From the NCBI GenBank assembly GCA_030425645.1, contig JAUHZK010000004.1, forward strand, positions 219,583-283,582: a stretch of DNA of 64,000 bases, written 5' to 3'. The stretch is from Gammaproteobacteria bacterium (GTDB lineage: Bacteria; Pseudomonadota; Gammaproteobacteria; JAPPPA01). Under the pieces are notes generated by a model that was given only the letters and a program-made list of their open reading frames with translations, did no database searches and was not told the origin of the DNA. The position numbers were made by a program, and so were the translations under genes. Numbering within the stretch: the first letter of the stretch is position 1; each line of letters begins with the position of its first letter. Shown in pieces: positions 1 to 64,000 of this stretch.

Positions 1-43
1 TGCCAAAGTAGCCTTTGCTAAGCGCCAGAGGTGACCGCTATTT

Positions 44-1387
44 TTAAGCGGCCTCGTTAAACACCGGCCAGCGGCCGAGTAGCTTACCGCCGCGGCTAGT
101 GAGTAAGTCGCCAAATTGCAGCATCACATGTTCGCTTTGGGTGGGGCGTAGGAATACATGGTCGCCGACTGTAATGTCTACCTCGGCCGAGCCATTCAGC
201 ATTTCCTGGTTAGTGCTGCGACCATAGACGGAGTTGACCTGTAGGCCCGGTGGATTTTCCGGCTTGGCTTTCCAGTAACCGCCGTAGATAAAGAAGGTTT
301 GTTTTTGGTTCGGGTCCCACCAACTGAGTAATTTCCCAACTTTATCGGAGCCCGGAATTTGCACGCCTTCCGATGCTTTAAGTACCGGCGTGACAATAAA
401 TAGCGCTGGGATGTGCGCATCCAATGTTGGGATGTCGAAGTCCGTCGGCTTCATTAGTGCCGAGCCTACTGAGAGGTCGTTGACTAGGGTGATGTCGTCA
501 TACAGACGATAAGTAGGGCTGCCAGCCGCGTTCAACGTTAGGTCGTCACGCCACAATGTCGGGAACTGTGCTTTTGCGTGCTCAATCATCTCTTCATATT
601 TACCGAGTGCGGCTTGGTGTAGCTGCTCTTGGCTGGCAATAACCGATGGCACTTTAACCACGTGTGGGTCATACCCCATAAAACCGGAGAAGCGTAATTG
701 CTCCGGATTGGCGGCGATGGTGCGTAGCATGATGTCGAGCGTCTCGAGTTCAGTAATGCCACCACGATGCAGGCCGACGTCGATTTCAATATTGATTTGC
801 AGTGTTTCACCTAGCTCTTGTGCCAGCGCTAGGTATTCGCCAAGCCGCTCCGGCGTGTCGACTAGCCATTGCAACTGCTTGTCGGCTTGAAAGCCCTCCG
901 GCAAGTCCATACCCAAGGAACGTGACAGCTGGTTGCTGAGCCAACGAACGCCTTGGTTGTTTAGCGGATTGCGGCGGTGCTCAAGGTAAAACTGACGTGC
1001 CGATTGCACTGGTAAAGGTTTGCCTAATAGCATGTCGACGTTGGGCGTTTCTCGAGCCAACAGGTTAATAAATGGCTGGTGAAAAACCATCACGCGATTG
1101 GTCTGGGCGCGCTCCATCACGTATTTAATCAGCTCGGCGGATGGCACGGACTTAGCAACAATGCGGAAGTTTTTCGGCGCAGTAATGGCGCTGGTGATGG
1201 CGTCGATATTTAGATCAAGCCGGTCAAGGTCAAGCAGCATGCTCGGCTTGTAGGGGCCATCGGCTTTGAGTGCATTGTTCAGTTCGGCGAAATAGGGCGA
1301 ATAGCTAGCGCCTTGGGCTTTGGGTTTTAGCGCCCAGCCGCCTACGGCTAAACCCGCCGCACCCAGTAAAAACGTCCGTCTTTTCAT
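44..1387 (-). CDS. DSD1-family PLP-dependent alanine racemase-fold enzyme, exported
   Basis: The 447-residue protein begins with a twin-arginine-like leader (KRRTFLLGAAGLAVGG), so export through Tat is likely. The rest resembles the D-threonine aldolase/D-serine dehydratase (DSD1) group with an alanine racemase N-terminal barrel. Lys79 in RIVAKSVPS lies where the PLP Schiff-base lysine is expected, and the C-terminal segment with SEHVMLQFGDLL matches the family's metal-binding end. Substrate is not evident; a D-amino or hydroxy-amino acid is the family expectation. It stands alone, transcribed away from mscS. The fold assignment is fairly sure, the reaction is not. Confidence 0.7.
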   Translation of the reverse strand: MKRRTFLLGAAGLAVGGWALKPKAQGASYSPYFAELNNALKADGPYKPSMLLDLDRLDLNIDAITSAITAPKNFRIVAKSVPSAELIKYVMERAQTNRVMVFHQPFINLLARETPNVDMLLGKPLPVQSARQFYLEHRRNPLNNQGVRWLSNQLSRSLGMDLPEGFQADKQLQWLVDTPERLGEYLALAQELGETLQINIEIDVGLHRGGITELETLDIMLRTIAANPEQLRFSGFMGYDPHVVKVPSVIASQEQLHQAALGKYEEMIEHAKAQFPTLWRDDLTLNAAGSPTYRLYDDITLVNDLSVGSALMKPTDFDIPTLDAHIPALFIVTPVLKASEGVQIPGSDKVGKLLSWWDPNQKQTFFIYGGYWKAKPENPPGLQVNSVYGRSTNQEMLNGSAEVDITVGDHVFLRPTQSEHVMLQFGDLLTSRGGKLLGRWPVFNEAA

Positions 1388-1482
1388 GCCATCTCTTCCT
1401 TTTACGATGCTGCTATCATAGCGTCAGGGGCGCAGCTGTATTGACAGCAGCAGCGGTTATTTGTTTTTTTTGAGGGTCAATC

Positions 1483-2295
1483 ATGTCATTAGAAAATATC
1501 GATTGGAATGGTTTTGCGGAACAAGCCACGCCGGTACTAAGTAATTTACTTGCTGCCGTTGCGGTATTTGTTATTGGTCGCATTGTGGCTAAGTGGATTG
1601 CCAAGTTGGTTGGTAATGCCTCGCGGAAGAGGTTAGACGACACCATCGGCAGTTTTATCGAAACCTTAACGGGTGTGGTCTTGTTGGCAATGGTAGTCAT
1701 TGCCGCACTGAGTGTGCTGGGTGTCGATATGACAGCAGCGGCTGCGATTCTAGGCGGTATGGCCTTGGCGGTAGGCTTAAGTTTGCAAGGCCAACTGTCT
1801 TCACTGGCCTCCGGCATTATGCTGGCGGTGACACGGCCATTTAAGGTAGGGCACTTTGTTGAGGCTGGCGGCACGGCGGGTGTGGTTGAGAATATTGGCA
1901 TTCTGGCCACCACTCTAAAAAGCGGTAACAACCAAACCATTATCGTGCCGAACTCCAATGTTTGGAGCGGCACCATTACCAACTACTCTGATCGCCCAAC
2001 CCGGCGTATTGACCTGACGGTAGGCGTTAGCTACGACGCTGATTTGCGGCAGGCGCGCCAAGTATTAGAGGCTGTAATTGCTGCTGACGAGCGCATCTTA
2101 AAAGACCCAGCACCCTTGGTTGCAGTGAAAGAGTTGGGTGCTAGCTCAGTCGACTTTGTGGTCCGCCCTTGGGTTAAAAACGCAGATTATTGGGATGTGC
2201 TATTTGCTGTCACTGAGGCGGTGAAGCTAAAGCTCGACGATGCCGAAATTGGTATTCCTTACCCGCAAATGGACGTGCATTTGCATCAGCAGTAG
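1483..2295 (+). CDS. mscS: small-conductance mechanosensitive channel MscS
   Basis: The 270-residue length and layout fit MscS: three N-terminal membrane helices with a glycine/alanine-rich pore helix (residues about 75-110, ILGGMALAVGLSLQGQLSSL), then the beta domain with PFKVGHFVEAGG and the IVPNSNVWSGTITNYS signature, then an alpha-beta cytosolic vestibule. The channel sits in the inner membrane and opens on hypo-osmotic tension to release solutes. It is a single-gene unit followed by a strong intrinsic terminator. Nothing is missing compared with the E. coli channel (286 residues). Confidence 0.93.
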   Translation: MSLENIDWNGFAEQATPVLSNLLAAVAVFVIGRIVAKWIAKLVGNASRKRLDDTIGSFIETLTGVVLLAMVVIAALSVLGVDMTAAAAILGGMALAVGLSLQGQLSSLASGIMLAVTRPFKVGHFVEAGGTAGVVENIGILATTLKSGNNQTIIVPNSNVWSGTITNYSDRPTRRIDLTVGVSYDADLRQARQVLEAVIAADERILKDPAPLVAVKELGASSVDFVVRPWVKNADYWDVLFAVTEAVKLKLDDAEIGIPYPQMDVHLHQQ

Positions 2296-2318
2296 TTTGC
2301 AGAAGTAACAGTAGACAT

Positions 2319-2348
2319 AAAAAAGGCCGGTTTATCCGGCCTTTTTTT
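2319..2348 (+). terminator. intrinsic terminator after mscS
   Basis: A GGCCGG/CCGGCC stem with a TTTAT loop is followed by a run of seven T, 24 bp past the mscS stop codon. Confidence 0.9.
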
Positions 2349-2457
2349 ATGATCTTTACTAAGTGAAAAGTTGGCAATCATTAACCGATCTGTGCGATTA
2401 TGCTGCCGGGGAACCTAATTGGGTTATTTGCTTGGTCAGCAATATGGGGGATACGTT

Positions 2458-3141
2458 ATGTCTGACGGATATCAAGCTGAGCAAAGTTACGCCGAGGCTA
2501 AGGCGGACTTTATTCTAAAAACTTATGGCCACCTGCTAGGGGCGGTTGTCTTATTCACCTTAATCGAAGTGTGGCTTTTCCAGTCTGGTTGGGCGCAGAC
2601 GATTGCGCAGTCATTGCTAGGGGTTAACTGGCTATTTGTGCTGGGCGCCTTTTTTATCGTTGCTTGGTTGGCTTCTCATTTGGCGCATCGGATTGAAAAT
2701 CCAGCCGTGCAATATGCCGCCTTAGGCGGTTATGTATTGGCTGAATCAATTATTTTTGTGCCGCTGCTGTATTTGGCGGATTCATTTGCGCCTGGCGCCA
2801 TCGAGAATGCCGCGCTGGCCACCATTATTGGTTTTGTCGTGCTTACGGCGATTGTGTTCTACACCCGTAAAAACTTTTCCTTTTTGGCGCCGGCGCTAAT
2901 GTGGGGTGGTATTGCGGCGTTGGTGCTCATCGTCTGTTCGGTGTTGTTTGGTTTCCAGCTGGGCTTTGTGTTTTCGGTAGTGATGGTGGCTTATGCGGGG
3001 GCGGCTATTTTGTATGACACCTCTCGCGTACTGCATGACTATGGCCCGGGCCAGCACGTTGCCGCCGCTTTGGAACTATTTGCCGCGGTAGCCTTAATGT
3101 TTTGGTACCTGTTGCAAATCTTTATGTCGAGTGACGACTAG
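2458..3141 (+). CDS. Bax inhibitor-1/YccA family membrane protein
   Basis: This is a seven-helix BI-1/YccA-type integral membrane protein of 227 residues. The ATG at 2458 is chosen because GGGGGATAC lies just upstream; an in-frame extension to 2419 adds residues outside the family pattern. The family motif around FVFSVVMVAYAGAAILYDTS and the closing helix after HVAAALELF are clear. Bacterial relatives such as YccA interact with the FtsH protease and some act as pH-sensitive calcium leak channels; which applies here cannot be told. It may be transcribed on its own. Confidence 0.88.
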   Translation: MSDGYQAEQSYAEAKADFILKTYGHLLGAVVLFTLIEVWLFQSGWAQTIAQSLLGVNWLFVLGAFFIVAWLASHLAHRIENPAVQYAALGGYVLAESIIFVPLLYLADSFAPGAIENAALATIIGFVVLTAIVFYTRKNFSFLAPALMWGGIAALVLIVCSVLFGFQLGFVFSVVMVAYAGAAILYDTSRVLHDYGPGQHVAAALELFAAVALMFWYLLQIFMSSDD

Positions 3142-3187
3142 TTAGTAAGGCACGAGGGGTTCGTGCCTGTTATTTAGGGGATAAATC

Positions 3188-4099
3188 ATGAATTATTTTA
3201 CACGTGGCCTTGCAGCCGCGACGGCATTGTCTGCTTCGTTTCTAGCGTTCGCGGAAAGTGAGCCTACAACTGAGCCAACGGCTGAACAGGTTGAGGAAAT
3301 CAGCTACGAAGAGTATGCGCAAGGCATTTGGGACGCTTTAGAGAAGAAGCAAGGCACCATCTTGTTGCCAGCAGGTGTGGCGACATTAAACGTGCCAGAA
3401 AACTATATCTATTTGCCGCCAGAAGACGCCGCTAGGGTTTTGGTTGATATTTGGGGCAACCCGCCGCGTCAGAGCCTGAGTCAGGGCATGTTGATGCCCG
3501 CGAATACCACGCCAATGCAGCTGGACTCATGGGCGGTCGAGGTCGACTATGAAGAAGAAGGCCACGTTAAAGACGATGACGCTGAGGATATTAACTACGC
3601 CGACCTGTTGAAAGAAATGCAGGCAGACACCAAAGCCGCCAGCGAACACCGCGTTGAGAATGGTTACGATCCGATTTCCTTGGTTGGTTGGGCCTCGCCG
3701 CCGTTTTACGACAATGTAGAGAAAAAGCTGCATTGGGCCAAAGAAATTAAGTTCGGGGACTCGCCGGACCACACGCTGAACTACAACATCCGCGTGTTAG
3801 GTCGCCAGGGTGTTTTAGTGTTTAATTTCATCGCCGACATGCAACAGAAAGCGGCGATTGATGCTGAAGTAGAGACGGTAATGGCTATTGCCAGCTTTAA
3901 TGAGGGCCAGCGTTATGCTGACTATCAGCCGGGCGTAGATCGCGTTGCCGCTTACGGTATTGGTGGCTTGATTGCCGGAAAAGTATTGGCGAAAACCGGT
4001 TTTCTTGCGCTGGCTTTAGTGTTCTTGAAGAAGTTCGGCGTGTTTATTCTGCTGGGTTTGGGTGCTTTGGCTAAAGCGCTTTGGAGCCGCAGAAAATAG
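3188..4099 (+). CDS. DUF2167-family membrane-anchored periplasmic protein
   Basis: The 303-residue protein has an N-terminal signal peptide (residues 1-22), a long acidic soluble domain with the conserved DUF2167 segments GTILLPAGVATLNVPENYIY and DPISLVGWASPPFYD, and a C-terminal hydrophobic stretch (about 250-297) ending in WSRRK. This topology suggests a periplasmic domain fixed to the inner membrane by its C-terminus. No function is established for the family. It follows the BI-1 gene by 46 bp and may share its transcript; a terminator ends the unit. Confidence 0.8.
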   Translation: MNYFTRGLAAATALSASFLAFAESEPTTEPTAEQVEEISYEEYAQGIWDALEKKQGTILLPAGVATLNVPENYIYLPPEDAARVLVDIWGNPPRQSLSQGMLMPANTTPMQLDSWAVEVDYEEEGHVKDDDAEDINYADLLKEMQADTKAASEHRVENGYDPISLVGWASPPFYDNVEKKLHWAKEIKFGDSPDHTLNYNIRVLGRQGVLVFNFIADMQQKAAIDAEVETVMAIASFNEGQRYADYQPGVDRVAAYGIGGLIAGKVLAKTGFLALALVFLKKFGVFILLGLGALAKALWSRRK

Positions 4100-4120
4100 C
4101 CAGTATTCACTTTGTTGAAG

Positions 4121-4156
4121 AGCCCCACTTAGGCATGGCTTAAGTGGGGTTTTTTA
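4121..4156 (+). terminator. intrinsic terminator after the DUF2167 gene
   Basis: A CCCCACTT/AAGTGGGG stem is followed by seven T, 22 bp downstream of the stop codon. Confidence 0.88.
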
Positions 4157-4161
4157 TGGTG

Positions 4162-4374
4162 TTAACGCTTAAAGAATAAATAAGCACCCATGGCGAAACT
4201 AACAGCGCCGCCAATATAACGTTGCATTACTGCATCCCCGGCGCTGCCGGTAAAGGCTTGGCTGAGTTGCGAGCCTAGGGCTTGAGACATCTCATAGCCC
4301 CAGTAGCCTAAACCTAGGCCCAACACCATTAAGGCAATGCCGAACAATTGTACGTTGTTGTTTTTCTTGGCCAT
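4162..4374 (-). CDS. small two-helix membrane protein, DUF3185-like
   Basis: This 70-residue protein has two hydrophobic helices (about 10-27 and 53-68) joined by a small polar loop, and ends FFKR. Length and the glycine-rich first helix resemble DUF3185 proteins, which have no known function. It lies 12 bp downstream of the amidase stop in the same direction, so co-transcription is likely. Confidence 0.65.
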   Translation of the reverse strand: MAKKNNNVQLFGIALMVLGLGLGYWGYEMSQALGSQLSQAFTGSAGDAVMQRYIGGAVSFAMGAYLFFKR

Positions 4375-4386
4375 GTTGGGCTTCCT

Positions 4387-5877
4387 CTACAGATTCGGCT
4401 GCTTGTCTTTCCATGGATGCGCCTTTTCCAGCTGCCCAGCCAGCCTGAATAGGGTGCTTTCGTCGCCGAATTTTCCGGTAAATAGGGTGCCGATGGGCAG
4501 GCCCGCATCATTCCAATGCAGCGGCAGGCTCATTGACGGTTGCCCAGTGGCGTTGGCGACAGGGGTTTGCGACATAAAATCGTACACACGCTCAGCTGCT
4601 TGAATCACCATTTTCGGGTTGGTGGCGAGCTTTTGAATCGGCAAGTGATTGAGTGCCGCGACCGACCATTTATCCATGCCCTGAGGGCTTAAGTCACCCG
4701 GTTTGGGTGGTGGCGTGCCGCAGGTTGAGGTTAAGAAAATATCGTAGTTCTGCATAAATTGGCCCATGGTGCGGCCGACACCTTGGAGGTGCCAGAAGGC
4801 TTGGGCGAAGTCTGCCGAGGTATATACATCACCAAGACGTTTTAATGCCCAGGTGCGCGGCTCAAAGTCTTGTCGGCGCGCTTTGCGCCCCGTCATTTGT
4901 TCGCCTTTGCGTATTAGGGCGCAGGTGTCGGCGGCAACGAGTACGGCAAAGGCGCGAATAAAGGCTTCGCGGTCAATATCCGGCGTGGCTTCTTCAACGT
5001 GGTGGCCGAGGTCGGCCAGAATATTGGCTGACTTTTCTACCGCTGCTTTGCAGTCTGGGTGCAGCTCACGCCCAATCATCGGGTGAGTTGAAAAGGCAAT
5101 ACGTAGCTTGCCCGGATCGCGATCGACTTCTTCGAGGTAGGGGCGTTCTGGCGCCGGGGCAATATTCGGTGGCCCGGCGTCCTGACCGTGGGTGGCATCA
5201 AGCATAGCGGCGCTATCGCGTACGCTGCGGGTCAGAACGTGTTCGATGGCCATACCGTACCAAAGGTCGCCTTCGTGTGGCCCAGAGGGCGTGCGGCCTT
5301 TGGTCGGTTTAAGGCCAACCAATCCACAACAAGAAGATGGTGTGCGAATTGAGCCGCCGCCGTCACCGCCGTTGGCCATGGGAACAATGCGTGCGGCTAC
5401 CGCGGCAGCAGAACCACCACTAGAGCCCGATGGGCTGTGATTCAAATTCCAGGGGTTTAATGTTGAGCCGAATAATTCCGGATCAGTGATTGGGGTTACA
5501 CCAAATTCAGGCGTGTTGGTCTTACCAAAAATAACCACGCCGCTATCTTTGTAGCGTTTCGCTAGGGTGGTGTCTTCGGTAGCGATATAGTCCTTAAAAA
5601 AACGGCTGCCACTTCTTTGCGGTACGCCTTCCAGCGCGATCAGCAGATCCTTTACCAAAAACGGCACACCGGTGAACGGCCCATCTGGCAGGCCGTTGGC
5701 GATGGATTGGCGGGCATAGTCATGCAGCGGCTCAATAATGGCGTTGATTTTGGGATTAACCTCAGCGGCCCGCGCCATGGCTTCGCTGAGCAAGTCGCTG
5801 GCCGTGAGCTCGCCTTTGCGAACCAGCTCGGCTAAGCCGAGTGCGTCGTAGTCGCCATATTCTGTAAAGCGCGTCAT
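4387..5877 (-). CDS. amidase signature family hydrolase (6-aminohexanoate-cyclic-dimer hydrolase-like)
   Basis: The 496-residue enzyme carries the complete amidase signature: catalytic Lys in [10 protein letters not shown] (about residue 94), then the Ser-rich segment [16 protein letters not shown] and the Gly-rich loop [20 protein letters not shown] that supply the cis-Ser and nucleophile Ser. The overall architecture (opening [19 protein letters not shown]) resembles NylA-type amidases and related plant-type amidases acting on linear or cyclic amides. No signal peptide is visible, so it should be cytoplasmic. The natural substrate is unknown. Confidence 0.85.
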
Positions 5878-5949
5878 GCCGTCTCCTGTTATATTTTGTT
5901 TAATAGAACTTGCTGTAGCCTACCTGCACAACAGAATAATACTAGCGCT

Positions 5950-7449
5950 GTGAATAACCCAACTGTCATCAATCCAAAAAATTATGTTTGGCCATTGGCA
6001 CTTTTGCTGCTGGCTAAACTGTTGCTGGCGGCGTTTTTCCCGCTAACAGGGGACGAAGCCTACTTTATGCAGTGGGCGGAAAAGCTTGAGCCTGGCTATT
6101 ACGATCATCCGCCCCTAATTGGCTGGGTACTCTGGGCAGTGGGGCAGTTGTCGGATTCGGTATTCGCCTACCGCATGGTGGCGTACTTTATTGGTATTGC
6201 AACGGCCTTGGTGCTGTACCACGTGGCTCGCCCGCTGGGTAAGAACGCTGCTTGGCTAGCTGCTGCGCTATATGTGGCGTCGCCAATGCATATGCTGCAG
6301 TTCTTGGTGACCAATGATTCTGCCTTGTTGCTCTGCTGTGGTTTGACCGTATTAAGCTTCCAGCGAGCCTTGCGCTATGGCGTGGGCCGTTGGAAATGGC
6401 CTATCTTGGGCGGCATTGCGCTTGGTTTGGCGGTGCTGAGCAAATACTTTGTGCTGTTCCTCTATTTGAGCTTGCTGATTGTGGCCTTTATGCGCCGCAA
6501 AGATGGCGGCCTCCGTCATTTGTTTGTGATGAGTCTGGTGGCCGTGCCATTTGGTTTGCAGCATCTGCATTACAATCTCACTAACTGCTGGAACAACGTC
6601 GCCTTCAACTTGTTAGCGCGCAGTGACACGGGCGATGGTCTGCATTGGGATTTTGTTGCCCAGTATCTAGGTTTGTTGGTCTATGTGCTGATGCCTTGGA
6701 TGCTCTGGTATTTGATTCGCCAGCGTCAACGCTGGTGGCGCAGTGAGTTGATGCTACCGATTGCCGTTGGCCTAGTGCCGCTGTGGTTGTTCTTGGTGGT
6801 GTCGTTAAAACGCGAAGTGGGTGTGCACTGGTTACTGGCTTTTGCGCCGTTTGCTTACACCTTGGCGACAGCCTTTACCGAGCAGGCGCAACGACGTGTG
6901 TTGAAGCTGAGTATTGGCTTTGGCGCGACGCATGCGATTTTGTTGTTATTGGTCTCTGCTATTCCCGCGTCGCTGCTAGTGCAGCATGAAAAGCATGGTG
7001 ATTACGCCATGTTTATCCAAGAAGAAAAGCTTTGTGCGGCACTGGAGCCTTGGCGAGACCAACCCATGTTTGCCGGCGGTTACACCATGTCGGCGATGGT
7101 GTCGCAGCTTTGCGATATGCCAGTCAGTGCATTATTCGGCACTTCTAAATATGGTCGCTTGGCAGATAACCGGGTGGATTTGCGAGCCTATGATCAGCAA
7201 TCGCTGGTGTATATCGACAAAGGTCAGTTCGACCTCACTGAGTTAAGCCCGTATTTTAGCTCCATCGAAGTCCAAGAATTAGATATTGGTGGCGCCACGT
7301 TGTCGGTTCTGATCGGCCAAGAATTTGATTACCAAGCCTATCGCAATCACTACTTGAGAAGCATTGAGCAGTTGTACTACCAGCGTCCAGATTGGTTGCC
7401 GCCAGCGGCTTGTCCATTTACCGAACGTTACTTCCCGCCAGAGGCCTAA
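5950..7449 (+). CDS. GT39-type membrane glycosyltransferase (ArnT/PMT-like)
   Basis: The protein has about eleven to twelve membrane helices and the family hallmark GDEAYFMQWAEKLEPGYYDH in its first periplasmic loop, where the acidic pair serves catalysis. Enzymes of this group move sugars from polyprenyl-phosphate donors onto lipid A, glycans or proteins. The GTG at 5950 is chosen because the first helix (YVWPLALLLLAKLLLAAFF) follows after ten residues; a TTG at 5896 would add 18 residues. Neither has a good ribosome site, so the start is uncertain. The acceptor is unknown and no polysaccharide genes lie nearby. Confidence 0.8.
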   Translation: MNNPTVINPKNYVWPLALLLLAKLLLAAFFPLTGDEAYFMQWAEKLEPGYYDHPPLIGWVLWAVGQLSDSVFAYRMVAYFIGIATALVLYHVARPLGKNAAWLAAALYVASPMHMLQFLVTNDSALLLCCGLTVLSFQRALRYGVGRWKWPILGGIALGLAVLSKYFVLFLYLSLLIVAFMRRKDGGLRHLFVMSLVAVPFGLQHLHYNLTNCWNNVAFNLLARSDTGDGLHWDFVAQYLGLLVYVLMPWMLWYLIRQRQRWWRSELMLPIAVGLVPLWLFLVVSLKREVGVHWLLAFAPFAYTLATAFTEQAQRRVLKLSIGFGATHAILLLLVSAIPASLLVQHEKHGDYAMFIQEEKLCAALEPWRDQPMFAGGYTMSAMVSQLCDMPVSALFGTSKYGRLADNRVDLRAYDQQSLVYIDKGQFDLTELSPYFSSIEVQELDIGGATLSVLIGQEFDYQAYRNHYLRSIEQLYYQRPDWLPPAACPFTERYFPPEA

Positions 7450-7559
7450 GCTCGCTGTACAGCTGTGCATCGCCCTCGCGCCACGTGCCATAGGCCAAGG
7501 TGATTTCGACGCTATTGGCTTATTCTGGCTACAATGAGTAAACAATTGAGATCTGATCG

Positions 7560-10103
7560 ATGCAGTTCTTTTACCGATTATTTTTTCTTTTCAGTAAGTT
7601 AATGCTGAAACCCGTGTTGCGCTACTTAGTGAGCGCGCGCATTGCTCCCGCGGAAATACCGGGGGGGCTAGAGTTGGATCCGGAAAAGCCGGTTTGCTAC
7701 ATGCTGCCCACCAGCAGCTGGTCTGACCGTCTGTTGCTCGAAAAACTCTGCGTTCAAAACAACCTGCCTAAAATTATTAATACCGATAAGCGCTTACCAG
7801 CTAAGGGTGAAGCTACGGTTATTTACCTACCGGCCTTAGACGCCACGCGGCAGAAAGAGTCTTCACGCCTGCGTGTTCGTTCTAACCGAGGCCTTGCTAG
7901 TTTGCTTGGCAATGCGCTGCAAGACGGCGATTATGATATTCAGTTGGTGCCGGTATCTATTCTTTGGGGCCGTGACCCTGGCAAAGAAACCTCACTGTTT
8001 AAATTGATGTTTTCGGATACCCGAGAGCCAGGGCGTCTGCGTAAATTCCTGATCGTCTTGGCGCAGGGCCGCCAATGTTTCGTGAATTTCGGTCTGCCAG
8101 TTGGTTTTCGTGAGTTTGCTGGTCGCGATGATTTAGCTAAAACCACTAAAAAATTGGTACGGGTATTCCGTGTCCACTTTAGCCGTCAGCGGACGGCAGC
8201 ATTGGGGCCAACGCTGTATAGCCGTGGTCAGATGCTGGCCGACGTTGTGAAATATCCAATGGTGCGTGAAGCCATTGAGCGTCGAGCTAAAGAAGACGGC
8301 CAAGATCTAGAAAAGGCAACTGCCGAAGCGCGGAAATACGCTGACGAAGTGGCCGCCAATTACTCCAACAACACCATTCGCGTGCTGGATCTGATTCTGC
8401 GCTGGGTATGGCGCAAGATCTTTAGCGGTATTTCAGTCCACCACGCCGACCGTTTGCGAGCCATTGCGCCGCACTATGGCGTGCTTTACATGCCTTCGCA
8501 CCGTAGTCACCTAGATTACCTATTAATTTCGCACCAGCTTTATGATCAAAGCCTTGTGCCGCCACATATTGCCGCCGGTATTAACCTGAACTTTTGGCCG
8601 GTGGGCGGCATTTTGCGGAAAGGCGGTGCCTTCTACTTACGTCGTAGTTTTGGTGGCAACAAACTCTACACCGCGGTATTCCGCTCTTATGTCGAGTTGC
8701 TGCTGCGCCGTGGTTATCCGATGGAGTTCTTCCCCGAGGGCGGCCGCAGTCGCACCGGGCGTTTGTTGGCACCTAAAACCGGTATGTTGGCGATGGCGTT
8801 ACACAGCTATGTGCGTCACCCCGATAAGCCGTTGCTGATTGTGCCTGTGTACGTGGGTTACGACAAAGTGCCTGAGGGTGGTAGCTACGTAAAAGAGTTG
8901 CGTGGTGCCTCGAAGAAGAAAGAATCCGCAGGTCAGTTGCTACAGGCCCGCCGTATCTTCAAAAGCTCCTATGGCAAGCCGTATGTGTCGTTCGGTGAGC
9001 CCATTGTGATGGACGAAATGCTCGACGAGTTAGTGCCTGAATGGCGCGAAGCGGAAGGCAAAAGCGAACGCCCAAGTTGGCTGCCTAAGGTCGTCGATAC
9101 CCTGGCTGACGAAAATATGCGCCGCATCAATGCCGCCGCGGTGGTGAATCCGGTGAGCTTGGTGTCGCTAGCGTTGTTGGCCAGTCCAGAAAAAGCTTTA
9201 GCCGAGCCAGACCTAATTCATCAAGTTGAAGCTTTTGCCGAGCTACTAAAACGCGTGCCGTATAGCCGCGACGTTGAGGTGCCGGTTACTGATGGTAAGC
9301 AGGCCCTAGACGAAGCCGCTCACGTGTCCGGTTTGTTACGTATTGATCACCCTTGGGGTGAAGTGATTACAGTGCAGGGTAAAGAGGCCACCTTGCTGAC
9401 CTATTACCGCAACACCGTGCAGCATCTGCTGGCGTTGCCGTCGTTAATGGCGCGCTTTCTACGCCATAGCGATGCCATTGATCAGCAGGAGTTAATCGAG
9501 CGCTGCATGGGTTGGTATCCGTTTTTGGAGCGCGAATTATTCTTGCGCCAAAACCGCGAACAAGCGCGCGTGCAGCTACCAAAACTAATTGATGCGCTAG
9601 TGGATATGGGGCTGTTGCTACGTGACGGCAGCATGATCCGCCGCCCAGATGTGCGCAGCTCACAATACGCGACGTTGATCGGCCTTAGCCGCGTGATGCG
9701 TGAAACCCTAGAACGCTACTGCATGATTTCATTGTTGCTGTCGGAGCATGTTGGCGACGCCATTGCGCGTAAAGACTTTGAGAAAGAATGCATTCTCATG
9801 GCCGAGCGCATGGGTATTTTGAGCGGTCGCATGGCGCCGGAATATTTCGACAAAGGCTTGTTCCGCAACTTTGTTGATACCCTGCTGGCTGAAGGTTTGG
9901 CGGTTTGCGAAAGCGACGGCACTACCGAAAAACTGCGTATTACCGAAAAGGTTTGTGGGCTATCAGTTGAGGCGGTCGAGCTATTAGGCCCAACGGTGCA
10001 GCAAACAGTACTGCAACTAATTAGCCGTCCGCAGGCGCAGCAAACGCCCGCGCAGGCCGAGGAAGAAAAAAGCTCGGTTGTGGTGCGCGCGGAAGACGAG
10101 TAA
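7560..10103 (+). CDS. plsB: glycerol-3-phosphate 1-O-acyltransferase PlsB
   Basis: The 847-residue protein matches the long gammaproteobacterial PlsB. It catalyses the first acylation of sn-glycerol-3-phosphate with acyl-CoA or acyl-ACP at the inner membrane, starting phospholipid synthesis. Acyltransferase block I (HRSHLDY, residues 314-320), block II (GGAFYLRRSF), block III (FPEGGRSRTG, 391-400) and block IV (VPVYVGYDKVPEGGSY) are all intact. The end of the gene overlaps the start of trmO by one base (TAATG), indicating translational coupling. The C-terminal tail is rich in Gln, Ala and Glu, a variable part of the family. Confidence 0.96.
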   Translation: MQFFYRLFFLFSKLMLKPVLRYLVSARIAPAEIPGGLELDPEKPVCYMLPTSSWSDRLLLEKLCVQNNLPKIINTDKRLPAKGEATVIYLPALDATRQKESSRLRVRSNRGLASLLGNALQDGDYDIQLVPVSILWGRDPGKETSLFKLMFSDTREPGRLRKFLIVLAQGRQCFVNFGLPVGFREFAGRDDLAKTTKKLVRVFRVHFSRQRTAALGPTLYSRGQMLADVVKYPMVREAIERRAKEDGQDLEKATAEARKYADEVAANYSNNTIRVLDLILRWVWRKIFSGISVHHADRLRAIAPHYGVLYMPSHRSHLDYLLISHQLYDQSLVPPHIAAGINLNFWPVGGILRKGGAFYLRRSFGGNKLYTAVFRSYVELLLRRGYPMEFFPEGGRSRTGRLLAPKTGMLAMALHSYVRHPDKPLLIVPVYVGYDKVPEGGSYVKELRGASKKKESAGQLLQARRIFKSSYGKPYVSFGEPIVMDEMLDELVPEWREAEGKSERPSWLPKVVDTLADENMRRINAAAVVNPVSLVSLALLASPEKALAEPDLIHQVEAFAELLKRVPYSRDVEVPVTDGKQALDEAAHVSGLLRIDHPWGEVITVQGKEATLLTYYRNTVQHLLALPSLMARFLRHSDAIDQQELIERCMGWYPFLERELFLRQNREQARVQLPKLIDALVDMGLLLRDGSMIRRPDVRSSQYATLIGLSRVMRETLERYCMISLLLSEHVGDAIARKDFEKECILMAERMGILSGRMAPEYFDKGLFRNFVDTLLAEGLAVCESDGTTEKLRITEKVCGLSVEAVELLGPTVQQTVLQLISRPQAQQTPAQAEEEKSSVVVRAEDE

Positions 10104-10807
10104 TGGCCAATTCCGTTCAGCGGCAAAGCCAGCCTTTGCCGCTGCAAAGCATTGGCGTGATGCAAACGCCATTTAGCCAAAAATTTGGTATTCCGCGCCA
10201 ACCTGGTTTGGTTGCCGCCGAAGGGCGACTTAAGTTTCTAGCACCGTTTAATGATCCCGCAGCCGTGGCTGGGCTAGAGCAGGCTAGTCATGTGTGGGTC
10301 TTATGGCAGTTCCATGCCTGCCCCGAAACGACCACTGACAGCTGGCAGAAAACCGTGCGGCCGCCGCGTTTGGGCGGCAATGAGCGGCTTGGTGTATTCG
10401 CTACGCGATCAGGCTTTCGTCCCAACCGGATTGGTATATCGGTATGTGAATTAAAAGCTATCGAAGCCGATGGCAGCCTGCTGCTGGGTGGCGTTGACAT
10501 GCTTGATGGCACGCCGGTGATGGATATCAAACCCTATGTGCCGTATGCCGATAGTTTGCCTACCGCGACTATGCAATGGGCGGTTGAAGCGCCGCCGCAG
10601 TTAGAAGTGGTATGGGCCAATGAGCTTGATACCAGCGCTGTGTCGGCATCGACACGGCAATTAATTACAGCGGTGCTGGCGCAAGATCCGAGGCCGGCTT
10701 ATCAGCAAGATAAGCGCGACTACGGTCTGGAACTGGATGGATTCAATGTGCGTTTTGAGGTGAATGCTGACTGCGTCACCATTACCACCGTGCAGCCGCT
10801 TACTTAG
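10103..10807 (+). CDS. trmO: tRNA (N6-threonylcarbamoyladenosine37-N6)-methyltransferase TrmO
   Basis: The 234-residue protein is a TrmO/TsaA (YaeB) homologue that methylates t6A37 in certain tRNAs. Typical segments are the opening IGVMQTPFSQKFGIPRQPG, the core RPPRLGGNERLGVFATRSGF with RPNRIGIS, and MLDGTPVMDIKPYVPYAD. The C-terminal extension typical of proteobacterial members is present. It overlaps plsB by one base. The t6A substrate itself is made by TsaD, encoded at the other end of this window. Confidence 0.93.
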   Translation: MANSVQRQSQPLPLQSIGVMQTPFSQKFGIPRQPGLVAAEGRLKFLAPFNDPAAVAGLEQASHVWVLWQFHACPETTTDSWQKTVRPPRLGGNERLGVFATRSGFRPNRIGISVCELKAIEADGSLLLGGVDMLDGTPVMDIKPYVPYADSLPTATMQWAVEAPPQLEVVWANELDTSAVSASTRQLITAVLAQDPRPAYQQDKRDYGLELDGFNVRFEVNADCVTITTVQPLT

Positions 10808-11643
10808 GCGGCTGCTAAACCTTTCTCATCAATAATTTTTAGGAAGGTTTCTGGCTCTGGCCGTACTCGATAGTTATCGGTCATATCGGCAAAGGCAACC
10901 TTGCCCTTGGCGTCCAAAATAATAATGGTTGGAAAGGGCGCGTCGTTGTCGTAGCCCAGCATGCCTAGCGGCACACCATTTTTATGCAAAATTTCTAGCG
11001 TGCTGGCGACGCGGTTGTCGCGGTCTACTAAAAATTTGAAAGGCACATTGAACTTGCGCGCTAGGCTTTCGGTGTTGTCGTGCGATTGTGGTGAAATCAT
11101 CGCCACCTGTACGCCACGACGATCGAGTTCTTTGTACAAGTCCGCCACTTCTTTAATTTGCGCCATGCACAGTGGGCACCAGTTGCCACGATAGAACATT
11201 AACAGTGCCGGTTTGCCGGCAAAATCGGCATTGGTGACGACGCTGTTATTCGGCCCTTCTAACTCAATTGCGGGCAGTGGTTGGCCCAAAACAACGGCAT
11301 TGTTTTTCGGGCGACTCAGGCTGGAGTACCAATAAATATAGAGCAGAGTGGCGACCACAGCGGCCAATCCAATGGCAACGGTATTGCTGCTGTCGGCGGT
11401 AGCCGCGGTGACTAATAGTGCTGCCCACATGGGTGCTTGCACTAAGGGTATGTGCTTGCTGGTGCGTGCCACGTTGCCGAGGAAAAATACCGATACCAAT
11501 ACCGCGCCGGGTAAGGCCGTCAGTGCCAGTGCGGTCCACGGCAAAATGCTGCCGGTCTGCAAAACTTGCCAAAGCCCCCAGCCGCTAACCACAAACATGG
11601 CGGTGAAATAGAGCGATACATACCAGCGTTTAATCGTGTTCAT
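10804..11643 (-). CDS. membrane-anchored redoxin (AhpC/TSA-type thioredoxin fold)
   Basis: The start at 11643 gives 279 residues beginning MNTIKRWYV; an upstream in-frame extension of 34 residues looks non-coding. About four hydrophobic helices fill residues 5-115, followed by a peroxiredoxin/thioredoxin-fold domain with a CxxC active site (FYRGNWCPLCMAQIKE). The C-terminal domain likely faces one side of the inner membrane and works as a peroxidase or thiol-disulfide exchanger. It converges on trmO with a 4-base overlap and is divergent from the lipoprotein gene at 11856. Confidence 0.8.
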   Translation of the reverse strand: MNTIKRWYVSLYFTAMFVVSGWGLWQVLQTGSILPWTALALTALPGAVLVSVFFLGNVARTSKHIPLVQAPMWAALLVTAATADSSNTVAIGLAAVVATLLYIYWYSSLSRPKNNAVVLGQPLPAIELEGPNNSVVTNADFAGKPALLMFYRGNWCPLCMAQIKEVADLYKELDRRGVQVAMISPQSHDNTESLARKFNVPFKFLVDRDNRVASTLEILHKNGVPLGMLGYDNDAPFPTIIILDAKGKVAFADMTDNYRVRPEPETFLKIIDEKGLAAA

Positions 11644-11855
11644 GGTTTTCCAACGGCAAAAAGTTAAAGCGGTAGAGTGGCTTGCGATTATAAGGTTCCC
11701 GGCGGCGGCGCTAAAGCAGCAAATGCCGCCAATATTGGCGCACATTGGGCAGTACCTAATTTAGTGCTATGTTTAAGACGTCTCATGGGGTAAATATGGC
11801 TTGGAACCTAGCCACGGCTGGCAGGTCTAAACAGCCATTATTGTGGAGCGTAAAG

Positions 11856-12434
11856 ATGAAGCCAATGCTAAAAATCACGGCCTCGCTAGCAAGCGTTATG
11901 CTGCTGGCTGCCTGCGTTTCAGCAACGCCGTATCGGGCGGCTGAGAACAAAGACGACTACGGATACCAAGAGCAGAAGCTGGAAGAAAATCGCTATCGCG
12001 TGAGCTTTGCTGGCAACTCTCAAACTGACCGGCAAACGGTGGAAAACTATCTGTTGTATCGAGCCGCGGAGTTAACAGTAGCGAACGGCAAAGACTATTT
12101 TGTTGTTACCAGCAGTGACACCGAGAAAAACGTAGGCCAGCACTCAACCGTAGTGCGGCCGTCATTTTCTTTCGGTTATGGTCATCACCACGGTTACGGT
12201 CGGCATCACGGTTTTGGCTTGGGCTTTAATGTGATCAGCTCCAGCTACCGTGACTATGAGGCCTTTGGCGTGATTCTATTAAAGTCTGGCCAAAAACCGA
12301 GTGATAACGAGAACGCCTATGATGCGCACTCGGTATTGCAAGTTTTGGGGACGGAGGTTGTCGGCCAAGCCCTGCGGAATTTGGCCTCAACGTCTGAGGA
12401 GCAAGTGCCTGAGGAGCAAGTGCCTGAGGAATAA
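11856..12434 (+). CDS. small lipoprotein, CC0125/CC1285-like
   Basis: The ATG at 11856, preceded by GGAG, gives a 192-residue lipoprotein: signal peptide with lipobox LLAAC (Cys about 20), a middle domain with YRVSFAGNSQTDRQTVENY and YLLYRAAELTVANGKDYFVV typical of CC0125/CC1285 lipoproteins, then a His/Gly-rich patch (GYGHHHGYGRHHGFG) that could bind metal. The C-terminus is a tandem repeat of EEQVP encoded by 15-bp units. An extended in-frame start at 11769 is less likely because it would bury the signal peptide. Function unknown. Confidence 0.75.
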   Translation: MKPMLKITASLASVMLLAACVSATPYRAAENKDDYGYQEQKLEENRYRVSFAGNSQTDRQTVENYLLYRAAELTVANGKDYFVVTSSDTEKNVGQHSTVVRPSFSFGYGHHHGYGRHHGFGLGFNVISSSYRDYEAFGVILLKSGQKPSDNENAYDAHSVLQVLGTEVVGQALRNLASTSEEQVPEEQVPEE

Positions 12435-12440
12435 CCGGCG

Positions 12441-14012
12441 TTAGTGGTTAGGCTCGATTAGGTGGAGGCTCTGCTCGGCCAAACCAATACCGACTTCGGC
12501 GAAGTAGTTAAAGACTTCATCAATGCCGGCTTTGAGTAAGACGATTTTTTGGTCTTCGTATTTGGCAATGGCTGCAGTGCGGCCTTTGTAACCGACTTTA
12601 CGCAATAGCTTCACGGCTTCCAGGGTGTCCAAATGATTGGGCATGGCGAACACAATGAGCCGAATAGACTCTAGGTTAATGGTTGACCAAAAGTCTAAAT
12701 CCTCGGCGTCGCCCAGCACCACATTGCGGCCTAGTGCGCGCTGTTCGTTAACGCGTTTGATGTCGACATCAACGCCACAGGCATGTTGATTAAGGTGGTC
12801 ATTAAACGCATCAAAGGCGCCGCTACCTACCCGTCCCATACCAGCAATAAGCACCGACGCCTCACCCGGCTCAAGAAAGGCATCTTCTGGCAAACGTTCA
12901 GAGCGTTGGAAGCGATTGATTACGTTGCTCCAGCGCGCGTATAGCCCATGCGCGCGGGCGTTAATAAGCGCCGAGAACACAAACGAGATAGACACCGCCA
13001 AGGCCATAATAACCAGCCACTCTTTTGCCAGCAGGCCGCTGGCGACACTAATAGAGCAAACAATGAGCCCAAACTCGCTGTAGTTAGCGAGGCTGAGCGC
13101 ACTAAGGAAAGCGGTGCGGCTGCGCAGCTTAAGTGCAGACAGCCAAGCAAAAAACATCGCGGTTTTAAGCGGCAAGGCAATGGCCATCACCAACGCTACC
13201 CCAAACATGTCAGCCGTAGGCAGGGCGGTGAAGCCAATCGACAAGAAAAAGCCGATCAAGAAAATGTCTTTAAAGCTTAGCAGCGACTTGGATAGCTCTA
13301 CCGCCTTGCTGTGGCCGCCCAAGAGTACGCCGACCACTAAAGCCCCTAAATGGGATTTTAGGCCGACGATTTCAAATAGCTCGCCAAACGAGAGCGCAAA
13401 GAAGAAACCGGCTAGTGGCAACATCTCGCCGTGGCCACTGTGATCCAATAATCTTTTAAGCAGTGGCCTGATGACGGGCAAAGCCAGTAGTGCTAGAGCC
13501 CAGATCGACGGCGTTTTACCCGACGCGAGAGTGACAAAAACAACCGCCGCAATATCCTGAATAATGAGGATGCCGATCGCCACTTGGCCGTGGCGGGCGC
13601 GTAGTTCGCCGCGGTCTTCCAGAATTTTGATGGCGCAGACGGTGCTACTAAAGCTCACCGCAAAGCCGATTAAGGCCGCGGTTTGCCAATCTAAAGCGGA
13701 GAAATAGGCCAAGCCAATCTGGCCTAGGAAAAGGCTGTTGGCTAAAGTTAGCAGCACAATCAGCAGCATATGCCCCGAGGCGCTGGCCCAGATTTCGGGC
13801 TTTAATAAACTGCCAACATTCAGTTTTAGGCCAATGGTGAACAACAACAGCGTAACGCCTAAATCCGACAGCGTTTGTAGCGAGCTGTCGGGTTCTACGC
13901 CGATGCCATGCAGGCCAAAGCCCGCCGCTAAATAACCAATCAGCGGCGGCAATCCAAGTTGTTTTACTAAAAAGCCACAGCCAAACGCTACGGCTACCCA
14001 AATGAAATCCAT
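12441..14012 (-). CDS. Kef/YbaL-type CPA2 cation:proton antiporter with RCK domain
   Basis: The 523-residue protein has about a dozen membrane helices (residues 1-360) of the Na+/H+ exchanger fold, including TLSDLGVTLLLFTIGLKL and the AVSFSSTVCAIKILEDRG core, followed by a cytosolic NAD-binding RCK/TrkA-N domain starting VLIAGMGRVGSGAFDAF. This is the design of glutathione-gated K+/H+ antiporters and YbaL relatives. It is a single gene close to the end of the preceding lipoprotein gene (convergent). The transported ion is inferred from the family only. Confidence 0.87.
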   Translation of the reverse strand: MDFIWVAVAFGCGFLVKQLGLPPLIGYLAAGFGLHGIGVEPDSSLQTLSDLGVTLLLFTIGLKLNVGSLLKPEIWASASGHMLLIVLLTLANSLFLGQIGLAYFSALDWQTAALIGFAVSFSSTVCAIKILEDRGELRARHGQVAIGILIIQDIAAVVFVTLASGKTPSIWALALLALPVIRPLLKRLLDHSGHGEMLPLAGFFFALSFGELFEIVGLKSHLGALVVGVLLGGHSKAVELSKSLLSFKDIFLIGFFLSIGFTALPTADMFGVALVMAIALPLKTAMFFAWLSALKLRSRTAFLSALSLANYSEFGLIVCSISVASGLLAKEWLVIMALAVSISFVFSALINARAHGLYARWSNVINRFQRSERLPEDAFLEPGEASVLIAGMGRVGSGAFDAFNDHLNQHACGVDVDIKRVNEQRALGRNVVLGDAEDLDFWSTINLESIRLIVFAMPNHLDTLEAVKLLRKVGYKGRTAAIAKYEDQKIVLLKAGIDEVFNYFAEVGIGLAEQSLHLIEPNH

Positions 14013-14109
14013 AAGCTAATGTAAGTTATCGCTAGGCTAATTTGAAGCGTCTAGGGCGGCTTGTTTAGCCGTGAAGCTAAAATTGACTGGGCCGTTGTTG
14101 GCTTCGTAG

Positions 14110-15126
14110 CTAGATGCCACCAGCGGCTTTTTCACGGCGCAGTTGTTTGGGTGTTTTGGAAAACCAACGCTGGCAAGAGCGATTTAATGCGCTCTGGTCG
14201 GCGTAACCCAACATGCCCGCAATCTGCGTCAGTCGTAATCTCGGTTCGGCTAAATAACTGATTGCTAGCGCTTTGCGCTCGGCGTCGAGTAGCTGTTCAA
14301 ACACATGTCCCTCCGCAGCCAGATGTCGCTGCAATGTGCGCGGGTGAAGGTTGAGTTGCTCAGCCACTAAACGGATATTGCCGTGCCCCGTCGGTAATAA
14401 CGTGCGGATTAAGTGGCATACCTCGCCACGCAAGTCAGCCGGTGCGCCGCCATGTTGGGTAGCCAAATACTCGGCCGCGACGCGGGCGGTTTCTTCGTCG
14501 GCACCGCTGATTCGGTGCTGCATTACATGGATGGGCAAGTCGACGGCGCAGAAGTCTGCCCCGAATAAGGTCTCGCAACCCCAAAATTGGTTATACAGCG
14601 ACTGTGGCCCCAGGCGTTGATGGGGAAAGTGCATCGCCAAGCCATATTCCTTAGCGCCGACCAGTAGCTGGGTAATGGATTGGCCGTTACCCATAAACAG
14701 TTCCAACATTTGCCGCGAGGAAACTAAACCGGGCTCGCGTAACTCGATATGGACGCGAATAAACCGTGCCGAAAGCGCTATCTCCTGCCGCACCCGCAAG
14801 GCCGGCGTCAGCACATGTAGATAGTTGCTAATAGACGTTAAGGCTGATTCCACCGTGTTGGCGTTGCGCGCGAGTACGGCAATAGGCCCGAGCATGGCTA
14901 AGCCTTGGCGGGTAGAGAGTTGCATGCCAAAGTCGGGGCAGCTCAAGGTGTCCGCACAATATTCGAGCAGCGCGCAAGCTTGTCGGAATGGGATAAATGT
15001 TTCGCCACAGTGCTCAATGTCGGGGCGAATATTAAAGCGCTGCAATAACCCTTCGGGATCACCGCGGAGGTCTTGCACCAGGCTTCCAAAGCCGGTCAAT
15101 AAGCTGGATCGTAGTAAATAGCTCAT
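14110..15126 (-). CDS. AraC-family transcriptional regulator (Arabinose_bd/OruR type)
   Basis: The 338-residue protein has an N-terminal ligand-binding region (residues about 20-205) of the type found in OruR-like AraC regulators and a C-terminal double helix-turn-helix: first helix pair at NIRLVAEQLNLHPRTLQRHL, second at RLTQIAGMLGYADQSALNRS followed by WFSKTPKQLRRE. It is divergent from the DUF2306-like membrane protein gene, and an operator-like direct repeat lies between the two, so it probably controls that gene and itself. The ligand is unknown; lipids and steroids are common for this subfamily. Confidence 0.87.
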   Translation of the reverse strand: MSYLLRSSLLTGFGSLVQDLRGDPEGLLQRFNIRPDIEHCGETFIPFRQACALLEYCADTLSCPDFGMQLSTRQGLAMLGPIAVLARNANTVESALTSISNYLHVLTPALRVRQEIALSARFIRVHIELREPGLVSSRQMLELFMGNGQSITQLLVGAKEYGLAMHFPHQRLGPQSLYNQFWGCETLFGADFCAVDLPIHVMQHRISGADEETARVAAEYLATQHGGAPADLRGEVCHLIRTLLPTGHGNIRLVAEQLNLHPRTLQRHLAAEGHVFEQLLDAERKALAISYLAEPRLRLTQIAGMLGYADQSALNRSCQRWFSKTPKQLRREKAAGGI

Positions 15127-15134
15127 AGGCGCTT

Positions 15135-15170
15135 GTCGTCAAATGGCAAAATTAAGTCGTCAAATGCCAA
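15135..15170 (+). promoter_or_regulatory. operator-like direct repeat between araC-type regulator and its divergent target
   Basis: GTCGTCAAATGGCAA at 15135 is repeated as GTCGTCAAATGCCAA at 15156, one mismatch in 15 bases and exactly 21 bp (two helical turns) apart. Direct repeats on one DNA face are the usual binding pattern of AraC-family activators. The site lies 9 bp from the regulator start and about 55 bp from the divergent gene start. Confidence 0.75.
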
Positions 15171-15225
15171 TTATGGGCTGCTTGGCTTCAATATTCTATG
15201 CCGCAGATACATAGAGGTATTTGCC

Positions 15226-16764
15226 ATGAGTCAGACCAGCCAACTAACGCCACCCAATCTAATAGCTCGCTTTGCGCCATTTTTATGGCTGCTAACGGGT
15301 GTGTTTTTAATTAGCTACGGTTTCTTTGCCTTTAACGCTGGCACCAAGGTGTCACCGACGTTGAACCCGGTCACCGATGGTGACGAGCAGATTGCATTTA
15401 TCATCGAGCAAGCAAATAACGGCGTTGCCATGGCGGACTCGCCAGAAGCCGAGCATTTGCCGGCTTGGATTAACTTGATTGCCGAAATTGAATCTAGCGA
15501 GTATGTCCACGGTAGCGACAGCATCATGGATACCGAGCAGCACTTTTTCGCGATGGATGACACCAAGCGCCATGTGTTGAGTACCCACATGATGTTGGGG
15601 CTGGTAATTATGGCGGCGGGTTTCTTTCAGTTCTGGCCGGCGTTTCGTCGTAAACACCGCAAGGCGCACCGCGTTTTAGGGGTGGTGTATTTATTGGCCG
15701 GCTTTAGCTCAATGGCCATGAGCGGTTACTACTTGCTTAATACCGAGATTGCCAAAATCTATAGTCAGTTTGTTTTTTACGCCGGCTTATGGATCATGCT
15801 GGCTACGGTAGTTGTTGGCTTGAGTCTGGCCAGTTACGCCATCGTTAAACGCAATATTGCTGTTCACCTCGGCTGGCAAGCCTTTGCCTTTGGTAGCTTT
15901 TTAACCGCGCCCATTCAGCGCTTGTATTGGGTGGGTATGGCACCGCTTTCTGATGGTGCTAGTTTTAACGAAATGAATATGGTGATGAATGTCACCCTGT
16001 TTGCACAGGCGTTTCTGGGCGGTTATCTGGCCTTTTATCTCAACAGAGAAAGCAGCCCGGTATTAAAGAATGCAGCGCCAACGGGTAGTGATTACAGCAG
16101 CTCGCTGGTGCAACGCGTTAGCTATGTTTCGTTCGCCGCCATATGGCTGCTGGCGCTGTGGTTTTACGTGCTTGCGCCCGGATTTGCCGGTAGTGATTTT
16201 ATGCTACAGCAGGCGCCGGCCAGCGCCGCAGAATGGCATGACGGCATCTTTACCAATGCATTGCCGCTACTGTTTGTTGGGCTATTGGCGGTATTTATGT
16301 TTCTGGCTGCTCGCCTACTGACCGCCACGCCCGCCGCATTAGCGCAGATGACGCTGGCCCCGAAATGGCTGTTAGCGACTGGCCTTGCCTTGGCTGCCGT
16401 GTTCTTCAACTGGGCCTGGCAGTTAGGAATGCCTAGCCACAGTCATTCGTTGGCTGGAGTCTTTTACGCTGGGGCGGCCGTATTGTTGCTGGTGTTTGTA
16501 TTGCTCAGTACGCGCGCCGCAGCCCGTCAACGCTTTGGCAAAATGAAAGAGTGGCTGTGGTTTGCCGCGCCACTAGCGGCCAGCCCCGGCATTATGGTGG
16601 CGTTGTTATATGTGATTAACGCTATCAACCTAGTGCCCGAGCCTTACCGACAGCAAGGTCATGGTTATCAATTGGCGGCAGGAGCGGCGCTATTTGTGGC
16701 CGTGTTTATTGGCCATGTTTTAGCGATTTATTCTGCTGAAACTAAACGTTATGCCGTGAATTAA
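15226..16764 (+). CDS. DUF2306-like polytopic membrane protein
   Basis: The ATG at 15226 (AGAGG upstream) yields 512 residues with about twelve membrane helices. The first half carries DUF2306-like features: histidines in HMMLGLVIMAAGFFQFWPAF and the following HRKAHRVLGVVYLL segment, a pattern reminiscent of di-heme or quinone-binding membrane folds. The second half is another set of helices that may be a separate domain. A longer reading frame to 15133 runs through the operator repeats and is rejected. Probable target of the divergent AraC-type regulator. Function unknown. Confidence 0.65.
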   Translation: MSQTSQLTPPNLIARFAPFLWLLTGVFLISYGFFAFNAGTKVSPTLNPVTDGDEQIAFIIEQANNGVAMADSPEAEHLPAWINLIAEIESSEYVHGSDSIMDTEQHFFAMDDTKRHVLSTHMMLGLVIMAAGFFQFWPAFRRKHRKAHRVLGVVYLLAGFSSMAMSGYYLLNTEIAKIYSQFVFYAGLWIMLATVVVGLSLASYAIVKRNIAVHLGWQAFAFGSFLTAPIQRLYWVGMAPLSDGASFNEMNMVMNVTLFAQAFLGGYLAFYLNRESSPVLKNAAPTGSDYSSSLVQRVSYVSFAAIWLLALWFYVLAPGFAGSDFMLQQAPASAAEWHDGIFTNALPLLFVGLLAVFMFLAARLLTATPAALAQMTLAPKWLLATGLALAAVFFNWAWQLGMPSHSHSLAGVFYAGAAVLLLVFVLLSTRAAARQRFGKMKEWLWFAAPLAASPGIMVALLYVINAINLVPEPYRQQGHGYQLAAGAALFVAVFIGHVLAIYSAETKRYAVN

Positions 16765-16915
16765 AAAACAAGCCGGCGGGGCTTGAAGGCTCGCCTTCGT
16801 TTTTATCAAGCAGCTCGTTAGTGTGTTCGCTGAACGGCTGCAGCTAGCGAGCTTGATTTGGTTAGCGTCAGCGTGTTCAAGTATGTGTTTCAGGGCGGTT
16901 ACTTGGGGTAAACAT

Positions 16916-17677
16916 ATGCGCTTGGCTATTTGGGGAATGTTGGTGGGGCTCGCGGTTGTAAGTAGCGTGCATGCGGAAGTTTATAAGTGTCAGATTGGCG
17001 GGCGGCTTGTTTATCAAAACATGCCTTGCCCCGAGCAGCGAAATAGTCTGCGGAGCGCCGACAGCGCTCTAGATGGCTGGAAGTACGGGACTACTATTTC
17101 GGAAATGAAGCAGCAGGCTCAGTACCGCCAATTACCAATGGCGCCTGGTAGAACGCCTGCCTACCAAGGCTTTAGTCACACGGAAATTAACAAGAAGCCG
17201 GCGGCACGGCAGTACACCTACAAAACCCAGTTGATGGGCAAGCGGGCCAACGTAACTCTGTTCTTTAGTCAGGCCTCGCAATTGCTTTATCAAATAGAGG
17301 CGCGGTTCCCCGTGGCAGGAGAAAGCGTGGCAGAGCGAAAGTATTTCTACGAATCTCTACACGCAAAGCTGTCAAAGAAATATGGGAAAGCAAAACATAT
17401 TAAAACTGACGCTGCGAAGAAGGCAGTTAAGGACAACCCGTTGGCAACGCTAATTGTCGGTGATATCACCAGTACTTTCACAGGTAGCCTTCAAGCGTGG
17501 AATGCCGGAAAAGATAAGCTGGTGACGCTTTCGTATAAGAAAAAGTATGAGCTGATGACTTCCTACCGGCTCAACTATAAGAACGGAACACTTGTAAATC
17601 GCCACCAGCGAGAGGTGGCGGCAGAAATCAAGCAGCGTAACGACCGAGCGCTGAGCAATGACGAGGGGCGTTTGTAA
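16916..17677 (+). CDS. DUF4124-containing secreted protein
   Basis: The ATG at 16916 follows GGGGTAA and starts a clear signal peptide (MRLAIWGMLVGLAVVSSVHA). Directly after cleavage comes the DUF4124 pattern EVYKCQIGGRLVYQNMPC, a short beta domain with two cysteines. The remaining about 200 residues are basic and resemble no family I can name. Likely periplasmic; function unknown. An in-frame extension to 16823 would hide the signal peptide. Confidence 0.68.
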   Translation: MRLAIWGMLVGLAVVSSVHAEVYKCQIGGRLVYQNMPCPEQRNSLRSADSALDGWKYGTTISEMKQQAQYRQLPMAPGRTPAYQGFSHTEINKKPAARQYTYKTQLMGKRANVTLFFSQASQLLYQIEARFPVAGESVAERKYFYESLHAKLSKKYGKAKHIKTDAAKKAVKDNPLATLIVGDITSTFTGSLQAWNAGKDKLVTLSYKKKYELMTSYRLNYKNGTLVNRHQREVAAEIKQRNDRALSNDEGRL

Positions 17678-17721
17678 CGACAGTCTAGCTAGTTGTCGCC
17701 CCGGTATCAGTTAGAGAGTTG

Positions 17722-18417
17722 TTAATGACTGAGATGCTGGTCAAAAAAGGCCAGCGTGCGTTCCCAGGCTAGCTGTGAACTTTGGGTTTTTCTGGCGAGC
17801 GAACGAAAGCCGTGTGGGATGTTGTAAATGTGATCGTCGAGTCGGTCGCCCAGTAATTGCTTTAAGCGGTCGCGCCGTTTGCGTGGGCAGAATGGGTCAA
17901 CGCGGCTCCAATGGCCTTGTATGCGTTTTACATTCACTAACTCGGCTTCTTCCTTGGTTGGTACGCCAGCGCCTTGGTGGCCTAGTGAATGGTGAAAAAT
18001 AACTGGCGCTTCTACGCCTTCACGCATGGCCGCTTGAATCACATAACCGCCGGTTAGGCACATGCCAATCATACCTAGTTCGCCGTTACAGGCTGCATCT
18101 TGTTTTTGCAGTTGGATTAGCTCAGCAATCTCTTTATACAAAGGGCTATCAACCGAGTTGTGGCGGCCGACTGTTTTTACAATGGCGCGCACGCAGTATT
18201 CCCGCTTGTAATCGCCCGTGTATAAATTGGGTAGGTAAACCAAGTAACCACGGTTCGCTAGCTCTTGCGCATCTTCTCGGTAGGGATCAATTACGCCGTA
18301 AATTTCATGCAAATACAGCACGCCGGGTGCTACGGGTTTTCCGGCTGGGCGGTAAACCTCTACTGCAACGTCGCGGCCATTGAGGGTGGCCGTAATAATT
18401 TCTGGGCTGAAAGTCAT
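17722..18417 (-). CDS. dienelactone hydrolase-family protein
   Basis: This 231-residue alpha/beta hydrolase has the dienelactone hydrolase layout: VLYLHEIYGVIDPYREDAQE after the first strands, a cysteine nucleophile in GMIGMCLTGGYVIQ (about residue 129), and the catalytic His in YNIPHGFRSLAR. Family members cleave lactones or esters in the cytoplasm. It starts 8 bp after the stop of the toxin gene upstream, so the toxin-antitoxin promoter may read into it. Substrate unknown. Confidence 0.8.
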   Translation of the reverse strand: MTFSPEIITATLNGRDVAVEVYRPAGKPVAPGVLYLHEIYGVIDPYREDAQELANRGYLVYLPNLYTGDYKREYCVRAIVKTVGRHNSVDSPLYKEIAELIQLQKQDAACNGELGMIGMCLTGGYVIQAAMREGVEAPVIFHHSLGHQGAGVPTKEEAELVNVKRIQGHWSRVDPFCPRKRRDRLKQLLGDRLDDHIYNIPHGFRSLARKTQSSQLAWERTLAFFDQHLSH

Positions 18418-18425
18418 CGCCGGAT

Positions 18426-18725
18426 CTAGTGGTAGTCGGTTTCGCGTTGGTGGCGTATGGCTACTATGGTGATGGTTTCGTCGTCCTCAATTTCAAATAG
18501 GGCAACGTAACCAGAGCGACCATGCTGAATTAATAGCTCGCGAAAGAAAGGGTTGTCGCCCTTGGCTTTGCGGCAGGAGAATGGAAACTTTTCTAGCAGC
18601 GTCAGTGCTTGTTTAATGTTTTGTAGTGCGTTTGTGGCGCTGCCAATATCGCCATCAGCTAGTAAAGCAAAAAGTCGTTCGATATCGCCTTTAGCTTCTA
18701 ATGAGAAGCGGACGGTATAGCTCAT
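18426..18725 (-). CDS. RelE/ParE-superfamily toxin
   Basis: The 99-residue protein shows the ParE/RelE fold order: beta1 YTVRFSLEAKGDIERLF, helix pair, FPFSCRKAKGDNPFFRELL, then the closing strands YVALFEIEDDETITIVAIRHQRE. It is either a gyrase poison (ParE-like) or an mRNA interferase (RelE-like); residues visible here do not decide. Its ATG overlaps the antitoxin stop (ATGA), the typical coupling of type II toxin-antitoxin pairs. Confidence 0.85.
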   Translation of the reverse strand: MSYTVRFSLEAKGDIERLFALLADGDIGSATNALQNIKQALTLLEKFPFSCRKAKGDNPFFRELLIQHGRSGYVALFEIEDDETITIVAIRHQRETDYH

Positions 18726-18988
18726 GCTTTCTTTTTCGCGTTATCGAGAATGTTCTGTAAAGAGTCCAGCACTTCTTCTTTGCTGAAATAAACACCGGTT
18801 TTCTTAGTATTCTCGCGTGATGCCATGCCGCGCGCGATGAATTCTTGCTGGGCTTTACGGTGATGGATTTCGCTTCTAAGCGACTCTTCTACAAAGTTGC
18901 TCAGCGTTTCTCCGTCTTTTAACACGCTTTCAACGTCGGCGCGTAGGTCTGGTGTCACTCGTAGTGGTGGAATGGTGGCTGATTTCAT
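18722..18988 (-). CDS. antitoxin, YlcI/YnfO or CopG-like ribbon-helix-helix
   Basis: The 88-residue partner starts IPPLRVTPDLRADVESVLKD and continues ETLSNFVEESLRSEI, a ribbon-helix-helix-like DNA-binding N-terminus of the YlcI/YnfO type. The basic C-terminal part (residues 50-88) should wrap the toxin. An inverted repeat upstream is a likely autoregulatory operator. Confidence 0.8.
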   Translation of the reverse strand: MKSATIPPLRVTPDLRADVESVLKDGETLSNFVEESLRSEIHHRKAQQEFIARGMASRENTKKTGVYFSKEEVLDSLQNILDNAKKKA

Positions 18989-18999
18989 AACGCAAAAAA

Positions 19000-19019
19000 T
19001 GTATTACATTTGAAATACA
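19000..19019. promoter_or_regulatory. palindromic operator candidate upstream of the toxin-antitoxin pair
   Basis: TGTATTACATTTGAAATACA contains the inverted half-sites TGTATT and AATACA, 12 bp upstream of the antitoxin start. Ribbon-helix-helix antitoxins usually bind such palindromes to repress their own operon. Confidence 0.5.
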
Positions 19020-19098
19020 ATATTAGCCATCGTTATTTAGTTGTGCAACTTAGCTAAGTGATATTTATCGCAGCCGCTAACTCAATCAGCTCCATTCG

Positions 19099-19773
19099 TT
19101 ATCTAGGCGGGTCAATATTATTGCCAATGGATGTGTTGACCCTGAACCAGCCTGCAACCGAGTATCTATCGCGTCTGGCGGGTAACACTTCGTGCGGAAA
19201 TTCCTCGCTGAGGAAAACCACCAAGCTGCCAAAAAGCGGCACAACCTTCAGCCCAGTTCGGTCGTGATCGTCCCGATATAGCACCAACTCACCACCTTCC
19301 TCATGTCCCCAGGCTGGGTTCAAATAAGTCACTACCGACAACACTCGGTTTGCCTCACCCCGAAAAGCATCGTAATGCCTTTTGTAATAGGCCCCCGGTT
19401 CATAGTGGGCAAAATGGCTTTCAAACGAAAACAGGCCTAAGAAAAGTTGTTGGTTTAAAAAGCGCTGCAACTGGCCCATCCAGTCTATCCACTGCGCCCC
19501 GGCGTTGGACTCTCCCGTAATCCAACAAATCTCGTCGGTTCTTACAAACTCAGTTTTAACAAAATTTGTACCGCGGCCAATCCCCGCATCAGCGTATTTA
19601 TGGTCACTTAGGCTCTGTTGCTGAGCATATAAAGCGTTAGCTATATGCTCGGGTAAAGCCGCGGGCCGAACGCTAAAGCCCTTTTCGCGCAGGTCGTCAG
19701 CTATTTGCTGAAATAGCGTTTCATCAAAGCCGCTATTACACCCGCTGCTGGGAAAATGTTTTGCAGCTAACAA
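19099..19773 (-). CDS. 2OG-Fe(II) oxygenase (PKHD-type/SM-20-like)
   Basis: The 224-residue protein has the double-stranded beta-helix metal site: HxD in YYKRHYDAF (about residue 134), distal His in EEFPHEVLPA and the 2-oxoglutarate-binding Arg in RDRYSVAGWFR. VLSVVTYLNPAWGHEEGGEL is the usual strand between. It resembles PKHD/prolyl-4-hydroxylase-like proteins, which hydroxylate proteins or are of unknown role in bacteria. Single gene in an accessory patch. Confidence 0.87.
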   Translation of the reverse strand: MLAAKHFPSSGCNSGFDETLFQQIADDLREKGFSVRPAALPEHIANALYAQQQSLSDHKYADAGIGRGTNFVKTEFVRTDEICWITGESNAGAQWIDWMGQLQRFLNQQLFLGLFSFESHFAHYEPGAYYKRHYDAFRGEANRVLSVVTYLNPAWGHEEGGELVLYRDDHDRTGLKVVPLFGSLVVFLSEEFPHEVLPARRDRYSVAGWFRVNTSIGNNIDPPR

Positions 19774-19887
19774 GCTAGCTTTTACCTTGTTCTAGATTAA
19801 ATGGCACACAGGCTAAAGTGCCTGAGACAAAGTAGTTTACTCCGCTTGGTTAGCTAAAAACATTGATCTAAGTCCCATTAGTCGGAG

Positions 19888-20000
19888 AAAACGTGGTCTG
19901 TCCCCGTTTTTCCATTCATTTACTAGGTTCCACTTTGAGGTTAAAGGGCTTTGCCCCCTTTAACTTATTAGCTAGAAAAACGTGGTCTGTCCCCGTTTTT
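19888..20000. repeat. paired AACGTGGTCTGTCCCCGTTTTT repeats around a hairpin
   Basis: Two copies of a motif centred on CGTGGTCTGTCCCCGTTTTT (19891 and 19980) flank a perfect inverted repeat GTTAAAGGG/CCCTTTAAC (19940-19964). Similar GGTCTGTCCCC motifs occur again at 28783-28860. Such elements resemble REP-like palindromes that are mobilised by REP-associated tyrosine transposases elsewhere; no transposase gene is present here. Confidence 0.65.
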
Positions 20001-20040
20001 GTCTTTGATTGCCGCGGTTTTCTACTAATTCAACAATGCG

Positions 20041-20227
20041 TTTTAGTAGTGAGATTTCGGTGTCGCGATTCACGGTAATGATCTGGCTGAAATCAATTTA
20101 CTCTGACCCCTTTGATTTCCCCTTTGATTTGGACCCCTTTGATTTGTGACCCCTTTGATTTTTAGTAGTGAGATTTCGGTGTCGCGATTCACGGTAATGA
20201 TCTAGCTGAAATCAATTGACTCTGATC
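20041..20227. repeat. 68-bp direct repeat with CCCCTTTGATTT microrepeats between
   Basis: The sequence from TTTTAGTAGTGAGATTTCGG at 20041 to CTCTGACCCC recurs almost exactly from 20160, with only a few substitutions. Between the two copies CCCCTTTGATTT appears about four times in tandem. The whole intergenic space 19774-20257 has no convincing gene and is filled by these repeats. Confidence 0.75.
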
Positions 20228-20257
20228 CCATTGATTTTGTTGCCTCTTAACGGAGTT

Positions 20258-20980
20258 CTACAAATCTAGCGATAAGGTTTCGTGAGAAACAATTCTTGAA
20301 ATTAGAATTTTTAGATCGTTGTGTGGAAAGTGTCCGAGTTCGGTGTTGATGAAGTCGATTAGCCCTGGGATTTCGCTATCAGATTTGACGAAGATATAGC
20401 GAATATCTGTTGGACCGAGTGCCAAACTATACTTTTCCATTGATTGGTTGGATGCTTCGGTTTCTTTCTGATCAAAAAAACGATCTTCTTCGATGAGTAC
20501 GCTCTCTGGAGCAACGTATCGCCATTCGTTTTCTTGATAGAACTCCTTTTCTATTATTTCTCCTGACACAACCATCTTGCCGCTTATTGGTTTGGTAAGT
20601 GACCAAAGTTTATAGAGGTGTTGGTTGTGCTGAGCTTCTTTATCTTGGTCTTCATATTGAACATCAAACATGTATTTCATTAAGGCTTGAAGTTTGCCTT
20701 CCGGCGGCGAGTAGACTACAGGCTCCAACTTGTTAGTTAACCCCCAGCTTTTAGAGAGCCCCAGTCCGTAGTCGCCATAAAAGTCTTTATGTTCTGCAAT
20801 TCTGGAAAGGGGGATATCGCAGAAGCATGCAATGGGAAAGGCGACTTGTTTGGTGTCTTTCCAGCCCATCCACTCGACGTCTTCTAAGCAAAATCTTGGA
20901 TGCACTCCGTGTTTCAGAATTAGCTTTAGAACATCCAAAGACTTAGTGAAATGAAAAAGGCTGTCTGACTTAGGTTTCAA
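20258..20980 (-). CDS. AbiGi-like abortive-infection protein, solitary
   Basis: The 240-residue protein begins with SLFHFTKSLDVLKLILKHGV and continues HPRFCLEDVEW, the hallmark of the AbiGi family (antitoxin-side protein of AbiG abortive infection). The pattern FPIACFCDIPLSR and NEWRYVA in the middle also fit the family. The expected nucleotidyltransferase partner AbiGii is not next to it: neighbours are acs and repeat-rich DNA. Base composition is more AT-rich than the neighbours, suggesting acquisition by transfer. Function on its own is unknown. Confidence 0.7.
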   Translation of the reverse strand: MKPKSDSLFHFTKSLDVLKLILKHGVHPRFCLEDVEWMGWKDTKQVAFPIACFCDIPLSRIAEHKDFYGDYGLGLSKSWGLTNKLEPVVYSPPEGKLQALMKYMFDVQYEDQDKEAQHNQHLYKLWSLTKPISGKMVVSGEIIEKEFYQENEWRYVAPESVLIEEDRFFDQKETEASNQSMEKYSLALGPTDIRYIFVKSDSEIPGLIDFINTELGHFPHNDLKILISRIVSHETLSLDL

Positions 20981-21011
20981 TGATTAGCTTCTTTTCTTGT
21001 GAGGATGAGGT

Positions 21012-22967
21012 TCAAGCCTTCCCCTGCAACTGTTCAACAATTGCCGGGTTTTCAAGCGTTGAGGTGTCTTGGGTAATTTCTTCGCCCTTTGCAATTGCCC
21101 TTAGAAGGCGGCGCATGATTTTGCCGCTTCTTGTTTTCGGTAAGTTGTCGGCGAAGCGGATGTCGTCTGGCTTAGCAATCGCGCCGATTTCTTTGGCTAC
21201 CCATTCGCGGAGTTCTTGCACGATGGGGTCGTCGTTACTCGGGCGTTCGCCTTTACACACTACATAAGCAAATACGGATTCGCCTTTTACGTCGTGCGGT
21301 TTGCCGACGACGGCGGCTTCGGCAACGCGGTCGTGTGAAACGAGTGCAGATTCGATTTCCATGGTGCCGAGGCGGTGGCCGGATACGTTTAGGACGTCGT
21401 CAATGCGGCCCATAATCCAGAAGTAGCCGTCGGCGTCGCGGTGTGCGGAATCACCCGCGACGTAGTATTTGCCGTTGAAGGTGCTCCAATAGGTGTCGTA
21501 GTAGCGTTGGTCGTCGCCCCATACGGTGCGGAGCATGGACGGCCACGGTTTGCGAATAACGAGGTAGCCGCCTTCTTCTGGGTTGCTAACGGTGTCGCCG
21601 TTTTCGTCAACGATGTCGGCGGCAATGCCGGGTAGGGGTTTGGTGCAGGAGCCGGGTTTGGTAGCGGTGGCGCCGGGTACGGGGGCGATCATTTGTGCGC
21701 CGGTTTCGGTTTGCCACCAGGTATCTACAATCGGACATTGTTCTTTGCCGATGACTTCGTGGTACCACATCCAAGCTTCTGGGTTGATGGGTTCGCCGAC
21801 GGTGCCGAGCAGGCGAATGCTGCTGAGGTCGTATTGATTGGGGAATTCGTCGCCGAGTTTCATCAGCGCGCGGATAGCGGTTGGCGCGGTGTAGAACACA
21901 GTGACTTTGTGTTGTTCGACCATACGCCAGAAGCGACCGGCGTCTGGCACCACGGGTGCGCCCTCGTACATGACGATGGTGCTGCCGACGGCAAGGGGGC
22001 CGTAGCAAACGTAGCTGTGGCCGGTAATCCAACCGACGTCGGCGGTGCACCAGAAAACGTCGTCGTGTTTTAAGTCCATGACGAGGTCGTTGGTGTAAAT
22101 GGTGCCGAGCAGGTAACCGGCGGAGCTGTGTTGGATGCCTTTGGGTTTGCCGGTAGAGCCGGAGGTGTAGAGCAGGAACAGAGGGTGCTCGGCGTCTAAC
22201 CACACGGGGTCGCAGACTTGGCTTTGGCCGTCGATGGCGTCTGCCCACCAGATGTCGCGGCCGTTTTGCATGTTTATGTCGTGGCCAGTGCGTTTTTGCA
22301 CAATCACGCTTTGAATGGTTTCGCAGCCGCTGCTGAGGGCTTCGTCTACGGCTTGTTTGAGTTCAACAATGCTGCCGCCGCGGGTGGCGCCGTCGGCGGT
22401 AATCACCATTTTGGCGCCGGCGTCTTCAATGCGGTCTCGAAGCGAGCTGGCAGAGAAACCACCGAATACCACGGAGTGCACGGCGCCAATGCGGGCGCAG
22501 GCTTGCATGGCGATGACGGCTTCTGGCGTCATTGGCATATACAGCACTACGCGATCGCCGGTTTCTAAGCCTTGGGCTTTTAGGGCGTTGGCGAATTGGC
22601 CGATTTCGTCGTGCAGTTCAATGTAGGTAATGGTGCGGGTGTCGCCGCCTTCGCCTTCAAAAATAATGGCGGGTTTGTCGCCAAATTTTTCTAAGTGGCG
22701 ATCAACACAGTTGTAAGAGACGTTGGTTTTGCCGTCGGTAAACCATTGGTAGTGCGGCGCCTTGCTGTCGTCTAGCGTTTGCGTGAATGGGGTTTCCCAA
22801 TGCAGGCGACGACGCGCTTGGTCGGCCCAAAAGCCTTCGTGGTCGCGCTGGGCAGCGGCGTGTAGTTCGGTCAGTTCCAGTGCGGTGTAGTTGGCTTGGG
22901 CCTGAAAGTTTTCAGACGGGGCAAAGCTGCGGTTCTCGGTTAGAACCGAGGTAATCTTTTCAGACAT
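21012..22967 (-). CDS. acs: acetyl-CoA synthetase
   Basis: The 651-residue enzyme activates acetate to acetyl-CoA through acetyl-AMP. The adenylation motifs are intact: [13 protein letters not shown] (phosphate loop), [27 protein letters not shown], and the hinge region [20 protein letters not shown]. The C-terminal [14 protein letters not shown] contains the lysine that is acetylated to switch the enzyme off in other bacteria. Length equals that of E. coli Acs (652). The gene stands alone. Confidence 0.97.
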
Positions 22968-23031
22968 TGTGTCTCCAGCACTCTAGGGTGGCGTTGGGTG
23001 ATGTTCTTAGTTTGCGTCTACTGTAGCTGGC

Positions 23032-24498
23032 CTACAGCCCAGATTGAATAGGTTGCGCCAATATCCATAAACCGGCGGTGGTAAAGGCCATCATTAGCAG
23101 CAGCATGGGTAGCTGGCTTAAGGTGGCTTTTTTGTGATCGCCAAATAGCCGCAAGGCCTCTACGTGGGCGATATACACAGAAATAATGTGGCCAATCACA
23201 ATGGTCACTACCTGCACATGCCAAACAATATTGATGTCGGGAATGATGGGATATTTAAACCAGTCGGCGGTGCCGAATAGGTTCCAACCTAAACCAAAGG
23301 GGTTAGAAAACAGCGCGATGATTTTTACACCCTGTGTCATCAGCAGGGTGTAGTAATGCGTTAGGTGATAAACCAAGGCAATGGGCAGTAGGGAATAGGC
23401 AAAGCGCATGGCCAATAGCTGCATGCTGTGTTGGCTGCCGGCCAGTTTCTTGCCCAGCCACAGCGCTAACAAATAGGCGGCGAGATAAACAAATGGGCTA
23501 AGCAGCAAGCTGCCCCATTGGTAGGCTTGGTACCAGCTGCGGTGCGTAACAATGGCGCGCAGGCCTTGGTTGATGACTTCTGGGTCTAGCGCGGGTAGCA
23601 GGCTAGACCAAAATAAACGTTGCCACGGCACGGTTTCATGCAGGCCGTCGTAGGCGGTTGACGACAGCATAAAGAGAATAAATATCACCAAGCTGCGATG
23701 GTCGGCGCTTTCTTTTAGCAAGGCGGAAAAAGGCCATTGGCCGCTGATGTAGTAACCGCCTTTGTCGTTTTGCTGAATGGTAAACGGTGCCGCTAGTGCC
23801 ATCATGCGTAGAAAAACGCTAAAAAATTCGCCGTAGCGGAACCAGCTTTTAATGCCCCACAGCAGGCAGCCGAGCAAGTTAATGCCGCTGTAAGCGAGCA
23901 GGTAATACGCTAGCGATAGCGGCTTGGTGTTGCCAAATAACTCAACCCAAATAAAGGCCATGTATAAGCCAATGGCGGGCCAATAACCGTAGTCTTGGCT
24001 CTGGTAGCGGAATAGGCCCTGTGACATCGGCTTGACCACTTTGGCCGCCAATTGGCTAAGGCTCTGCCACGGGTTGGCGTATTGGTATAAGCCGCCGAAT
24101 AGGGCACTGAAGTAAGCAAACGCTAGTACAAAAATGATCCAAAACAGGGTCATATTGAGATTGGCGTAGGCATTGGGGTGGCCCCATATGCCGGTCACAA
24201 TAGCCAGCGCTAAAAACAGCAGGGCGAGGGCTTTGGAGAACAGCACTAAGTAACTGAGCAGCGGTCGTTCGACGATTTTTTTGCTGGCGCCACCGTTGGC
24301 ATCGGCACCGCGGCGCATAAAAATGGCTGCGATCAAAAATGACAGCGCGAGTGCGGCCACGCTGGCAGAGCCATATAACCAAAATGGCACTGGCAAGGTG
24401 TAACTAATACCAAACGAGTGTGCTTGGGCCTGGCTGCTAAGTCCGGCGGCTGAAATGAAAGCAGCGCTACGGCCTAGCCGCAGTGCCGTAGGGCGCAT
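23032..24498 (-). CDS. polytopic membrane protein of the 'fenitrothion hydrolase' annotation group
   Basis: The 488-residue protein has a signal-like start followed by AHSFGISYTLPVPFWLYGSA and ten or more membrane helices. That N-terminal pattern is shared by proteins often annotated as fenitrothion hydrolase; I recall this name from the family, and it does not prove pesticide hydrolysis. Its ATG overlaps the stop of the cupredoxin-like gene by one base (TAATG), so the two proteins very likely work together, perhaps in copper handling or membrane redox chemistry. Confidence 0.6.
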   Translation of the reverse strand: MRPTALRLGRSAAFISAAGLSSQAQAHSFGISYTLPVPFWLYGSASVAALALSFLIAAIFMRRGADANGGASKKIVERPLLSYLVLFSKALALLFLALAIVTGIWGHPNAYANLNMTLFWIIFVLAFAYFSALFGGLYQYANPWQSLSQLAAKVVKPMSQGLFRYQSQDYGYWPAIGLYMAFIWVELFGNTKPLSLAYYLLAYSGINLLGCLLWGIKSWFRYGEFFSVFLRMMALAAPFTIQQNDKGGYYISGQWPFSALLKESADHRSLVIFILFMLSSTAYDGLHETVPWQRLFWSSLLPALDPEVINQGLRAIVTHRSWYQAYQWGSLLLSPFVYLAAYLLALWLGKKLAGSQHSMQLLAMRFAYSLLPIALVYHLTHYYTLLMTQGVKIIALFSNPFGLGWNLFGTADWFKYPIIPDINIVWHVQVVTIVIGHIISVYIAHVEALRLFGDHKKATLSQLPMLLLMMAFTTAGLWILAQPIQSGL

Positions 24499-24896
24499 TA
24501 GGGATGTACCTCAATCGCGCCAATTTCACGGTGGGCTTTATGTAGCTCGTAGCCAAAACGGCCGGCATAACTAGCGGTGAACTCTAGTACGGCGGGTGTG
24601 TTGGGTTCTAGTTGCACGGCAATGTCGTAACCATGCAAATGCAGCTCATCAGGCTGGTTGCTGGTAAATACCAAACGTACTTGGTCGCCACGTTTTACTT
24701 TAATCGCGTCTGGGCCTTCGCTAACCCAGCCGTCGGTGATGGTAATGGTGGCGTTGTTGGTGGCCTCAGCATTGCTGGTATCAACAGTGCTGTCGTGTTC
24801 TTCATCGCCGTGGGCAAAGGCATGGCTGCCATACAGCATGGTGCCTGCCAAAAGCGCGGCTAATAGCTTGTGGGCGATGTCGTTTAGGCTGCGCAT
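24498..24896 (-). CDS. cupredoxin-like periplasmic protein
   Basis: The 132-residue protein has a signal peptide, a His/Asp/Glu-rich segment (HGDEEHD, about residues 29-35) and a cupredoxin-like beta sandwich with VKRGDQVRLVFTSNQPDELH followed by HLHGYDI. The usual Cys ligand of blue copper proteins is absent; histidines (HLHGYD, LHKAH) would have to supply metal binding. It is translationally coupled to the membrane protein gene downstream. Confidence 0.72.
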   Translation of the reverse strand: MRSLNDIAHKLLAALLAGTMLYGSHAFAHGDEEHDSTVDTSNAEATNNATITITDGWVSEGPDAIKVKRGDQVRLVFTSNQPDELHLHGYDIAVQLEPNTPAVLEFTASYAGRFGYELHKAHREIGAIEVHP

Positions 24897-25091
24897 CGTC
24901 TCTCTTCCTGTGTCTCGTCCGGCGCATACTATAACGTGTTGGTGGCACCCTGCCGCAAGGGCGCAAGCAAAATATGTTGTCTCTGTGACTGGTTGCTACG
25001 TGCTAGTTTTTTGCCTGACGTAGCAGTTACGTACAAGCCACTGATTGAATTTGTATTCATCATCAGTAGCTACAAAAATATTGGAGAAGAC

Positions 25092-27440
25092 ATGCTTAAG
25101 CTACGTTATTCCGCAGCGATGCTTACCTTGGTATTGGCTGCTTGTGGCGGTTCATCCCCTAGCGGCAATGGTTCTGGTAATGGTTCTGGCAATCCAGAGC
25201 AACCGCTTTCAGCGGTACCTAAAAACGAATTCCAAATGGCTAACGGTTGCTTTGCCGTGCAGTCTGTGGCGACGCAACAGTACGCGCTGCGCCAAGCCGG
25301 TGGCGACTACCGTTTTGATGCGGCCAGTGCGGCGGAAGCGACCCCGTTTTATTTTAAAGCCACTGACTTAGGTAAGTATTTATTGCTGGCGGAAGACAAT
25401 AGCTTCCCGGCAGCAGCTGGCGGCGTGGCTAGCGTTTCCGCTCCGGCGGAAGCGGCCGATTGGACCATTAGCATGGACGGCGACAGCTTTGTGATTGCCT
25501 CGGCTAGCGCTGCTGCCAGCTGGGCTGAAGATGACAACGGTGCCTTGGTGTTGGCAGCAACGCCGGGTGCATTCCGTTTTGAGCCAGCCCGTGATTGTGA
25601 AATCTTCCCTGAATTAAGTACCAACGTGGACGGCCCTAGTTTTAAGGGTTTGCGTTCAGACGGCACCGTGGCCGGTTTTGCCGACGTGCACGTGCATTGG
25701 TCCGCGACTGACTTTTTGGGTGGCGCTGAGCATGGTTCTCCGTATCACCGCTTTGGCGTAGAGCATGCCGTGGGCGATTGTGAGGAAACTCACGGCCCGA
25801 GCGGTTTTGCAGATTTGGTAGGCGGTTTGTACGGGCAAGACTTTGACGGCCATGCCACCGCCGGTTATCCGCAATTTGTGGAATGGCCCGGCCGTGGCAT
25901 GTTGACCCACGAAGGCATGTACTACAAATGGGTAGAGCGCGCCTGGAAGTCTGGTTTGCGAATTATGGTTAACGACTTGGTTGAAAACCGCGTGCTCTGC
26001 GAGCTAGTGAAAACCACCGACACAGCTAACCCCTTGGTTGAGCAGGGTGGCCCAGGTTTGCAATGCAACGAAATGGAGTCGGTGTACAAGCAGATCGAAT
26101 TTATGGCGCGCCTACAAGACTATATTGACGCCCAAAGCGGCGGCCCCGGTGAAGGTTGGATGCGTCTGGTCGGTTCTCCAGAAGAGGCTCGCCAAGTGAT
26201 TGCCGAGGGTAAATTGGCAGTGGTTCAGGGCGTCGAAATTTCGCACTTGTTTAACTGCCAAGTGAACTACAACTTGCCAGCGGTAAGCCTGCCGACGGGG
26301 CTGTTGGGCGGCGAAAACCCGGGGGAGCCGGAGTCTGAGCTATCTGAAAGCGTGCATGCTTATGGGCAGGACCGTATTGACGACCGCCTAGAAGAAACCC
26401 TTGGCCTAGCCAATGAAAAGTCTTGTACTGAGGCCGGCATTAAAGCGCAGCTAGATGATCTTTGGGATAAAGGTGTGCGCCAGCTGTTTCCGGTGCATGA
26501 ATTTGATAACGCCTTTGGCGGCAATGGTATTTTTGAAGGTTTGGTTCTAAATCTCGGTAACTTTAAAGATACCGGCCGTTTCTGGCAGACCTACGACTGC
26601 CCAGAACAGGAATACTTCTTCGACGCCGGCGCGGTAATGACCACCTCTACAGGCGGCCTCTGTGAAACGGCTGGCTCTGCCGAGTGTGAGCAGCTGTTTG
26701 GCGCTTTAGAGCCGATTCTAGGGCCGCTGACGGATGTGACTGGCGCCTTGACGCTGCCAGTTTATGGGCCGGAAAAGCAGTGTAATGCCCGTTGGACAAC
26801 CCCGATCGGCAACTTCATGTTTGATGAGCTGATGAAGAAAGGCATCATTATTGAAGTTGACCACCTAGAGCTGGAAATGAAGTCGGAACTGATTGAGAAA
26901 GCCGCAGCAATAACGCCGGCCTACCCATTGGTTTCCACGCACGGTGGTCATGGTGGTATTAGTACCCAGCAAGCGCAGGACATGCTCGCTGGCGGCGGTT
27001 TGATTTATCCGTACAAGCCAAACGGCGAGGGTTTCTCAGCCTTCGTAGAGAAAGTGCGTGATGTTATGCCGGCCAATTACGACTACCCATTTGCGGTGGG
27101 TTATGGTGCCGACACTAATGGTTTGGGCGGCCAAGCTGGCCCGCAAAGCGAAGCTATTAGTTATCCGTTTACCTTGTTTGAGGGTACCGATTGGGCTGGT
27201 GTTTTGGGCGACGGTATTGAAGTGGCGCCGCTGACCTTTGAAATCTCACAGGTGCCTGAGAGTGGTCGTCAGTTCGATATTAATAGCGAAGGCCAGTCGC
27301 ATTACGGCTTGGTGGCTGACTTTGTTGAGCAGGTACGTGTGACCGGCGGCAACGAGGCGCTCAAGGCGCTATACAACTCGGCCGAGACTTATCTGCAAAT
27401 GTGGGAGCGCACTTTGCAGTCGAGTGCTTCGTTAAATTAA
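25092..27440 (+). CDS. lipoprotein metal hydrolase, M19 dipeptidase-like (paralogue of 37840-40620)
   Basis: ATG 25092 (GGAGAA upstream) gives 782 residues: lipoprotein signal with LVLAAC, a Ser/Gly/Asn-rich linker, a small ricin-like or beta domain (about 40-170), then an amidohydrolase-fold region. Likely metal and catalytic residues follow the M19 order: HxH in FADVHVHWSA, Glu in VVQGVEISH, His in VEVDHLELE, His in VSTHGGHGG, Asp in GYGADTNGLG. Long insertions distinguish it from classical membrane dipeptidase. It should be anchored to the outer membrane. Substrate unknown. Confidence 0.72.
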   Translation: MLKLRYSAAMLTLVLAACGGSSPSGNGSGNGSGNPEQPLSAVPKNEFQMANGCFAVQSVATQQYALRQAGGDYRFDAASAAEATPFYFKATDLGKYLLLAEDNSFPAAAGGVASVSAPAEAADWTISMDGDSFVIASASAAASWAEDDNGALVLAATPGAFRFEPARDCEIFPELSTNVDGPSFKGLRSDGTVAGFADVHVHWSATDFLGGAEHGSPYHRFGVEHAVGDCEETHGPSGFADLVGGLYGQDFDGHATAGYPQFVEWPGRGMLTHEGMYYKWVERAWKSGLRIMVNDLVENRVLCELVKTTDTANPLVEQGGPGLQCNEMESVYKQIEFMARLQDYIDAQSGGPGEGWMRLVGSPEEARQVIAEGKLAVVQGVEISHLFNCQVNYNLPAVSLPTGLLGGENPGEPESELSESVHAYGQDRIDDRLEETLGLANEKSCTEAGIKAQLDDLWDKGVRQLFPVHEFDNAFGGNGIFEGLVLNLGNFKDTGRFWQTYDCPEQEYFFDAGAVMTTSTGGLCETAGSAECEQLFGALEPILGPLTDVTGALTLPVYGPEKQCNARWTTPIGNFMFDELMKKGIIIEVDHLELEMKSELIEKAAAITPAYPLVSTHGGHGGISTQQAQDMLAGGGLIYPYKPNGEGFSAFVEKVRDVMPANYDYPFAVGYGADTNGLGGQAGPQSEAISYPFTLFEGTDWAGVLGDGIEVAPLTFEISQVPESGRQFDINSEGQSHYGLVADFVEQVRVTGGNEALKALYNSAETYLQMWERTLQSSASLN

Positions 27441-27498
27441 CGGCTGGCGATTGTCTGTATGGTCTATAGGGGCCATCAGGCAGTTGCGCTAAAATGCG

Positions 27499-27529
27499 GG
27501 CCCGCTACCCTTGGTAGTGGGCCTTTTTT
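27499..27529 (+). terminator. intrinsic terminator after the lipoprotein hydrolase
   Basis: A GCCCGCTACC/GGTAGTGGGC stem with one G-T pair is followed by seven T. Confidence 0.82.
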
Positions 27530-27549
27530 ATGACTATTGGGTTGTGGCT

Positions 27550-28776
27550 ATGCGTTTACCGCTAATTGGTGCTTTAAAAGCGAATGACAAACTAACTGCT
27601 GGGCTAAGCAACGCCTTTGACTGGTTGTTCTTGCGTGAAAGCTTGGTGAAGTCAGGCAAAACGCCGTATGACGTGATTTATGAGCAGGCGCCGATGAGTC
27701 TGCGCTATTACCCAACACCGCCTAAATCTAGCATTACCGTGAGTGATGGTAGCCAGTTGGCAGTGCGACCGAATAACCGCCAGGTGCCGCTTATTTTGGT
27801 GCCGCCACTGGGCGTGACCACCGAAACCTTTGATTTAATGCCGCACCGCAGCTTGGCGCGTTATATGTCGGCCTGCGGTTTTTACACTTATTTAGTGGAT
27901 TGGGGCGAGCCGCAAAAAGAACATGCGCACCTCAGCTTGAAAGATTATGCCGACGAGATGCTGGGCAAGGCCATTGATCAAGTGCGCGAGCACTCTGGCA
28001 GTGAAGAAGTGTCGATGATGGGCTGGTGTATGGGCGGCTTGTTGATTCTGCTGAATAGCGGCTTTAACAAAGATCCGCGGGTGAAGAATATTGTCACCGT
28101 AGCCAGCCCAATTGATCTCCGTGGCGGCGGCATTGTGGCGCGCTCAGCCACGGCCTTAGATGCGCCCGCGCGTTTGGTACGCAAATATTCCAACTGGCGT
28201 ATTCACAAACTTAATCCAACCTTATTGGCGTCGCCAAATTGGTTGACCACTTTAGGCTTCAAGCTCACTGACCCGATCGGTTCGATTACCACCTACTGGG
28301 ACTTGGTAACACGGCTATGGGATCGTGAGTTTGTTGAAAACCACAGCACCACCTCCGACTATCTGAACAATATGCTGCTGTACCCGGGTGGCGTGATTCA
28401 AGACATGATGGTGAGTGGCGCGATTGATAACCAGTTTGCGAAAGGCAAGATGCAGATTCGCGGCAGTGAATCTGACCTGACCAGTATTAAAGCGGACATG
28501 ATGGTGTTTGCTGGTGACCGCGATGTGCTGGTGCCAGCTCCAGTGGCGCGCAAATTAATGGAAGTGGTGAGCAGCCAAGACAAAACCTTTACCGTCTCGC
28601 CAGGCGGCCATATGGGTGTGGTCTTGGGCAGCAAGGCGATGGCCAATGTCTGGGAACCGGCAGCTGAGTGGCTAGCAGAGCGTTCGGGTGAGCTGGTGAA
28701 AGATGGCAACAGCATGGCCGATAAAGCCAATGCTAAGGCTAAGCGCCGCGCGCTCGAAGACGACTTTATCTACTAA
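27550..28776 (+). CDS. PHA synthase (PhaC)-like alpha/beta hydrolase
   Basis: ATG 27550 gives 408 residues. The nucleophile elbow is GWCMGG (about residue 160), with Cys instead of the Ser of lipases, as in polyhydroxyalkanoate synthases; FAGDRDVLVPAP supplies the Asp and SPGGHMGVV the His. PLILVPPLGVTTETFDL and YLVDWGEPQ are also PhaC-like. The protein is shorter than class I PhaC and no phaA/B genes are near, so it may act as a PhaC-like acyltransferase or hydrolase rather than a full synthase. Confidence 0.78.
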   Translation: MRLPLIGALKANDKLTAGLSNAFDWLFLRESLVKSGKTPYDVIYEQAPMSLRYYPTPPKSSITVSDGSQLAVRPNNRQVPLILVPPLGVTTETFDLMPHRSLARYMSACGFYTYLVDWGEPQKEHAHLSLKDYADEMLGKAIDQVREHSGSEEVSMMGWCMGGLLILLNSGFNKDPRVKNIVTVASPIDLRGGGIVARSATALDAPARLVRKYSNWRIHKLNPTLLASPNWLTTLGFKLTDPIGSITTYWDLVTRLWDREFVENHSTTSDYLNNMLLYPGGVIQDMMVSGAIDNQFAKGKMQIRGSESDLTSIKADMMVFAGDRDVLVPAPVARKLMEVVSSQDKTFTVSPGGHMGVVLGSKAMANVWEPAAEWLAERSGELVKDGNSMADKANAKAKRRALEDDFIY

Positions 28777-28780
28777 TGCG

Positions 28781-28862
28781 GCGGGGGACAGACCCCTCCA
28801 ATTCGTCAGTGCACGTTATTTGTATTCCGAGTTTGCTGGATGGGCGGGGTCTGTCCCCGGAT
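28781..28862. repeat. GGGGACAGACCCC inverted repeat
   Basis: GGGGGACAGACCCC just after the PhaC-like stop and GGGGTCTGTCCCCGG just before the next gene face each other across about 50 bp. The core equals the GGTCTGTCCCC motif of the 19.9-kb repeats, so both are probably copies of one REP-like family. Confidence 0.7.
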
Positions 28863-28867
28863 AGCTT

Positions 28868-30061
28868 ATGAGTAGTTACGACGCGATTGTCATCGGCGCC
28901 GGCGCGGCCGGGCTGATGACAGCGATTACCGCTGGCCAGCTAGGCCAGCGCGTATTGGTGTTGGATCATTCCAATAAAGCCGGCAAGAAAATTTTGATGT
29001 CGGGTGGTGGCCGCTGCAATTTCACCAATATGTATTCAGGGCCAGAGAACTTTCTGTCGGCCAATCCACATTTCTGTAAGTCGGCCTTGGCGCGTTACAC
29101 GCCTTGGGATTTTATTGCCCTAGTTAACGAGCATGAAATTGCCTATCACGAGAAAACCCTAGGGCAGTTGTTTTGCGATAACAGCTCGAAAGATATTCTG
29201 AATATGCTCTTGGCCGAGGCCGAAAAGGTCGCGGTAGAGGTTAGGCTCAATACTGAGATTCATAGCGTAGAAAAAAGCGACGTCGGTTTTCAGTTAAACA
29301 CTGGGGCGGGCAATTTTGCCGTGCCCAAATTAGTCATCGCTACAGGCGGTTTGTCGATACCGAAAATGGGCGCGACGGGCTTTGGCTATCAGTTGGCGAA
29401 GCAGTTTGGCCTTAAAACCGAACCGACGCGGGCTGGGTTGGTGCCGCTAACTTTAAGTGGCAAACCGTTGGATGCCATCGCACCGCTCAGTGGCTTGGCG
29501 TTAACCGCGGTTAAGGTATCGAGCACCGATGGCCAAGTGTTTGAAGAAGCCATGCTCTGCACGCACCGCGGCATTAGCGGCCCGGCGGTGTTGCAAATCT
29601 CGTCGTTCTGGCAGCCGGGCGAAACGGTGTTGGTAGATTTGCTGCCGAACCAAGATGCTGCGGGCTGGTTAAGCGAGATGGTGGCGGAGCAGCCGAAGTC
29701 TGAGTTGAAAACGGTGCTGGCTTATAAATTGCCGAAACGCTTTGCCGAGATGTTGTGCGAACAACATGGAAACCCACGTTTGAACTCGCTGAATGAGAAG
29801 CAGCTAGCGGAATGGGCGGCGAGGTTACATGCTTGGGAAATCAAACCCAGCGGAACCGAAGGCTATCGAACTGCTGAAGTCACATTAGGCGGCGTTAGTA
29901 CCGATGAGCTGTCGTCAAAAACAATGCAGTGTAAAACCGTGCCGGGCTTATATTTTGTTGGCGAAGTGGTGGACGTAACCGGCCATTTGGGCGGCCACAA
30001 CTTCCAATGGGCTTGGGCCTCGGCGCATGCCGCGGGTGAGTCTTTGGCGGGGCTCAATTAG
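28868..30061 (+). CDS. HI0933/YhiN-family FAD-dependent oxidoreductase
   Basis: The 397-residue flavoprotein opens with the dinucleotide-binding fold AIVIGAGAAGLMTAITAG, followed by the family-defining KAGKKILMSGGGRCNFTN segment and ATGGLSIPKMGATGFGY. The closing FVGEVVDVTGHLGGHNFQWA is also diagnostic. The natural reaction of this family is not established. Its end overlaps the convergent tamB stop by 8 bp. Confidence 0.9.
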   Translation: MSSYDAIVIGAGAAGLMTAITAGQLGQRVLVLDHSNKAGKKILMSGGGRCNFTNMYSGPENFLSANPHFCKSALARYTPWDFIALVNEHEIAYHEKTLGQLFCDNSSKDILNMLLAEAEKVAVEVRLNTEIHSVEKSDVGFQLNTGAGNFAVPKLVIATGGLSIPKMGATGFGYQLAKQFGLKTEPTRAGLVPLTLSGKPLDAIAPLSGLALTAVKVSSTDGQVFEEAMLCTHRGISGPAVLQISSFWQPGETVLVDLLPNQDAAGWLSEMVAEQPKSELKTVLAYKLPKRFAEMLCEQHGNPRLNSLNEKQLAEWAARLHAWEIKPSGTEGYRTAEVTLGGVSTDELSSKTMQCKTVPGLYFVGEVVDVTGHLGGHNFQWAWASAHAAGESLAGLN

Positions 30062-32348
30062 CTTTTGAGCTAATGGTGCAAATCAGATCAGCCCCTTGTT
30101 GGCTGCCGGTTTCAGCCACTAGGTCACATTTTCGGCTGAGTTGGTAACGCAACAGCAGTTTACTAACGGGCTCGAATAGGCCGATTTGGGTAGATAGGTA
30201 GAGGCGCTTGGATAGCTGGCGGCCAAGCAAGAGGCTGGCGTCATTATTACTGTCCCCGGTTTGAATGCTGAGCTCATCGACACCGAGTTTATGCTTTGAT
30301 TTTTCTAAGAACTTGCTTCCCTTAGATAGGCCCAAAGACAGCGCCAGATTACGCAACTGGTTTTGGTCGCGTTCGCTATTGGCATCGAGCCCGCGGCCTA
30401 GCACCAAATAGGCCAGTGCTTCGGTTTCCGACAGCGCGGGCTCGGCGAAAATCTCAATTTGCGGATTCGAGGCTAAGCCGCTGACGCGAACGCCGGCAAT
30501 TTGTTCGCCGACGCTGCGAATCGCTTCTAGGTCAACGCCGGGATCGTCCAGTGGGCTATCTACATAGATGAGTTTGCCGCGGCGAATGGTGAGATCTTGG
30601 CCATAGGCTTTGTATCGTCCGGCCAGCACTAGCTCGCCGCGTGCACGGGGCTGTTGGCCGGGTCCTTCGGTCACGGTGAGTTTGCCGCTGGCTTCACCAT
30701 CAAAGCCTTGGCCTTTAATGGTCACGGGTTCTTCGATAATCAACGTCAGTTGGATGTCGCGTTTGAGCGTGCTTGTTGCCGTGTTGGCGGGTGAGCCGTC
30801 CGCAGCGCTGTCGTCTACAAAAACCACATCACTCGAGGGCGTAATAGCACCGTCTTCAGGTATCACCAATTCAATATGGCCGTGGTCGACGGTGATATCG
30901 CCGCGCAGCCTAAGCTGTTGTTGCGCGAGCTGGATGTCTAGCCTAGGCGAGGCGCTAAGAGTTAGCTCTGGGGTTTGGACGAGTTGATATTGCGGGCCGT
31001 TCAAGGTGGCGCTAACGGCGACATCAGCATTGGCGCTGCGTATTAATGCCAGTGTGCCATCTGCTAACAACTTGCCGTCGCCGCTTTGGCTTTCAGCATG
31101 TAAGGCAATTTTGCCGCCATCCAGACGTTCTAGTGTGACTAGGTTTTGCTGCGGGCGAATGCCGGTGCTGGCAATGTCGGCGCTGGCGAGTGCAAGCGAC
31201 ACTTTGAGTTGCAAGGCCGGGTGAGCGAGCAAGGCCTCGGGTGTTAGTGCGCTAGCGTCGAGTAGCGTTTGCCAGCTGCCGCCTAGCCAGCCGCTTTCGA
31301 TATTCAGCAGCAGCGGCGCTTGCCCCCAATGTTGGCTACGCAATTCGGCGTTTAGTGTTTGTTTTGAGAGATCGCCAGAGGCGTCAATAGTGGCTTGTTG
31401 TAGCTGTGGCTCGCCCAGCCAAGTGAGTTGTTGAGCGTTTGCCTTGAGTGTGAACTGCTTGGCGTTGCTAATTTGGCCGCGGATGTTGGCGCTGCCGGCG
31501 AGTTCCGAATGGGCCAGCGTGAGGCTAGGTGCGCTCAAATCAAAAGATAAGTTTTGACCTGGCGCCAGTTGACCGTTGAGTTTTACGCTGGCGCTGCCGT
31601 AACTGGCTTGGAGCGAGTCGGCCCGGAATTGCAGCGCTTGCTTGTTGTAGAGCAGCTGTGCCTTGCCGCTGGCGCGCACGGCTTGTTGCCAGTTGGCGTT
31701 AATGTGATCGATATTTAGGTCGGCTTGGGCTGCGCCATTAATAATGTGGGCCATAAGCGAAAACTGGGCCTGGCTGTCGAAGGGGCCGTTTTCTAACTTG
31801 GCTGACAGGCTGAGCTGGCCGTCTGCTGTGAGTTTGGCATCGGTTTGTAAGTGGTGTACAGCGTAGTGCTGGCCAGCTTGCTGGAGCTCAACGGATTTCA
31901 ACACCAGTGAGTCGATAGCGATCCCGACGGGCAGTTTGCTGATGGCTGACTCAACGCTGTTGATAGAAAACGGCTCCGTGCTCGGGGCGGTTTCGGCTTC
32001 AGGGTTGCCCAGCAATTTGATGTGAGCGCCGTCGATAAGCAATGACTCTATATGCAGTTGCTTGGGTTGCTGCCACAGGGCGGCTAGGTTTAGTGACCAA
32101 TCAAGCTCGGCAACGATTAGCTCGATGCTGTCGTCTTGGTAGCTTAAACCTTGAACCCTGAGTTGCTTGAGGGCATTGCCTTCAACCTGCTGGTAAGTCA
32201 GTGGCAGCCAGCGGGCGGCGATCTTAAATCCCTGTTGCGTGCCGTAGTCGGTGCCGAGCACAAACCACAGCAAGAGCATGATGCAGGCTAGTAGATGTAA
32301 GCCTGCCATCACTGGCCATAACAGGCTACGAGTGAGTAAGGAACGCAT
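30054..32348 (-). CDS. tamB: translocation and assembly module subunit TamB (short form)
   Basis: The protein starts with one membrane helix (WPVMAGLHLLACIMLLLWFVL), followed by long repetitive beta strands and the C-terminal TamB domain (GKLTVTEGPGQQPRARGELV onward, then DPGVDLEAIRSVGEQIAGVRVSG). TamB spans the periplasm and works with TamA in outer-membrane assembly and lipid movement. At 764 residues it is much shorter than E. coli TamB (about 1259), mainly by loss of middle repeats. It begins 2 bp after the tamA stop, a clear operon. Confidence 0.88.
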   Translation of the reverse strand: MRSLLTRSLLWPVMAGLHLLACIMLLLWFVLGTDYGTQQGFKIAARWLPLTYQQVEGNALKQLRVQGLSYQDDSIELIVAELDWSLNLAALWQQPKQLHIESLLIDGAHIKLLGNPEAETAPSTEPFSINSVESAISKLPVGIAIDSLVLKSVELQQAGQHYAVHHLQTDAKLTADGQLSLSAKLENGPFDSQAQFSLMAHIINGAAQADLNIDHINANWQQAVRASGKAQLLYNKQALQFRADSLQASYGSASVKLNGQLAPGQNLSFDLSAPSLTLAHSELAGSANIRGQISNAKQFTLKANAQQLTWLGEPQLQQATIDASGDLSKQTLNAELRSQHWGQAPLLLNIESGWLGGSWQTLLDASALTPEALLAHPALQLKVSLALASADIASTGIRPQQNLVTLERLDGGKIALHAESQSGDGKLLADGTLALIRSANADVAVSATLNGPQYQLVQTPELTLSASPRLDIQLAQQQLRLRGDITVDHGHIELVIPEDGAITPSSDVVFVDDSAADGSPANTATSTLKRDIQLTLIIEEPVTIKGQGFDGEASGKLTVTEGPGQQPRARGELVLAGRYKAYGQDLTIRRGKLIYVDSPLDDPGVDLEAIRSVGEQIAGVRVSGLASNPQIEIFAEPALSETEALAYLVLGRGLDANSERDQNQLRNLALSLGLSKGSKFLEKSKHKLGVDELSIQTGDSNNDASLLLGRQLSKRLYLSTQIGLFEPVSKLLLRYQLSRKCDLVAETGSQQGADLICTISSKAN

Positions 32349-32350
32349 GG

Positions 32351-34078
32351 CTAGAAGTCCGTTCCCAGTGTTAGGTGCAGGCGCCAGGAGCGGCTCTCTT
32401 GATTAATGGCGTTGGCAAGGTCCATTCGCACTACGAGTAACGAGGTGATAAAACGCGCGCCAATACCCACGCCAACGGCGATGTCGGTATCGCTAATATT
32501 GAAGGCTTGTCCGGCGTCGGTGAATACGGCGCCGGCCCATTGCTCGCTAAAGCGATAGTCCAATTCTGCTGATAGTTCGGCCAGATAGCGGCCGCCAATG
32601 CGGTTGTTGCTGGCATCAGTTGGAGATAGCGATTGGTAGGCGTAGCCACGCACGCTGCGGTCGCCGCCGCTGTAAAAACGATGTTGCGGCGGCAGTTTGT
32701 CAAAGCTGTCTGACCATAAAGCGCCGGCAGCGGCGCGTACTGTGATGCGGCCGGGCCAGCTGGCGGGACGCACCCATAGCTGCTGCACATAAAGGCGTGA
32801 AAAGTATTGTTGTTCGCTATCAAAACCAGCGCCAACGCGGCCGTTTACCAACAGTGAGGTTGCATGGTTGGGGTAGACGGGTTCATTGCTACGGAATTTC
32901 GACCACTGGTTTTCGATGTACCAAAGTTGTTCTGATTGGCGTTGGCCGGCGACGGTAAATTGGTCGCGTTCGATATTGATGCCCCAGAGGATTTGCCAGC
33001 TGCGCGTATTAGACAGTTGTGTGGCGCTGAGGCGGTCGCTGCGGCTGTCGTATTCGGGCAGCTGTTGGTCGCGACGCTGCCAACCGTAGTGGTAGCTGTC
33101 GGCGCGGCCACGTAAAGCCGGCACTTGGTAGCTGACGCTATAGCTTTGTTCGCGTTCTGCCAGACGGATGCCGCTGCGGAGGCTATGGCCAAAACGGTTA
33201 AGCCAGCGTTGTTCGAATCCTAGCTGAGCGCGAGCGCCGGTGTCGGTGCCGTAGCCCAAAGAGGTTCGATACAGCTTTTGCGCGGCCGGCTCAGTAATGA
33301 CGCTGATGTCAGCTAAGCCCTGCTGCGGTTGAGTGGTAATGGCAACTTCGCTGCTTTGGAAATAACCGCTGCTGTCTAGGCGGCGTTGAAACGCCAGTAG
33401 CTTTTCGTAGCTAAAGCGCTGGCCGGTTTCGAAACCTGCCCAGCGCTGAATTAGGCGATCATCAATATATTGGGTTTCACTGCTTAAACGGCCGAAGCGA
33501 TAGGCTGGGCCGCTACTCCAATGCAAGCGGATATCGGCGGTTTGGGCGGCTTTGTTAACCGCGACTACGGCTTCGGTTAATTCGGCGTCGAGATAACCTA
33601 GGCTATTTAGCTGTTTGCTTAAGGCTGCTTTGCCGCTCTCATATTGCTGATGGTCGAGAGCGTCGCCGACTTGTAGTGGGAAGCTGGTGGCGGCGGTTTT
33701 GAGTTTTGGGTCGCTAGCCGCAGCACCTTTTAGGGCAATATCAAGTGCTTTTACACGGGTTACGCTGCCGGCGGTCACCGTGTAGTGAGCCGTCCATTGC
33801 GAGTCTTGCTGCTGTAGTTGGCTGGTGATTTGAGCGTGGTAATAGCCAAAGGGTTCTAGCGCCTGGCGAACCTGTGCTTCGGACTGTTGTAGCCGTTTCT
33901 GTAGGTAAGCGGCCGAAACCTGATCGCTATCTAGCCCTTGCCATCTAAGGCTAGCGCGAACGTTTTCGGCCAGCGGTTTTTCTAAGCCTTCAATAACCAC
34001 GCGGATGTCGCCGGCATGGCTAGAGAGGGCGCAAGTGAACAGCCCTGCAAAGCAGCAAATTTTTAAAAGCGTTGGCAT
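32351..34078 (-). CDS. tamA: outer-membrane assembly factor TamA (BamA/Omp85 family)
   Basis: ATG 34078 gives 575 residues with a signal peptide ending CALSSHA; an upstream extension of 33 residues is not signal-like. Three POTRA domains (about 25-260) precede a 16-strand Omp85 barrel. The lid-lock region RFYSGGDRSVRGYAYQSLSP, with its RGY motif, is intact, and the C-terminus ends LHLTLGTDF with terminal aromatic residue as required for barrel insertion. It is 2 bp upstream of tamB. Confidence 0.92.
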   Translation of the reverse strand: MPTLLKICCFAGLFTCALSSHAGDIRVVIEGLEKPLAENVRASLRWQGLDSDQVSAAYLQKRLQQSEAQVRQALEPFGYYHAQITSQLQQQDSQWTAHYTVTAGSVTRVKALDIALKGAAASDPKLKTAATSFPLQVGDALDHQQYESGKAALSKQLNSLGYLDAELTEAVVAVNKAAQTADIRLHWSSGPAYRFGRLSSETQYIDDRLIQRWAGFETGQRFSYEKLLAFQRRLDSSGYFQSSEVAITTQPQQGLADISVITEPAAQKLYRTSLGYGTDTGARAQLGFEQRWLNRFGHSLRSGIRLAEREQSYSVSYQVPALRGRADSYHYGWQRRDQQLPEYDSRSDRLSATQLSNTRSWQILWGINIERDQFTVAGQRQSEQLWYIENQWSKFRSNEPVYPNHATSLLVNGRVGAGFDSEQQYFSRLYVQQLWVRPASWPGRITVRAAAGALWSDSFDKLPPQHRFYSGGDRSVRGYAYQSLSPTDASNNRIGGRYLAELSAELDYRFSEQWAGAVFTDAGQAFNISDTDIAVGVGIGARFITSLLVVRMDLANAINQESRSWRLHLTLGTDF

Positions 34079-34166
34079 GGAATCAGTGGTTTTACGGCAA
34101 AGGCTGTGACCTAGGGCTGCTATTCTATGGTCTGTGATCAATAACCCCAAGGAAAGCCAGCCCGCT

Positions 34167-34739
34167 ATGCCTAGCATTGCTCTTACTAAATTTGCCCGTA
34201 AGCGTTTATTTCCGACTGATGGCCGCTTAGAGAAAATTCAGGGTGTCAGTGCTGATGCCTTTGAAGAATATGTAAATGCCCATGAGCCGTTAACCATTTT
34301 GGATGGTTATGCGCCGTTTTGTAAGTTGGCGGTTTATAAGAACTGGACCGATACTCGGGTAATGGCAGTGCCCATTACCGAACAGAATCGAGCATTGTTG
34401 CGCTCGGCCTATGAGGCGCGCATGCCTAAAGAACTGCCGGTCTTGAACCGTTGGTTTGAAGGTTTAGAACCCCCACAGGCGGAATATTTGTTGGTCATTC
34501 TTTATAGCCAAGCGCAGATGCAAAAAGAGAAAGATCCCGTAGACGCCGATTGGGGTGTGGTGGGCTGCTTGGGCACCATGCAACCAGAGGAAACGCCGCT
34601 AGCGCCAATTACTATGATGCGTAATGCTTTAGGCGTTGAAGAGGGTGGCTCCGGTGTGCCGATTGACCGCGAGGCCTATGCCGAGGCCGTGGCGTTTTGG
34701 GACCAGCATGCGGTGTGGCGCACCGCTAAGGAGAAGTAG
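34167..34739 (+). CDS. DUF3228-family protein
   Basis: ATG 34167 gives 190 residues; a GTG at 34134 would lengthen it by 11. Segments such as DGYAPFCKLAVYKNW, ILYSQAQMQKEKDPVDADWG and GCLGTMQPEETPLAPITMMR fit DUF3228. No signal peptide. Family function is unknown. It is divergent from tamA and its stop overlaps the GTG start of the next gene by one base. Confidence 0.75.
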   Translation: MPSIALTKFARKRLFPTDGRLEKIQGVSADAFEEYVNAHEPLTILDGYAPFCKLAVYKNWTDTRVMAVPITEQNRALLRSAYEARMPKELPVLNRWFEGLEPPQAEYLLVILYSQAQMQKEKDPVDADWGVVGCLGTMQPEETPLAPITMMRNALGVEEGGSGVPIDREAYAEAVAFWDQHAVWRTAKEK

Positions 34740-35152
34740 TGGAAGACCTAACCTACAGCACGCCGGGTTTGTTGTTCCCAGCCATTTCCTTGCTGATGTT
34801 GGCTTACACCAATCGGTTTTTGACGCTAGCCGGTTTGGTGCGCCATTTGGCAATGGAATATCGGCATGACCATAACTGCAATTTAAAGCTACAGATCGAC
34901 AACCTGCGCCTACGCATTACCTTGCTACGGCACTGCCAAACACTAGGTGTGCTGAGTTTGTTATTGGTGACCGGAAGCCTGACGGCTTTGTTTTTTGAAA
35001 GCCAGCTACTGGCGCGCGTGAGTTTTGCGGTTGCCTTGTTGGCTATGCTGGGTTCGCTGGCGTTTTCTTTAAGTGAAATCCGCCTTTCTGGAACCGCGCT
35101 TAATATTGAGCTCGATCGCGTTGAGGCCGCACCTAAAGAAGAGCAGGCCTAA
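34739..35152 (+). CDS. DUF2721-family membrane protein
   Basis: The 137-residue protein starts with GTG at 34739 inside the previous stop (TAGTG). It has an N-terminal hydrophobic helix, an amphipathic LRLRITLLRHCQTLGVLSLL segment and two further helices, then SLSEIRLSGTALNIELDRVE, the DUF2721 end. Probably an inner-membrane protein translated in coupling with the DUF3228 gene. Function unknown. Confidence 0.75.
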   Translation: MEDLTYSTPGLLFPAISLLMLAYTNRFLTLAGLVRHLAMEYRHDHNCNLKLQIDNLRLRITLLRHCQTLGVLSLLLVTGSLTALFFESQLLARVSFAVALLAMLGSLAFSLSEIRLSGTALNIELDRVEAAPKEEQA

Positions 35153-35264
35153 TCATTGCTGGCTTGCGGGTGTTTAACGCAGCGCTACAAGGTATAGTGC
35201 CAAACGAAATTTTGCGGGTATTGCGTAATGTGGTGCCCATCTACGTGATGTTGAGGAAAATCTA

Positions 35265-36467
35265 ATGTTCGCGCTTAAAGTATTTTTACTCCGTTGTTAT
35301 ATGACCGTATTTAAGTATGTGGTCATGATTTTGCCTTACAAATGGCCAACTACCTTTGATGGGGCTGGTTCGGCAATGGAGCTGTGTAAGCACATTGCTA
35401 GCGAAGGCCATAAGAAAGTATTGATTGTGACCGACGCGATGTTGGTGCAGCTGGGCTTAATCGACCCGATTAAAGCTGAGTTGGAAGCCCAGGGCGTTGA
35501 AACCTTGGTGTATGACGGCGTTAAGCCAGATCCAACGGTTGAGCAAATTGAGGACGGTTTTAGCGTTTATAAAAACGAAGCTTGTGACGGTTTGCTGGCT
35601 ATCGGTGGCGGTTCATCCATTGATGCTGCCAAGGTGATTGGTGCCCGTGCCAATAACAATAAGCCTATCCGCAAAATGGCTGGTTTGTTCCGAGTTTTCC
35701 GTGGCATGGCGCCGCTATACGCGGTACCAACCACTGCGGGAACCGGCTCTGAGGTCACTATCGCAGCAGTGGTTTCAGACCCAGAAGCGCAGCGTAAATT
35801 GCCGATTATGGATTTGTCGTTGATGCCAACCGCTTGCGCATTAGACGGCACCTTAATGACAGGCTTGCCAGCGCCAATTACCAGCGCCACAGGTATGGAT
35901 GCGCTGACTCATGCGGTAGAAGCCTATGTTTCTAAAGCTGCTAATAGCAAGACTGATGCCTTGGCGATTGAAGCTGCGCAAATGATTATGGCAAACCTAC
36001 CTACCGCGGTAGCGGACGGCAGCAATGTAGAAGCGCGCCAAGCTATGACCTCGGCTTCTTGCAAAGCGGGTAAAGCCTTTACTCAGGCTGGCGTGGGTTA
36101 TGTGCATGCGATTGCGCACAACTTTGGCGCTCTGTATCACACCCCTCACGGTCTGGCTAACGCCATCGTGATGCCTCATGTATTGGATTTCTCTTTGCCG
36201 AAATGTGCCTCTCGTCTAGCTGATCTGGCGCGAGCTTGTGACATTGGTAGTGGTAGCGATGAAGAGCGTGCCAAGGCGTTTATTGCCCGCATTCGTGAAA
36301 TGAACGCGACCTTTAATATCCCATCTACTTTGGATGCGTTGAAGGCTGAGGATATTCCGCAGATTGCGAAAGCGGCTTTAGAAGAAGCCCGTTTCACCTA
36401 TGCGGTACCGCGCTATATGGATCAAAAGTCATGCGAGGCATTGGTCGCGCAGATTTTGCCAGCCTAA
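35265..36467 (+). CDS. iron-containing (group III) alcohol dehydrogenase
   Basis: The 400-residue enzyme has the NAD-binding GGGSSIDAAKVIG, the TTAGTGSEVT loop, and the metal-binding histidines in HAIAHNFGALYHTPHGLANA with the upstream Asp in ATGMDALTHAVEAY. These are the complete signatures of iron-dependent alcohol dehydrogenases. A hydrophobic N-terminal lead of about 30 residues is unusual for the family and may tether the enzyme to the membrane. Substrate unknown. A bidirectional terminator follows. Confidence 0.9.
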   Translation: MFALKVFLLRCYMTVFKYVVMILPYKWPTTFDGAGSAMELCKHIASEGHKKVLIVTDAMLVQLGLIDPIKAELEAQGVETLVYDGVKPDPTVEQIEDGFSVYKNEACDGLLAIGGGSSIDAAKVIGARANNNKPIRKMAGLFRVFRGMAPLYAVPTTAGTGSEVTIAAVVSDPEAQRKLPIMDLSLMPTACALDGTLMTGLPAPITSATGMDALTHAVEAYVSKAANSKTDALAIEAAQMIMANLPTAVADGSNVEARQAMTSASCKAGKAFTQAGVGYVHAIAHNFGALYHTPHGLANAIVMPHVLDFSLPKCASRLADLARACDIGSGSDEERAKAFIARIREMNATFNIPSTLDALKAEDIPQIAKAALEEARFTYAVPRYMDQKSCEALVAQILPA

Positions 36468-36489
36468 CGTTTGCTGGCTCCAGCCCATA

Positions 36490-36519
36490 AAAAAGCCCCG
36501 CTTAAGCGGGGCTTTTTTG
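36490..36519. terminator. bidirectional intrinsic terminator
   Basis: The perfect stem GCCCCGCTT/AAGCGGGGC carries A/T runs on both sides, so it can stop both the alcohol dehydrogenase transcript and the convergent lipoprotein transcript. Confidence 0.92.
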
Positions 36520-36554
36520 TTTCTAGCGAAACATTGCTTGCTCAACTTGGATGA

Positions 36555-37559
36555 TTATTCATCATCGTCGTCATCAAAATAAGCTGCGTCTGTGGTTTCT
36601 ACCCCGCCGATGGCTTTTTCCACCACCTGCTGAATTGGGCAGTCGCTGTCAGGTAACGATAAGGCTTCCGCTTCTTCGTCGTTATACGCCACGCTAATGC
36701 CTTCGTCGCTGAAGGTAACAGTAACACTGTTGCCGCCAGAGCTTAGCTCAAACACGCCGCTGGTCTCGGCGTCGCTGCCGACAGTATACGGTTCGATTGT
36801 GGTGATGTTTACTTTGCCCGGTACGCAGTTACTATCCTCTTCACCGACCTCCTGTAGCGCTATGGTGTAGCTACCGTTGTAGGCTATTGAGTATTCATAG
36901 CTGCCGCTATCCTCTTTGGTCATTGGTGAGGGGCTGCCCGCGGTCTCGGTCTCAGTAAAGTTGAAGTCGAGGTTGTAGGCAAGCGAGGCGCCGCCGCCTT
37001 CTGCGTTATCGGCGATGCCGATCCTGCCATTGACGTTGCCGCTACCGGTTTCTGTTTCAGTGCCTTCTCCGTCATCAACGTAGGTGAAGTCTTCTGTTGA
37101 GCTTTGGTTGTCAAATGCCGTATCCGACCCGCCCTCATCTTCGAACTCAACACTAAGTTGGCGTTCGTAGTCGTAACTACCTTCTTCGCCGGTGTCGGTG
37201 TCATTGCCCAAATATTCTGCTTCAGCAAAGCCGGTGATGAGTGCGGTTTCGCCTTCGCCGAGGTTCTCTTTGCAGTCGTTAAACGAGACTTCGCGGTAGC
37301 TGGAATAGTCGAAAGCGTCATTGTAGTCTTCATCGCTATCGAATGAGACGCTGCCGCTGACTTCACATTCACCTGTGCGGCGGCTATTTACGGTCGCGGC
37401 GGCAATGGGGTTTACATTGATCAGGCGGATAAAGTCATTCGCCGCCAGTTGCGCTGCCGCTTTGCTGTCGATATTGGCATCGGGATCTCCGTCGCTACCG
37501 CCGCAGGCGACCAAGGTGAGTGCGCCTGTAAGGGCAAGAGGGATTAGTCTTAGTTTCAT
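36555..37559 (-). CDS. acidic lipoprotein of unknown function
   Basis: The 334-residue protein has a lipoprotein signal (LTGALTLVACGGSDGDPD) and a mature part very rich in Asp, Glu, Ser, Thr and Gly, including a C-terminal FDDDDDE. Four cysteines in the mature chain could pair. The alternating pattern suggests extended beta structure on the cell surface. I do not recognise a family. The acidic composition would suit calcium or salt-rich surroundings. Confidence 0.65.
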   Translation of the reverse strand: MKLRLIPLALTGALTLVACGGSDGDPDANIDSKAAAQLAANDFIRLINVNPIAAATVNSRRTGECEVSGSVSFDSDEDYNDAFDYSSYREVSFNDCKENLGEGETALITGFAEAEYLGNDTDTGEEGSYDYERQLSVEFEDEGGSDTAFDNQSSTEDFTYVDDGEGTETETGSGNVNGRIGIADNAEGGGASLAYNLDFNFTETETAGSPSPMTKEDSGSYEYSIAYNGSYTIALQEVGEEDSNCVPGKVNITTIEPYTVGSDAETSGVFELSSGGNSVTVTFSDEGISVAYNDEEAEALSLPDSDCPIQQVVEKAIGGVETTDAAYFDDDDDE

Positions 37560-37787
37560 TGCTTATCTCCTTATTTATAGGCCGGCGTTCAGCAGGCCAC
37601 TTAAATATAGTAGGCAATGGCTGTAAGTCTAGCGATTGTTAGAATTGTCGACTGTAAGGCTGCGAACCACCTGGGATCGCCCAAGAAATGTCGCTTTGGC
37701 TGCGGTATGGCTAGTAAAGGTGGTTTGAGAAGAGTTTTACCCAGTGGGTTACTTATGTTCGCCGGCCTAGCCCCTTTTCGTAAAAAC

Positions 37788-37825
37788 AAAAAAGGCCGCG
37801 TTACGTTAATAACGCGGCCTTTTGG
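37788..37825 (-). terminator. intrinsic terminator of the 37.8-kb lipoprotein hydrolase
   Basis: Stem GGCCGCGTTA/TAACGCGGCC with T-rich tail on the minus strand, about 15 bp past the stop codon. Confidence 0.88.
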
Positions 37826-37839
37826 GTATGCGAGGTGTG

Positions 37840-40681
<2,842 letters not shown>

Positions 40682-40787
40682 TAAACAAAGCCTATTTGTA
40701 TATGGATGGTGCCAGATAGCAGACAAACGGCATACTTGTTAGGAGGTTGACGGTTATGGGAGAGGGTGGCGGGACCGGTGGACGCAT

Positions 40788-40804
40788 AAAAAAAGCCTTT
40801 GGAA
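40788..40804 (-). terminator. distal half of the split tRNA-Ile terminator
   Basis: AAAGCCTTTGGAA here (40792-40804) is the exact complement of TTCCAAAGGCTTT at 57670-57682. With the intervening element removed the two form a 13-bp stem with a TGAT loop and, on the minus strand, a run of seven T, a classic intrinsic terminator for the tRNA-Ile at 57691-57767. Confidence 0.85.
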
Positions 40805-40810
40805 TGATTT

Positions 40811-40860
40811 TGTGCGCGGGAGCATAAGTTAAGAGGCAAAAGGAGTATAAGTTGAGACTG
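40811..40860 (+). repeat. left transposon end with two TnsB-site-like motifs
   Basis: The terminal motif TGTGCGCGGGAGCATAAGTT (40811-40830) is followed by a second copy GGAGTATAAGTTGAGAC (40842-40858). Both share the core GAGYATAAGTTRAGA. Confidence 0.83.
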
Positions 40861-40914
40861 TTGGACGTTGCGTCCTCTAGTTTCAGCTTGTAAAGCTAAG
40901 TTATTGTAAAGACT

Positions 40915-42066
40915 CTAACTGATATCCCTGGAAATGATTACTTTGAACGAGTTGCTTTCCTTGTCGTCAATAAAGTCAATGTCCGTATAGGTTTTTATCG
41001 CGCGCTTTATTCCACTTCCCAATCCGCGATAGGGCAAAACTTTTGGAGCAAACGAGGCCAAAATTGGATTTCTAACATTCGAGTTACCCATTTTAATATT
41101 TTCTATCGTTAGATTATTGGGCAAGTGACCGGGGCTCACGATTTCAATTCGATCAGCAAACACTAAAACCTTAATCGGTGCAGATACAAAGTAATCGCGA
41201 TGAATAAGCGCATTGGCAATAAGCTCTTCAAGCACGATTCGCGGAATTTCTGGCTCACCTACCGAGTTGATGCCTTGTTCATTCTGTACATGGCGAATAT
41301 TAGCCAACACAAACCCCAGAACCTTTTGGAATACATCCGACAGCTTGCCGTGAATATCCTGGCTATCGATATAGCGCTCGTCTTCAATATCAATACCCGG
41401 AAAGGCCACCGCTTTTACAATAAAAACGGGTAAGCGTATTTGTGGTCGTGATGCAAACAACAAGGCGCCGCAGATGTTTAGCTGCCCGTTCTTTGCCAAA
41501 TTCATGTTTTCAAGCAGCTGAACACGGGATACGTCTTGGTCTTCAACTCGTTCGCTGTATTCCCTTTCAAAAAATGCGTCAAAAAACTCTTGGTCTATGT
41601 CTGTTACAGAACTACCGTTCACAGGTATCTCATCCGCATGGACCAGCGCCGATGATTGAAACATCCTCAACAGCTCTTCCCGTGCGCTGACTTTGGATTT
41701 GTTGGCGCTATTTTTTACCCATACATGGAGGTTGCCATCCATATAAGGCTTGCTAATACCTTCAGGAACATCAACAACCATCACCATGCCACTGGGTAAA
41801 GCAATGTTCTCCGTGGCTACGGAAATCGGTGGTTTTACATCCTTAGCTGCATTAGAAACCAACTGATTAATTCGCCCCATATCCTCAATAGTTAGTCCTT
41901 GAATGTCTCCGTCATCAGTGACTCCAATAAACAATAAACCGCCTTTAGAATTACTGAACGCCGCTAACTCCGGCACCAGGCTCTCAGCTCGGGTAATATT
42001 TTGCTTAAACTGATGCCTAGAGTCTTCACCACTGGCAATAATGGCTAAGAGTTCTTCGGTTTCCAT
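40915..42066 (-). CDS. AlbA-type ATP-binding protein (Schlafen AlbA_2 with HATPase domain)
   Basis: The 383-residue protein begins with an AlbA_2 domain (SRHQFKQNITRAESLVPELA, AFSNSKGGLLFIGVTDDG) and ends with a HATPase-like region (EELIANALIHRDY, RIEIVSPGHLP, YRGLGSGIKRAI). Such proteins act as regulators or as components of phage defence modules. Its start overlaps the end of the TrlF-like gene by 22 bp, so the two are co-translated and probably function together. It is the gene nearest the left end of the transposon. Confidence 0.83.
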   Translation of the reverse strand: METEELLAIIASGEDSRHQFKQNITRAESLVPELAAFSNSKGGLLFIGVTDDGDIQGLTIEDMGRINQLVSNAAKDVKPPISVATENIALPSGMVMVVDVPEGISKPYMDGNLHVWVKNSANKSKVSAREELLRMFQSSALVHADEIPVNGSSVTDIDQEFFDAFFEREYSERVEDQDVSRVQLLENMNLAKNGQLNICGALLFASRPQIRLPVFIVKAVAFPGIDIEDERYIDSQDIHGKLSDVFQKVLGFVLANIRHVQNEQGINSVGEPEIPRIVLEELIANALIHRDYFVSAPIKVLVFADRIEIVSPGHLPNNLTIENIKMGNSNVRNPILASFAPKVLPYRGLGSGIKRAIKTYTDIDFIDDKESNSFKVIISRDIS

Positions 42067-44672
42067 GCTTCATATACCTGCTTACGTTTCTCGAAGGCTT
42101 CGGCACCACCTTCCATAATACTGACAATGCGTTGCTGAACTTCAGCACAGTCAATGCTGCCGTTAACTAACGCGATATGGTCATCTTGATACTCACAGGC
42201 AATCACCTGTTCCGCATCCCCCAGTACCGGAATATTGGCGTTGTGTGTCGCGAAGATAAACTGGGTAGAAGGCTTAAGCTGGCGAATCAGCTTGATGACA
42301 TCGTCATAGATAGTTTGGTTGTCCAAATCATCTTCAGGCTGATCAATGATCACCACGTCGTTTTCTTGCTGACTCAACACAAACAGCATCAACGCCGATG
42401 CCCGTTGCCCCAACGAGTGGTGCGCCAGTGCTTTGCCGTGATACTCGATGGTAAACACATTCGGAACTTGCCAAGTTAACAAGGCTTCCAGGTTGTTTTC
42501 AAAATACTGCCAGAAGGTATCAAAAGACCCGCTAAGTGTGCTTTTCAGCTTTTCAACGTCGCGATAGGCCGATGCAAAGTCACTGTACTCATCCACCACA
42601 CTTTGCAACGTTGCTTCACGAATACGGCTCCCTCGATACAAATCTTGAATGTGCTTAAGCATGGCAGCCTTATTCCCTTTAAATTGCGGCACAATTTTAA
42701 GGGGCGAATCAGCTCGATTGATCTTGCTCAGCACCTGCTCAATGGTGTGGTACTCCTCTAGACATAGATCATTCAGCTGCGCTAATTCACGCTCTAGGGA
42801 TTGATTCAAATCCGCATGCTGCTGCTCGCTTTTAGCGAGTGCGGCTAGCATTTGCTCGGCTTGATCTAACAAGCCTTTAAGCTGTTTAAATTCTTGTGGG
42901 CTAATTGCCTGTGCACCGGCTTGCTTAAGCTCTGTGGCCAGTTTGCGTTCAATCTCGGCAAACTCTTCTTTTAGCGCCTGCTTTTGTTGCACAAAGCCAG
43001 CCAGCTTCTGCTGTAATAGCGCAACCGTATTTTGACCATTGAGCACCGTTTGCTTGATGCCATCAAAGCCAGTAATCAACTGCTGGTAGGTAGCAAAAAA
43101 GTCATCAAAAAATGCCTGGTTCTGGGCAGATTTATACAACGCCTGATTTTTTAGCTCATCTTCAAAGCTGGCGACAAAACTATTGAGCTCCGGAAGATAA
43201 TGCTCAGCACCGTGAATGACTTGCTGCGCTTTTCGCTCATCGCGGGCAAAATCAATTTGCTTTTGCAGCTTGGTCTCTACACCGTGTTGCTGATAGAACT
43301 TGAGTTTAAATTCAGCATCTTGCTTTTTTTGCAACCATTCTTGCTTTTGAGTTGCCGCTCGAGTGAGGCGCTTAATCTGATTTATCGCGTCCACCACCCG
43401 CTGACGACCTTGCTCAATTTTTTGCCGAACAGGTACTAGCTCGTCGCCAAGCAGCTTTTCAATCAAATCTTTTTCAAAGCCAGCGCCCGTGCTGGAAAGA
43501 TCTTTCTGGCCAAAATAAATCGGCTGATGCAATACCGTTTCACGCACCGACACGCCCGGTTGCAACTGGCCATTCACATACACATCGGGGCGTTCACCAA
43601 ATATACGGCGAATTTGATAAGGCTGACTGCGGCGGTCGATTGCATCGATGGTGATTTTGCCGCCACTACCTAGTAAGTGTTTTACTAGCCCTTCTTTGTA
43701 TTCCACATCCGATGATTTGTCGCCAAAAGGAATATTGAGCGCGTAGCGCACCCCTTCTAGAACAGATGATTTGCCGCTGCCACGTATGCCAATCAGGGTG
43801 TTTAGCTCGCGAGAAAGGTTGATTTCAGTGCCTCCCAGAGCGCCAGCGCCTTCAAAGGTGATCTTTTGAATATAGGAATGCTTATGGCTAGGTAGCTCAA
43901 CACGTATTCTGGAGGTTTTGTCCATCAGAGCAAACTTAACGGCCTCAAAACTAAAGGAGCCAAGTTTTAGGTAACTAGCTTCTTTACGCGTCTTCATATC
44001 CGTAAGGCACTTGGCGTCACAACCTTCTACTTCAGCTGGATATAAATCACCCAACGCCTGCTGGATTTTTTCTCGCTTATCGCGGGTGCGTACTTTTTGA
44101 AAGGCCAACGCTCTGCGCCTTACAGTTGCGTTATCAAAGAGCTCGCGTATTCTCCCTGGCGCTAGCCCGCCCCATAGACCATTAGGCGCTTCAACGTGCG
44201 CAAAAATGAGGAAATAGTCTTTGTTAAATTTATTCAGTTCTCGTACTGTCTCAACGATGTCGTGGTTAGAGCGGGCATTTTCATCTTCAAAGTTAGCAAT
44301 GCCAGCAAATGTCAGGCTGAGAAAGGACTGGATATGGTTGGTATTTTCTTTGTTATTAAACCAATCTTCCGAAAATACGACCAAGGTATGCACGCCGTTT
44401 TGGCCGTCCTTGATTGAAAGCTCAAGACCGGGTAGCAAGCCGATACCTGACTTGCTCGCTTTTTTACGGAGGTGTTTGAATTCATCTAAATCGAATTTGT
44501 TGTGGTTGGTAATCACGCCTAGACCGATAGAGGCGTCACGCAGGCCAGCCACGTATTGATTCAGATAGTCATTATCCGGGCCGTCGAAACTGAATTCTTT
44601 GTCGGCGCGCGTGTGCAGATGGAAGTCCGCCTTAAGCCAGAGGCTGCCATATTTAAATAATGTCTCTGTCAT
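42045..44672 (-). CDS. TrlF-type PHP-domain SMC-like ATPase
   Basis: The 875-residue protein starts with a PHP phosphoesterase domain (DFHLHT at residues 16-21; ITNHNKFDLDEF) and continues as an SMC/ABC ATPase: Walker A GIRGSGKSS (about residue 295), long coiled coil (about 400-700), signature and Walker B region LGQRASALMLFVL and VVIIDQPEDDLDN, then FATHNANIPVLGD. This is the TrlF arrangement found in defence islands, where ATPase-controlled cleavage of nucleic acid is expected. Paired with the AlbA gene; comparison with known multi-gene defence systems would settle its class. Confidence 0.83.
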   Translation of the reverse strand: MTETLFKYGSLWLKADFHLHTRADKEFSFDGPDNDYLNQYVAGLRDASIGLGVITNHNKFDLDEFKHLRKKASKSGIGLLPGLELSIKDGQNGVHTLVVFSEDWFNNKENTNHIQSFLSLTFAGIANFEDENARSNHDIVETVRELNKFNKDYFLIFAHVEAPNGLWGGLAPGRIRELFDNATVRRRALAFQKVRTRDKREKIQQALGDLYPAEVEGCDAKCLTDMKTRKEASYLKLGSFSFEAVKFALMDKTSRIRVELPSHKHSYIQKITFEGAGALGGTEINLSRELNTLIGIRGSGKSSVLEGVRYALNIPFGDKSSDVEYKEGLVKHLLGSGGKITIDAIDRRSQPYQIRRIFGERPDVYVNGQLQPGVSVRETVLHQPIYFGQKDLSSTGAGFEKDLIEKLLGDELVPVRQKIEQGRQRVVDAINQIKRLTRAATQKQEWLQKKQDAEFKLKFYQQHGVETKLQKQIDFARDERKAQQVIHGAEHYLPELNSFVASFEDELKNQALYKSAQNQAFFDDFFATYQQLITGFDGIKQTVLNGQNTVALLQQKLAGFVQQKQALKEEFAEIERKLATELKQAGAQAISPQEFKQLKGLLDQAEQMLAALAKSEQQHADLNQSLERELAQLNDLCLEEYHTIEQVLSKINRADSPLKIVPQFKGNKAAMLKHIQDLYRGSRIREATLQSVVDEYSDFASAYRDVEKLKSTLSGSFDTFWQYFENNLEALLTWQVPNVFTIEYHGKALAHHSLGQRASALMLFVLSQQENDVVIIDQPEDDLDNQTIYDDVIKLIRQLKPSTQFIFATHNANIPVLGDAEQVIACEYQDDHIALVNGSIDCAEVQQRIVSIMEGGAEAFEKRKQVYEAWKPKNS

Positions 44673-45019
44673 GAATGGTCTTCCCTCAAAGGTTGATTCG
44701 CCTAACGGATTTGATTTTTATTGTGTTCAGGCGAATTTTTAGGGCAAATTTAATCCAATTTTTGGATGTCTAAGGCTAAGTGTGGTTTAACAGGAGCTTG
44801 CAATTCGCCGCCTGTCCATATTAGAAGTTATCTTTTCACTTCAAATTGCCTTGAGCATACTAGGCCCGCTTCTACACAGCTAATATTACAGCCCGTGGGT
44901 GCTTTTGGGGGGGTAAGCTCGAAATTAATGGGTGTGACGTTTGTACCAAGCTTTTTTGAAATGGCTGGTTAACTTGCTAACAGCTAATGTTAGCAAACTA
45001 AAAAATAGATTGGGAAGTC
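44673..45019. other. intergenic stretch between trlF-like gene and the intron-bearing tRNA
   Basis: No convincing gene is seen in these 347 bp. The only clear structure is a perfect inverted repeat TTGCTAACA/TGTTAGCAA with a five-base spacer (44974-44996), starting 23 bp beyond the tRNA 3' end. It could be a transcript-ending hairpin without a T run, a protein-binding site, or a relic of a mobile-element end. Confidence 0.5.
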
Positions 45020-45360
45020 TGGTAGGCCTGGTAGGACTTGAACCTACGACCAAGGGATTCACGGTATCAAGTTGTTTCTAACTTGCGTGGACTATCTCAC
45101 CGCCCGCATTCGTTGCGAATGGTAGGGCGCGGGACGCTCTAGCCTGTTATTAAGGGCGCTTGCCGACAAGAGTTAACTTGAACAACAGCCCTCAGGTAGT
45201 CTCTGCACCTTCCAGCAGTGTACTGCTGGCTTGGCTCAGGGTTGCCGGCGGCTAGCTGCCACTACGGGTTCCCTGAATTCATCCCGTTCATCTCGTAGCT
45301 TTCACCACAAGCGCACCATTTTGATGAGTCCCCTGCTCTAACCAACTGAGCTACAGGCCC
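45020..45360 (-). tRNA. tRNA-Ile(CAU) split by a group I intron
   Basis: Exon 1 (45324-45360, 37 nt) runs from the acceptor stem to the anticodon CAU; exon 2 (45020-45059, 40 nt) holds A37, the rest of the anticodon arm, the TTGGTC variable loop, T arm, acceptor strand and encoded CCA. Joined, they form a regular 77-nt cloverleaf with GTAGG/CCTAC T stem and a G1-U72 pair. Exon 1 is identical to the chromosomal tRNA-Ile at 57731-57767, whereas exon 2 differs in the T stem and acceptor strand with pairing kept. The CAU anticodon and TTGGTC loop fit the lysidine-type tRNA-Ile2. Confidence 0.88.
45060..45323 (-). ncRNA. group I self-splicing intron (IC3-like) in tRNA-Ile(CAU)
   Basis: The 264-nt insert follows the anticodon (U36) and ends in G just before A37. 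Exon CAU plus intron CA pairs with UGGUG across an AAA loop, forming P1 with the required U-G at the 5' splice site. Conserved core: CCTGAGCCAAGCC (P4-P5 region), a P6 hairpin CCAGCAG/CTGCTGG, GGTGCAGAGACTA (plus-strand 45197-45206 holds its core) and GATAGTCC (45089-45096) forming P7, then a P9 hairpin CAAGTT/AACTTG. The position equals that of the Azoarcus tRNA-Ile(CAU) intron. No homing endonuclease is encoded. Confidence 0.9.
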
Positions 45361-45399
45361 AAACGCGGGCGATGATACGTCAATTACCAGTAACGTTCA

Positions 45400-46674
45400 T
45401 TAGTTAGGTGTAACGCGTTCTATTTGTATCGCCTTTCTGAGGATGTGTACCGGCAAGCGATGTTGTTGTCGTAGCTTTCTAATAAGCTTTTTGCGCCCCA
45501 TGTGTGGGTTCTCGGCAATGATTTTAAACGCTTGGTGGTGGGCTAACTTAAATTGTTCAATACGCTTTGCTGCTTGTTGTTCTGTGCGCAATGCAATCAA
45601 TTGGTCGCATAAGTTTGGGAAGTGATATTCCAACCCACCTGTGGAACAACCTAAAGTTTTAGCTATTGCAGCTAACGAAGGAGCTTCGTCGCCAGCATGA
45701 CTGGCCTTTAATTGTCGCTTCAGGGACGTCTCAATTCTTATTAATTCGAGCGAGCTGAGTGTGCGTCGCTGAGCCTTAAATAAGATCTCAGTGTCATTGG
45801 GCCAGCTATGCGTAATCGATCGAGAGGTATAAAGGCCGAGGCCTAATATGAAGTCTACTAGAGGAACATCAAGTAACACTGCGAGGCGGCGAGCGATTAG
45901 TAAAGTGATTGGTTTGTGGTCTACGTATGTTAAGCATTCATCACGAGGAATATGTTCCCAGAGTACGCGCTCAATCTTGCTATGCCAGTGGGCTTCATAG
46001 ATGTCGTTTAGAGAAGTTTTTGCGCCTTCTATAGGAAAATCTTGTGTGGGCAACGTTGCTGTCGCATAGATGAGGGAAAGTAGATCTCCGCTATATGGTG
46101 GGTCAGTGTCTGCAAGGAGAGATTGGTCGTCATATAGTGAGTTGTTGCACCGGTTGCATTTCGATAGTTGATTATTAGGTTTCGTCGAATTTTGTTTGCA
46201 ACCACAGTGCGGGCACTTTTCAATCAAAGCGACGTGGTGATCTTCACAGTGCGTATGGCCCAGTAAACTCCATGAGAGCTTTAGATAAGGTATGGATTGC
46301 GACTTATCCATCTCCGAAAAACATGCTGGGCACCAACGTATATTCTTTGCAAAGGTTTTGGAGCAGCGATGAACTGCTCGGCCTAGGCCTATAAACGTCA
46401 TTCGTTCAAGGTCGTCTTGATCGCAGTCGCTGCAGGCAGAGTAAGCCTCAAGCAAGGCCATGTTGGTTCTGTTTGGTCTTACTAGCTCAGCATTACTTAT
46501 GGCACCCCATTTGGGATTGCATTCGGTTGAGGGCTGCCCAGTCTCAAAGCAGTAACGTAGCAAGCGTGAAGTTGACACGATGTGGCGACCTGCCGAGCGC
46601 ATAACCAAGGATGTGAAAGATTCCACATCCTTAGTGTTAAGCCCAAGCGGAGTGATTGGGTTTAACTTCAACAC
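45400..46674 (-). CDS. tniQ: TniQ/TnsD-like target-selection protein
   Basis: The 424-residue protein has the TniQ zinc region: WCPACF (Cys115, Cys118), the HTHCEDH segment, KCPHCG (Cys154, Cys157) and CNRC (173, 176). The C-terminal third contains helix-turn-helix-like units such as LAAIAKTLGCSTGGLEYHFP, typical of TnsD proteins that bind a chromosomal attachment site. Start is GTG at 46674, overlapping the tnsC stop by one base. It ends 39 bp from the intron-bearing tRNA. It presumably recognises the tRNA-Ile gene and recruits TnsC. Confidence 0.85.
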   Translation of the reverse strand: MLKLNPITPLGLNTKDVESFTSLVMRSAGRHIVSTSRLLRYCFETGQPSTECNPKWGAISNAELVRPNRTNMALLEAYSACSDCDQDDLERMTFIGLGRAVHRCSKTFAKNIRWCPACFSEMDKSQSIPYLKLSWSLLGHTHCEDHHVALIEKCPHCGCKQNSTKPNNQLSKCNRCNNSLYDDQSLLADTDPPYSGDLLSLIYATATLPTQDFPIEGAKTSLNDIYEAHWHSKIERVLWEHIPRDECLTYVDHKPITLLIARRLAVLLDVPLVDFILGLGLYTSRSITHSWPNDTEILFKAQRRTLSSLELIRIETSLKRQLKASHAGDEAPSLAAIAKTLGCSTGGLEYHFPNLCDQLIALRTEQQAAKRIEQFKLAHHQAFKIIAENPHMGRKKLIRKLRQQHRLPVHILRKAIQIERVTPN

Positions 46675-47702
46675 TATAGCCGACCTCCCATTTGGTGGGA
46701 CTTAGTCGCCGTTTGAAATGGCTTTGCTGACTTTTTGCCCTTTTTCGAGGGTTTCAAAGACTGTATAGGCTTCGATGTATAGCCCAACAGACTTTCGCCT
46801 TCATGGATTTCTGCCAGTAACGATTCGCGAGCTGCTTCACTGCGGGAGCAGTACTGGATCAGTTCCTTAGTGATTTTCCCGTTTGTACGATGCTGGGCTC
46901 GGGGTAATGTGCTACGTACGAGTCGCAGCAATAAACCTGCACAGCCCAGTGATTCGTTGAAAACCAGCTTTAGGTGAGGCATGAAGGCTTCGTACCCAAT
47001 AATGGTATCAACGGCGGCGACCAATGCTGCGAAGTGATCTAAGTCACTTGGTCGATCCAGCTGGTAGCGAGGGAAATGAATGAATTCGCTGCGCCCAACC
47101 AAGTGTGAATTACTTGGTAGAAGGTGTATTAGTGGATAGGCTCCGCTAAATAGCAGTGTGATATCAGCTTCTTCTGCCAGCCCTTTCCAAGAGTCTAATA
47201 CGGCACTTACGTTGCGTAATCCGCCTGGTAAGTGCAGCAGGTGTTGAGCCTCATCAATGAAGAGGTATTTAATCTCTAAATCAACTAGCGCAAGTTGCAT
47301 AGCCATTTGTAGCTCTGCTTCGCTCGTGCGATGGATTAGCCGAGCTAGCTTAATGCCCGATGGGTCGTCTGGCCCAGGTTTGCCAAAAAATGGGTGCTCA
47401 ATTGCGGCTAGCATTTGTTGGGTGAATGATTTGGTGGAAAACGCTCCGTTTCTCGATGTATTGCGTACAGCAATACGCATCGTTACGCGTTTAGAACCTT
47501 TAGCACTAAGCGGGTCCAGCTCTAGCCTTACTTCGTTAGTACCAGTTGTTTTGCCGACGCGTGATGGGCCAGTGAGCCAGATCACCTCGCTACCATAGGC
47601 AGCGCTTAAAGCACCACGGGTATCGCTAGTGAAAAGGTCAAAGTGGTGATGACGAAGGCAGGCATCGCCTAGCGCGGCAATAGTTTTATCAATCTGTTTC
47701 AT
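46674..47702 (-). CDS. tnsC: TnsC/TniB-like AAA+ ATPase
   Basis: ATG 47702, preceded by GGAAGG, gives 342 residues; a start at 47717 would add five. Walker A is GPSRVGKTT and Walker B LFIDEAQH, with LLFSGAYPLIHLLPSN as sensor region. The ATPase forms the bridge between the target-bound TniQ and the transposase and marks the insertion site. The basic C-terminal tail (KPSKKGKKSAKPF) may contact DNA or TnsAB. It starts 2 bp after the tnsAB stop. Confidence 0.87.
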   Translation of the reverse strand: MKQIDKTIAALGDACLRHHHFDLFTSDTRGALSAAYGSEVIWLTGPSRVGKTTGTNEVRLELDPLSAKGSKRVTMRIAVRNTSRNGAFSTKSFTQQMLAAIEHPFFGKPGPDDPSGIKLARLIHRTSEAELQMAMQLALVDLEIKYLFIDEAQHLLHLPGGLRNVSAVLDSWKGLAEEADITLLFSGAYPLIHLLPSNSHLVGRSEFIHFPRYQLDRPSDLDHFAALVAAVDTIIGYEAFMPHLKLVFNESLGCAGLLLRLVRSTLPRAQHRTNGKITKELIQYCSRSEAARESLLAEIHEGESLLGYTSKPIQSLKPSKKGKKSAKPFQTATKSHQMGGRL

Positions 47703-47704
47703 GG

Positions 47705-50092
47705 TTATTCCTTCCATTCAGTAATGGCAATAGATGGGAGATTGCTTGGGGTGATATTGGCAAACGGGTCGAAATCATCGGCAGCAACAGGTGCTAAATC
47801 GGTTGGTTTTGAGGGGGTGCTAAGAATTTTTCCTATGATCTCGCGATGCTTCTTGGGTCCGGCTACAGCAGCTACTTGATTTTTAATGGCTGAATAATTC
47901 GACGCGATGATGGCCTGTGTCACACGTTCTTTATGTTCAAGCCCTGCATAGTTATCTGGATTGGTGCAGTAGCAGACCACCCATTCGCCTTTCACTGCCG
48001 CGTAGACGCGGTCAGGTGATTCGGGTTCTAGCCGGACGTCGATTTTGGATTTTTTTAGCTTGTGTAATTTGAATGCTGGGCTCCAGTAATGGCGCCCATT
48101 GATATGTAAGCCACGTTGAGGGTCGAGTGTGAACTCACGTACGTCGACGGCCGTAATTAGAACAGCATCTCCATCGTATTCGGCTAGGACACCGCTACTA
48201 GTGATTTGGTTAAGGCTCGTGCGCAAAGCGAAGCTAGGTGCATAACCGTTTTCATTGGAGGTGGAGTTGTTGTACCAGTGAATGTAGTTTTGTGCGGCGG
48301 CAATAAAATCGATAAGTGGGATATTGGCCTTGCGGTCTGGCGAGTGGCTGCCAGAGGTGCTGCGGGCGGATTTGATGTCCACTACGTTGCCGGGCAGTCG
48401 CTTTAGGAACTGTTTCCGAACGGTTTCAAAATAGGATTCAATTTGGCCTCCACTTTGTGGGTAGCCAGCGGGTTTTAATTCGTGATTGAAACCGTAGTGT
48501 GCTGCAAGCGCGGCCATATAGTCTGAACGGTATTCAGAGCCGCGATCTGTACGAATGGTTTCAGGAAGCCGTTTGTGAATCCGGATGCATTGCCGGATCA
48601 TGCAGGCGACTGACACTCGGCTGGGTTGGCGAACATCCACCCAGATTGCCAATACAGCTCCCGAATAGAGATCTTTAAGTACGCTTGCCCATGCCTTCTT
48701 GGTTACTTTGACCTCGTCAACATTGGCTAGTACAACGTGTAGGTCAATCAGATAGCTGTCACATACTGCAATCTCAAAGGCGCGACTAGCTTTTAAGCTG
48801 CGTTTGGTCGCATCCGAGGCGCTGCGCGCGAGATTGGCGGATCGGTTGCCTCCGAAATCGCGTGCGAGTTCAACGGCGTCCATTTGCTTTAGGTGAGCTT
48901 TAAAGGTTTTAGGGTCGACCGCTTGCTCGCCTGAGTGGCTTTCGTTGGCAACATTAACGTATTCGTCAAAGCTGGCAGATGACTTTTTGTCAGCAAGGTA
49001 TTTGTCCAGTGTTTCGATTACTAAAAGTGGTCTTTTGTTGTTGCGATTGCCCTTCTTAGAGTGGTCGGTCAGCATTGCTTCGAGTGGGCTAAGGCCCTGA
49101 GCGAGTCCTTCTTCTAGCTTCTTTTTTAGGCTGTAGAAAGTGCTTCGGGGGGAACCACTTTCGATTACCTTTAGTCGGTTAAGGGCATCGGCTAGTGCTT
49201 TACGACATCCCCGCAGTCGTAATGGAGACAAAAGTGGTTCTGGAAGGTCACGCTTTGAAAGGACCTCATCTATGACCCTTAGCCCTAGGTGGTCGCTTGT
49301 GATTAAAAATGATGACGCATCCACAATGCGTTGCTTGTGTAGCGCGCATAACAAGGTGCCGTTAGCGATTAAAGCGATTAGTGGGTCTAGGTTGGGTAGT
49401 GATAGTTGTAGCCGCAAATCTTCTAGGGATGTGTAATTGCATTGAGATAATGCGGTGACGGCTTTCTCGCCTAAGGCGTCGAGGCCATCAATATTTGCTC
49501 GTATCACCTGAAGTAATAACTTGATGTTGAGTGATTCGATCTTGCTCATGTCGTCACTGACAACAACGTGATATTTAATACCGAGTTTTTTATAGGCCTT
49601 TTCGAGTGGAACAAAGCGATAGCCTTTTCGGGTTCGTTTCCAATCGATTGGTCGCGTCTCAACTAGCTTGTCGAGAGCTTCGCGTGGTTTTACCTCAATT
49701 GCTTCTACCCCAGTGCTGGTTAGTACTAGGAAGTCGGGAGTACACGTTTGGCCTCGTGTTCGCCCGTTCTTCATGGTGATTTTTACGGTAAGAGGCTCGG
49801 GTTGAGATAAGAACCACTCAACATTGGGGTCGTGCTCTAGGCGTAGTGCGACTGCCAGTTCGCCTTCACGGCTTTCTAACGGAACGCTTCGCTGCATCTT
49901 GTGGCTTTGAAACTTAACGCAGGTAGACAGGTAGGGTGTTTGTCCAACTTGCCGAGATGTGTCGCGCATTACGGCACGGCGTACGTAGTCTTTACCAGCC
50001 TGGTTTTGATTATTCCCAGCTTGGTAGGACTCGAAGTCAAATAATGCGCCTGAAGTAGATTCGGGCACAGCGGGGTCTAGGTATGGGCTCAT
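47705..50092 (-). CDS. tnsAB: fused TnsA-TnsB transposase
   Basis: One 795-residue chain joins two enzymes that are separate in Tn7. Residues about 50-200 form a TnsA-type endonuclease with Glu76/78, Asp120 (TCTPDFLVL) and the EVK triad end (AIEVKPRE, Lys135). Residues about 340-740 form the TnsB/Mu-type DDE integrase with Asp in VCDSYLIDLH (445 or 450), Asp516 in IRTDRGSEYR and Glu552 in SGGQIESYF, followed by a beta-barrel domain. Both active sites look intact, so cut-and-paste movement is possible. AGAGGAAAGG precedes the ATG. Confidence 0.9.
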   Translation of the reverse strand: MSPYLDPAVPESTSGALFDFESYQAGNNQNQAGKDYVRRAVMRDTSRQVGQTPYLSTCVKFQSHKMQRSVPLESREGELAVALRLEHDPNVEWFLSQPEPLTVKITMKNGRTRGQTCTPDFLVLTSTGVEAIEVKPREALDKLVETRPIDWKRTRKGYRFVPLEKAYKKLGIKYHVVVSDDMSKIESLNIKLLLQVIRANIDGLDALGEKAVTALSQCNYTSLEDLRLQLSLPNLDPLIALIANGTLLCALHKQRIVDASSFLITSDHLGLRVIDEVLSKRDLPEPLLSPLRLRGCRKALADALNRLKVIESGSPRSTFYSLKKKLEEGLAQGLSPLEAMLTDHSKKGNRNNKRPLLVIETLDKYLADKKSSASFDEYVNVANESHSGEQAVDPKTFKAHLKQMDAVELARDFGGNRSANLARSASDATKRSLKASRAFEIAVCDSYLIDLHVVLANVDEVKVTKKAWASVLKDLYSGAVLAIWVDVRQPSRVSVACMIRQCIRIHKRLPETIRTDRGSEYRSDYMAALAAHYGFNHELKPAGYPQSGGQIESYFETVRKQFLKRLPGNVVDIKSARSTSGSHSPDRKANIPLIDFIAAAQNYIHWYNNSTSNENGYAPSFALRTSLNQITSSGVLAEYDGDAVLITAVDVREFTLDPQRGLHINGRHYWSPAFKLHKLKKSKIDVRLEPESPDRVYAAVKGEWVVCYCTNPDNYAGLEHKERVTQAIIASNYSAIKNQVAAVAGPKKHREIIGKILSTPSKPTDLAPVAADDFDPFANITPSNLPSIAITEWKE

Positions 50093-50229
50093 TTGCCTTT
50101 CCTCTTTCTATGGTTAAAAAGTCAGAGAGGCACAGGCCGACCGCTTGGAGCATTGACAGCCCCAAGAAAATGGTTAAGCTAGGTAATTCGAACTCACGCA
50201 GCTTTCTCTGATTGATGCGTAAAAAACAG

Positions 50230-50265
50230 AAGCCCCGTGCTCTCGCCAGAGCACGGGGCTTTTTT
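50230..50265. terminator. bidirectional intrinsic terminator upstream of tnsAB
   Basis: A 13-bp stem AGCCCCGTGCTCT/AGAGCACGGGGCT with CGCC loop has T runs on both strands. It ends the small HTH gene transcript and insulates tnsAB, which therefore needs a promoter within 50093-50229. Confidence 0.88.
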
Positions 50266-50272
50266 AGTTAAC

Positions 50273-50473
50273 TCACGTCTTTTTCTCTTTTGGGTCTGGT
50301 TTGATGCCTAATGCCACGGCAATCCGATGAGATTCACCGCGTTTGTATTTTGATAATCCATTTAGCACGTTATAGACCAGGTGTTTTTTGTAACCGTGGT
50401 CTCTGGCCCATTGCGCGACAGAGGTTCCTTGGGCTTCAAACTGGGCTTTGATTTCGTCAGGTGTGCTAATCAT
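50273..50473 (-). CDS. small helix-turn-helix protein, BcepMu gp16-like
   Basis: The 66-residue protein (TPDEIKAQFEAQGTSVAQWA, then RDHGYKKHLVYNVLNGLSKY) resembles the BcepMu gp16 group of DNA-binding proteins from transposable phages. The closing GESHRIAVALGIK is typical. It is divergent from the XRE repressor gene across an AT-rich control region. Likely a small Ner/Cro-like switch for the element. Confidence 0.72.
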   Translation of the reverse strand: MISTPDEIKAQFEAQGTSVAQWARDHGYKKHLVYNVLNGLSKYKRGESHRIAVALGIKPDPKEKKT

Positions 50474-50564
50474 TGTCTATATATTTAATATAATAGATAT
50501 ATATGTAATATAATGTGATATTATGTAATTACAGATTAAGTGCTATTAATGCAAGGTTATTGGA
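50474..50564. promoter_or_regulatory. AT-rich divergent promoter/operator region
   Basis: This 91-bp gap repeats TAATATAAT-type sequences, among them TTTAATATAATAG, GTAATATAATG and GATATTATG. Repeated AT-rich units between two divergent regulators suggest shared operators and two promoters, like the control regions of transposable phages. Confidence 0.55.
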
Positions 50565-50951
50565 ATGGTGGCTAGGATGCAAGTGGTATCAAACGCTAGT
50601 CCCAAAGCCGACAGGCTTCGACAGGAAAGGGTGCGCCTTGGTTTGACTCAAGCCGAGATGGGGCTGATTGGTGGGGTGAAAACGCCGACCCAGTCCATGT
50701 ATGAGCGCAGTGCCTCATCTCCTACTTGGGATTACTTAGATGCCATCGCTCAGGCTGGCGTTGATGTTTCTTACGTTCTTTTTGGTAAGAAAAGCAGTAT
50801 GCATCAGACGCTAGACGAAAATATTGTGCGGGCTGCTCTTCAAGCGCTAAGAAACGTGAGTAAGGAATTGGATCCTTCCAAGGCGATGTCTTTGGAAAGC
50901 GAAACAAAGGCATTCGTGGAGATGTACAAGCTTGCAACAGGTCAAGAATAA
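50565..50951 (+). CDS. XRE-family repressor
   Basis: The 128-residue protein has an N-terminal helix-turn-helix (RLRQERVRLGLTQAEMGLIG, SMYERSASSPTWDYLDAIAQ) followed by DVSYVLFGKK, typical of phage-type XRE repressors. AAGG sits 8-9 bp ahead of the ATG at 50565. Probably represses its own promoter and that of the divergent small HTH gene, and so controls the transposon. Confidence 0.82.
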   Translation: MVARMQVVSNASPKADRLRQERVRLGLTQAEMGLIGGVKTPTQSMYERSASSPTWDYLDAIAQAGVDVSYVLFGKKSSMHQTLDENIVRAALQALRNVSKELDPSKAMSLESETKAFVEMYKLATGQE

Positions 50952-51480
50952 GGATGATTCGTTTCTAGCCAAATATTTGACAGGAGTTTTGCGAGGCTGG
51001 ACCCAAAGTGGTTTTATACCTGTTGAAGAACAGCAAGTAGACGAAGCTGTAGATCACGCGCGGAGATCGGGGCTTGTGGGACTGGTTTTCTATTTGGTGC
51101 TTGGGCTGGTTTTGATATTTTCATATGCCGTTGCGGCCGTCGCCCTAATTACACTGAAAGATGCATCTACATACGTCGTCTTTGCTAGCGCGAATTTCGT
51201 CATTTATTCGGCGCTTTACGTGCACGTCTCCCGGAAGACAAAGAAAATATTGAGTTATTCGGCCGATGCGAGTGACGAGGTTAGGGTGATGCTGAATCTC
51301 ATTGCAAACCTTATCCATATGGCTGTTGGGATTTCATATGCAACTTGTATTGTTTTCTCCGCGCTCGTTCCTAGTCTATTGTTTGGTTCTCTTGGTTATT
51401 CGTTCGGCACCGTTCTGATTGCGCTTCTGGTGCTCTTTTTCTTTTGCTATCGGTTTGATAATTACAATCACGCCCGGTGA
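50932..51480 (+). CDS. four-helix membrane protein of unknown function
   Basis: The 182-residue protein would begin with TTG at 50932, overlapping the end of the XRE gene by 20 bp, so translation is probably coupled. After a soluble head (1-45) four membrane helices follow in two pairs (about 47-75, 78-98, 120-145, 150-172). No family recognised. Membrane partners beside repressors in defence islands sometimes act as effectors or modulators, but nothing here proves that. The start is the weakest point. Confidence 0.55.
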   Translation: MQQVKNKDDSFLAKYLTGVLRGWTQSGFIPVEEQQVDEAVDHARRSGLVGLVFYLVLGLVLIFSYAVAAVALITLKDASTYVVFASANFVIYSALYVHVSRKTKKILSYSADASDEVRVMLNLIANLIHMAVGISYATCIVFSALVPSLLFGSLGYSFGTVLIALLVLFFFCYRFDNYNHAR

Positions 51481-51648
51481 GCTTGGATGAAGTCCGCTCT
51501 AAGTAATGTCGCCACGTATCGGCATTTGTCTCGTTGTACAGACGTAAGGCTCAGGTAGCGTTAATCATAAATTCTAGAAGTGCGCCTTGCGAATCTTGTT
51601 GGTCGTAGACATCGCATCGGGCACAATGAGGTCGAAGGAGATAGTTAA

Positions 51649-53214
51649 ATGCCATTTGTCGATTGGGTCAATAAGAACCAGGCCAAAGAAAGTACCCATC
51701 GTGTTCCAGTGCACTTGCTCCAGCAGGAAGCCGTTTATGGGGACACAACCGGCCCCTATTCAGACAACCTGTTGATTCAAGGCGACAACCTGCTGGCCCT
51801 CAAAGCGTTGATGCCTGTCTATGCCGGGCGAATTAAGTGCATATTTATTGATCCACCGTATAACACTCAAAGCGCGTTTGCGCATTACGATGACAAGCTG
51901 GAGCATAGCCAGTGGTTAAGCATGATGTACCCCCGTCTGGTCTTGCTGCGTGAACTGCTCAGCGAGGATGGCAGCATCTGGGTAACCCTGGACGACAACG
52001 AAGCACACTACTGCAAGGTGCTTATGGACGAAGTGTTCGCGCGTAAAAATTTTATCGGTACCGCGACCTGGCAGAAAACGACCAGCGTCCACAACAACGC
52101 CACGCAGTTTTCCTCAGCAACAGATTTCGTTCTGGGTTATGCGCGAGACAGTGAATCCTTCAGTATGGGACGAGTTCCCCGGTCAGAGCGCAATTTAACC
52201 GACTATTCCAATCAAGACGACGATCCGCGAGGACTCTGGAGCACGAGCCCCCTCCACGTAAGTCTTACTTCTGGTCAAAGAGGTAGGCAGTACGCAAAAA
52301 CTGGAAAAAGTTCAGGATTATTCCCAATCGTCAATCCCCACGGGGAAGAAATCCTGCCACCAAGAGGACGGTGCTGGGGATACTCGGCAGACCGCATATC
52401 AGAACTAGATGCCGAAGGGAGGATTTGGTGGGGACGAGACGGGCGCAACCAGCCGCGATTGAAACGGTTTATATCCGAGCTAGATGATGGGGTAGTGCCA
52501 ACCACGCTGTGGCTCTCGGAAGACGTTGGGCACAATCAAGAAGCCAAAGCTGAAACCGCTGCCGTGCTTCAAGGAGTAGATGAGCTTTTCGCCACCCCTA
52601 AGCCCGAACGGCTGATTAGGCGTATTTTTCAAATTGCGACGGACGATGGCGACTTGGTTCTCGATTCATTTCTCGGGTCAGGCACAACCGCCGCAGTTGC
52701 ACACAAAATGGGCCGCCGATACGTTGGCATTGAAATGGGTGATCATGCCAAGACTCATTGCATACCTCGATTGGAAAAGGTCATTGCCGGAGAGCAGGGC
52801 GGCGTCAGTGAAGCGGTCGGCTGGCACGGTGGCGGCGGGTTCCGGTTCTGCGCGCTTGGAGATACAGCCTTTGATGCCGATGGCCGGATCAACCCGGATG
52901 TTCAATTCAATACTCTCGCCTCGTTCATCTGGCACTTTGAGACCGCAATGCCAGCGGCTGACACCTTCGACACCCCGTTGCTCGGTGTCCATCAAGGTAA
53001 AGCGTATTACCTACTGTACAACGGCATTCTGGGGGATAAGCGACCGAATGGAGGCAACGTACTGACTCGGGCTGTGCTCCAGATGCTTAGTGAGCTGCAC
53101 CCCCACGATGGCCCGAAGATCATCTACGGTGAGACCACCCGGCTGGGAGATTCTAGTTTGGCCGCTGAGGGAGTGACTTTCCAGCAGATCCCTTACGATA
53201 TAAAGGTACGCTGA
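51649..53214 (+). CDS. mod: type III restriction-modification methyltransferase Mod, copy 1
   Basis: The 521-residue enzyme is a beta-class adenine/cytosine-N4 DNA methyltransferase: DPPYNTQ catalytic motif (about residue 69) precedes the AdoMet-binding LDSFLGSGTTAAVAHKMG motif (about 350). GGAG lies before the ATG. The N-terminal about 140 and the C-terminal about 190 residues are nearly identical to copy 2; the central 150-335 region, the target-recognition part, is different. Each Mod should therefore methylate its own site. Type III Mod provides site specificity to Res. Confidence 0.9.
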   Translation: MPFVDWVNKNQAKESTHRVPVHLLQQEAVYGDTTGPYSDNLLIQGDNLLALKALMPVYAGRIKCIFIDPPYNTQSAFAHYDDKLEHSQWLSMMYPRLVLLRELLSEDGSIWVTLDDNEAHYCKVLMDEVFARKNFIGTATWQKTTSVHNNATQFSSATDFVLGYARDSESFSMGRVPRSERNLTDYSNQDDDPRGLWSTSPLHVSLTSGQRGRQYAKTGKSSGLFPIVNPHGEEILPPRGRCWGYSADRISELDAEGRIWWGRDGRNQPRLKRFISELDDGVVPTTLWLSEDVGHNQEAKAETAAVLQGVDELFATPKPERLIRRIFQIATDDGDLVLDSFLGSGTTAAVAHKMGRRYVGIEMGDHAKTHCIPRLEKVIAGEQGGVSEAVGWHGGGGFRFCALGDTAFDADGRINPDVQFNTLASFIWHFETAMPAADTFDTPLLGVHQGKAYYLLYNGILGDKRPNGGNVLTRAVLQMLSELHPHDGPKIIYGETTRLGDSSLAAEGVTFQQIPYDIKVR

Positions 53215-53217
53215 GGC

Positions 53218-53307
53218 ATGTTTAAACTGAAGAAATATAAAGACACGTTGCTTGCTGCTGAAATACTCATGTATTTACGGCGTGCTTTAATTGCGGGGAT
53301 AAATTGA
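53218..53307 (+). pseudogene. remnant of a res gene start between the two mod genes
   Basis: An ATG three bases after mod copy 1 opens MFKLKKYKD and stops after 29 codons. The full res gene starts MLKLKKYQD at the same distance from mod copy 2. The remnant shows that an entire mod-res unit was once duplicated or replaced here and that its res was deleted after the first codons. Confidence 0.75.
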
Positions 53308-54843
53308 ATGCCATTTGTCGACTGGGTCAATAAAAACCAGGCCAAAGCAAGTACCCATCGCGTTCCAGTGCACTTGCTCCAGCAGGAAGCCGTTTATGGG
53401 GATACAACCGGCCCCTATTCAGACAACCTGTTGATTCAAGGCGATAACCTGCTAGCCCTCAAAGCGTTGATACCTGTCTATGCCGGGCGAATTAAGTGCA
53501 TATTTATTGATCCGCCGTACAACACGCAAAGTGCGTTTGAGCATTACGACGATAAGTTGGAGCATAGTCAGTGGCTTAGCATGATGTATCCACGGCTTGT
53601 CTTGTTGCGCGAGCTTCTTGGCGAAGATGGAAGTATTTGGATCACTGCCGATGATAATGAAACGCATTACCTAAAAGTACTTTGTGACGAGGTGTTCGGA
53701 CGAGCTAATTTTGTTAGACATATTACCTGGCAAAAAAAGTACAGCGTAAGTAATAATTTTAGAGGAATAGCATCCATAACCGACCACGTTCTTGTGTATC
53801 GAAAGTCGCCCGCTTTCGCCAATCAGTTGTTGCCACGAACTGACGACGCTGCAGCACGTTACTCTAATCCGGACAACGACCCGCGAGGCCCATGGAAGGC
53901 TGTAGATTATCTAAACCAAGCGTCAATCGCCCAGCGTAAAAACCTGGTTTACGATATTGAAAACCCAATCACGGGCGAAATCGTTACCAATAAGGTTAAG
54001 GCTTGGAAATACGAGCGAACAAAACACGAAGACCACGTAAGGGAGAATAGACTTTGGTGGGGACTGAAAGGAGAAAACTCTGTACCTGCGTTGAAGCTTT
54101 TTCTTTCTGAAGTTCGAGATGGAATGACACCGCACAACTGGTGGCCTCATAGTGAGGCCGGCCATACTGATGAAGCTAAAAAAGAAAGTATCGCTTTATT
54201 TGGGGCTACGTCGGCATTTTCAACGCCGAAACCCGAGAGATTGCTACATAGAGTGCTGACATTAGCCACCCGCCCTGGTGATATTGTCCTTGATTCTTTT
54301 TTAGGTTCGGGTACTACATCGGCGGTTGCTCACAAGATGGGACGTCGTTACGTCGGTATTGAAATGGGCGATCATGCTAGGACCCATTGCGCACCGCGGT
54401 TGGAAAAAGTTATTGCCGGAGAACAGGGTGGTATCAGTAACTCGGTCAACTGGAAAGGTGGCGGCGGCTTTCGGTTCTGCAGGTTGGGAGAAGCGGCCTT
54501 CGACGTGGATGGCCGAATCAATCCAGATGTGCGATTCAATACATTGGCTTCATTCATCTGGCACTTCGAGACGGCCACACCTGCTGCTGACACCTTTGAT
54601 AAGCCATTGCTTGGAGTTCATGAAGGCAATGGCTATTACTTGCTTTATAACGGTATTTTGGGAGACAGGCGACCAGATGGCGGTAACGTGCTTACTCGGT
54701 CGGTCCTTCAAATGTTGAAGGAACAGTACCCCCATGAAGGGCCGAAGGTTATCTATGGGGAAACCACACGGTTAGGTGACGCCAGCTTGGCTGCTGAAGG
54801 CGTGACCTTTCAGCAAATCCCCTATGACATAAAGGTACGGTGA
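53308..54843 (+). CDS. mod: type III restriction-modification methyltransferase Mod, copy 2
   Basis: The 511-residue second Mod has the same DPPYNTQ and LDSFLGSGTTSAVAHKMG motifs as copy 1 but a different, more AT-rich centre (about residues 140-325), so it should recognise another sequence. It ends 4 bp before the res start and is the mod most likely co-translated with res. Both mods could in turn partner with the single Res. Confidence 0.9.
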   Translation: MPFVDWVNKNQAKASTHRVPVHLLQQEAVYGDTTGPYSDNLLIQGDNLLALKALIPVYAGRIKCIFIDPPYNTQSAFEHYDDKLEHSQWLSMMYPRLVLLRELLGEDGSIWITADDNETHYLKVLCDEVFGRANFVRHITWQKKYSVSNNFRGIASITDHVLVYRKSPAFANQLLPRTDDAAARYSNPDNDPRGPWKAVDYLNQASIAQRKNLVYDIENPITGEIVTNKVKAWKYERTKHEDHVRENRLWWGLKGENSVPALKLFLSEVRDGMTPHNWWPHSEAGHTDEAKKESIALFGATSAFSTPKPERLLHRVLTLATRPGDIVLDSFLGSGTTSAVAHKMGRRYVGIEMGDHARTHCAPRLEKVIAGEQGGISNSVNWKGGGGFRFCRLGEAAFDVDGRINPDVRFNTLASFIWHFETATPAADTFDKPLLGVHEGNGYYLLYNGILGDRRPDGGNVLTRSVLQMLKEQYPHEGPKVIYGETTRLGDASLAAEGVTFQQIPYDIKVR

Positions 54844-54847
54844 GGTC

Positions 54848-57529
54848 ATGTTAAAGCTAAAAAAATATCAGGACGATGCGCTAGCAACGTTGCGCGAGTA
54901 CTTGCAACTGTGCCAGAGCCGGTTGCCGGCTGAAGCCTTCAATGCTTCCTTGGTGGCACAAGGTCGATCACATCCATATCAGGAGGCGTTTGAGGGTGTC
55001 CCGACAGTCTGCCTTAGAGTACCCACTGGAGGCGGGAAAACACTTTTGGCGTCACATGCAGTTGCACTGGCGGGGGCAACCGTGTTGGGAACCGATGCGC
55101 CCGTTGCCTTATGGTTGACTCCATCTGACGCGATTCGAACCCAGACAATGGAGGCGCTCAGCAATGCTCGTCATCCGTATCGGCAGGCATTGGCCAAACA
55201 TTATGGCGAGCGTGTGCAGGTTTGTGATCTAGAAAGCTTACAGACTATTGGGCCGCAGGATGTCGGGCGGACATGCATTATTGTTGTCTCTACCATTCAG
55301 GCGTTCAATGTCACAAATACGGCAACGCGAAATGTGTACTCATTCTTCGAGGAGTTAGCGCCCCATTTTGATGATTTGCATGAGCATGAGATCGAAGGTC
55401 TGGACAAAGTTACCGAAGCAGACCTCGAACACCAGCCGTACCTAACGGCTTCCGATGTGGGGCGAGTCAAGTACTCGGTGGCTAACTGGCTGAACAGGCA
55501 GCAGCCTGTGGTTATCGTTGATGAAGCCCACAATAATCGCACTCATCGATTTTTTAATTCGTTGGGACGCATGAACCCGGGTTGCGTTATTGAGCTTACT
55601 GCTACGCCTGTCCCTACCAATAACGTGCTATATCACGTAGCCGCATCCGAGCTAAAAGCAGAGGATATGATCAAGCTTCCGATCGTGCTGGTAGAGCACC
55701 CGACCGGGTGGCAAGGCTGTCTGCATGATGCCCACCTGACACGTAAAAAACTTGAGGATGAAGCCTTAGCTGAAGATGACTATGTGCGGCCCATCATGTT
55801 GATTCAGGCAGAACCTAAAAACGGCACGGCGACAGTCGAGGTGGTCAAGCAGTATTTACTTGACGAGCTTAATATCTCAGAAGATCGAATTGCCATTGCT
55901 ACTGGCAGCCAGAAAGAGTTGGATGGAGTGGATCTGTTCGACCCTTCCTGTCCTGTTCGATTTGTGATTACTGTGGAAGCGCTTAAAGAAGGTTGGGATT
56001 GCCCGTTCGCCTACGTATTGGCTTCCCTTCAATCAGTAAACTCGGCCAAAGATGTAGAGCAGCTATTGGGTCGAGTGTTGCGCATGCCCTATGCATCTGC
56101 TCGGAAGCAAGGGTCACTAAACAAAGCTTATGCTCACATTGTTGCGGCCAACTTTGCTGAGGCGGCCTCTACGTTGAAGGATCGCATGGTTCAGAATATG
56201 GGTTTTGAGCGCTATGAAGCCGCGGGAGTGGTAGTTCAGCCAAAACAACAAGAGGTGGAGCTGACCGGAGGTGGAAGTGCTGTCTCGGCGTTGGCACCGT
56301 CCGCTCCTGACTGTCATATCCAACTACCGTCAATGCCGGACACACAATACTGGCCAGAGGAGATCAAGGCCAAGGTCGATATTCGAGAAACATCAGCTGG
56401 CGCTACAGTATTAATTCAAAGCAGTGCAACCAGCCAGGAACTAGAGCAGGCAGAGCAGTTTATTACTCAAGCGATTTCGCCTCGTAAGCGAGAAGAGGTC
56501 GCGGCTCAATTTAACGACTATCGGGCTACCCGTAGGGCGATGGGCGCTCCAGAGCGCTTAGGTGTGAGTTTTGCGTCAGTTCCACAGTTATGCCTGGAGC
56601 TTGACGGTCATTTGGAGCTAGTTGAGCGTGAAACCCTTGCCCAACTTGGGGATTGGGACTTAAGTAGTCAAAGTGTGCAACTAGAAGGTTTCGCTATTAG
56701 CGAAGAGGCTCGAGCTTTTGAAATCAGGTTGCGAAATGAAAATATTACGTATACGGCAACTGATACTCGGCAGCTAAGCCTTAATGACATCGCCAGTAAT
56801 GTTAGCGAGCAGGACTTGGTGCGATGGTTGGATCGCGAAACTCGCAAGCCATACGTTATGCAAACACAGCTTCAGGGCTATTTAGTCAAGATGTTGCGGC
56901 ATTTAATGGCAGACAAAGGTTTTACTTTGACTCAGCTTGTTCGAGCGAAGCATGTTCTAGCTCGTGCCATTAGTGATGAAATCATTCGATTGCGTGAAGA
57001 AGCTATTAAGCAAGGCTTTCAGGGGGCGTTGTTTGAGATGGTTGCGCCACCTGTTGATAAGGCGCTTAATTTTGCTTTTCAGTACAAGCCCGGGCAGTAC
57101 CCTGCTCGTAACCTATATCAAGGTAGTTATGAGTTCCAGAAACACTATTACCCTATGATTCACGATCTGAGGGAGAAAAAGGCCAACGGGCATGATGCAG
57201 AGGAGTTTATATGTGCCCGTGCACTTGATGCTCATCCTAAAGTCAAGCAGTGGGTCCGCAATATTGAGAAACAGGAACGACTTTCATTTTGGCTGCCGGT
57301 TTCCACTGGATACTTTTATCCGGATTTTGTCGCTGAGTTAGAAGATGGCAGAGTGTTGGTGGTGGAGTACAAGGGCGAACATTTAGTAACCGCTGATGAT
57401 GCTAGAGAAAAACGGCAGGTGGGTGAGCAGTGGGAAAGTTCAAATCAAGATGGTTGTCTATTTTTGTTCGCCGTAGAAGACGATCAAGGTCGCGATGTGA
57501 TTAAGCAAATCAACGACAAAATTGGCTAG
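54848..57529 (+). CDS. res: type III restriction endonuclease subunit Res
   Basis: The 893-residue subunit is a DEAD/DEAH translocase fused to a nuclease: Walker A VPTGGGKTLLASH (about 58-70), DEAH box IVDEAHNNRTHRF, TATPVP motif, VEALKEGWDCPFAYV, motif VI LLGRVLRMPYA, and a C-terminal PD-ExK site (YPDFVAELEDGRVLVVEYKG, about 822-842). It cleaves unmodified DNA when in complex with Mod. Gene is intact, last in the mod-res unit, 138 bp from the transposon's right terminus. Confidence 0.92.
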   Translation: MLKLKKYQDDALATLREYLQLCQSRLPAEAFNASLVAQGRSHPYQEAFEGVPTVCLRVPTGGGKTLLASHAVALAGATVLGTDAPVALWLTPSDAIRTQTMEALSNARHPYRQALAKHYGERVQVCDLESLQTIGPQDVGRTCIIVVSTIQAFNVTNTATRNVYSFFEELAPHFDDLHEHEIEGLDKVTEADLEHQPYLTASDVGRVKYSVANWLNRQQPVVIVDEAHNNRTHRFFNSLGRMNPGCVIELTATPVPTNNVLYHVAASELKAEDMIKLPIVLVEHPTGWQGCLHDAHLTRKKLEDEALAEDDYVRPIMLIQAEPKNGTATVEVVKQYLLDELNISEDRIAIATGSQKELDGVDLFDPSCPVRFVITVEALKEGWDCPFAYVLASLQSVNSAKDVEQLLGRVLRMPYASARKQGSLNKAYAHIVAANFAEAASTLKDRMVQNMGFERYEAAGVVVQPKQQEVELTGGGSAVSALAPSAPDCHIQLPSMPDTQYWPEEIKAKVDIRETSAGATVLIQSSATSQELEQAEQFITQAISPRKREEVAAQFNDYRATRRAMGAPERLGVSFASVPQLCLELDGHLELVERETLAQLGDWDLSSQSVQLEGFAISEEARAFEIRLRNENITYTATDTRQLSLNDIASNVSEQDLVRWLDRETRKPYVMQTQLQGYLVKMLRHLMADKGFTLTQLVRAKHVLARAISDEIIRLREEAIKQGFQGALFEMVAPPVDKALNFAFQYKPGQYPARNLYQGSYEFQKHYYPMIHDLREKKANGHDAEEFICARALDAHPKVKQWVRNIEKQERLSFWLPVSTGYFYPDFVAELEDGRVLVVEYKGEHLVTADDAREKRQVGEQWESSNQDGCLFLFAVEDDQGRDVIKQINDKIG

Positions 57530-57601
57530 TAAGCTTCGTGGTTCTTCTGGGTGAGGAATCGCGGTTTTCGTTATTGATAGTGGGGTAGCTTGGGTCAGAT
57601 T

Positions 57602-57667
57602 GTCTTAACTTATGCGCCCGCGGGATCATAAACTGAGATTATGTCTCAACTTATGCTCCCGCGCACA
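57602..57667 (-). repeat. right transposon end with TnsB-site-like motifs
   Basis: Read leftward from 57667 the end starts TGTGCGCGGGAGCATAAGTT followed by GAGAC; a second copy (GCGGGCGCATAAGTTAAGAC) lies at 57602-57621. A third, inverted and weaker copy, GGGATCATAAACTGAGAT, lies between them (57622-57638). Confidence 0.83.
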
Positions 57668-57669
57668 AT

Positions 57670-57682
57670 TTCCAAAGGCTTT
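57670..57682 (-). terminator. proximal half of the split tRNA-Ile terminator
   Basis: TTCCAAAGGCTTT here is the promoter-near arm of the tRNA-Ile terminator stem; its partner lies at 40792-40804 on the far side of the transposon. Confidence 0.85.
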
Positions 57683-57690
57683 GAGAGTGT

Positions 57691-57767
<77 letters not shown>

Positions 57768-57774
57768 GAAATAG

Positions 57775-57800
57775 CGCCAAATTCTAGCAGGAATTTGGCG
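57775..57800 (-). terminator. hairpin between rpoD and tRNA-Ile
   Basis: A perfect CGCCAAATTC/GAATTTGGCG stem with a six-base loop lies 15 bp past the rpoD stop. No long T run follows, so it may be a weak terminator or a processing hairpin. Confidence 0.55.
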
Positions 57801-57814
57801 TGATTCGTTGCGGC

Positions 57815-59617
57815 CTATTGTCCGTCGAGGAAGGTTTTTAGGGCTTCTGAGCGGCTTGGGTGACGAAGCTTGCGTAGCGCTTTGGCTTCGATCTGACGGA
57901 TACGCTCACGGGTCACGTCGAACTGTTTACCAACTTCCTCAAGGGTGTGGTCGGTGTTCATGTCGATACCAAAGCGCATGCGTAGTACTTTGGCTTCACG
58001 TGGGGTCAGAGAGCCCAGCATGCCGTGCATAGACTCTTGCAGGCCGCTTTGAACGGTGTTCTCTAGCGGTGCCTCGGCATTTTGGTCTTCGATAAAGTCG
58101 CCTAGATGCGAATCTTCGTCGTCGCCGATTGGGGTTTCCATTGAAATAGGTTCTTTGGCAATTTTTAGTACCTTGCGAACCTTGTCTTCAGGCATTTCCA
58201 TGCGCTCGGCCAGCTCTTCTGGCGTTGCCTCGCGGCCCATCTCTTGCAGCATTTGGCGGCTAATACGGTTGAGCTTGTTAATAGTCTCAATCATATGTAC
58301 CGGAATACGGATGGTACGCGCTTGGTCAGCAATCGAACGGGTGATCGCCTGACGGATCCACCAGGTTGCGTAGGTAGAGAATTTGTAACCACGGCGGTAT
58401 TCAAATTTATCTACGGCTTTCATTAGGCCGATGTTGCCTTCTTGGATCAGATCCAAGAATTGTAGGCCACGGTTGGTGTATTTCTTCGCAATCGAAATTA
58501 CCAAACGTAGGTTGGCTTCAACCATTTCACGCTTGGCGCGGCGGGCTTTAGCTTCGCCTACGCTCATGCGCTTGTGGGTGGTGCGAATCTCGTCAATCGG
58601 TAGACCCGCTTCGGTTTCTAGGTCGGTTAGGCGACGTTGAATGCGTAGCAGCTCGTCTTTACGAACGTTGATCTTTGAAGAGTGCTTGCGCTTGGCGCGG
58701 ATGATTTTTTCAATCCACTCAGGATCAGTTTCGTGACCAGGGAAGGTGGTGACGAAGTCTTTCTGTGGCATGCCGCACTCGTAAACGCAGATAGTGCGGA
58801 ATAGCTTCTCTTGGTCGCGAATGCTTTCCATGGTGAAGCGCAGCTCATTGCCTAGCTCTTCAACAATTAGCGGCGGCAATTTGAAGTGCAAGAAAGCATG
58901 CTGCATTTCTTGCGTCGCTTTAATGTACTGCTTGCTATCGTGGCCGTGGCTTTCTAGGGCGCGCAATGATTTTGCGTGAGCCTTTTTCAGCACTTTCATT
59001 TGCTCGGCCACGTCGTTCGGGTCAAGCGGAATATCTTCGGCGGCGGCTTCTTGCTCGGCAGCAATCTGGCCGTTCTCAGGAATGTCATCGTCGTCGCGGT
59101 TGTCTGGGTCAACCAGATCCATCACCACGTCTTCTAGCTTGCCTTCCTCTTCGCGGTTGGCATCCCAGTTCTCTAATAGGATTTGCGCCGCGCGCGGGTA
59201 AGCGCCAACTACAGATAGGGCTTCGTAAAGACCTTCTTCGATGCGCTTGGCAATGGCGATTTCGCCTTCGCGAGTCAGTAGCTCAACTGAACCCATTTCG
59301 CGCATATACATGCGTACTGGGTCAGTGGTGCGGCCTTGCTCGTTATCTGTTGCAGCCGCTAGTGCGGCAACCGCTTCTTCAGTTGCGGTGTCATCGTCGT
59401 CAGATTCGCTACGATTAAATGTCAGATCGGATTCGTCTGGCGCTTCTTCGTGAACATCAATACCGAGATCGGAAAACATACCAACGATATCGTCGATCTG
59501 TTCTGGATCAACAATGTCATCCGGCAGGTAATCATTGATTTCTGCGTAGGTTAGGTAGCCTTGCTCTTTGCCGCGGGCAATAAGCTGGGTAAGCTTGGAA
59601 CGCTGGTCGTCGCTCAT
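57815..59617 (-). CDS. rpoD: housekeeping sigma-70 factor RpoD
   Basis: The 600-residue factor directs RNA polymerase to main promoters. Region 1.1 is present ([20 protein letters not shown]), then region 1.2 ([20 protein letters not shown]), a large non-conserved acidic insert, region 2 ([35 protein letters not shown]), and region 4 with the -35 helix ([20 protein letters not shown]). It follows dnaG in the usual macromolecular synthesis cluster. Confidence 0.97.
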
Positions 59618-59838
59618 AAGTATCTGAAAACGTTGAGTTTAATTAAGTGTTGAATAATTTCTTGTAGCTATTTCTAGGCGCAAAAATCCAACTCGCCCAC
59701 TGCTAGGCAGTACGCGGAAAAGCGGCGGATTATACCACTGGTTGGGGTTGCTGCGCTTGCTGCGCCGTAATTTGTTGATTTGCTTAGCTTTTATATAGTG
59801 GCTGAATGCCGCTTTTGCAAATAAATTTAAAAAAATAG

Positions 59839-61614
59839 TTATTGTTTTTCGTGCAAACCTTGCAAGGCTGCCTGCGCCGCCAGCTTTTCACGAAGGGTAT
59901 TTTTTTCTTCATCGCTCATTTGGCTTGGGCTGCGAGCGGTGACGTTAGCAGCGCTCGCTTTTAGCGCTGAGGTTTGTTGTTCACGGTCCAGACGTTGCAG
60001 GGTTTCAGCGTATTCGGCGGCACTGGCATGTAAGTTTTGGGTTTGGCTGAGCAGCTGGTTTAGTCGCCTAAAGTAAGGGCCGTTAGCTCGCATGCTTTCC
60101 AGTAGTTGGGCGGAATTCGGCTTTTTCAAGGCGGCCCGTGTGTGCAGTTCGGCCAGCACTTGTAGGCCGCCGTCTTCGCTTAGGGCGATGTTTTCTGGCA
60201 TAGCGGTGCCAGCTGCAACGCTTGGGTCGTGCAACAGAATGGCCAGCGCGCGTTGGGTCAAGGTCAGTCGCCCGGCAGACGATAGTGGTTTGCTGGGGCG
60301 TTGTGGCGCTTCGGCAAGCGCTGGGTTGTTGCGCAATAGCTCAACGGGTTTGACTTGCGCGCGATTAGCTAGCTCTTCCGCTAGTAGATTGCGGAAAACG
60401 CCAACCGGGATTTTGGCTAGCCAAGGTCGGGCCAGCTCAACTAAGCGAGCACGGCCGTCGATGCTGTTGAGCTGTACGCCGTCGCAAAGTGTTTGAATAA
60501 GAAAGCTAGAAAGTGGCATGGCCTCAGCGGCTGATTTTTCGAAATCGGCCTGGCCTTGTTTGCGCACTAAGGTGTCTGGATCTTCGCCATCAGGTAAGAA
60601 TAGGAATTTTACCTGACGGCCATCTTTCATAGCGCCCAAACACACGTCCATGGCTTTGGCGGCGGCGCGGCGGCCCGCTTCGTCGCCATCAAAGCAGAAT
60701 ACGACTTCGGATGTGGCGCGAAAGAGCGGGGTGATATGGTCTTCTGTTAGTGCAGTACCAAGGGTCGCCACAGCATAGGGAATGCCGAACTGCGCCAAGG
60801 CAATCACATCCATATAACCTTCCACGACTAGCAGGCGTGGGATGTCGCGTAGCGCCTGGCGTGCTTCGTAGAGGCCGTAAAGCTCTTTACCTTTGTGATA
60901 AAGCGGCGTTTCTGGCGAGTTGAGGTATTTGGGTTTTTCGTCGCCCATTACGCGGCCGCCAAAAGCGATCACGCGTCCGCGGGTATCGCGGATTGGGAAC
61001 ATAATGCGGTCGCGGAAACGGTCGTAGGCATTACGGCTGCCGCTTTGTTGGCCGTCTTTTTCAATCAGCATGCCGGTGGTAATCAGCTGCTGTTGCACCT
61101 CGTTGCTACTGGCAAGGGCTTTGATAAGTGTGTCCCAGCCATTGGGGGCATAACCCATGCCAAAGGCTTTGGCTGTGCTGCCATCAATGCCGCGTTGTTT
61201 TAAGTAGTCGACAGCGGGTGTGTGTGTGCGCAATTGCTGCTGATAAAAACTGCTGACCGATTCCATGAGTTCATGCAGTGATTTCAGTCGAGTGCTTTGT
61301 GGGCGGCTGGGGCCGCCTTCACGGGGCACGTCGAGCCCATGCATGCGGGCGAGCTCTTCCACCGCATCAACAAACTCAAGGCGGTCGTATTCCATCAAAA
61401 AGCCGAGCGCGGTGCCGTTGGCACTGCAACCAAAGCAGTGATAAAACTGCTTCTGCGGACTGACGGTAAAGGAGGGGCTTTTCTCGTTATGGAAGGGGCA
61501 GCAGGCCTGGTAGTTTTTGCCGGCTTTTTTTAGCGGCACGCGGGCGTTAATCAGCTCAACAATGTCGGTACGCGCGACAAGGTCGTCGATAAATTGTTGA
61601 GGGATTAAGCCCAC
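59839..61614 (-). CDS. dnaG: DNA primase DnaG
   Basis: The 591-residue primase makes RNA primers for replication. The CHC2 zinc site uses Cys39, His42, Cys60 and Cys63 (CCPFHNEKSPSF, HCFGC). The TOPRIM catalytic core has VVEGYMDVIALAQFG, then FCFDGDEAGRRAA with the metal-binding Asp residues. The last about 150 residues are the helicase-binding domain. It begins 16 bp downstream of yqeY and precedes rpoD by 222 bp of promoter-like space. Confidence 0.97.
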   Translation of the reverse strand: MGLIPQQFIDDLVARTDIVELINARVPLKKAGKNYQACCPFHNEKSPSFTVSPQKQFYHCFGCSANGTALGFLMEYDRLEFVDAVEELARMHGLDVPREGGPSRPQSTRLKSLHELMESVSSFYQQQLRTHTPAVDYLKQRGIDGSTAKAFGMGYAPNGWDTLIKALASSNEVQQQLITTGMLIEKDGQQSGSRNAYDRFRDRIMFPIRDTRGRVIAFGGRVMGDEKPKYLNSPETPLYHKGKELYGLYEARQALRDIPRLLVVEGYMDVIALAQFGIPYAVATLGTALTEDHITPLFRATSEVVFCFDGDEAGRRAAAKAMDVCLGAMKDGRQVKFLFLPDGEDPDTLVRKQGQADFEKSAAEAMPLSSFLIQTLCDGVQLNSIDGRARLVELARPWLAKIPVGVFRNLLAEELANRAQVKPVELLRNNPALAEAPQRPSKPLSSAGRLTLTQRALAILLHDPSVAAGTAMPENIALSEDGGLQVLAELHTRAALKKPNSAQLLESMRANGPYFRRLNQLLSQTQNLHASAAEYAETLQRLDREQQTSALKASAANVTARSPSQMSDEEKNTLREKLAAQAALQGLHEKQ

Positions 61615-61630
61615 GATAAATGCTTAAGGC

Positions 61631-62074
61631 TTAGGCCAGTTGGGCTTTGATTTTGCCGCTAACAGCGCCCATGTCGGCGCGGCCTTGTAGCTTAGGCTTG
61701 AGCATGCCCATGACTTTGCCCATATCTTTCATGCCTTCGGCGCCAGTGGCGCTAATGGCTTCAGCTACTAGGTTATCAATTTCGGCATCTGACAATTGCT
61801 CTGGTAACCAGGTCTGTAAAACGATGATTTCGGCTTCTTCAACGGTCGCCAAATCTTCGCGGCCGCCTTCGCGGAACTGCTTGATAGATTCGCGGCGTTG
61901 CTTGGCCATTTTGTCGAGCACAGCAAGCACTTCGGCGTCGTTTAATTCTTTACGCTCGTCGACTTCAATTTGCTTGATTGCGGCGCTGACCATGCGGATT
62001 ACGCCCAGTTTGTCTTTTTCGCCAGCCTTCATGGCGGCTTTCATATCGTCTTTGATTTGATCTTTAATAGACAT
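61631..62074 (-). CDS. yqeY: YqeY/GatB-like protein
   Basis: The 147-residue protein resembles the helical tail of GatB. It starts MSIKDQIKDDMKAAMKAGEK and carries AIKQIEVDERKEL and MGKVMGMLKPKLQGRADMG, all typical. A role in tRNA-dependent amidation or as a tRNA-binding adaptor is suggested for the family but not proven. Its place between rpsU and dnaG is common in gammaproteobacteria. Confidence 0.93.
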   Translation of the reverse strand: MSIKDQIKDDMKAAMKAGEKDKLGVIRMVSAAIKQIEVDERKELNDAEVLAVLDKMAKQRRESIKQFREGGREDLATVEEAEIIVLQTWLPEQLSDAEIDNLVAEAISATGAEGMKDMGKVMGMLKPKLQGRADMGAVSGKIKAQLA

Positions 62075-62124
62075 GTTGTGCTTATGCGGTTTGGAAAATA
62101 AGCGCCGATTATACGGCGCAAAAA

Positions 62125-62164
62125 CAAAAACGGCGCTTAGGTTGCCCTAAGCGCCGCTTTTTTA
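62125..62164 (-). terminator. intrinsic terminator after rpsU
   Basis: An 11-bp perfect stem CGGCGCTTAGG/CCTAAGCGCCG with TTGC loop and T-rich tail on the minus strand follows rpsU and separates it partly from yqeY-dnaG. Confidence 0.88.
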
Positions 62165-62183
62165 AAGCTGTTGCTTCGTTGGC

Positions 62184-62399
62184 CTAGTAAAGGCGAACGC
62201 GGCGTGCAGCGTCACGCTGAAGTTTCTTCTGCGCGCGTTTGGTCTGAGCAGCTTTTTTGCGCTTACGCTCTTGAGTTGGCTTCTCGTAAAATTCACGACG
62301 ACGCAACTCAGTTAGAACGCCAGCTTTCTCGCAACCACGCTTAAAGCGGCGTAGTGCAACGTCAAACGGCTCGTTTTCTCGTACTCGTACTTCTGGCAT
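62184..62399 (-). CDS. rpsU: 30S ribosomal protein bS21
   Basis: The 71-residue, highly basic protein matches bS21 ([20 protein letters not shown], then the Arg/Lys-rich tail). It helps the small subunit in mRNA binding. It leads the rpsU-yqeY-dnaG-rpoD cluster. Confidence 0.97.
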
Positions 62400-62635
62400 A
62401 GCGGATCACCACCTTAAATACCGTAGTACAAGCTGCCAGCACTGCACTACATGGAATAATTCTCTGTCGGCCAAATGCCGAAGAGGCGCGCACTGTACGG
62501 ATTTTGGTCAGGCAGTGCAAGCAGCGCATTGTTATGGCTTGGGTGTGGAGCGAACCGTGGCGATCTGTATCCGCGTTTTGCGATCGCCGTGCTACGCCGG
62601 CGATGACACAGTTATTTAGGAATTAGGCATTTATA

Positions 62636-63694
62636 ATGCGCGCCATGATCTGTCTTGGCTTTGAATCCTCATGTGACGAAACCGGCGTGGCGCTGTATTG
62701 CAGCGAGCGTGGTTTGTTGGCGCATGCCTTGTATAGCCAGATTGCCTTGCATGCAGAGTACGGTGGCGTGGTGCCGGAGCTGGCCTCGCGTGACCATGTG
62801 CGTAAATTGGCGCCGCTAAGCAAGCAGGTGTTTGCCGAGGCCGGTATTGAGTGGGGGGCGGTTGACGGCATTGCTTGCACAACTGGCCCCGGCTTGCTGG
62901 GCGCGTTATTGGTGGGTACGGCGTTTTCGCGTGCCTTGGCGCTGGCTTGGGGCAAGCCCTTTGTTGGCGTCCACCATATGGAGGGCCATTTGTTGGCGCC
63001 GTTAATGGAGGCAAAGCAGCCGAGTTATCCGTTTTTGGCGCTACTGGTGTCTGGTGGCCATACCTTGTTAGTACGGGTGGCGGCGATTGGTGACTACCAG
63101 TTGGTCAGCGAATCGATTGATGATGCCGTCGGTGAGGCCTTTGATAAAACCGCCAAGTTGCTAGGCTTGCCTTACCCCGGCGGCCCAGCATTGGCGGATT
63201 TGGCGACCAAGGGTGATCCGCAGCGTTTTCATTTTAAACGACCAATGACCAAAATTGACCACGGCGAAATGCCGGTTAATTTTAGTTTTTCCGGCCTCAA
63301 AACTCAGGTGCTGCAAACGGTACAAAAATTGGCCGAGGTCGGCGATCAAGACCGCGCCGATATTGCCCGTGCTTTTGAGGATGCGGCGATTGATACCTTG
63401 GTGATCAAATGCTCGCATATGATGGCGCGTGAAAATATTCATCAGCTGGTGGTGGCCGGTGGCGTTGGCGCCAATCAAAAGCTGCGTCAGCAATTACAGG
63501 CCTTAGCTGCCCAGCGCGGTGGTGCGGTTTACTTTCCCAGACATGAGCTATGTACCGACAATGGCGCCATGATTGCCTATGCGGGTTGCCAGCGGCTGTT
63601 GGCTGGTGAGTCTGATGATTTAACCATTAGTGGCCGGCCACGTTGGCCGCTAACTGAACTAGAAAGACCGGGAGTGGTTGGTTCCAATGAGTGA
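62636..63694 (+). CDS. tsaD: tRNA threonylcarbamoyladenosine synthase subunit TsaD
   Basis: The 352-residue protein transfers the threonylcarbamoyl group to A37 of ANN-decoding tRNAs with TsaB/TsaE. Metal histidines are His114 and His118 in [20 protein letters not shown] and the nucleotide-binding [13 protein letters not shown] are intact. The ATG at 62636 has TTAGG 8 bp upstream; the ATG at 62645 has no good site. tRNA-Ile(CAU) in this window should be a substrate. Overlaps folB by 8 bp. Confidence 0.96.
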
Positions 63695-64000
63695 CGTTTT
63701 ATTTGTGCGGGGTATTGAAGTCGATGCTGTGATTGGCATCTATCACTACGAACGCCACGAGCCGCAGAAGCTGCGGGTTAGCTTGGAATTGGAACTGGAT
63801 ACGCGCCCGGCGGCGGCGGAAGACGATGCCCGCCTAACGGTGGATTATGACCAGGCGGTGAAAATTGCCACTGACATTTTGACCCAAGGTGAGTTTCGTT
63901 TGATTGAAACCGGCGCCGAGGAAATTGCGCAGGCCATTTTGGCTGCACATAAGGTCGACGCGGTGACAATAGAGTTGATTAAACCCGATGCAATTGCCGG
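63687..64000 (+). CDS. folB: dihydroneopterin aldolase FolB, cut by window end
   Basis: The visible 104 residues begin [19 protein letters not shown] and contain [15 protein letters not shown] and [15 protein letters not shown], the folate-pathway aldolase signatures (catalytic Glu in GIYHYER, Lys expected beyond the cut near ELIKPDA). The gene runs off the end. It overlaps tsaD by 8 bp, indicating coupling. Confidence 0.93.

Follow-up and report, generated by a model that had tools for sequence, protein, structure and literature searches.

The window, a 64,000-nucleotide stretch of gammaproteobacterial DNA, contains a 16.9-kb Tn7-like transposon of the TnsAB-fusion type (positions 40812 to 57667) whose cargo includes an intron-split version of the tRNA-Ile(CAU) gene beside which it has inserted. 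The anatomy, insertion site, and structural integrity of this element copy, as well as the ancestry of its group I intron, are documented below. We consider it likely that this transposon holds a functional spare of the tRNA at its attachment site, captured as an intron-bearing tRNA-Ile(CAU) gene from a related host; we infer from the sequence that the copy is transcribed and spliced and that it is of benefit as a spare or as an extra supply for AUA codons. The intron lineage itself is widespread, and the unusual part is its presence, within a copy of the landing-site tRNA gene, on a Tn7-like element.

The intron-split tRNA gene

The split gene lies on the minus strand at positions 45360 to 45020 and corresponds to a 77-nucleotide (nt) tRNA-Ile(CAU) into which a group I intron of 264 nt is inserted behind U36. 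The Rfam group I model RF00028 matched the region from 45336 to 45068 (minus strand) with 58.2 bits (gathering threshold, 50 bits; E value, 3.5e-12), and the alignment of the insert spans the full model length (positions 1 to 253). When introns were allowed, ARAGORN reported the gene at 45360 to 45020 with a 264-nt intron and an anticodon mis-phased as CTG, and the default run did not report the split gene at all. The first-pass annotation, which had proposed that a group I intron interrupts the anticodon loop of a transposon-borne tRNA-Ile(CAU) gene and that standard tRNA finders might overlook this gene, is thus borne out by the match in the Rfam search that it had suggested, by both ARAGORN runs, and by the inverted transposon ends around the gene. 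No other group I intron was found in the genome (2.75 Mb).

The 5' exon (nt 1 to 37; positions 45360 to 45324; GGGCCTGTAGCTCAGTTGGTTAGAGCAGGGGACTCAT) was delimited by ARAGORN with introns and by exon extraction; it ends in CTCAT and shows no difference from the corresponding half of the host tRNA-Ile(CAU) gene (57731 to 57767). The intron follows at positions 45323 to 45060, starting with CAAAATGGTG and ending with G. The 3' exon (nt 38 to 77; positions 45059 to 45020; AATCCCTTGGTCGTAGGTTCAAGTCCTACCAGGCCTACCA), which was defined by exon extraction and comparison with the host gene, encodes the CCA end. When joined computationally, the exons give a 77-nt product with a cloverleaf fold and a CAU anticodon, and the anticodon loop of the spliced element copy is identical to that of the host tRNA. 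Two sequence features set the element copy apart: the joined exon boundary, in which CTCAT is followed by AATCCCTTGGTCGTAGG, is unique to it, and the T arm GTAGG...CCTAC is specific to its 3' exon. Its acceptor stem also contains a G1-U72 pair that is unique among the 18 aligned sequences and could reflect drift or weaker charging.

Structural integrity of the intron

The transposon gene was aligned with 17 tRNA-Ile(CAU) genes of other genomes that also have an intron, and 71 base pairs over the tRNA stems and P1, P2, P3, P4, P6, P6a, P7, P8, and P9 were tested in the resulting set of 18 sequences. All 71 pairs form in the transposon copy, including those of P1, P3, and P7, and standard pairing was seen in 99.4% of the cells across the 18 sequences. 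Two-sided changes occur at 25 pairs, none of 500 shuffles reached the observed pairing and covariation values, and pairing fell to about 45% when the partners were shifted by one column. The fold energy has a z score of -4.3, and none of 100 shuffles was equally good.

Every pair of the core helices P3, P4, P6, P7, and P8, with the P3/P7 pseudoknot, is present in the transposon copy. Invariant in all 18 sequences are (i) P1 (45326 to 45314, minus strand), in which CATC (45326 to 45323) pairs with GGTG (45317 to 45314) and places a U-G pair at the 5' splice site; (ii) P3 (45286 to 45130, minus strand), formed by CGGGATG (45286 to 45280) and CGTCCCG (45136 to 45130); and (iii) P7 (45201 to 45090, minus strand), formed by GACTA (45201 to 45197) and TAGTC (45094 to 45090). 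The U-G pair of P1, the P7 strands, and the terminal G were found as the first-pass annotation had described them. The CAU/GUG P1 is presumably the same as that of the Azoarcus tRNA-Ile intron, which belongs to subgroup IC3. The U-G pair, the terminal G, and the intact helices are what an active group I intron requires, and the transposon intron is, as judged from these elements, intact and probably self-splicing.

The transposon and its attachment site

Inverted ends of 25 bp and of the TGT...ACA type were identified at 40810 to 40834 and 57644 to 57668, with further copies; the inverted end sequence TGTGCGCGGGAGCATAAGTT is located at 40812 and 57667. The left end (TGTGCGCGGGAGCATAAGTTAAGA), together with a second repeat, covers positions 40812 to 40858 of the plus strand, and the right end (TGTGCGCGGGAGCATAAGTTGAGA), with further repeats, covers 57600 to 57667 of the minus strand.

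The transposition genes are on the minus strand. The tnsAB gene (47705 to 50092) encodes a fusion transposase with Pfam TnsA N, rve, and Mu-transpos_C domains that is 31% identical to the TnsAB of Frateuria; the Pfam matches and an alignment with the Nostoc and Frateuria fusions show that a single protein combines the TnsA and TnsB domains and that TnsC and TniQ come next. The tnsC-like gene (46674 to 47717) encodes an AAA ATPase (Pfam AAA_22 and TniB; 26% identity to Frateuria TnsC; E value, 2e-28). The tniQ/tnsD-like target selector gene (45400 to 46674; Pfam TniQ, 2.6e-12) ends with a stop codon 39 bp upstream of the split tRNA gene, with which it shares the strand. We did not consider the element to be a CRISPR-associated transposon, as no cas family or CRISPR RNA was matched among the open reading frames (ORFs) and in the scans made, and it is not an IStron either, as the 264-nt intron encloses no transposase and the transposase genes are located outside it.

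The cargo includes a Schlafen AlbA_2 protein gene (40915 to 42066, minus strand; Pfam, 2.8e-19), a gene for a TrlF-family/Ppl-like PHP-ATPase (42045 to 44672, minus strand; NCBIfam TrlF, 561.7 bits; PADLOC Ppl), which is a candidate anti-phage protein, and a type III restriction-modification system with two mod genes and a res gene (51649 to 57529, plus strand; PADLOC MTase_III and REase_III). In the tandem mod genes (51649 to 54843), the first 300 nt are 92% alike, whereas the middle parts diverge. A gene for a dipeptidase-like lipoprotein immediately beyond the transposon contains a (GGDTGD)n repeat tract at 40194 to 40560, and a second paralogue of it is located at 24936 to 27440.

The attachment gene is the intronless host tRNA-Ile(CAU) gene (57691 to 57767, minus strand), which was identified by the tRNA search and the Rfam scan and adjoins rpoD (57815 to 59617). 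This gene and the element copy were the only two tRNA-Ile(CAU) genes found in the genome. The CCA of the host tRNA and the transposon are 23 nt apart, and this spacer (57668 to 57690, minus strand) contains the 5' half of the tRNA terminator (CAAAGCCTTTGGAA). The other half (TTCCAAAGGCTTTTTTT; 40788 to 40811, minus strand) is found on the far side of the transposon, together with a 4-bp AAAT repeat. When joined, the flanks give CAAAGCCTTTGGAAATCATTCCAAAGGCTTTTTTT, a typical intrinsic terminator, indicating that the element landed in the terminator loop of the host tRNA-Ile gene. The flanking repeat consists of the 4-bp AAAT only, where a 5-bp duplication would be expected.

Close relatives of the transposase were sought in genome contigs, viral contigs, plasmids, and samples of genomes of the class and the phylum, and only an element in Frateuria terrea was comparable; the identity of TnsAB to the examples compared was only 24% to 31%. 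The F. terrea TnsAB fusion, with 31% identity over its length, is also followed by TnsC and TniQ. Immediately upstream of this element are rpoD and an intronless tRNA-Ile(CAU) gene, and a TGT sequence occurs 21 nt after the CCA; the same gene thus serves two distant elements of this branch. Neither a second tRNA-Ile copy nor a group I intron was present in the stretch of the F. terrea element that was read, and the tRNA copy is therefore not a constant component of the family at large. Some published TnsAB-fusion elements have a TnsD that uses tRNA genes, and in one case that was tested the insertion point was 30 to 33 nt beyond the tRNA (PMC11406308, PMC10293859).

Distribution and ancestry of the intron

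A search with RF00028 in a class-wide sample of 369 gammaproteobacterial genomes gave matches in 55. Among the matches examined, an intron at the identical site of an rpoD-linked tRNA-Ile(CAU) gene was found in 20 of the other 368 genomes, and the assumption of the first-pass annotation that such tRNA introns are unusual in gammaproteobacteria consequently fails. That assumption agrees with older reviews, as tRNA introns have been tabulated for cyanobacteria and for alpha- and betaproteobacteria only (PMC4033280); tRNA-Ile2 introns have also been reported in Acidovorax and Burkholderia (PMC8450103). The introns of tRNA-Ile(CAU) are thus widely distributed among gammaproteobacteria. As default tRNA annotation misses them, many genomes would appear to lack an essential tRNA.

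The chromosomal introns (L044 to L063) are like the transposon intron in splice site, P1, and core, with 60% to 81% identity, and in all aligned relatives the intron is located between U36 and A37 and P1 is unchanged. The nearest one (81% identity) is the intron of a congener (G112), whose RpoD is 97% identical. In the intron tree, the transposon copy joins this chromosomal intron as its sister on a long branch (support, 100/98). Its sister position indicates that the transposon intron is that of a captured chromosomal gene and not a new intron class, and its source is the genus of the window genome or a close relative. When the intron DNA was used as a query, there were no matches in plasmids or Escherichia coli, and phages gave short partial matches only.

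The host tRNA-Ile(CAU) has G7-U66 and U6-G67 pairs, a mix absent from the aligned relatives, in which pair 7-66 is either G7-C66 or A7-U66. This pairing and the absence of the congener's intron suggest that the host gene may be a recombinant itself; the comparison that bears on the order of events behind the copy and the host gene is limited to two genomes.

Group I introns were also seen in other gammaproteobacterial tRNA genes (L016, L018, L021, L024, L027, L034, L040, and L042), among them the tRNA-Leu(UAA) genes of three genomes and several genes with other anticodons. In one genome (G173:C1:320016-321821; L037), three group I intron matches lie within 1.8 kb, outside the detected tRNA genes.

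Function and alternative explanations

In the mechanism that we favor, the sole tRNA-Ile(CAU) gene of the chromosome would serve the TniQ/TnsD-type selector as attachment site, and a second, complete tRNA-Ile(CAU) gene would have been captured from a related host with its group I intron retained. Transcription of the copy would either continue from tnsAB-tnsC-tniQ or begin at a start of its own. The intron would then fold and excise itself from the RNA, with a guanosine attacking behind U36, where P1 has its U-G pair, and the exons would be joined after the terminal G into a normal 77-nt tRNA-Ile2. TilS, the gene for which is present in the genome, would modify this tRNA for the reading of AUA. 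The intron would accordingly be a passenger of a spare for an essential single-copy tRNA gene, next to which the element lands. The promoter search upstream of the tRNA copy gave no consensus promoter. A promoter common to the element copy and the congener tRNA gene was considered and dropped, as the similarity of the flanks was not above that of shuffles (z = 1.5).

AUA accounts for 41 of the 276 isoleucine codons (15%) in the element genes and for 25 of 626 (4%) in the neighboring host genes (p = 4e-8), and with AUA codons four times commoner, the element could be helped by an added AUA-reading tRNA; foreign origin is a confounder here, as such a bias is also expected of foreign DNA, even with no benefit from the tRNA.

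A serious rival, which we hold to be possible rather than probable, is that the tRNA gene was acquired by accident, e.g., through imprecise use of an end near the attachment site, and that it gives no benefit and is intact because it is recent. Consistent with such passive capture, only one element with a copy was found, the F. terrea relative is devoid of it, and the copy has the unique G1-U72 pair; the host gene already supplies the tRNA, which makes the element copy redundant and speaks against a spare role. However, 51 alignment columns, including 33 substitutions, separate the transposon intron from that of the congener, and wherever the differences fall in helices the pairs are all still formed in the transposon copy, which argues for selection during that divergence. 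Some of the divergence may predate the capture.

The 3' exon of the element copy differs from the host gene at 10 of 40 nt, in the T arm and the acceptor stem, and the same count was obtained against the congener. In addition, it is without the 3' end GGTGGGCCCACCA that the host and F. terrea attachment genes have in common. By the Tn7 TnsD footprint, the selector should contact the 3' region of the attachment gene, and an altered 3' half could in principle allow the copy to escape its own TniQ, which would prevent self-insertion. We regard such recoding as unlikely, since the 3' exon resembles those of other gammaproteobacterial genes, one of which (G269) differs by only 2 nt, and since Tn7-like elements already have target immunity. 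We similarly doubt a broader proposal, namely, that there is a class of Tn7-like elements with a complete, intron-bearing, sequence-altered copy of the attachment tRNA by tniQ, which would act as a rescue gene unrecognised by the element's own selector and on which the host would grow dependent once the chromosomal gene decays.

The copy is located between tniQ and the TrlF/Ppl-like and Schlafen-type cargo genes, which might hint at a nuclease-resistant or replacement tRNA that serves the defence cargo. A 55.6-kb viral contig (IMGVR_UViG_3300033153_013781; L107:609-916) also encodes a tRNA(CAU) split by a group I intron of the same kind (94.2 bits), beside tRNA-Phe and tRNA-Lys genes. A link to defence is nevertheless very improbable, as these cargo proteins are not known to act on tRNA and the spliced anticodon loop is the same as that of the host.

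A chance fold or the remnant of a dead intron is hardly credible: although the RF00028 score of 58 bits is below the 70 to 92 bits of most relatives, the core helices are intact, the invariant core bases are kept, and the E value is low.

Comparison with known systems and other mobile elements

The transposon intron is like the bacterial tRNA-Ile(CAU) introns of Azoarcus, Acidovorax, and Burkholderia (the Azoarcus work is cited in PMC4033280) in gene, in position in the anticodon loop, and in being small and without an ORF, but it occurs in a gammaproteobacterium and on a transposon instead of at a chromosomal locus. The rpoD-linked chromosomal introns of gammaproteobacteria are in the host's own gene, whereas the transposon intron interrupts an additional tRNA gene whose 3' exon is different. 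With the TnsAB-fusion Tn7-like elements that use tRNA attachment sites, which are relatives of CAST I-B2 and I-D, the window element shares the TnsAB fusion, TnsC, TniQ, and the short fixed distance past the tRNA (PMC11406308, PMC10293859); in contrast to them, it has no CRISPR genes among the scanned ORFs and has its own copy of the target tRNA aboard. An IStron combines a group I intron with an insertion sequence (PMC4227781), whereas the intron described here has no transposase and no role in the splicing out of the transposon and is located in a cargo tRNA gene.

The searchable literature contained no description of a transposon that brings along its target tRNA gene as a copy or of a tRNA intron combined with a Tn7-like element. 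The combination of an intron-split tRNA and a Tn7-like carrier rests on one genome. Here, a probably self-splicing tRNA intron travels on a DNA transposon within a complete tRNA gene. Such carriage would be a simple route for introns and tRNA genes between bacteria without a homing enzyme, and it raises the question of whether transposons that land at essential tRNA genes carry spares.

In four genomes, the motif TGTGC-N6-(G/C)CATA(A/G)(G/T)TT was found 21 to 24 nt past an intron-bearing tRNA-Ile gene (L048:10253, L050:10221, L051:10257, and L053:10245), matching the end of the window transposon in spacing and place, and L053 has an inverted near copy at 19803. We did not take these motifs for the ends of related transposons, as a tblastn search with the Tns proteins of the window gave no matches in the 13 to 49 kb downstream of each locus. 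The viral contig with the split tRNA(CAU) gene indicates that intron-bearing tRNA genes do travel. Two provirus contigs (L105 and L106) begin inside an intron-bearing tRNA-Ile(CAU) gene, with a gene for a tyrosine integrase just downstream in L105, indicating that another type of element lands in the same gene.
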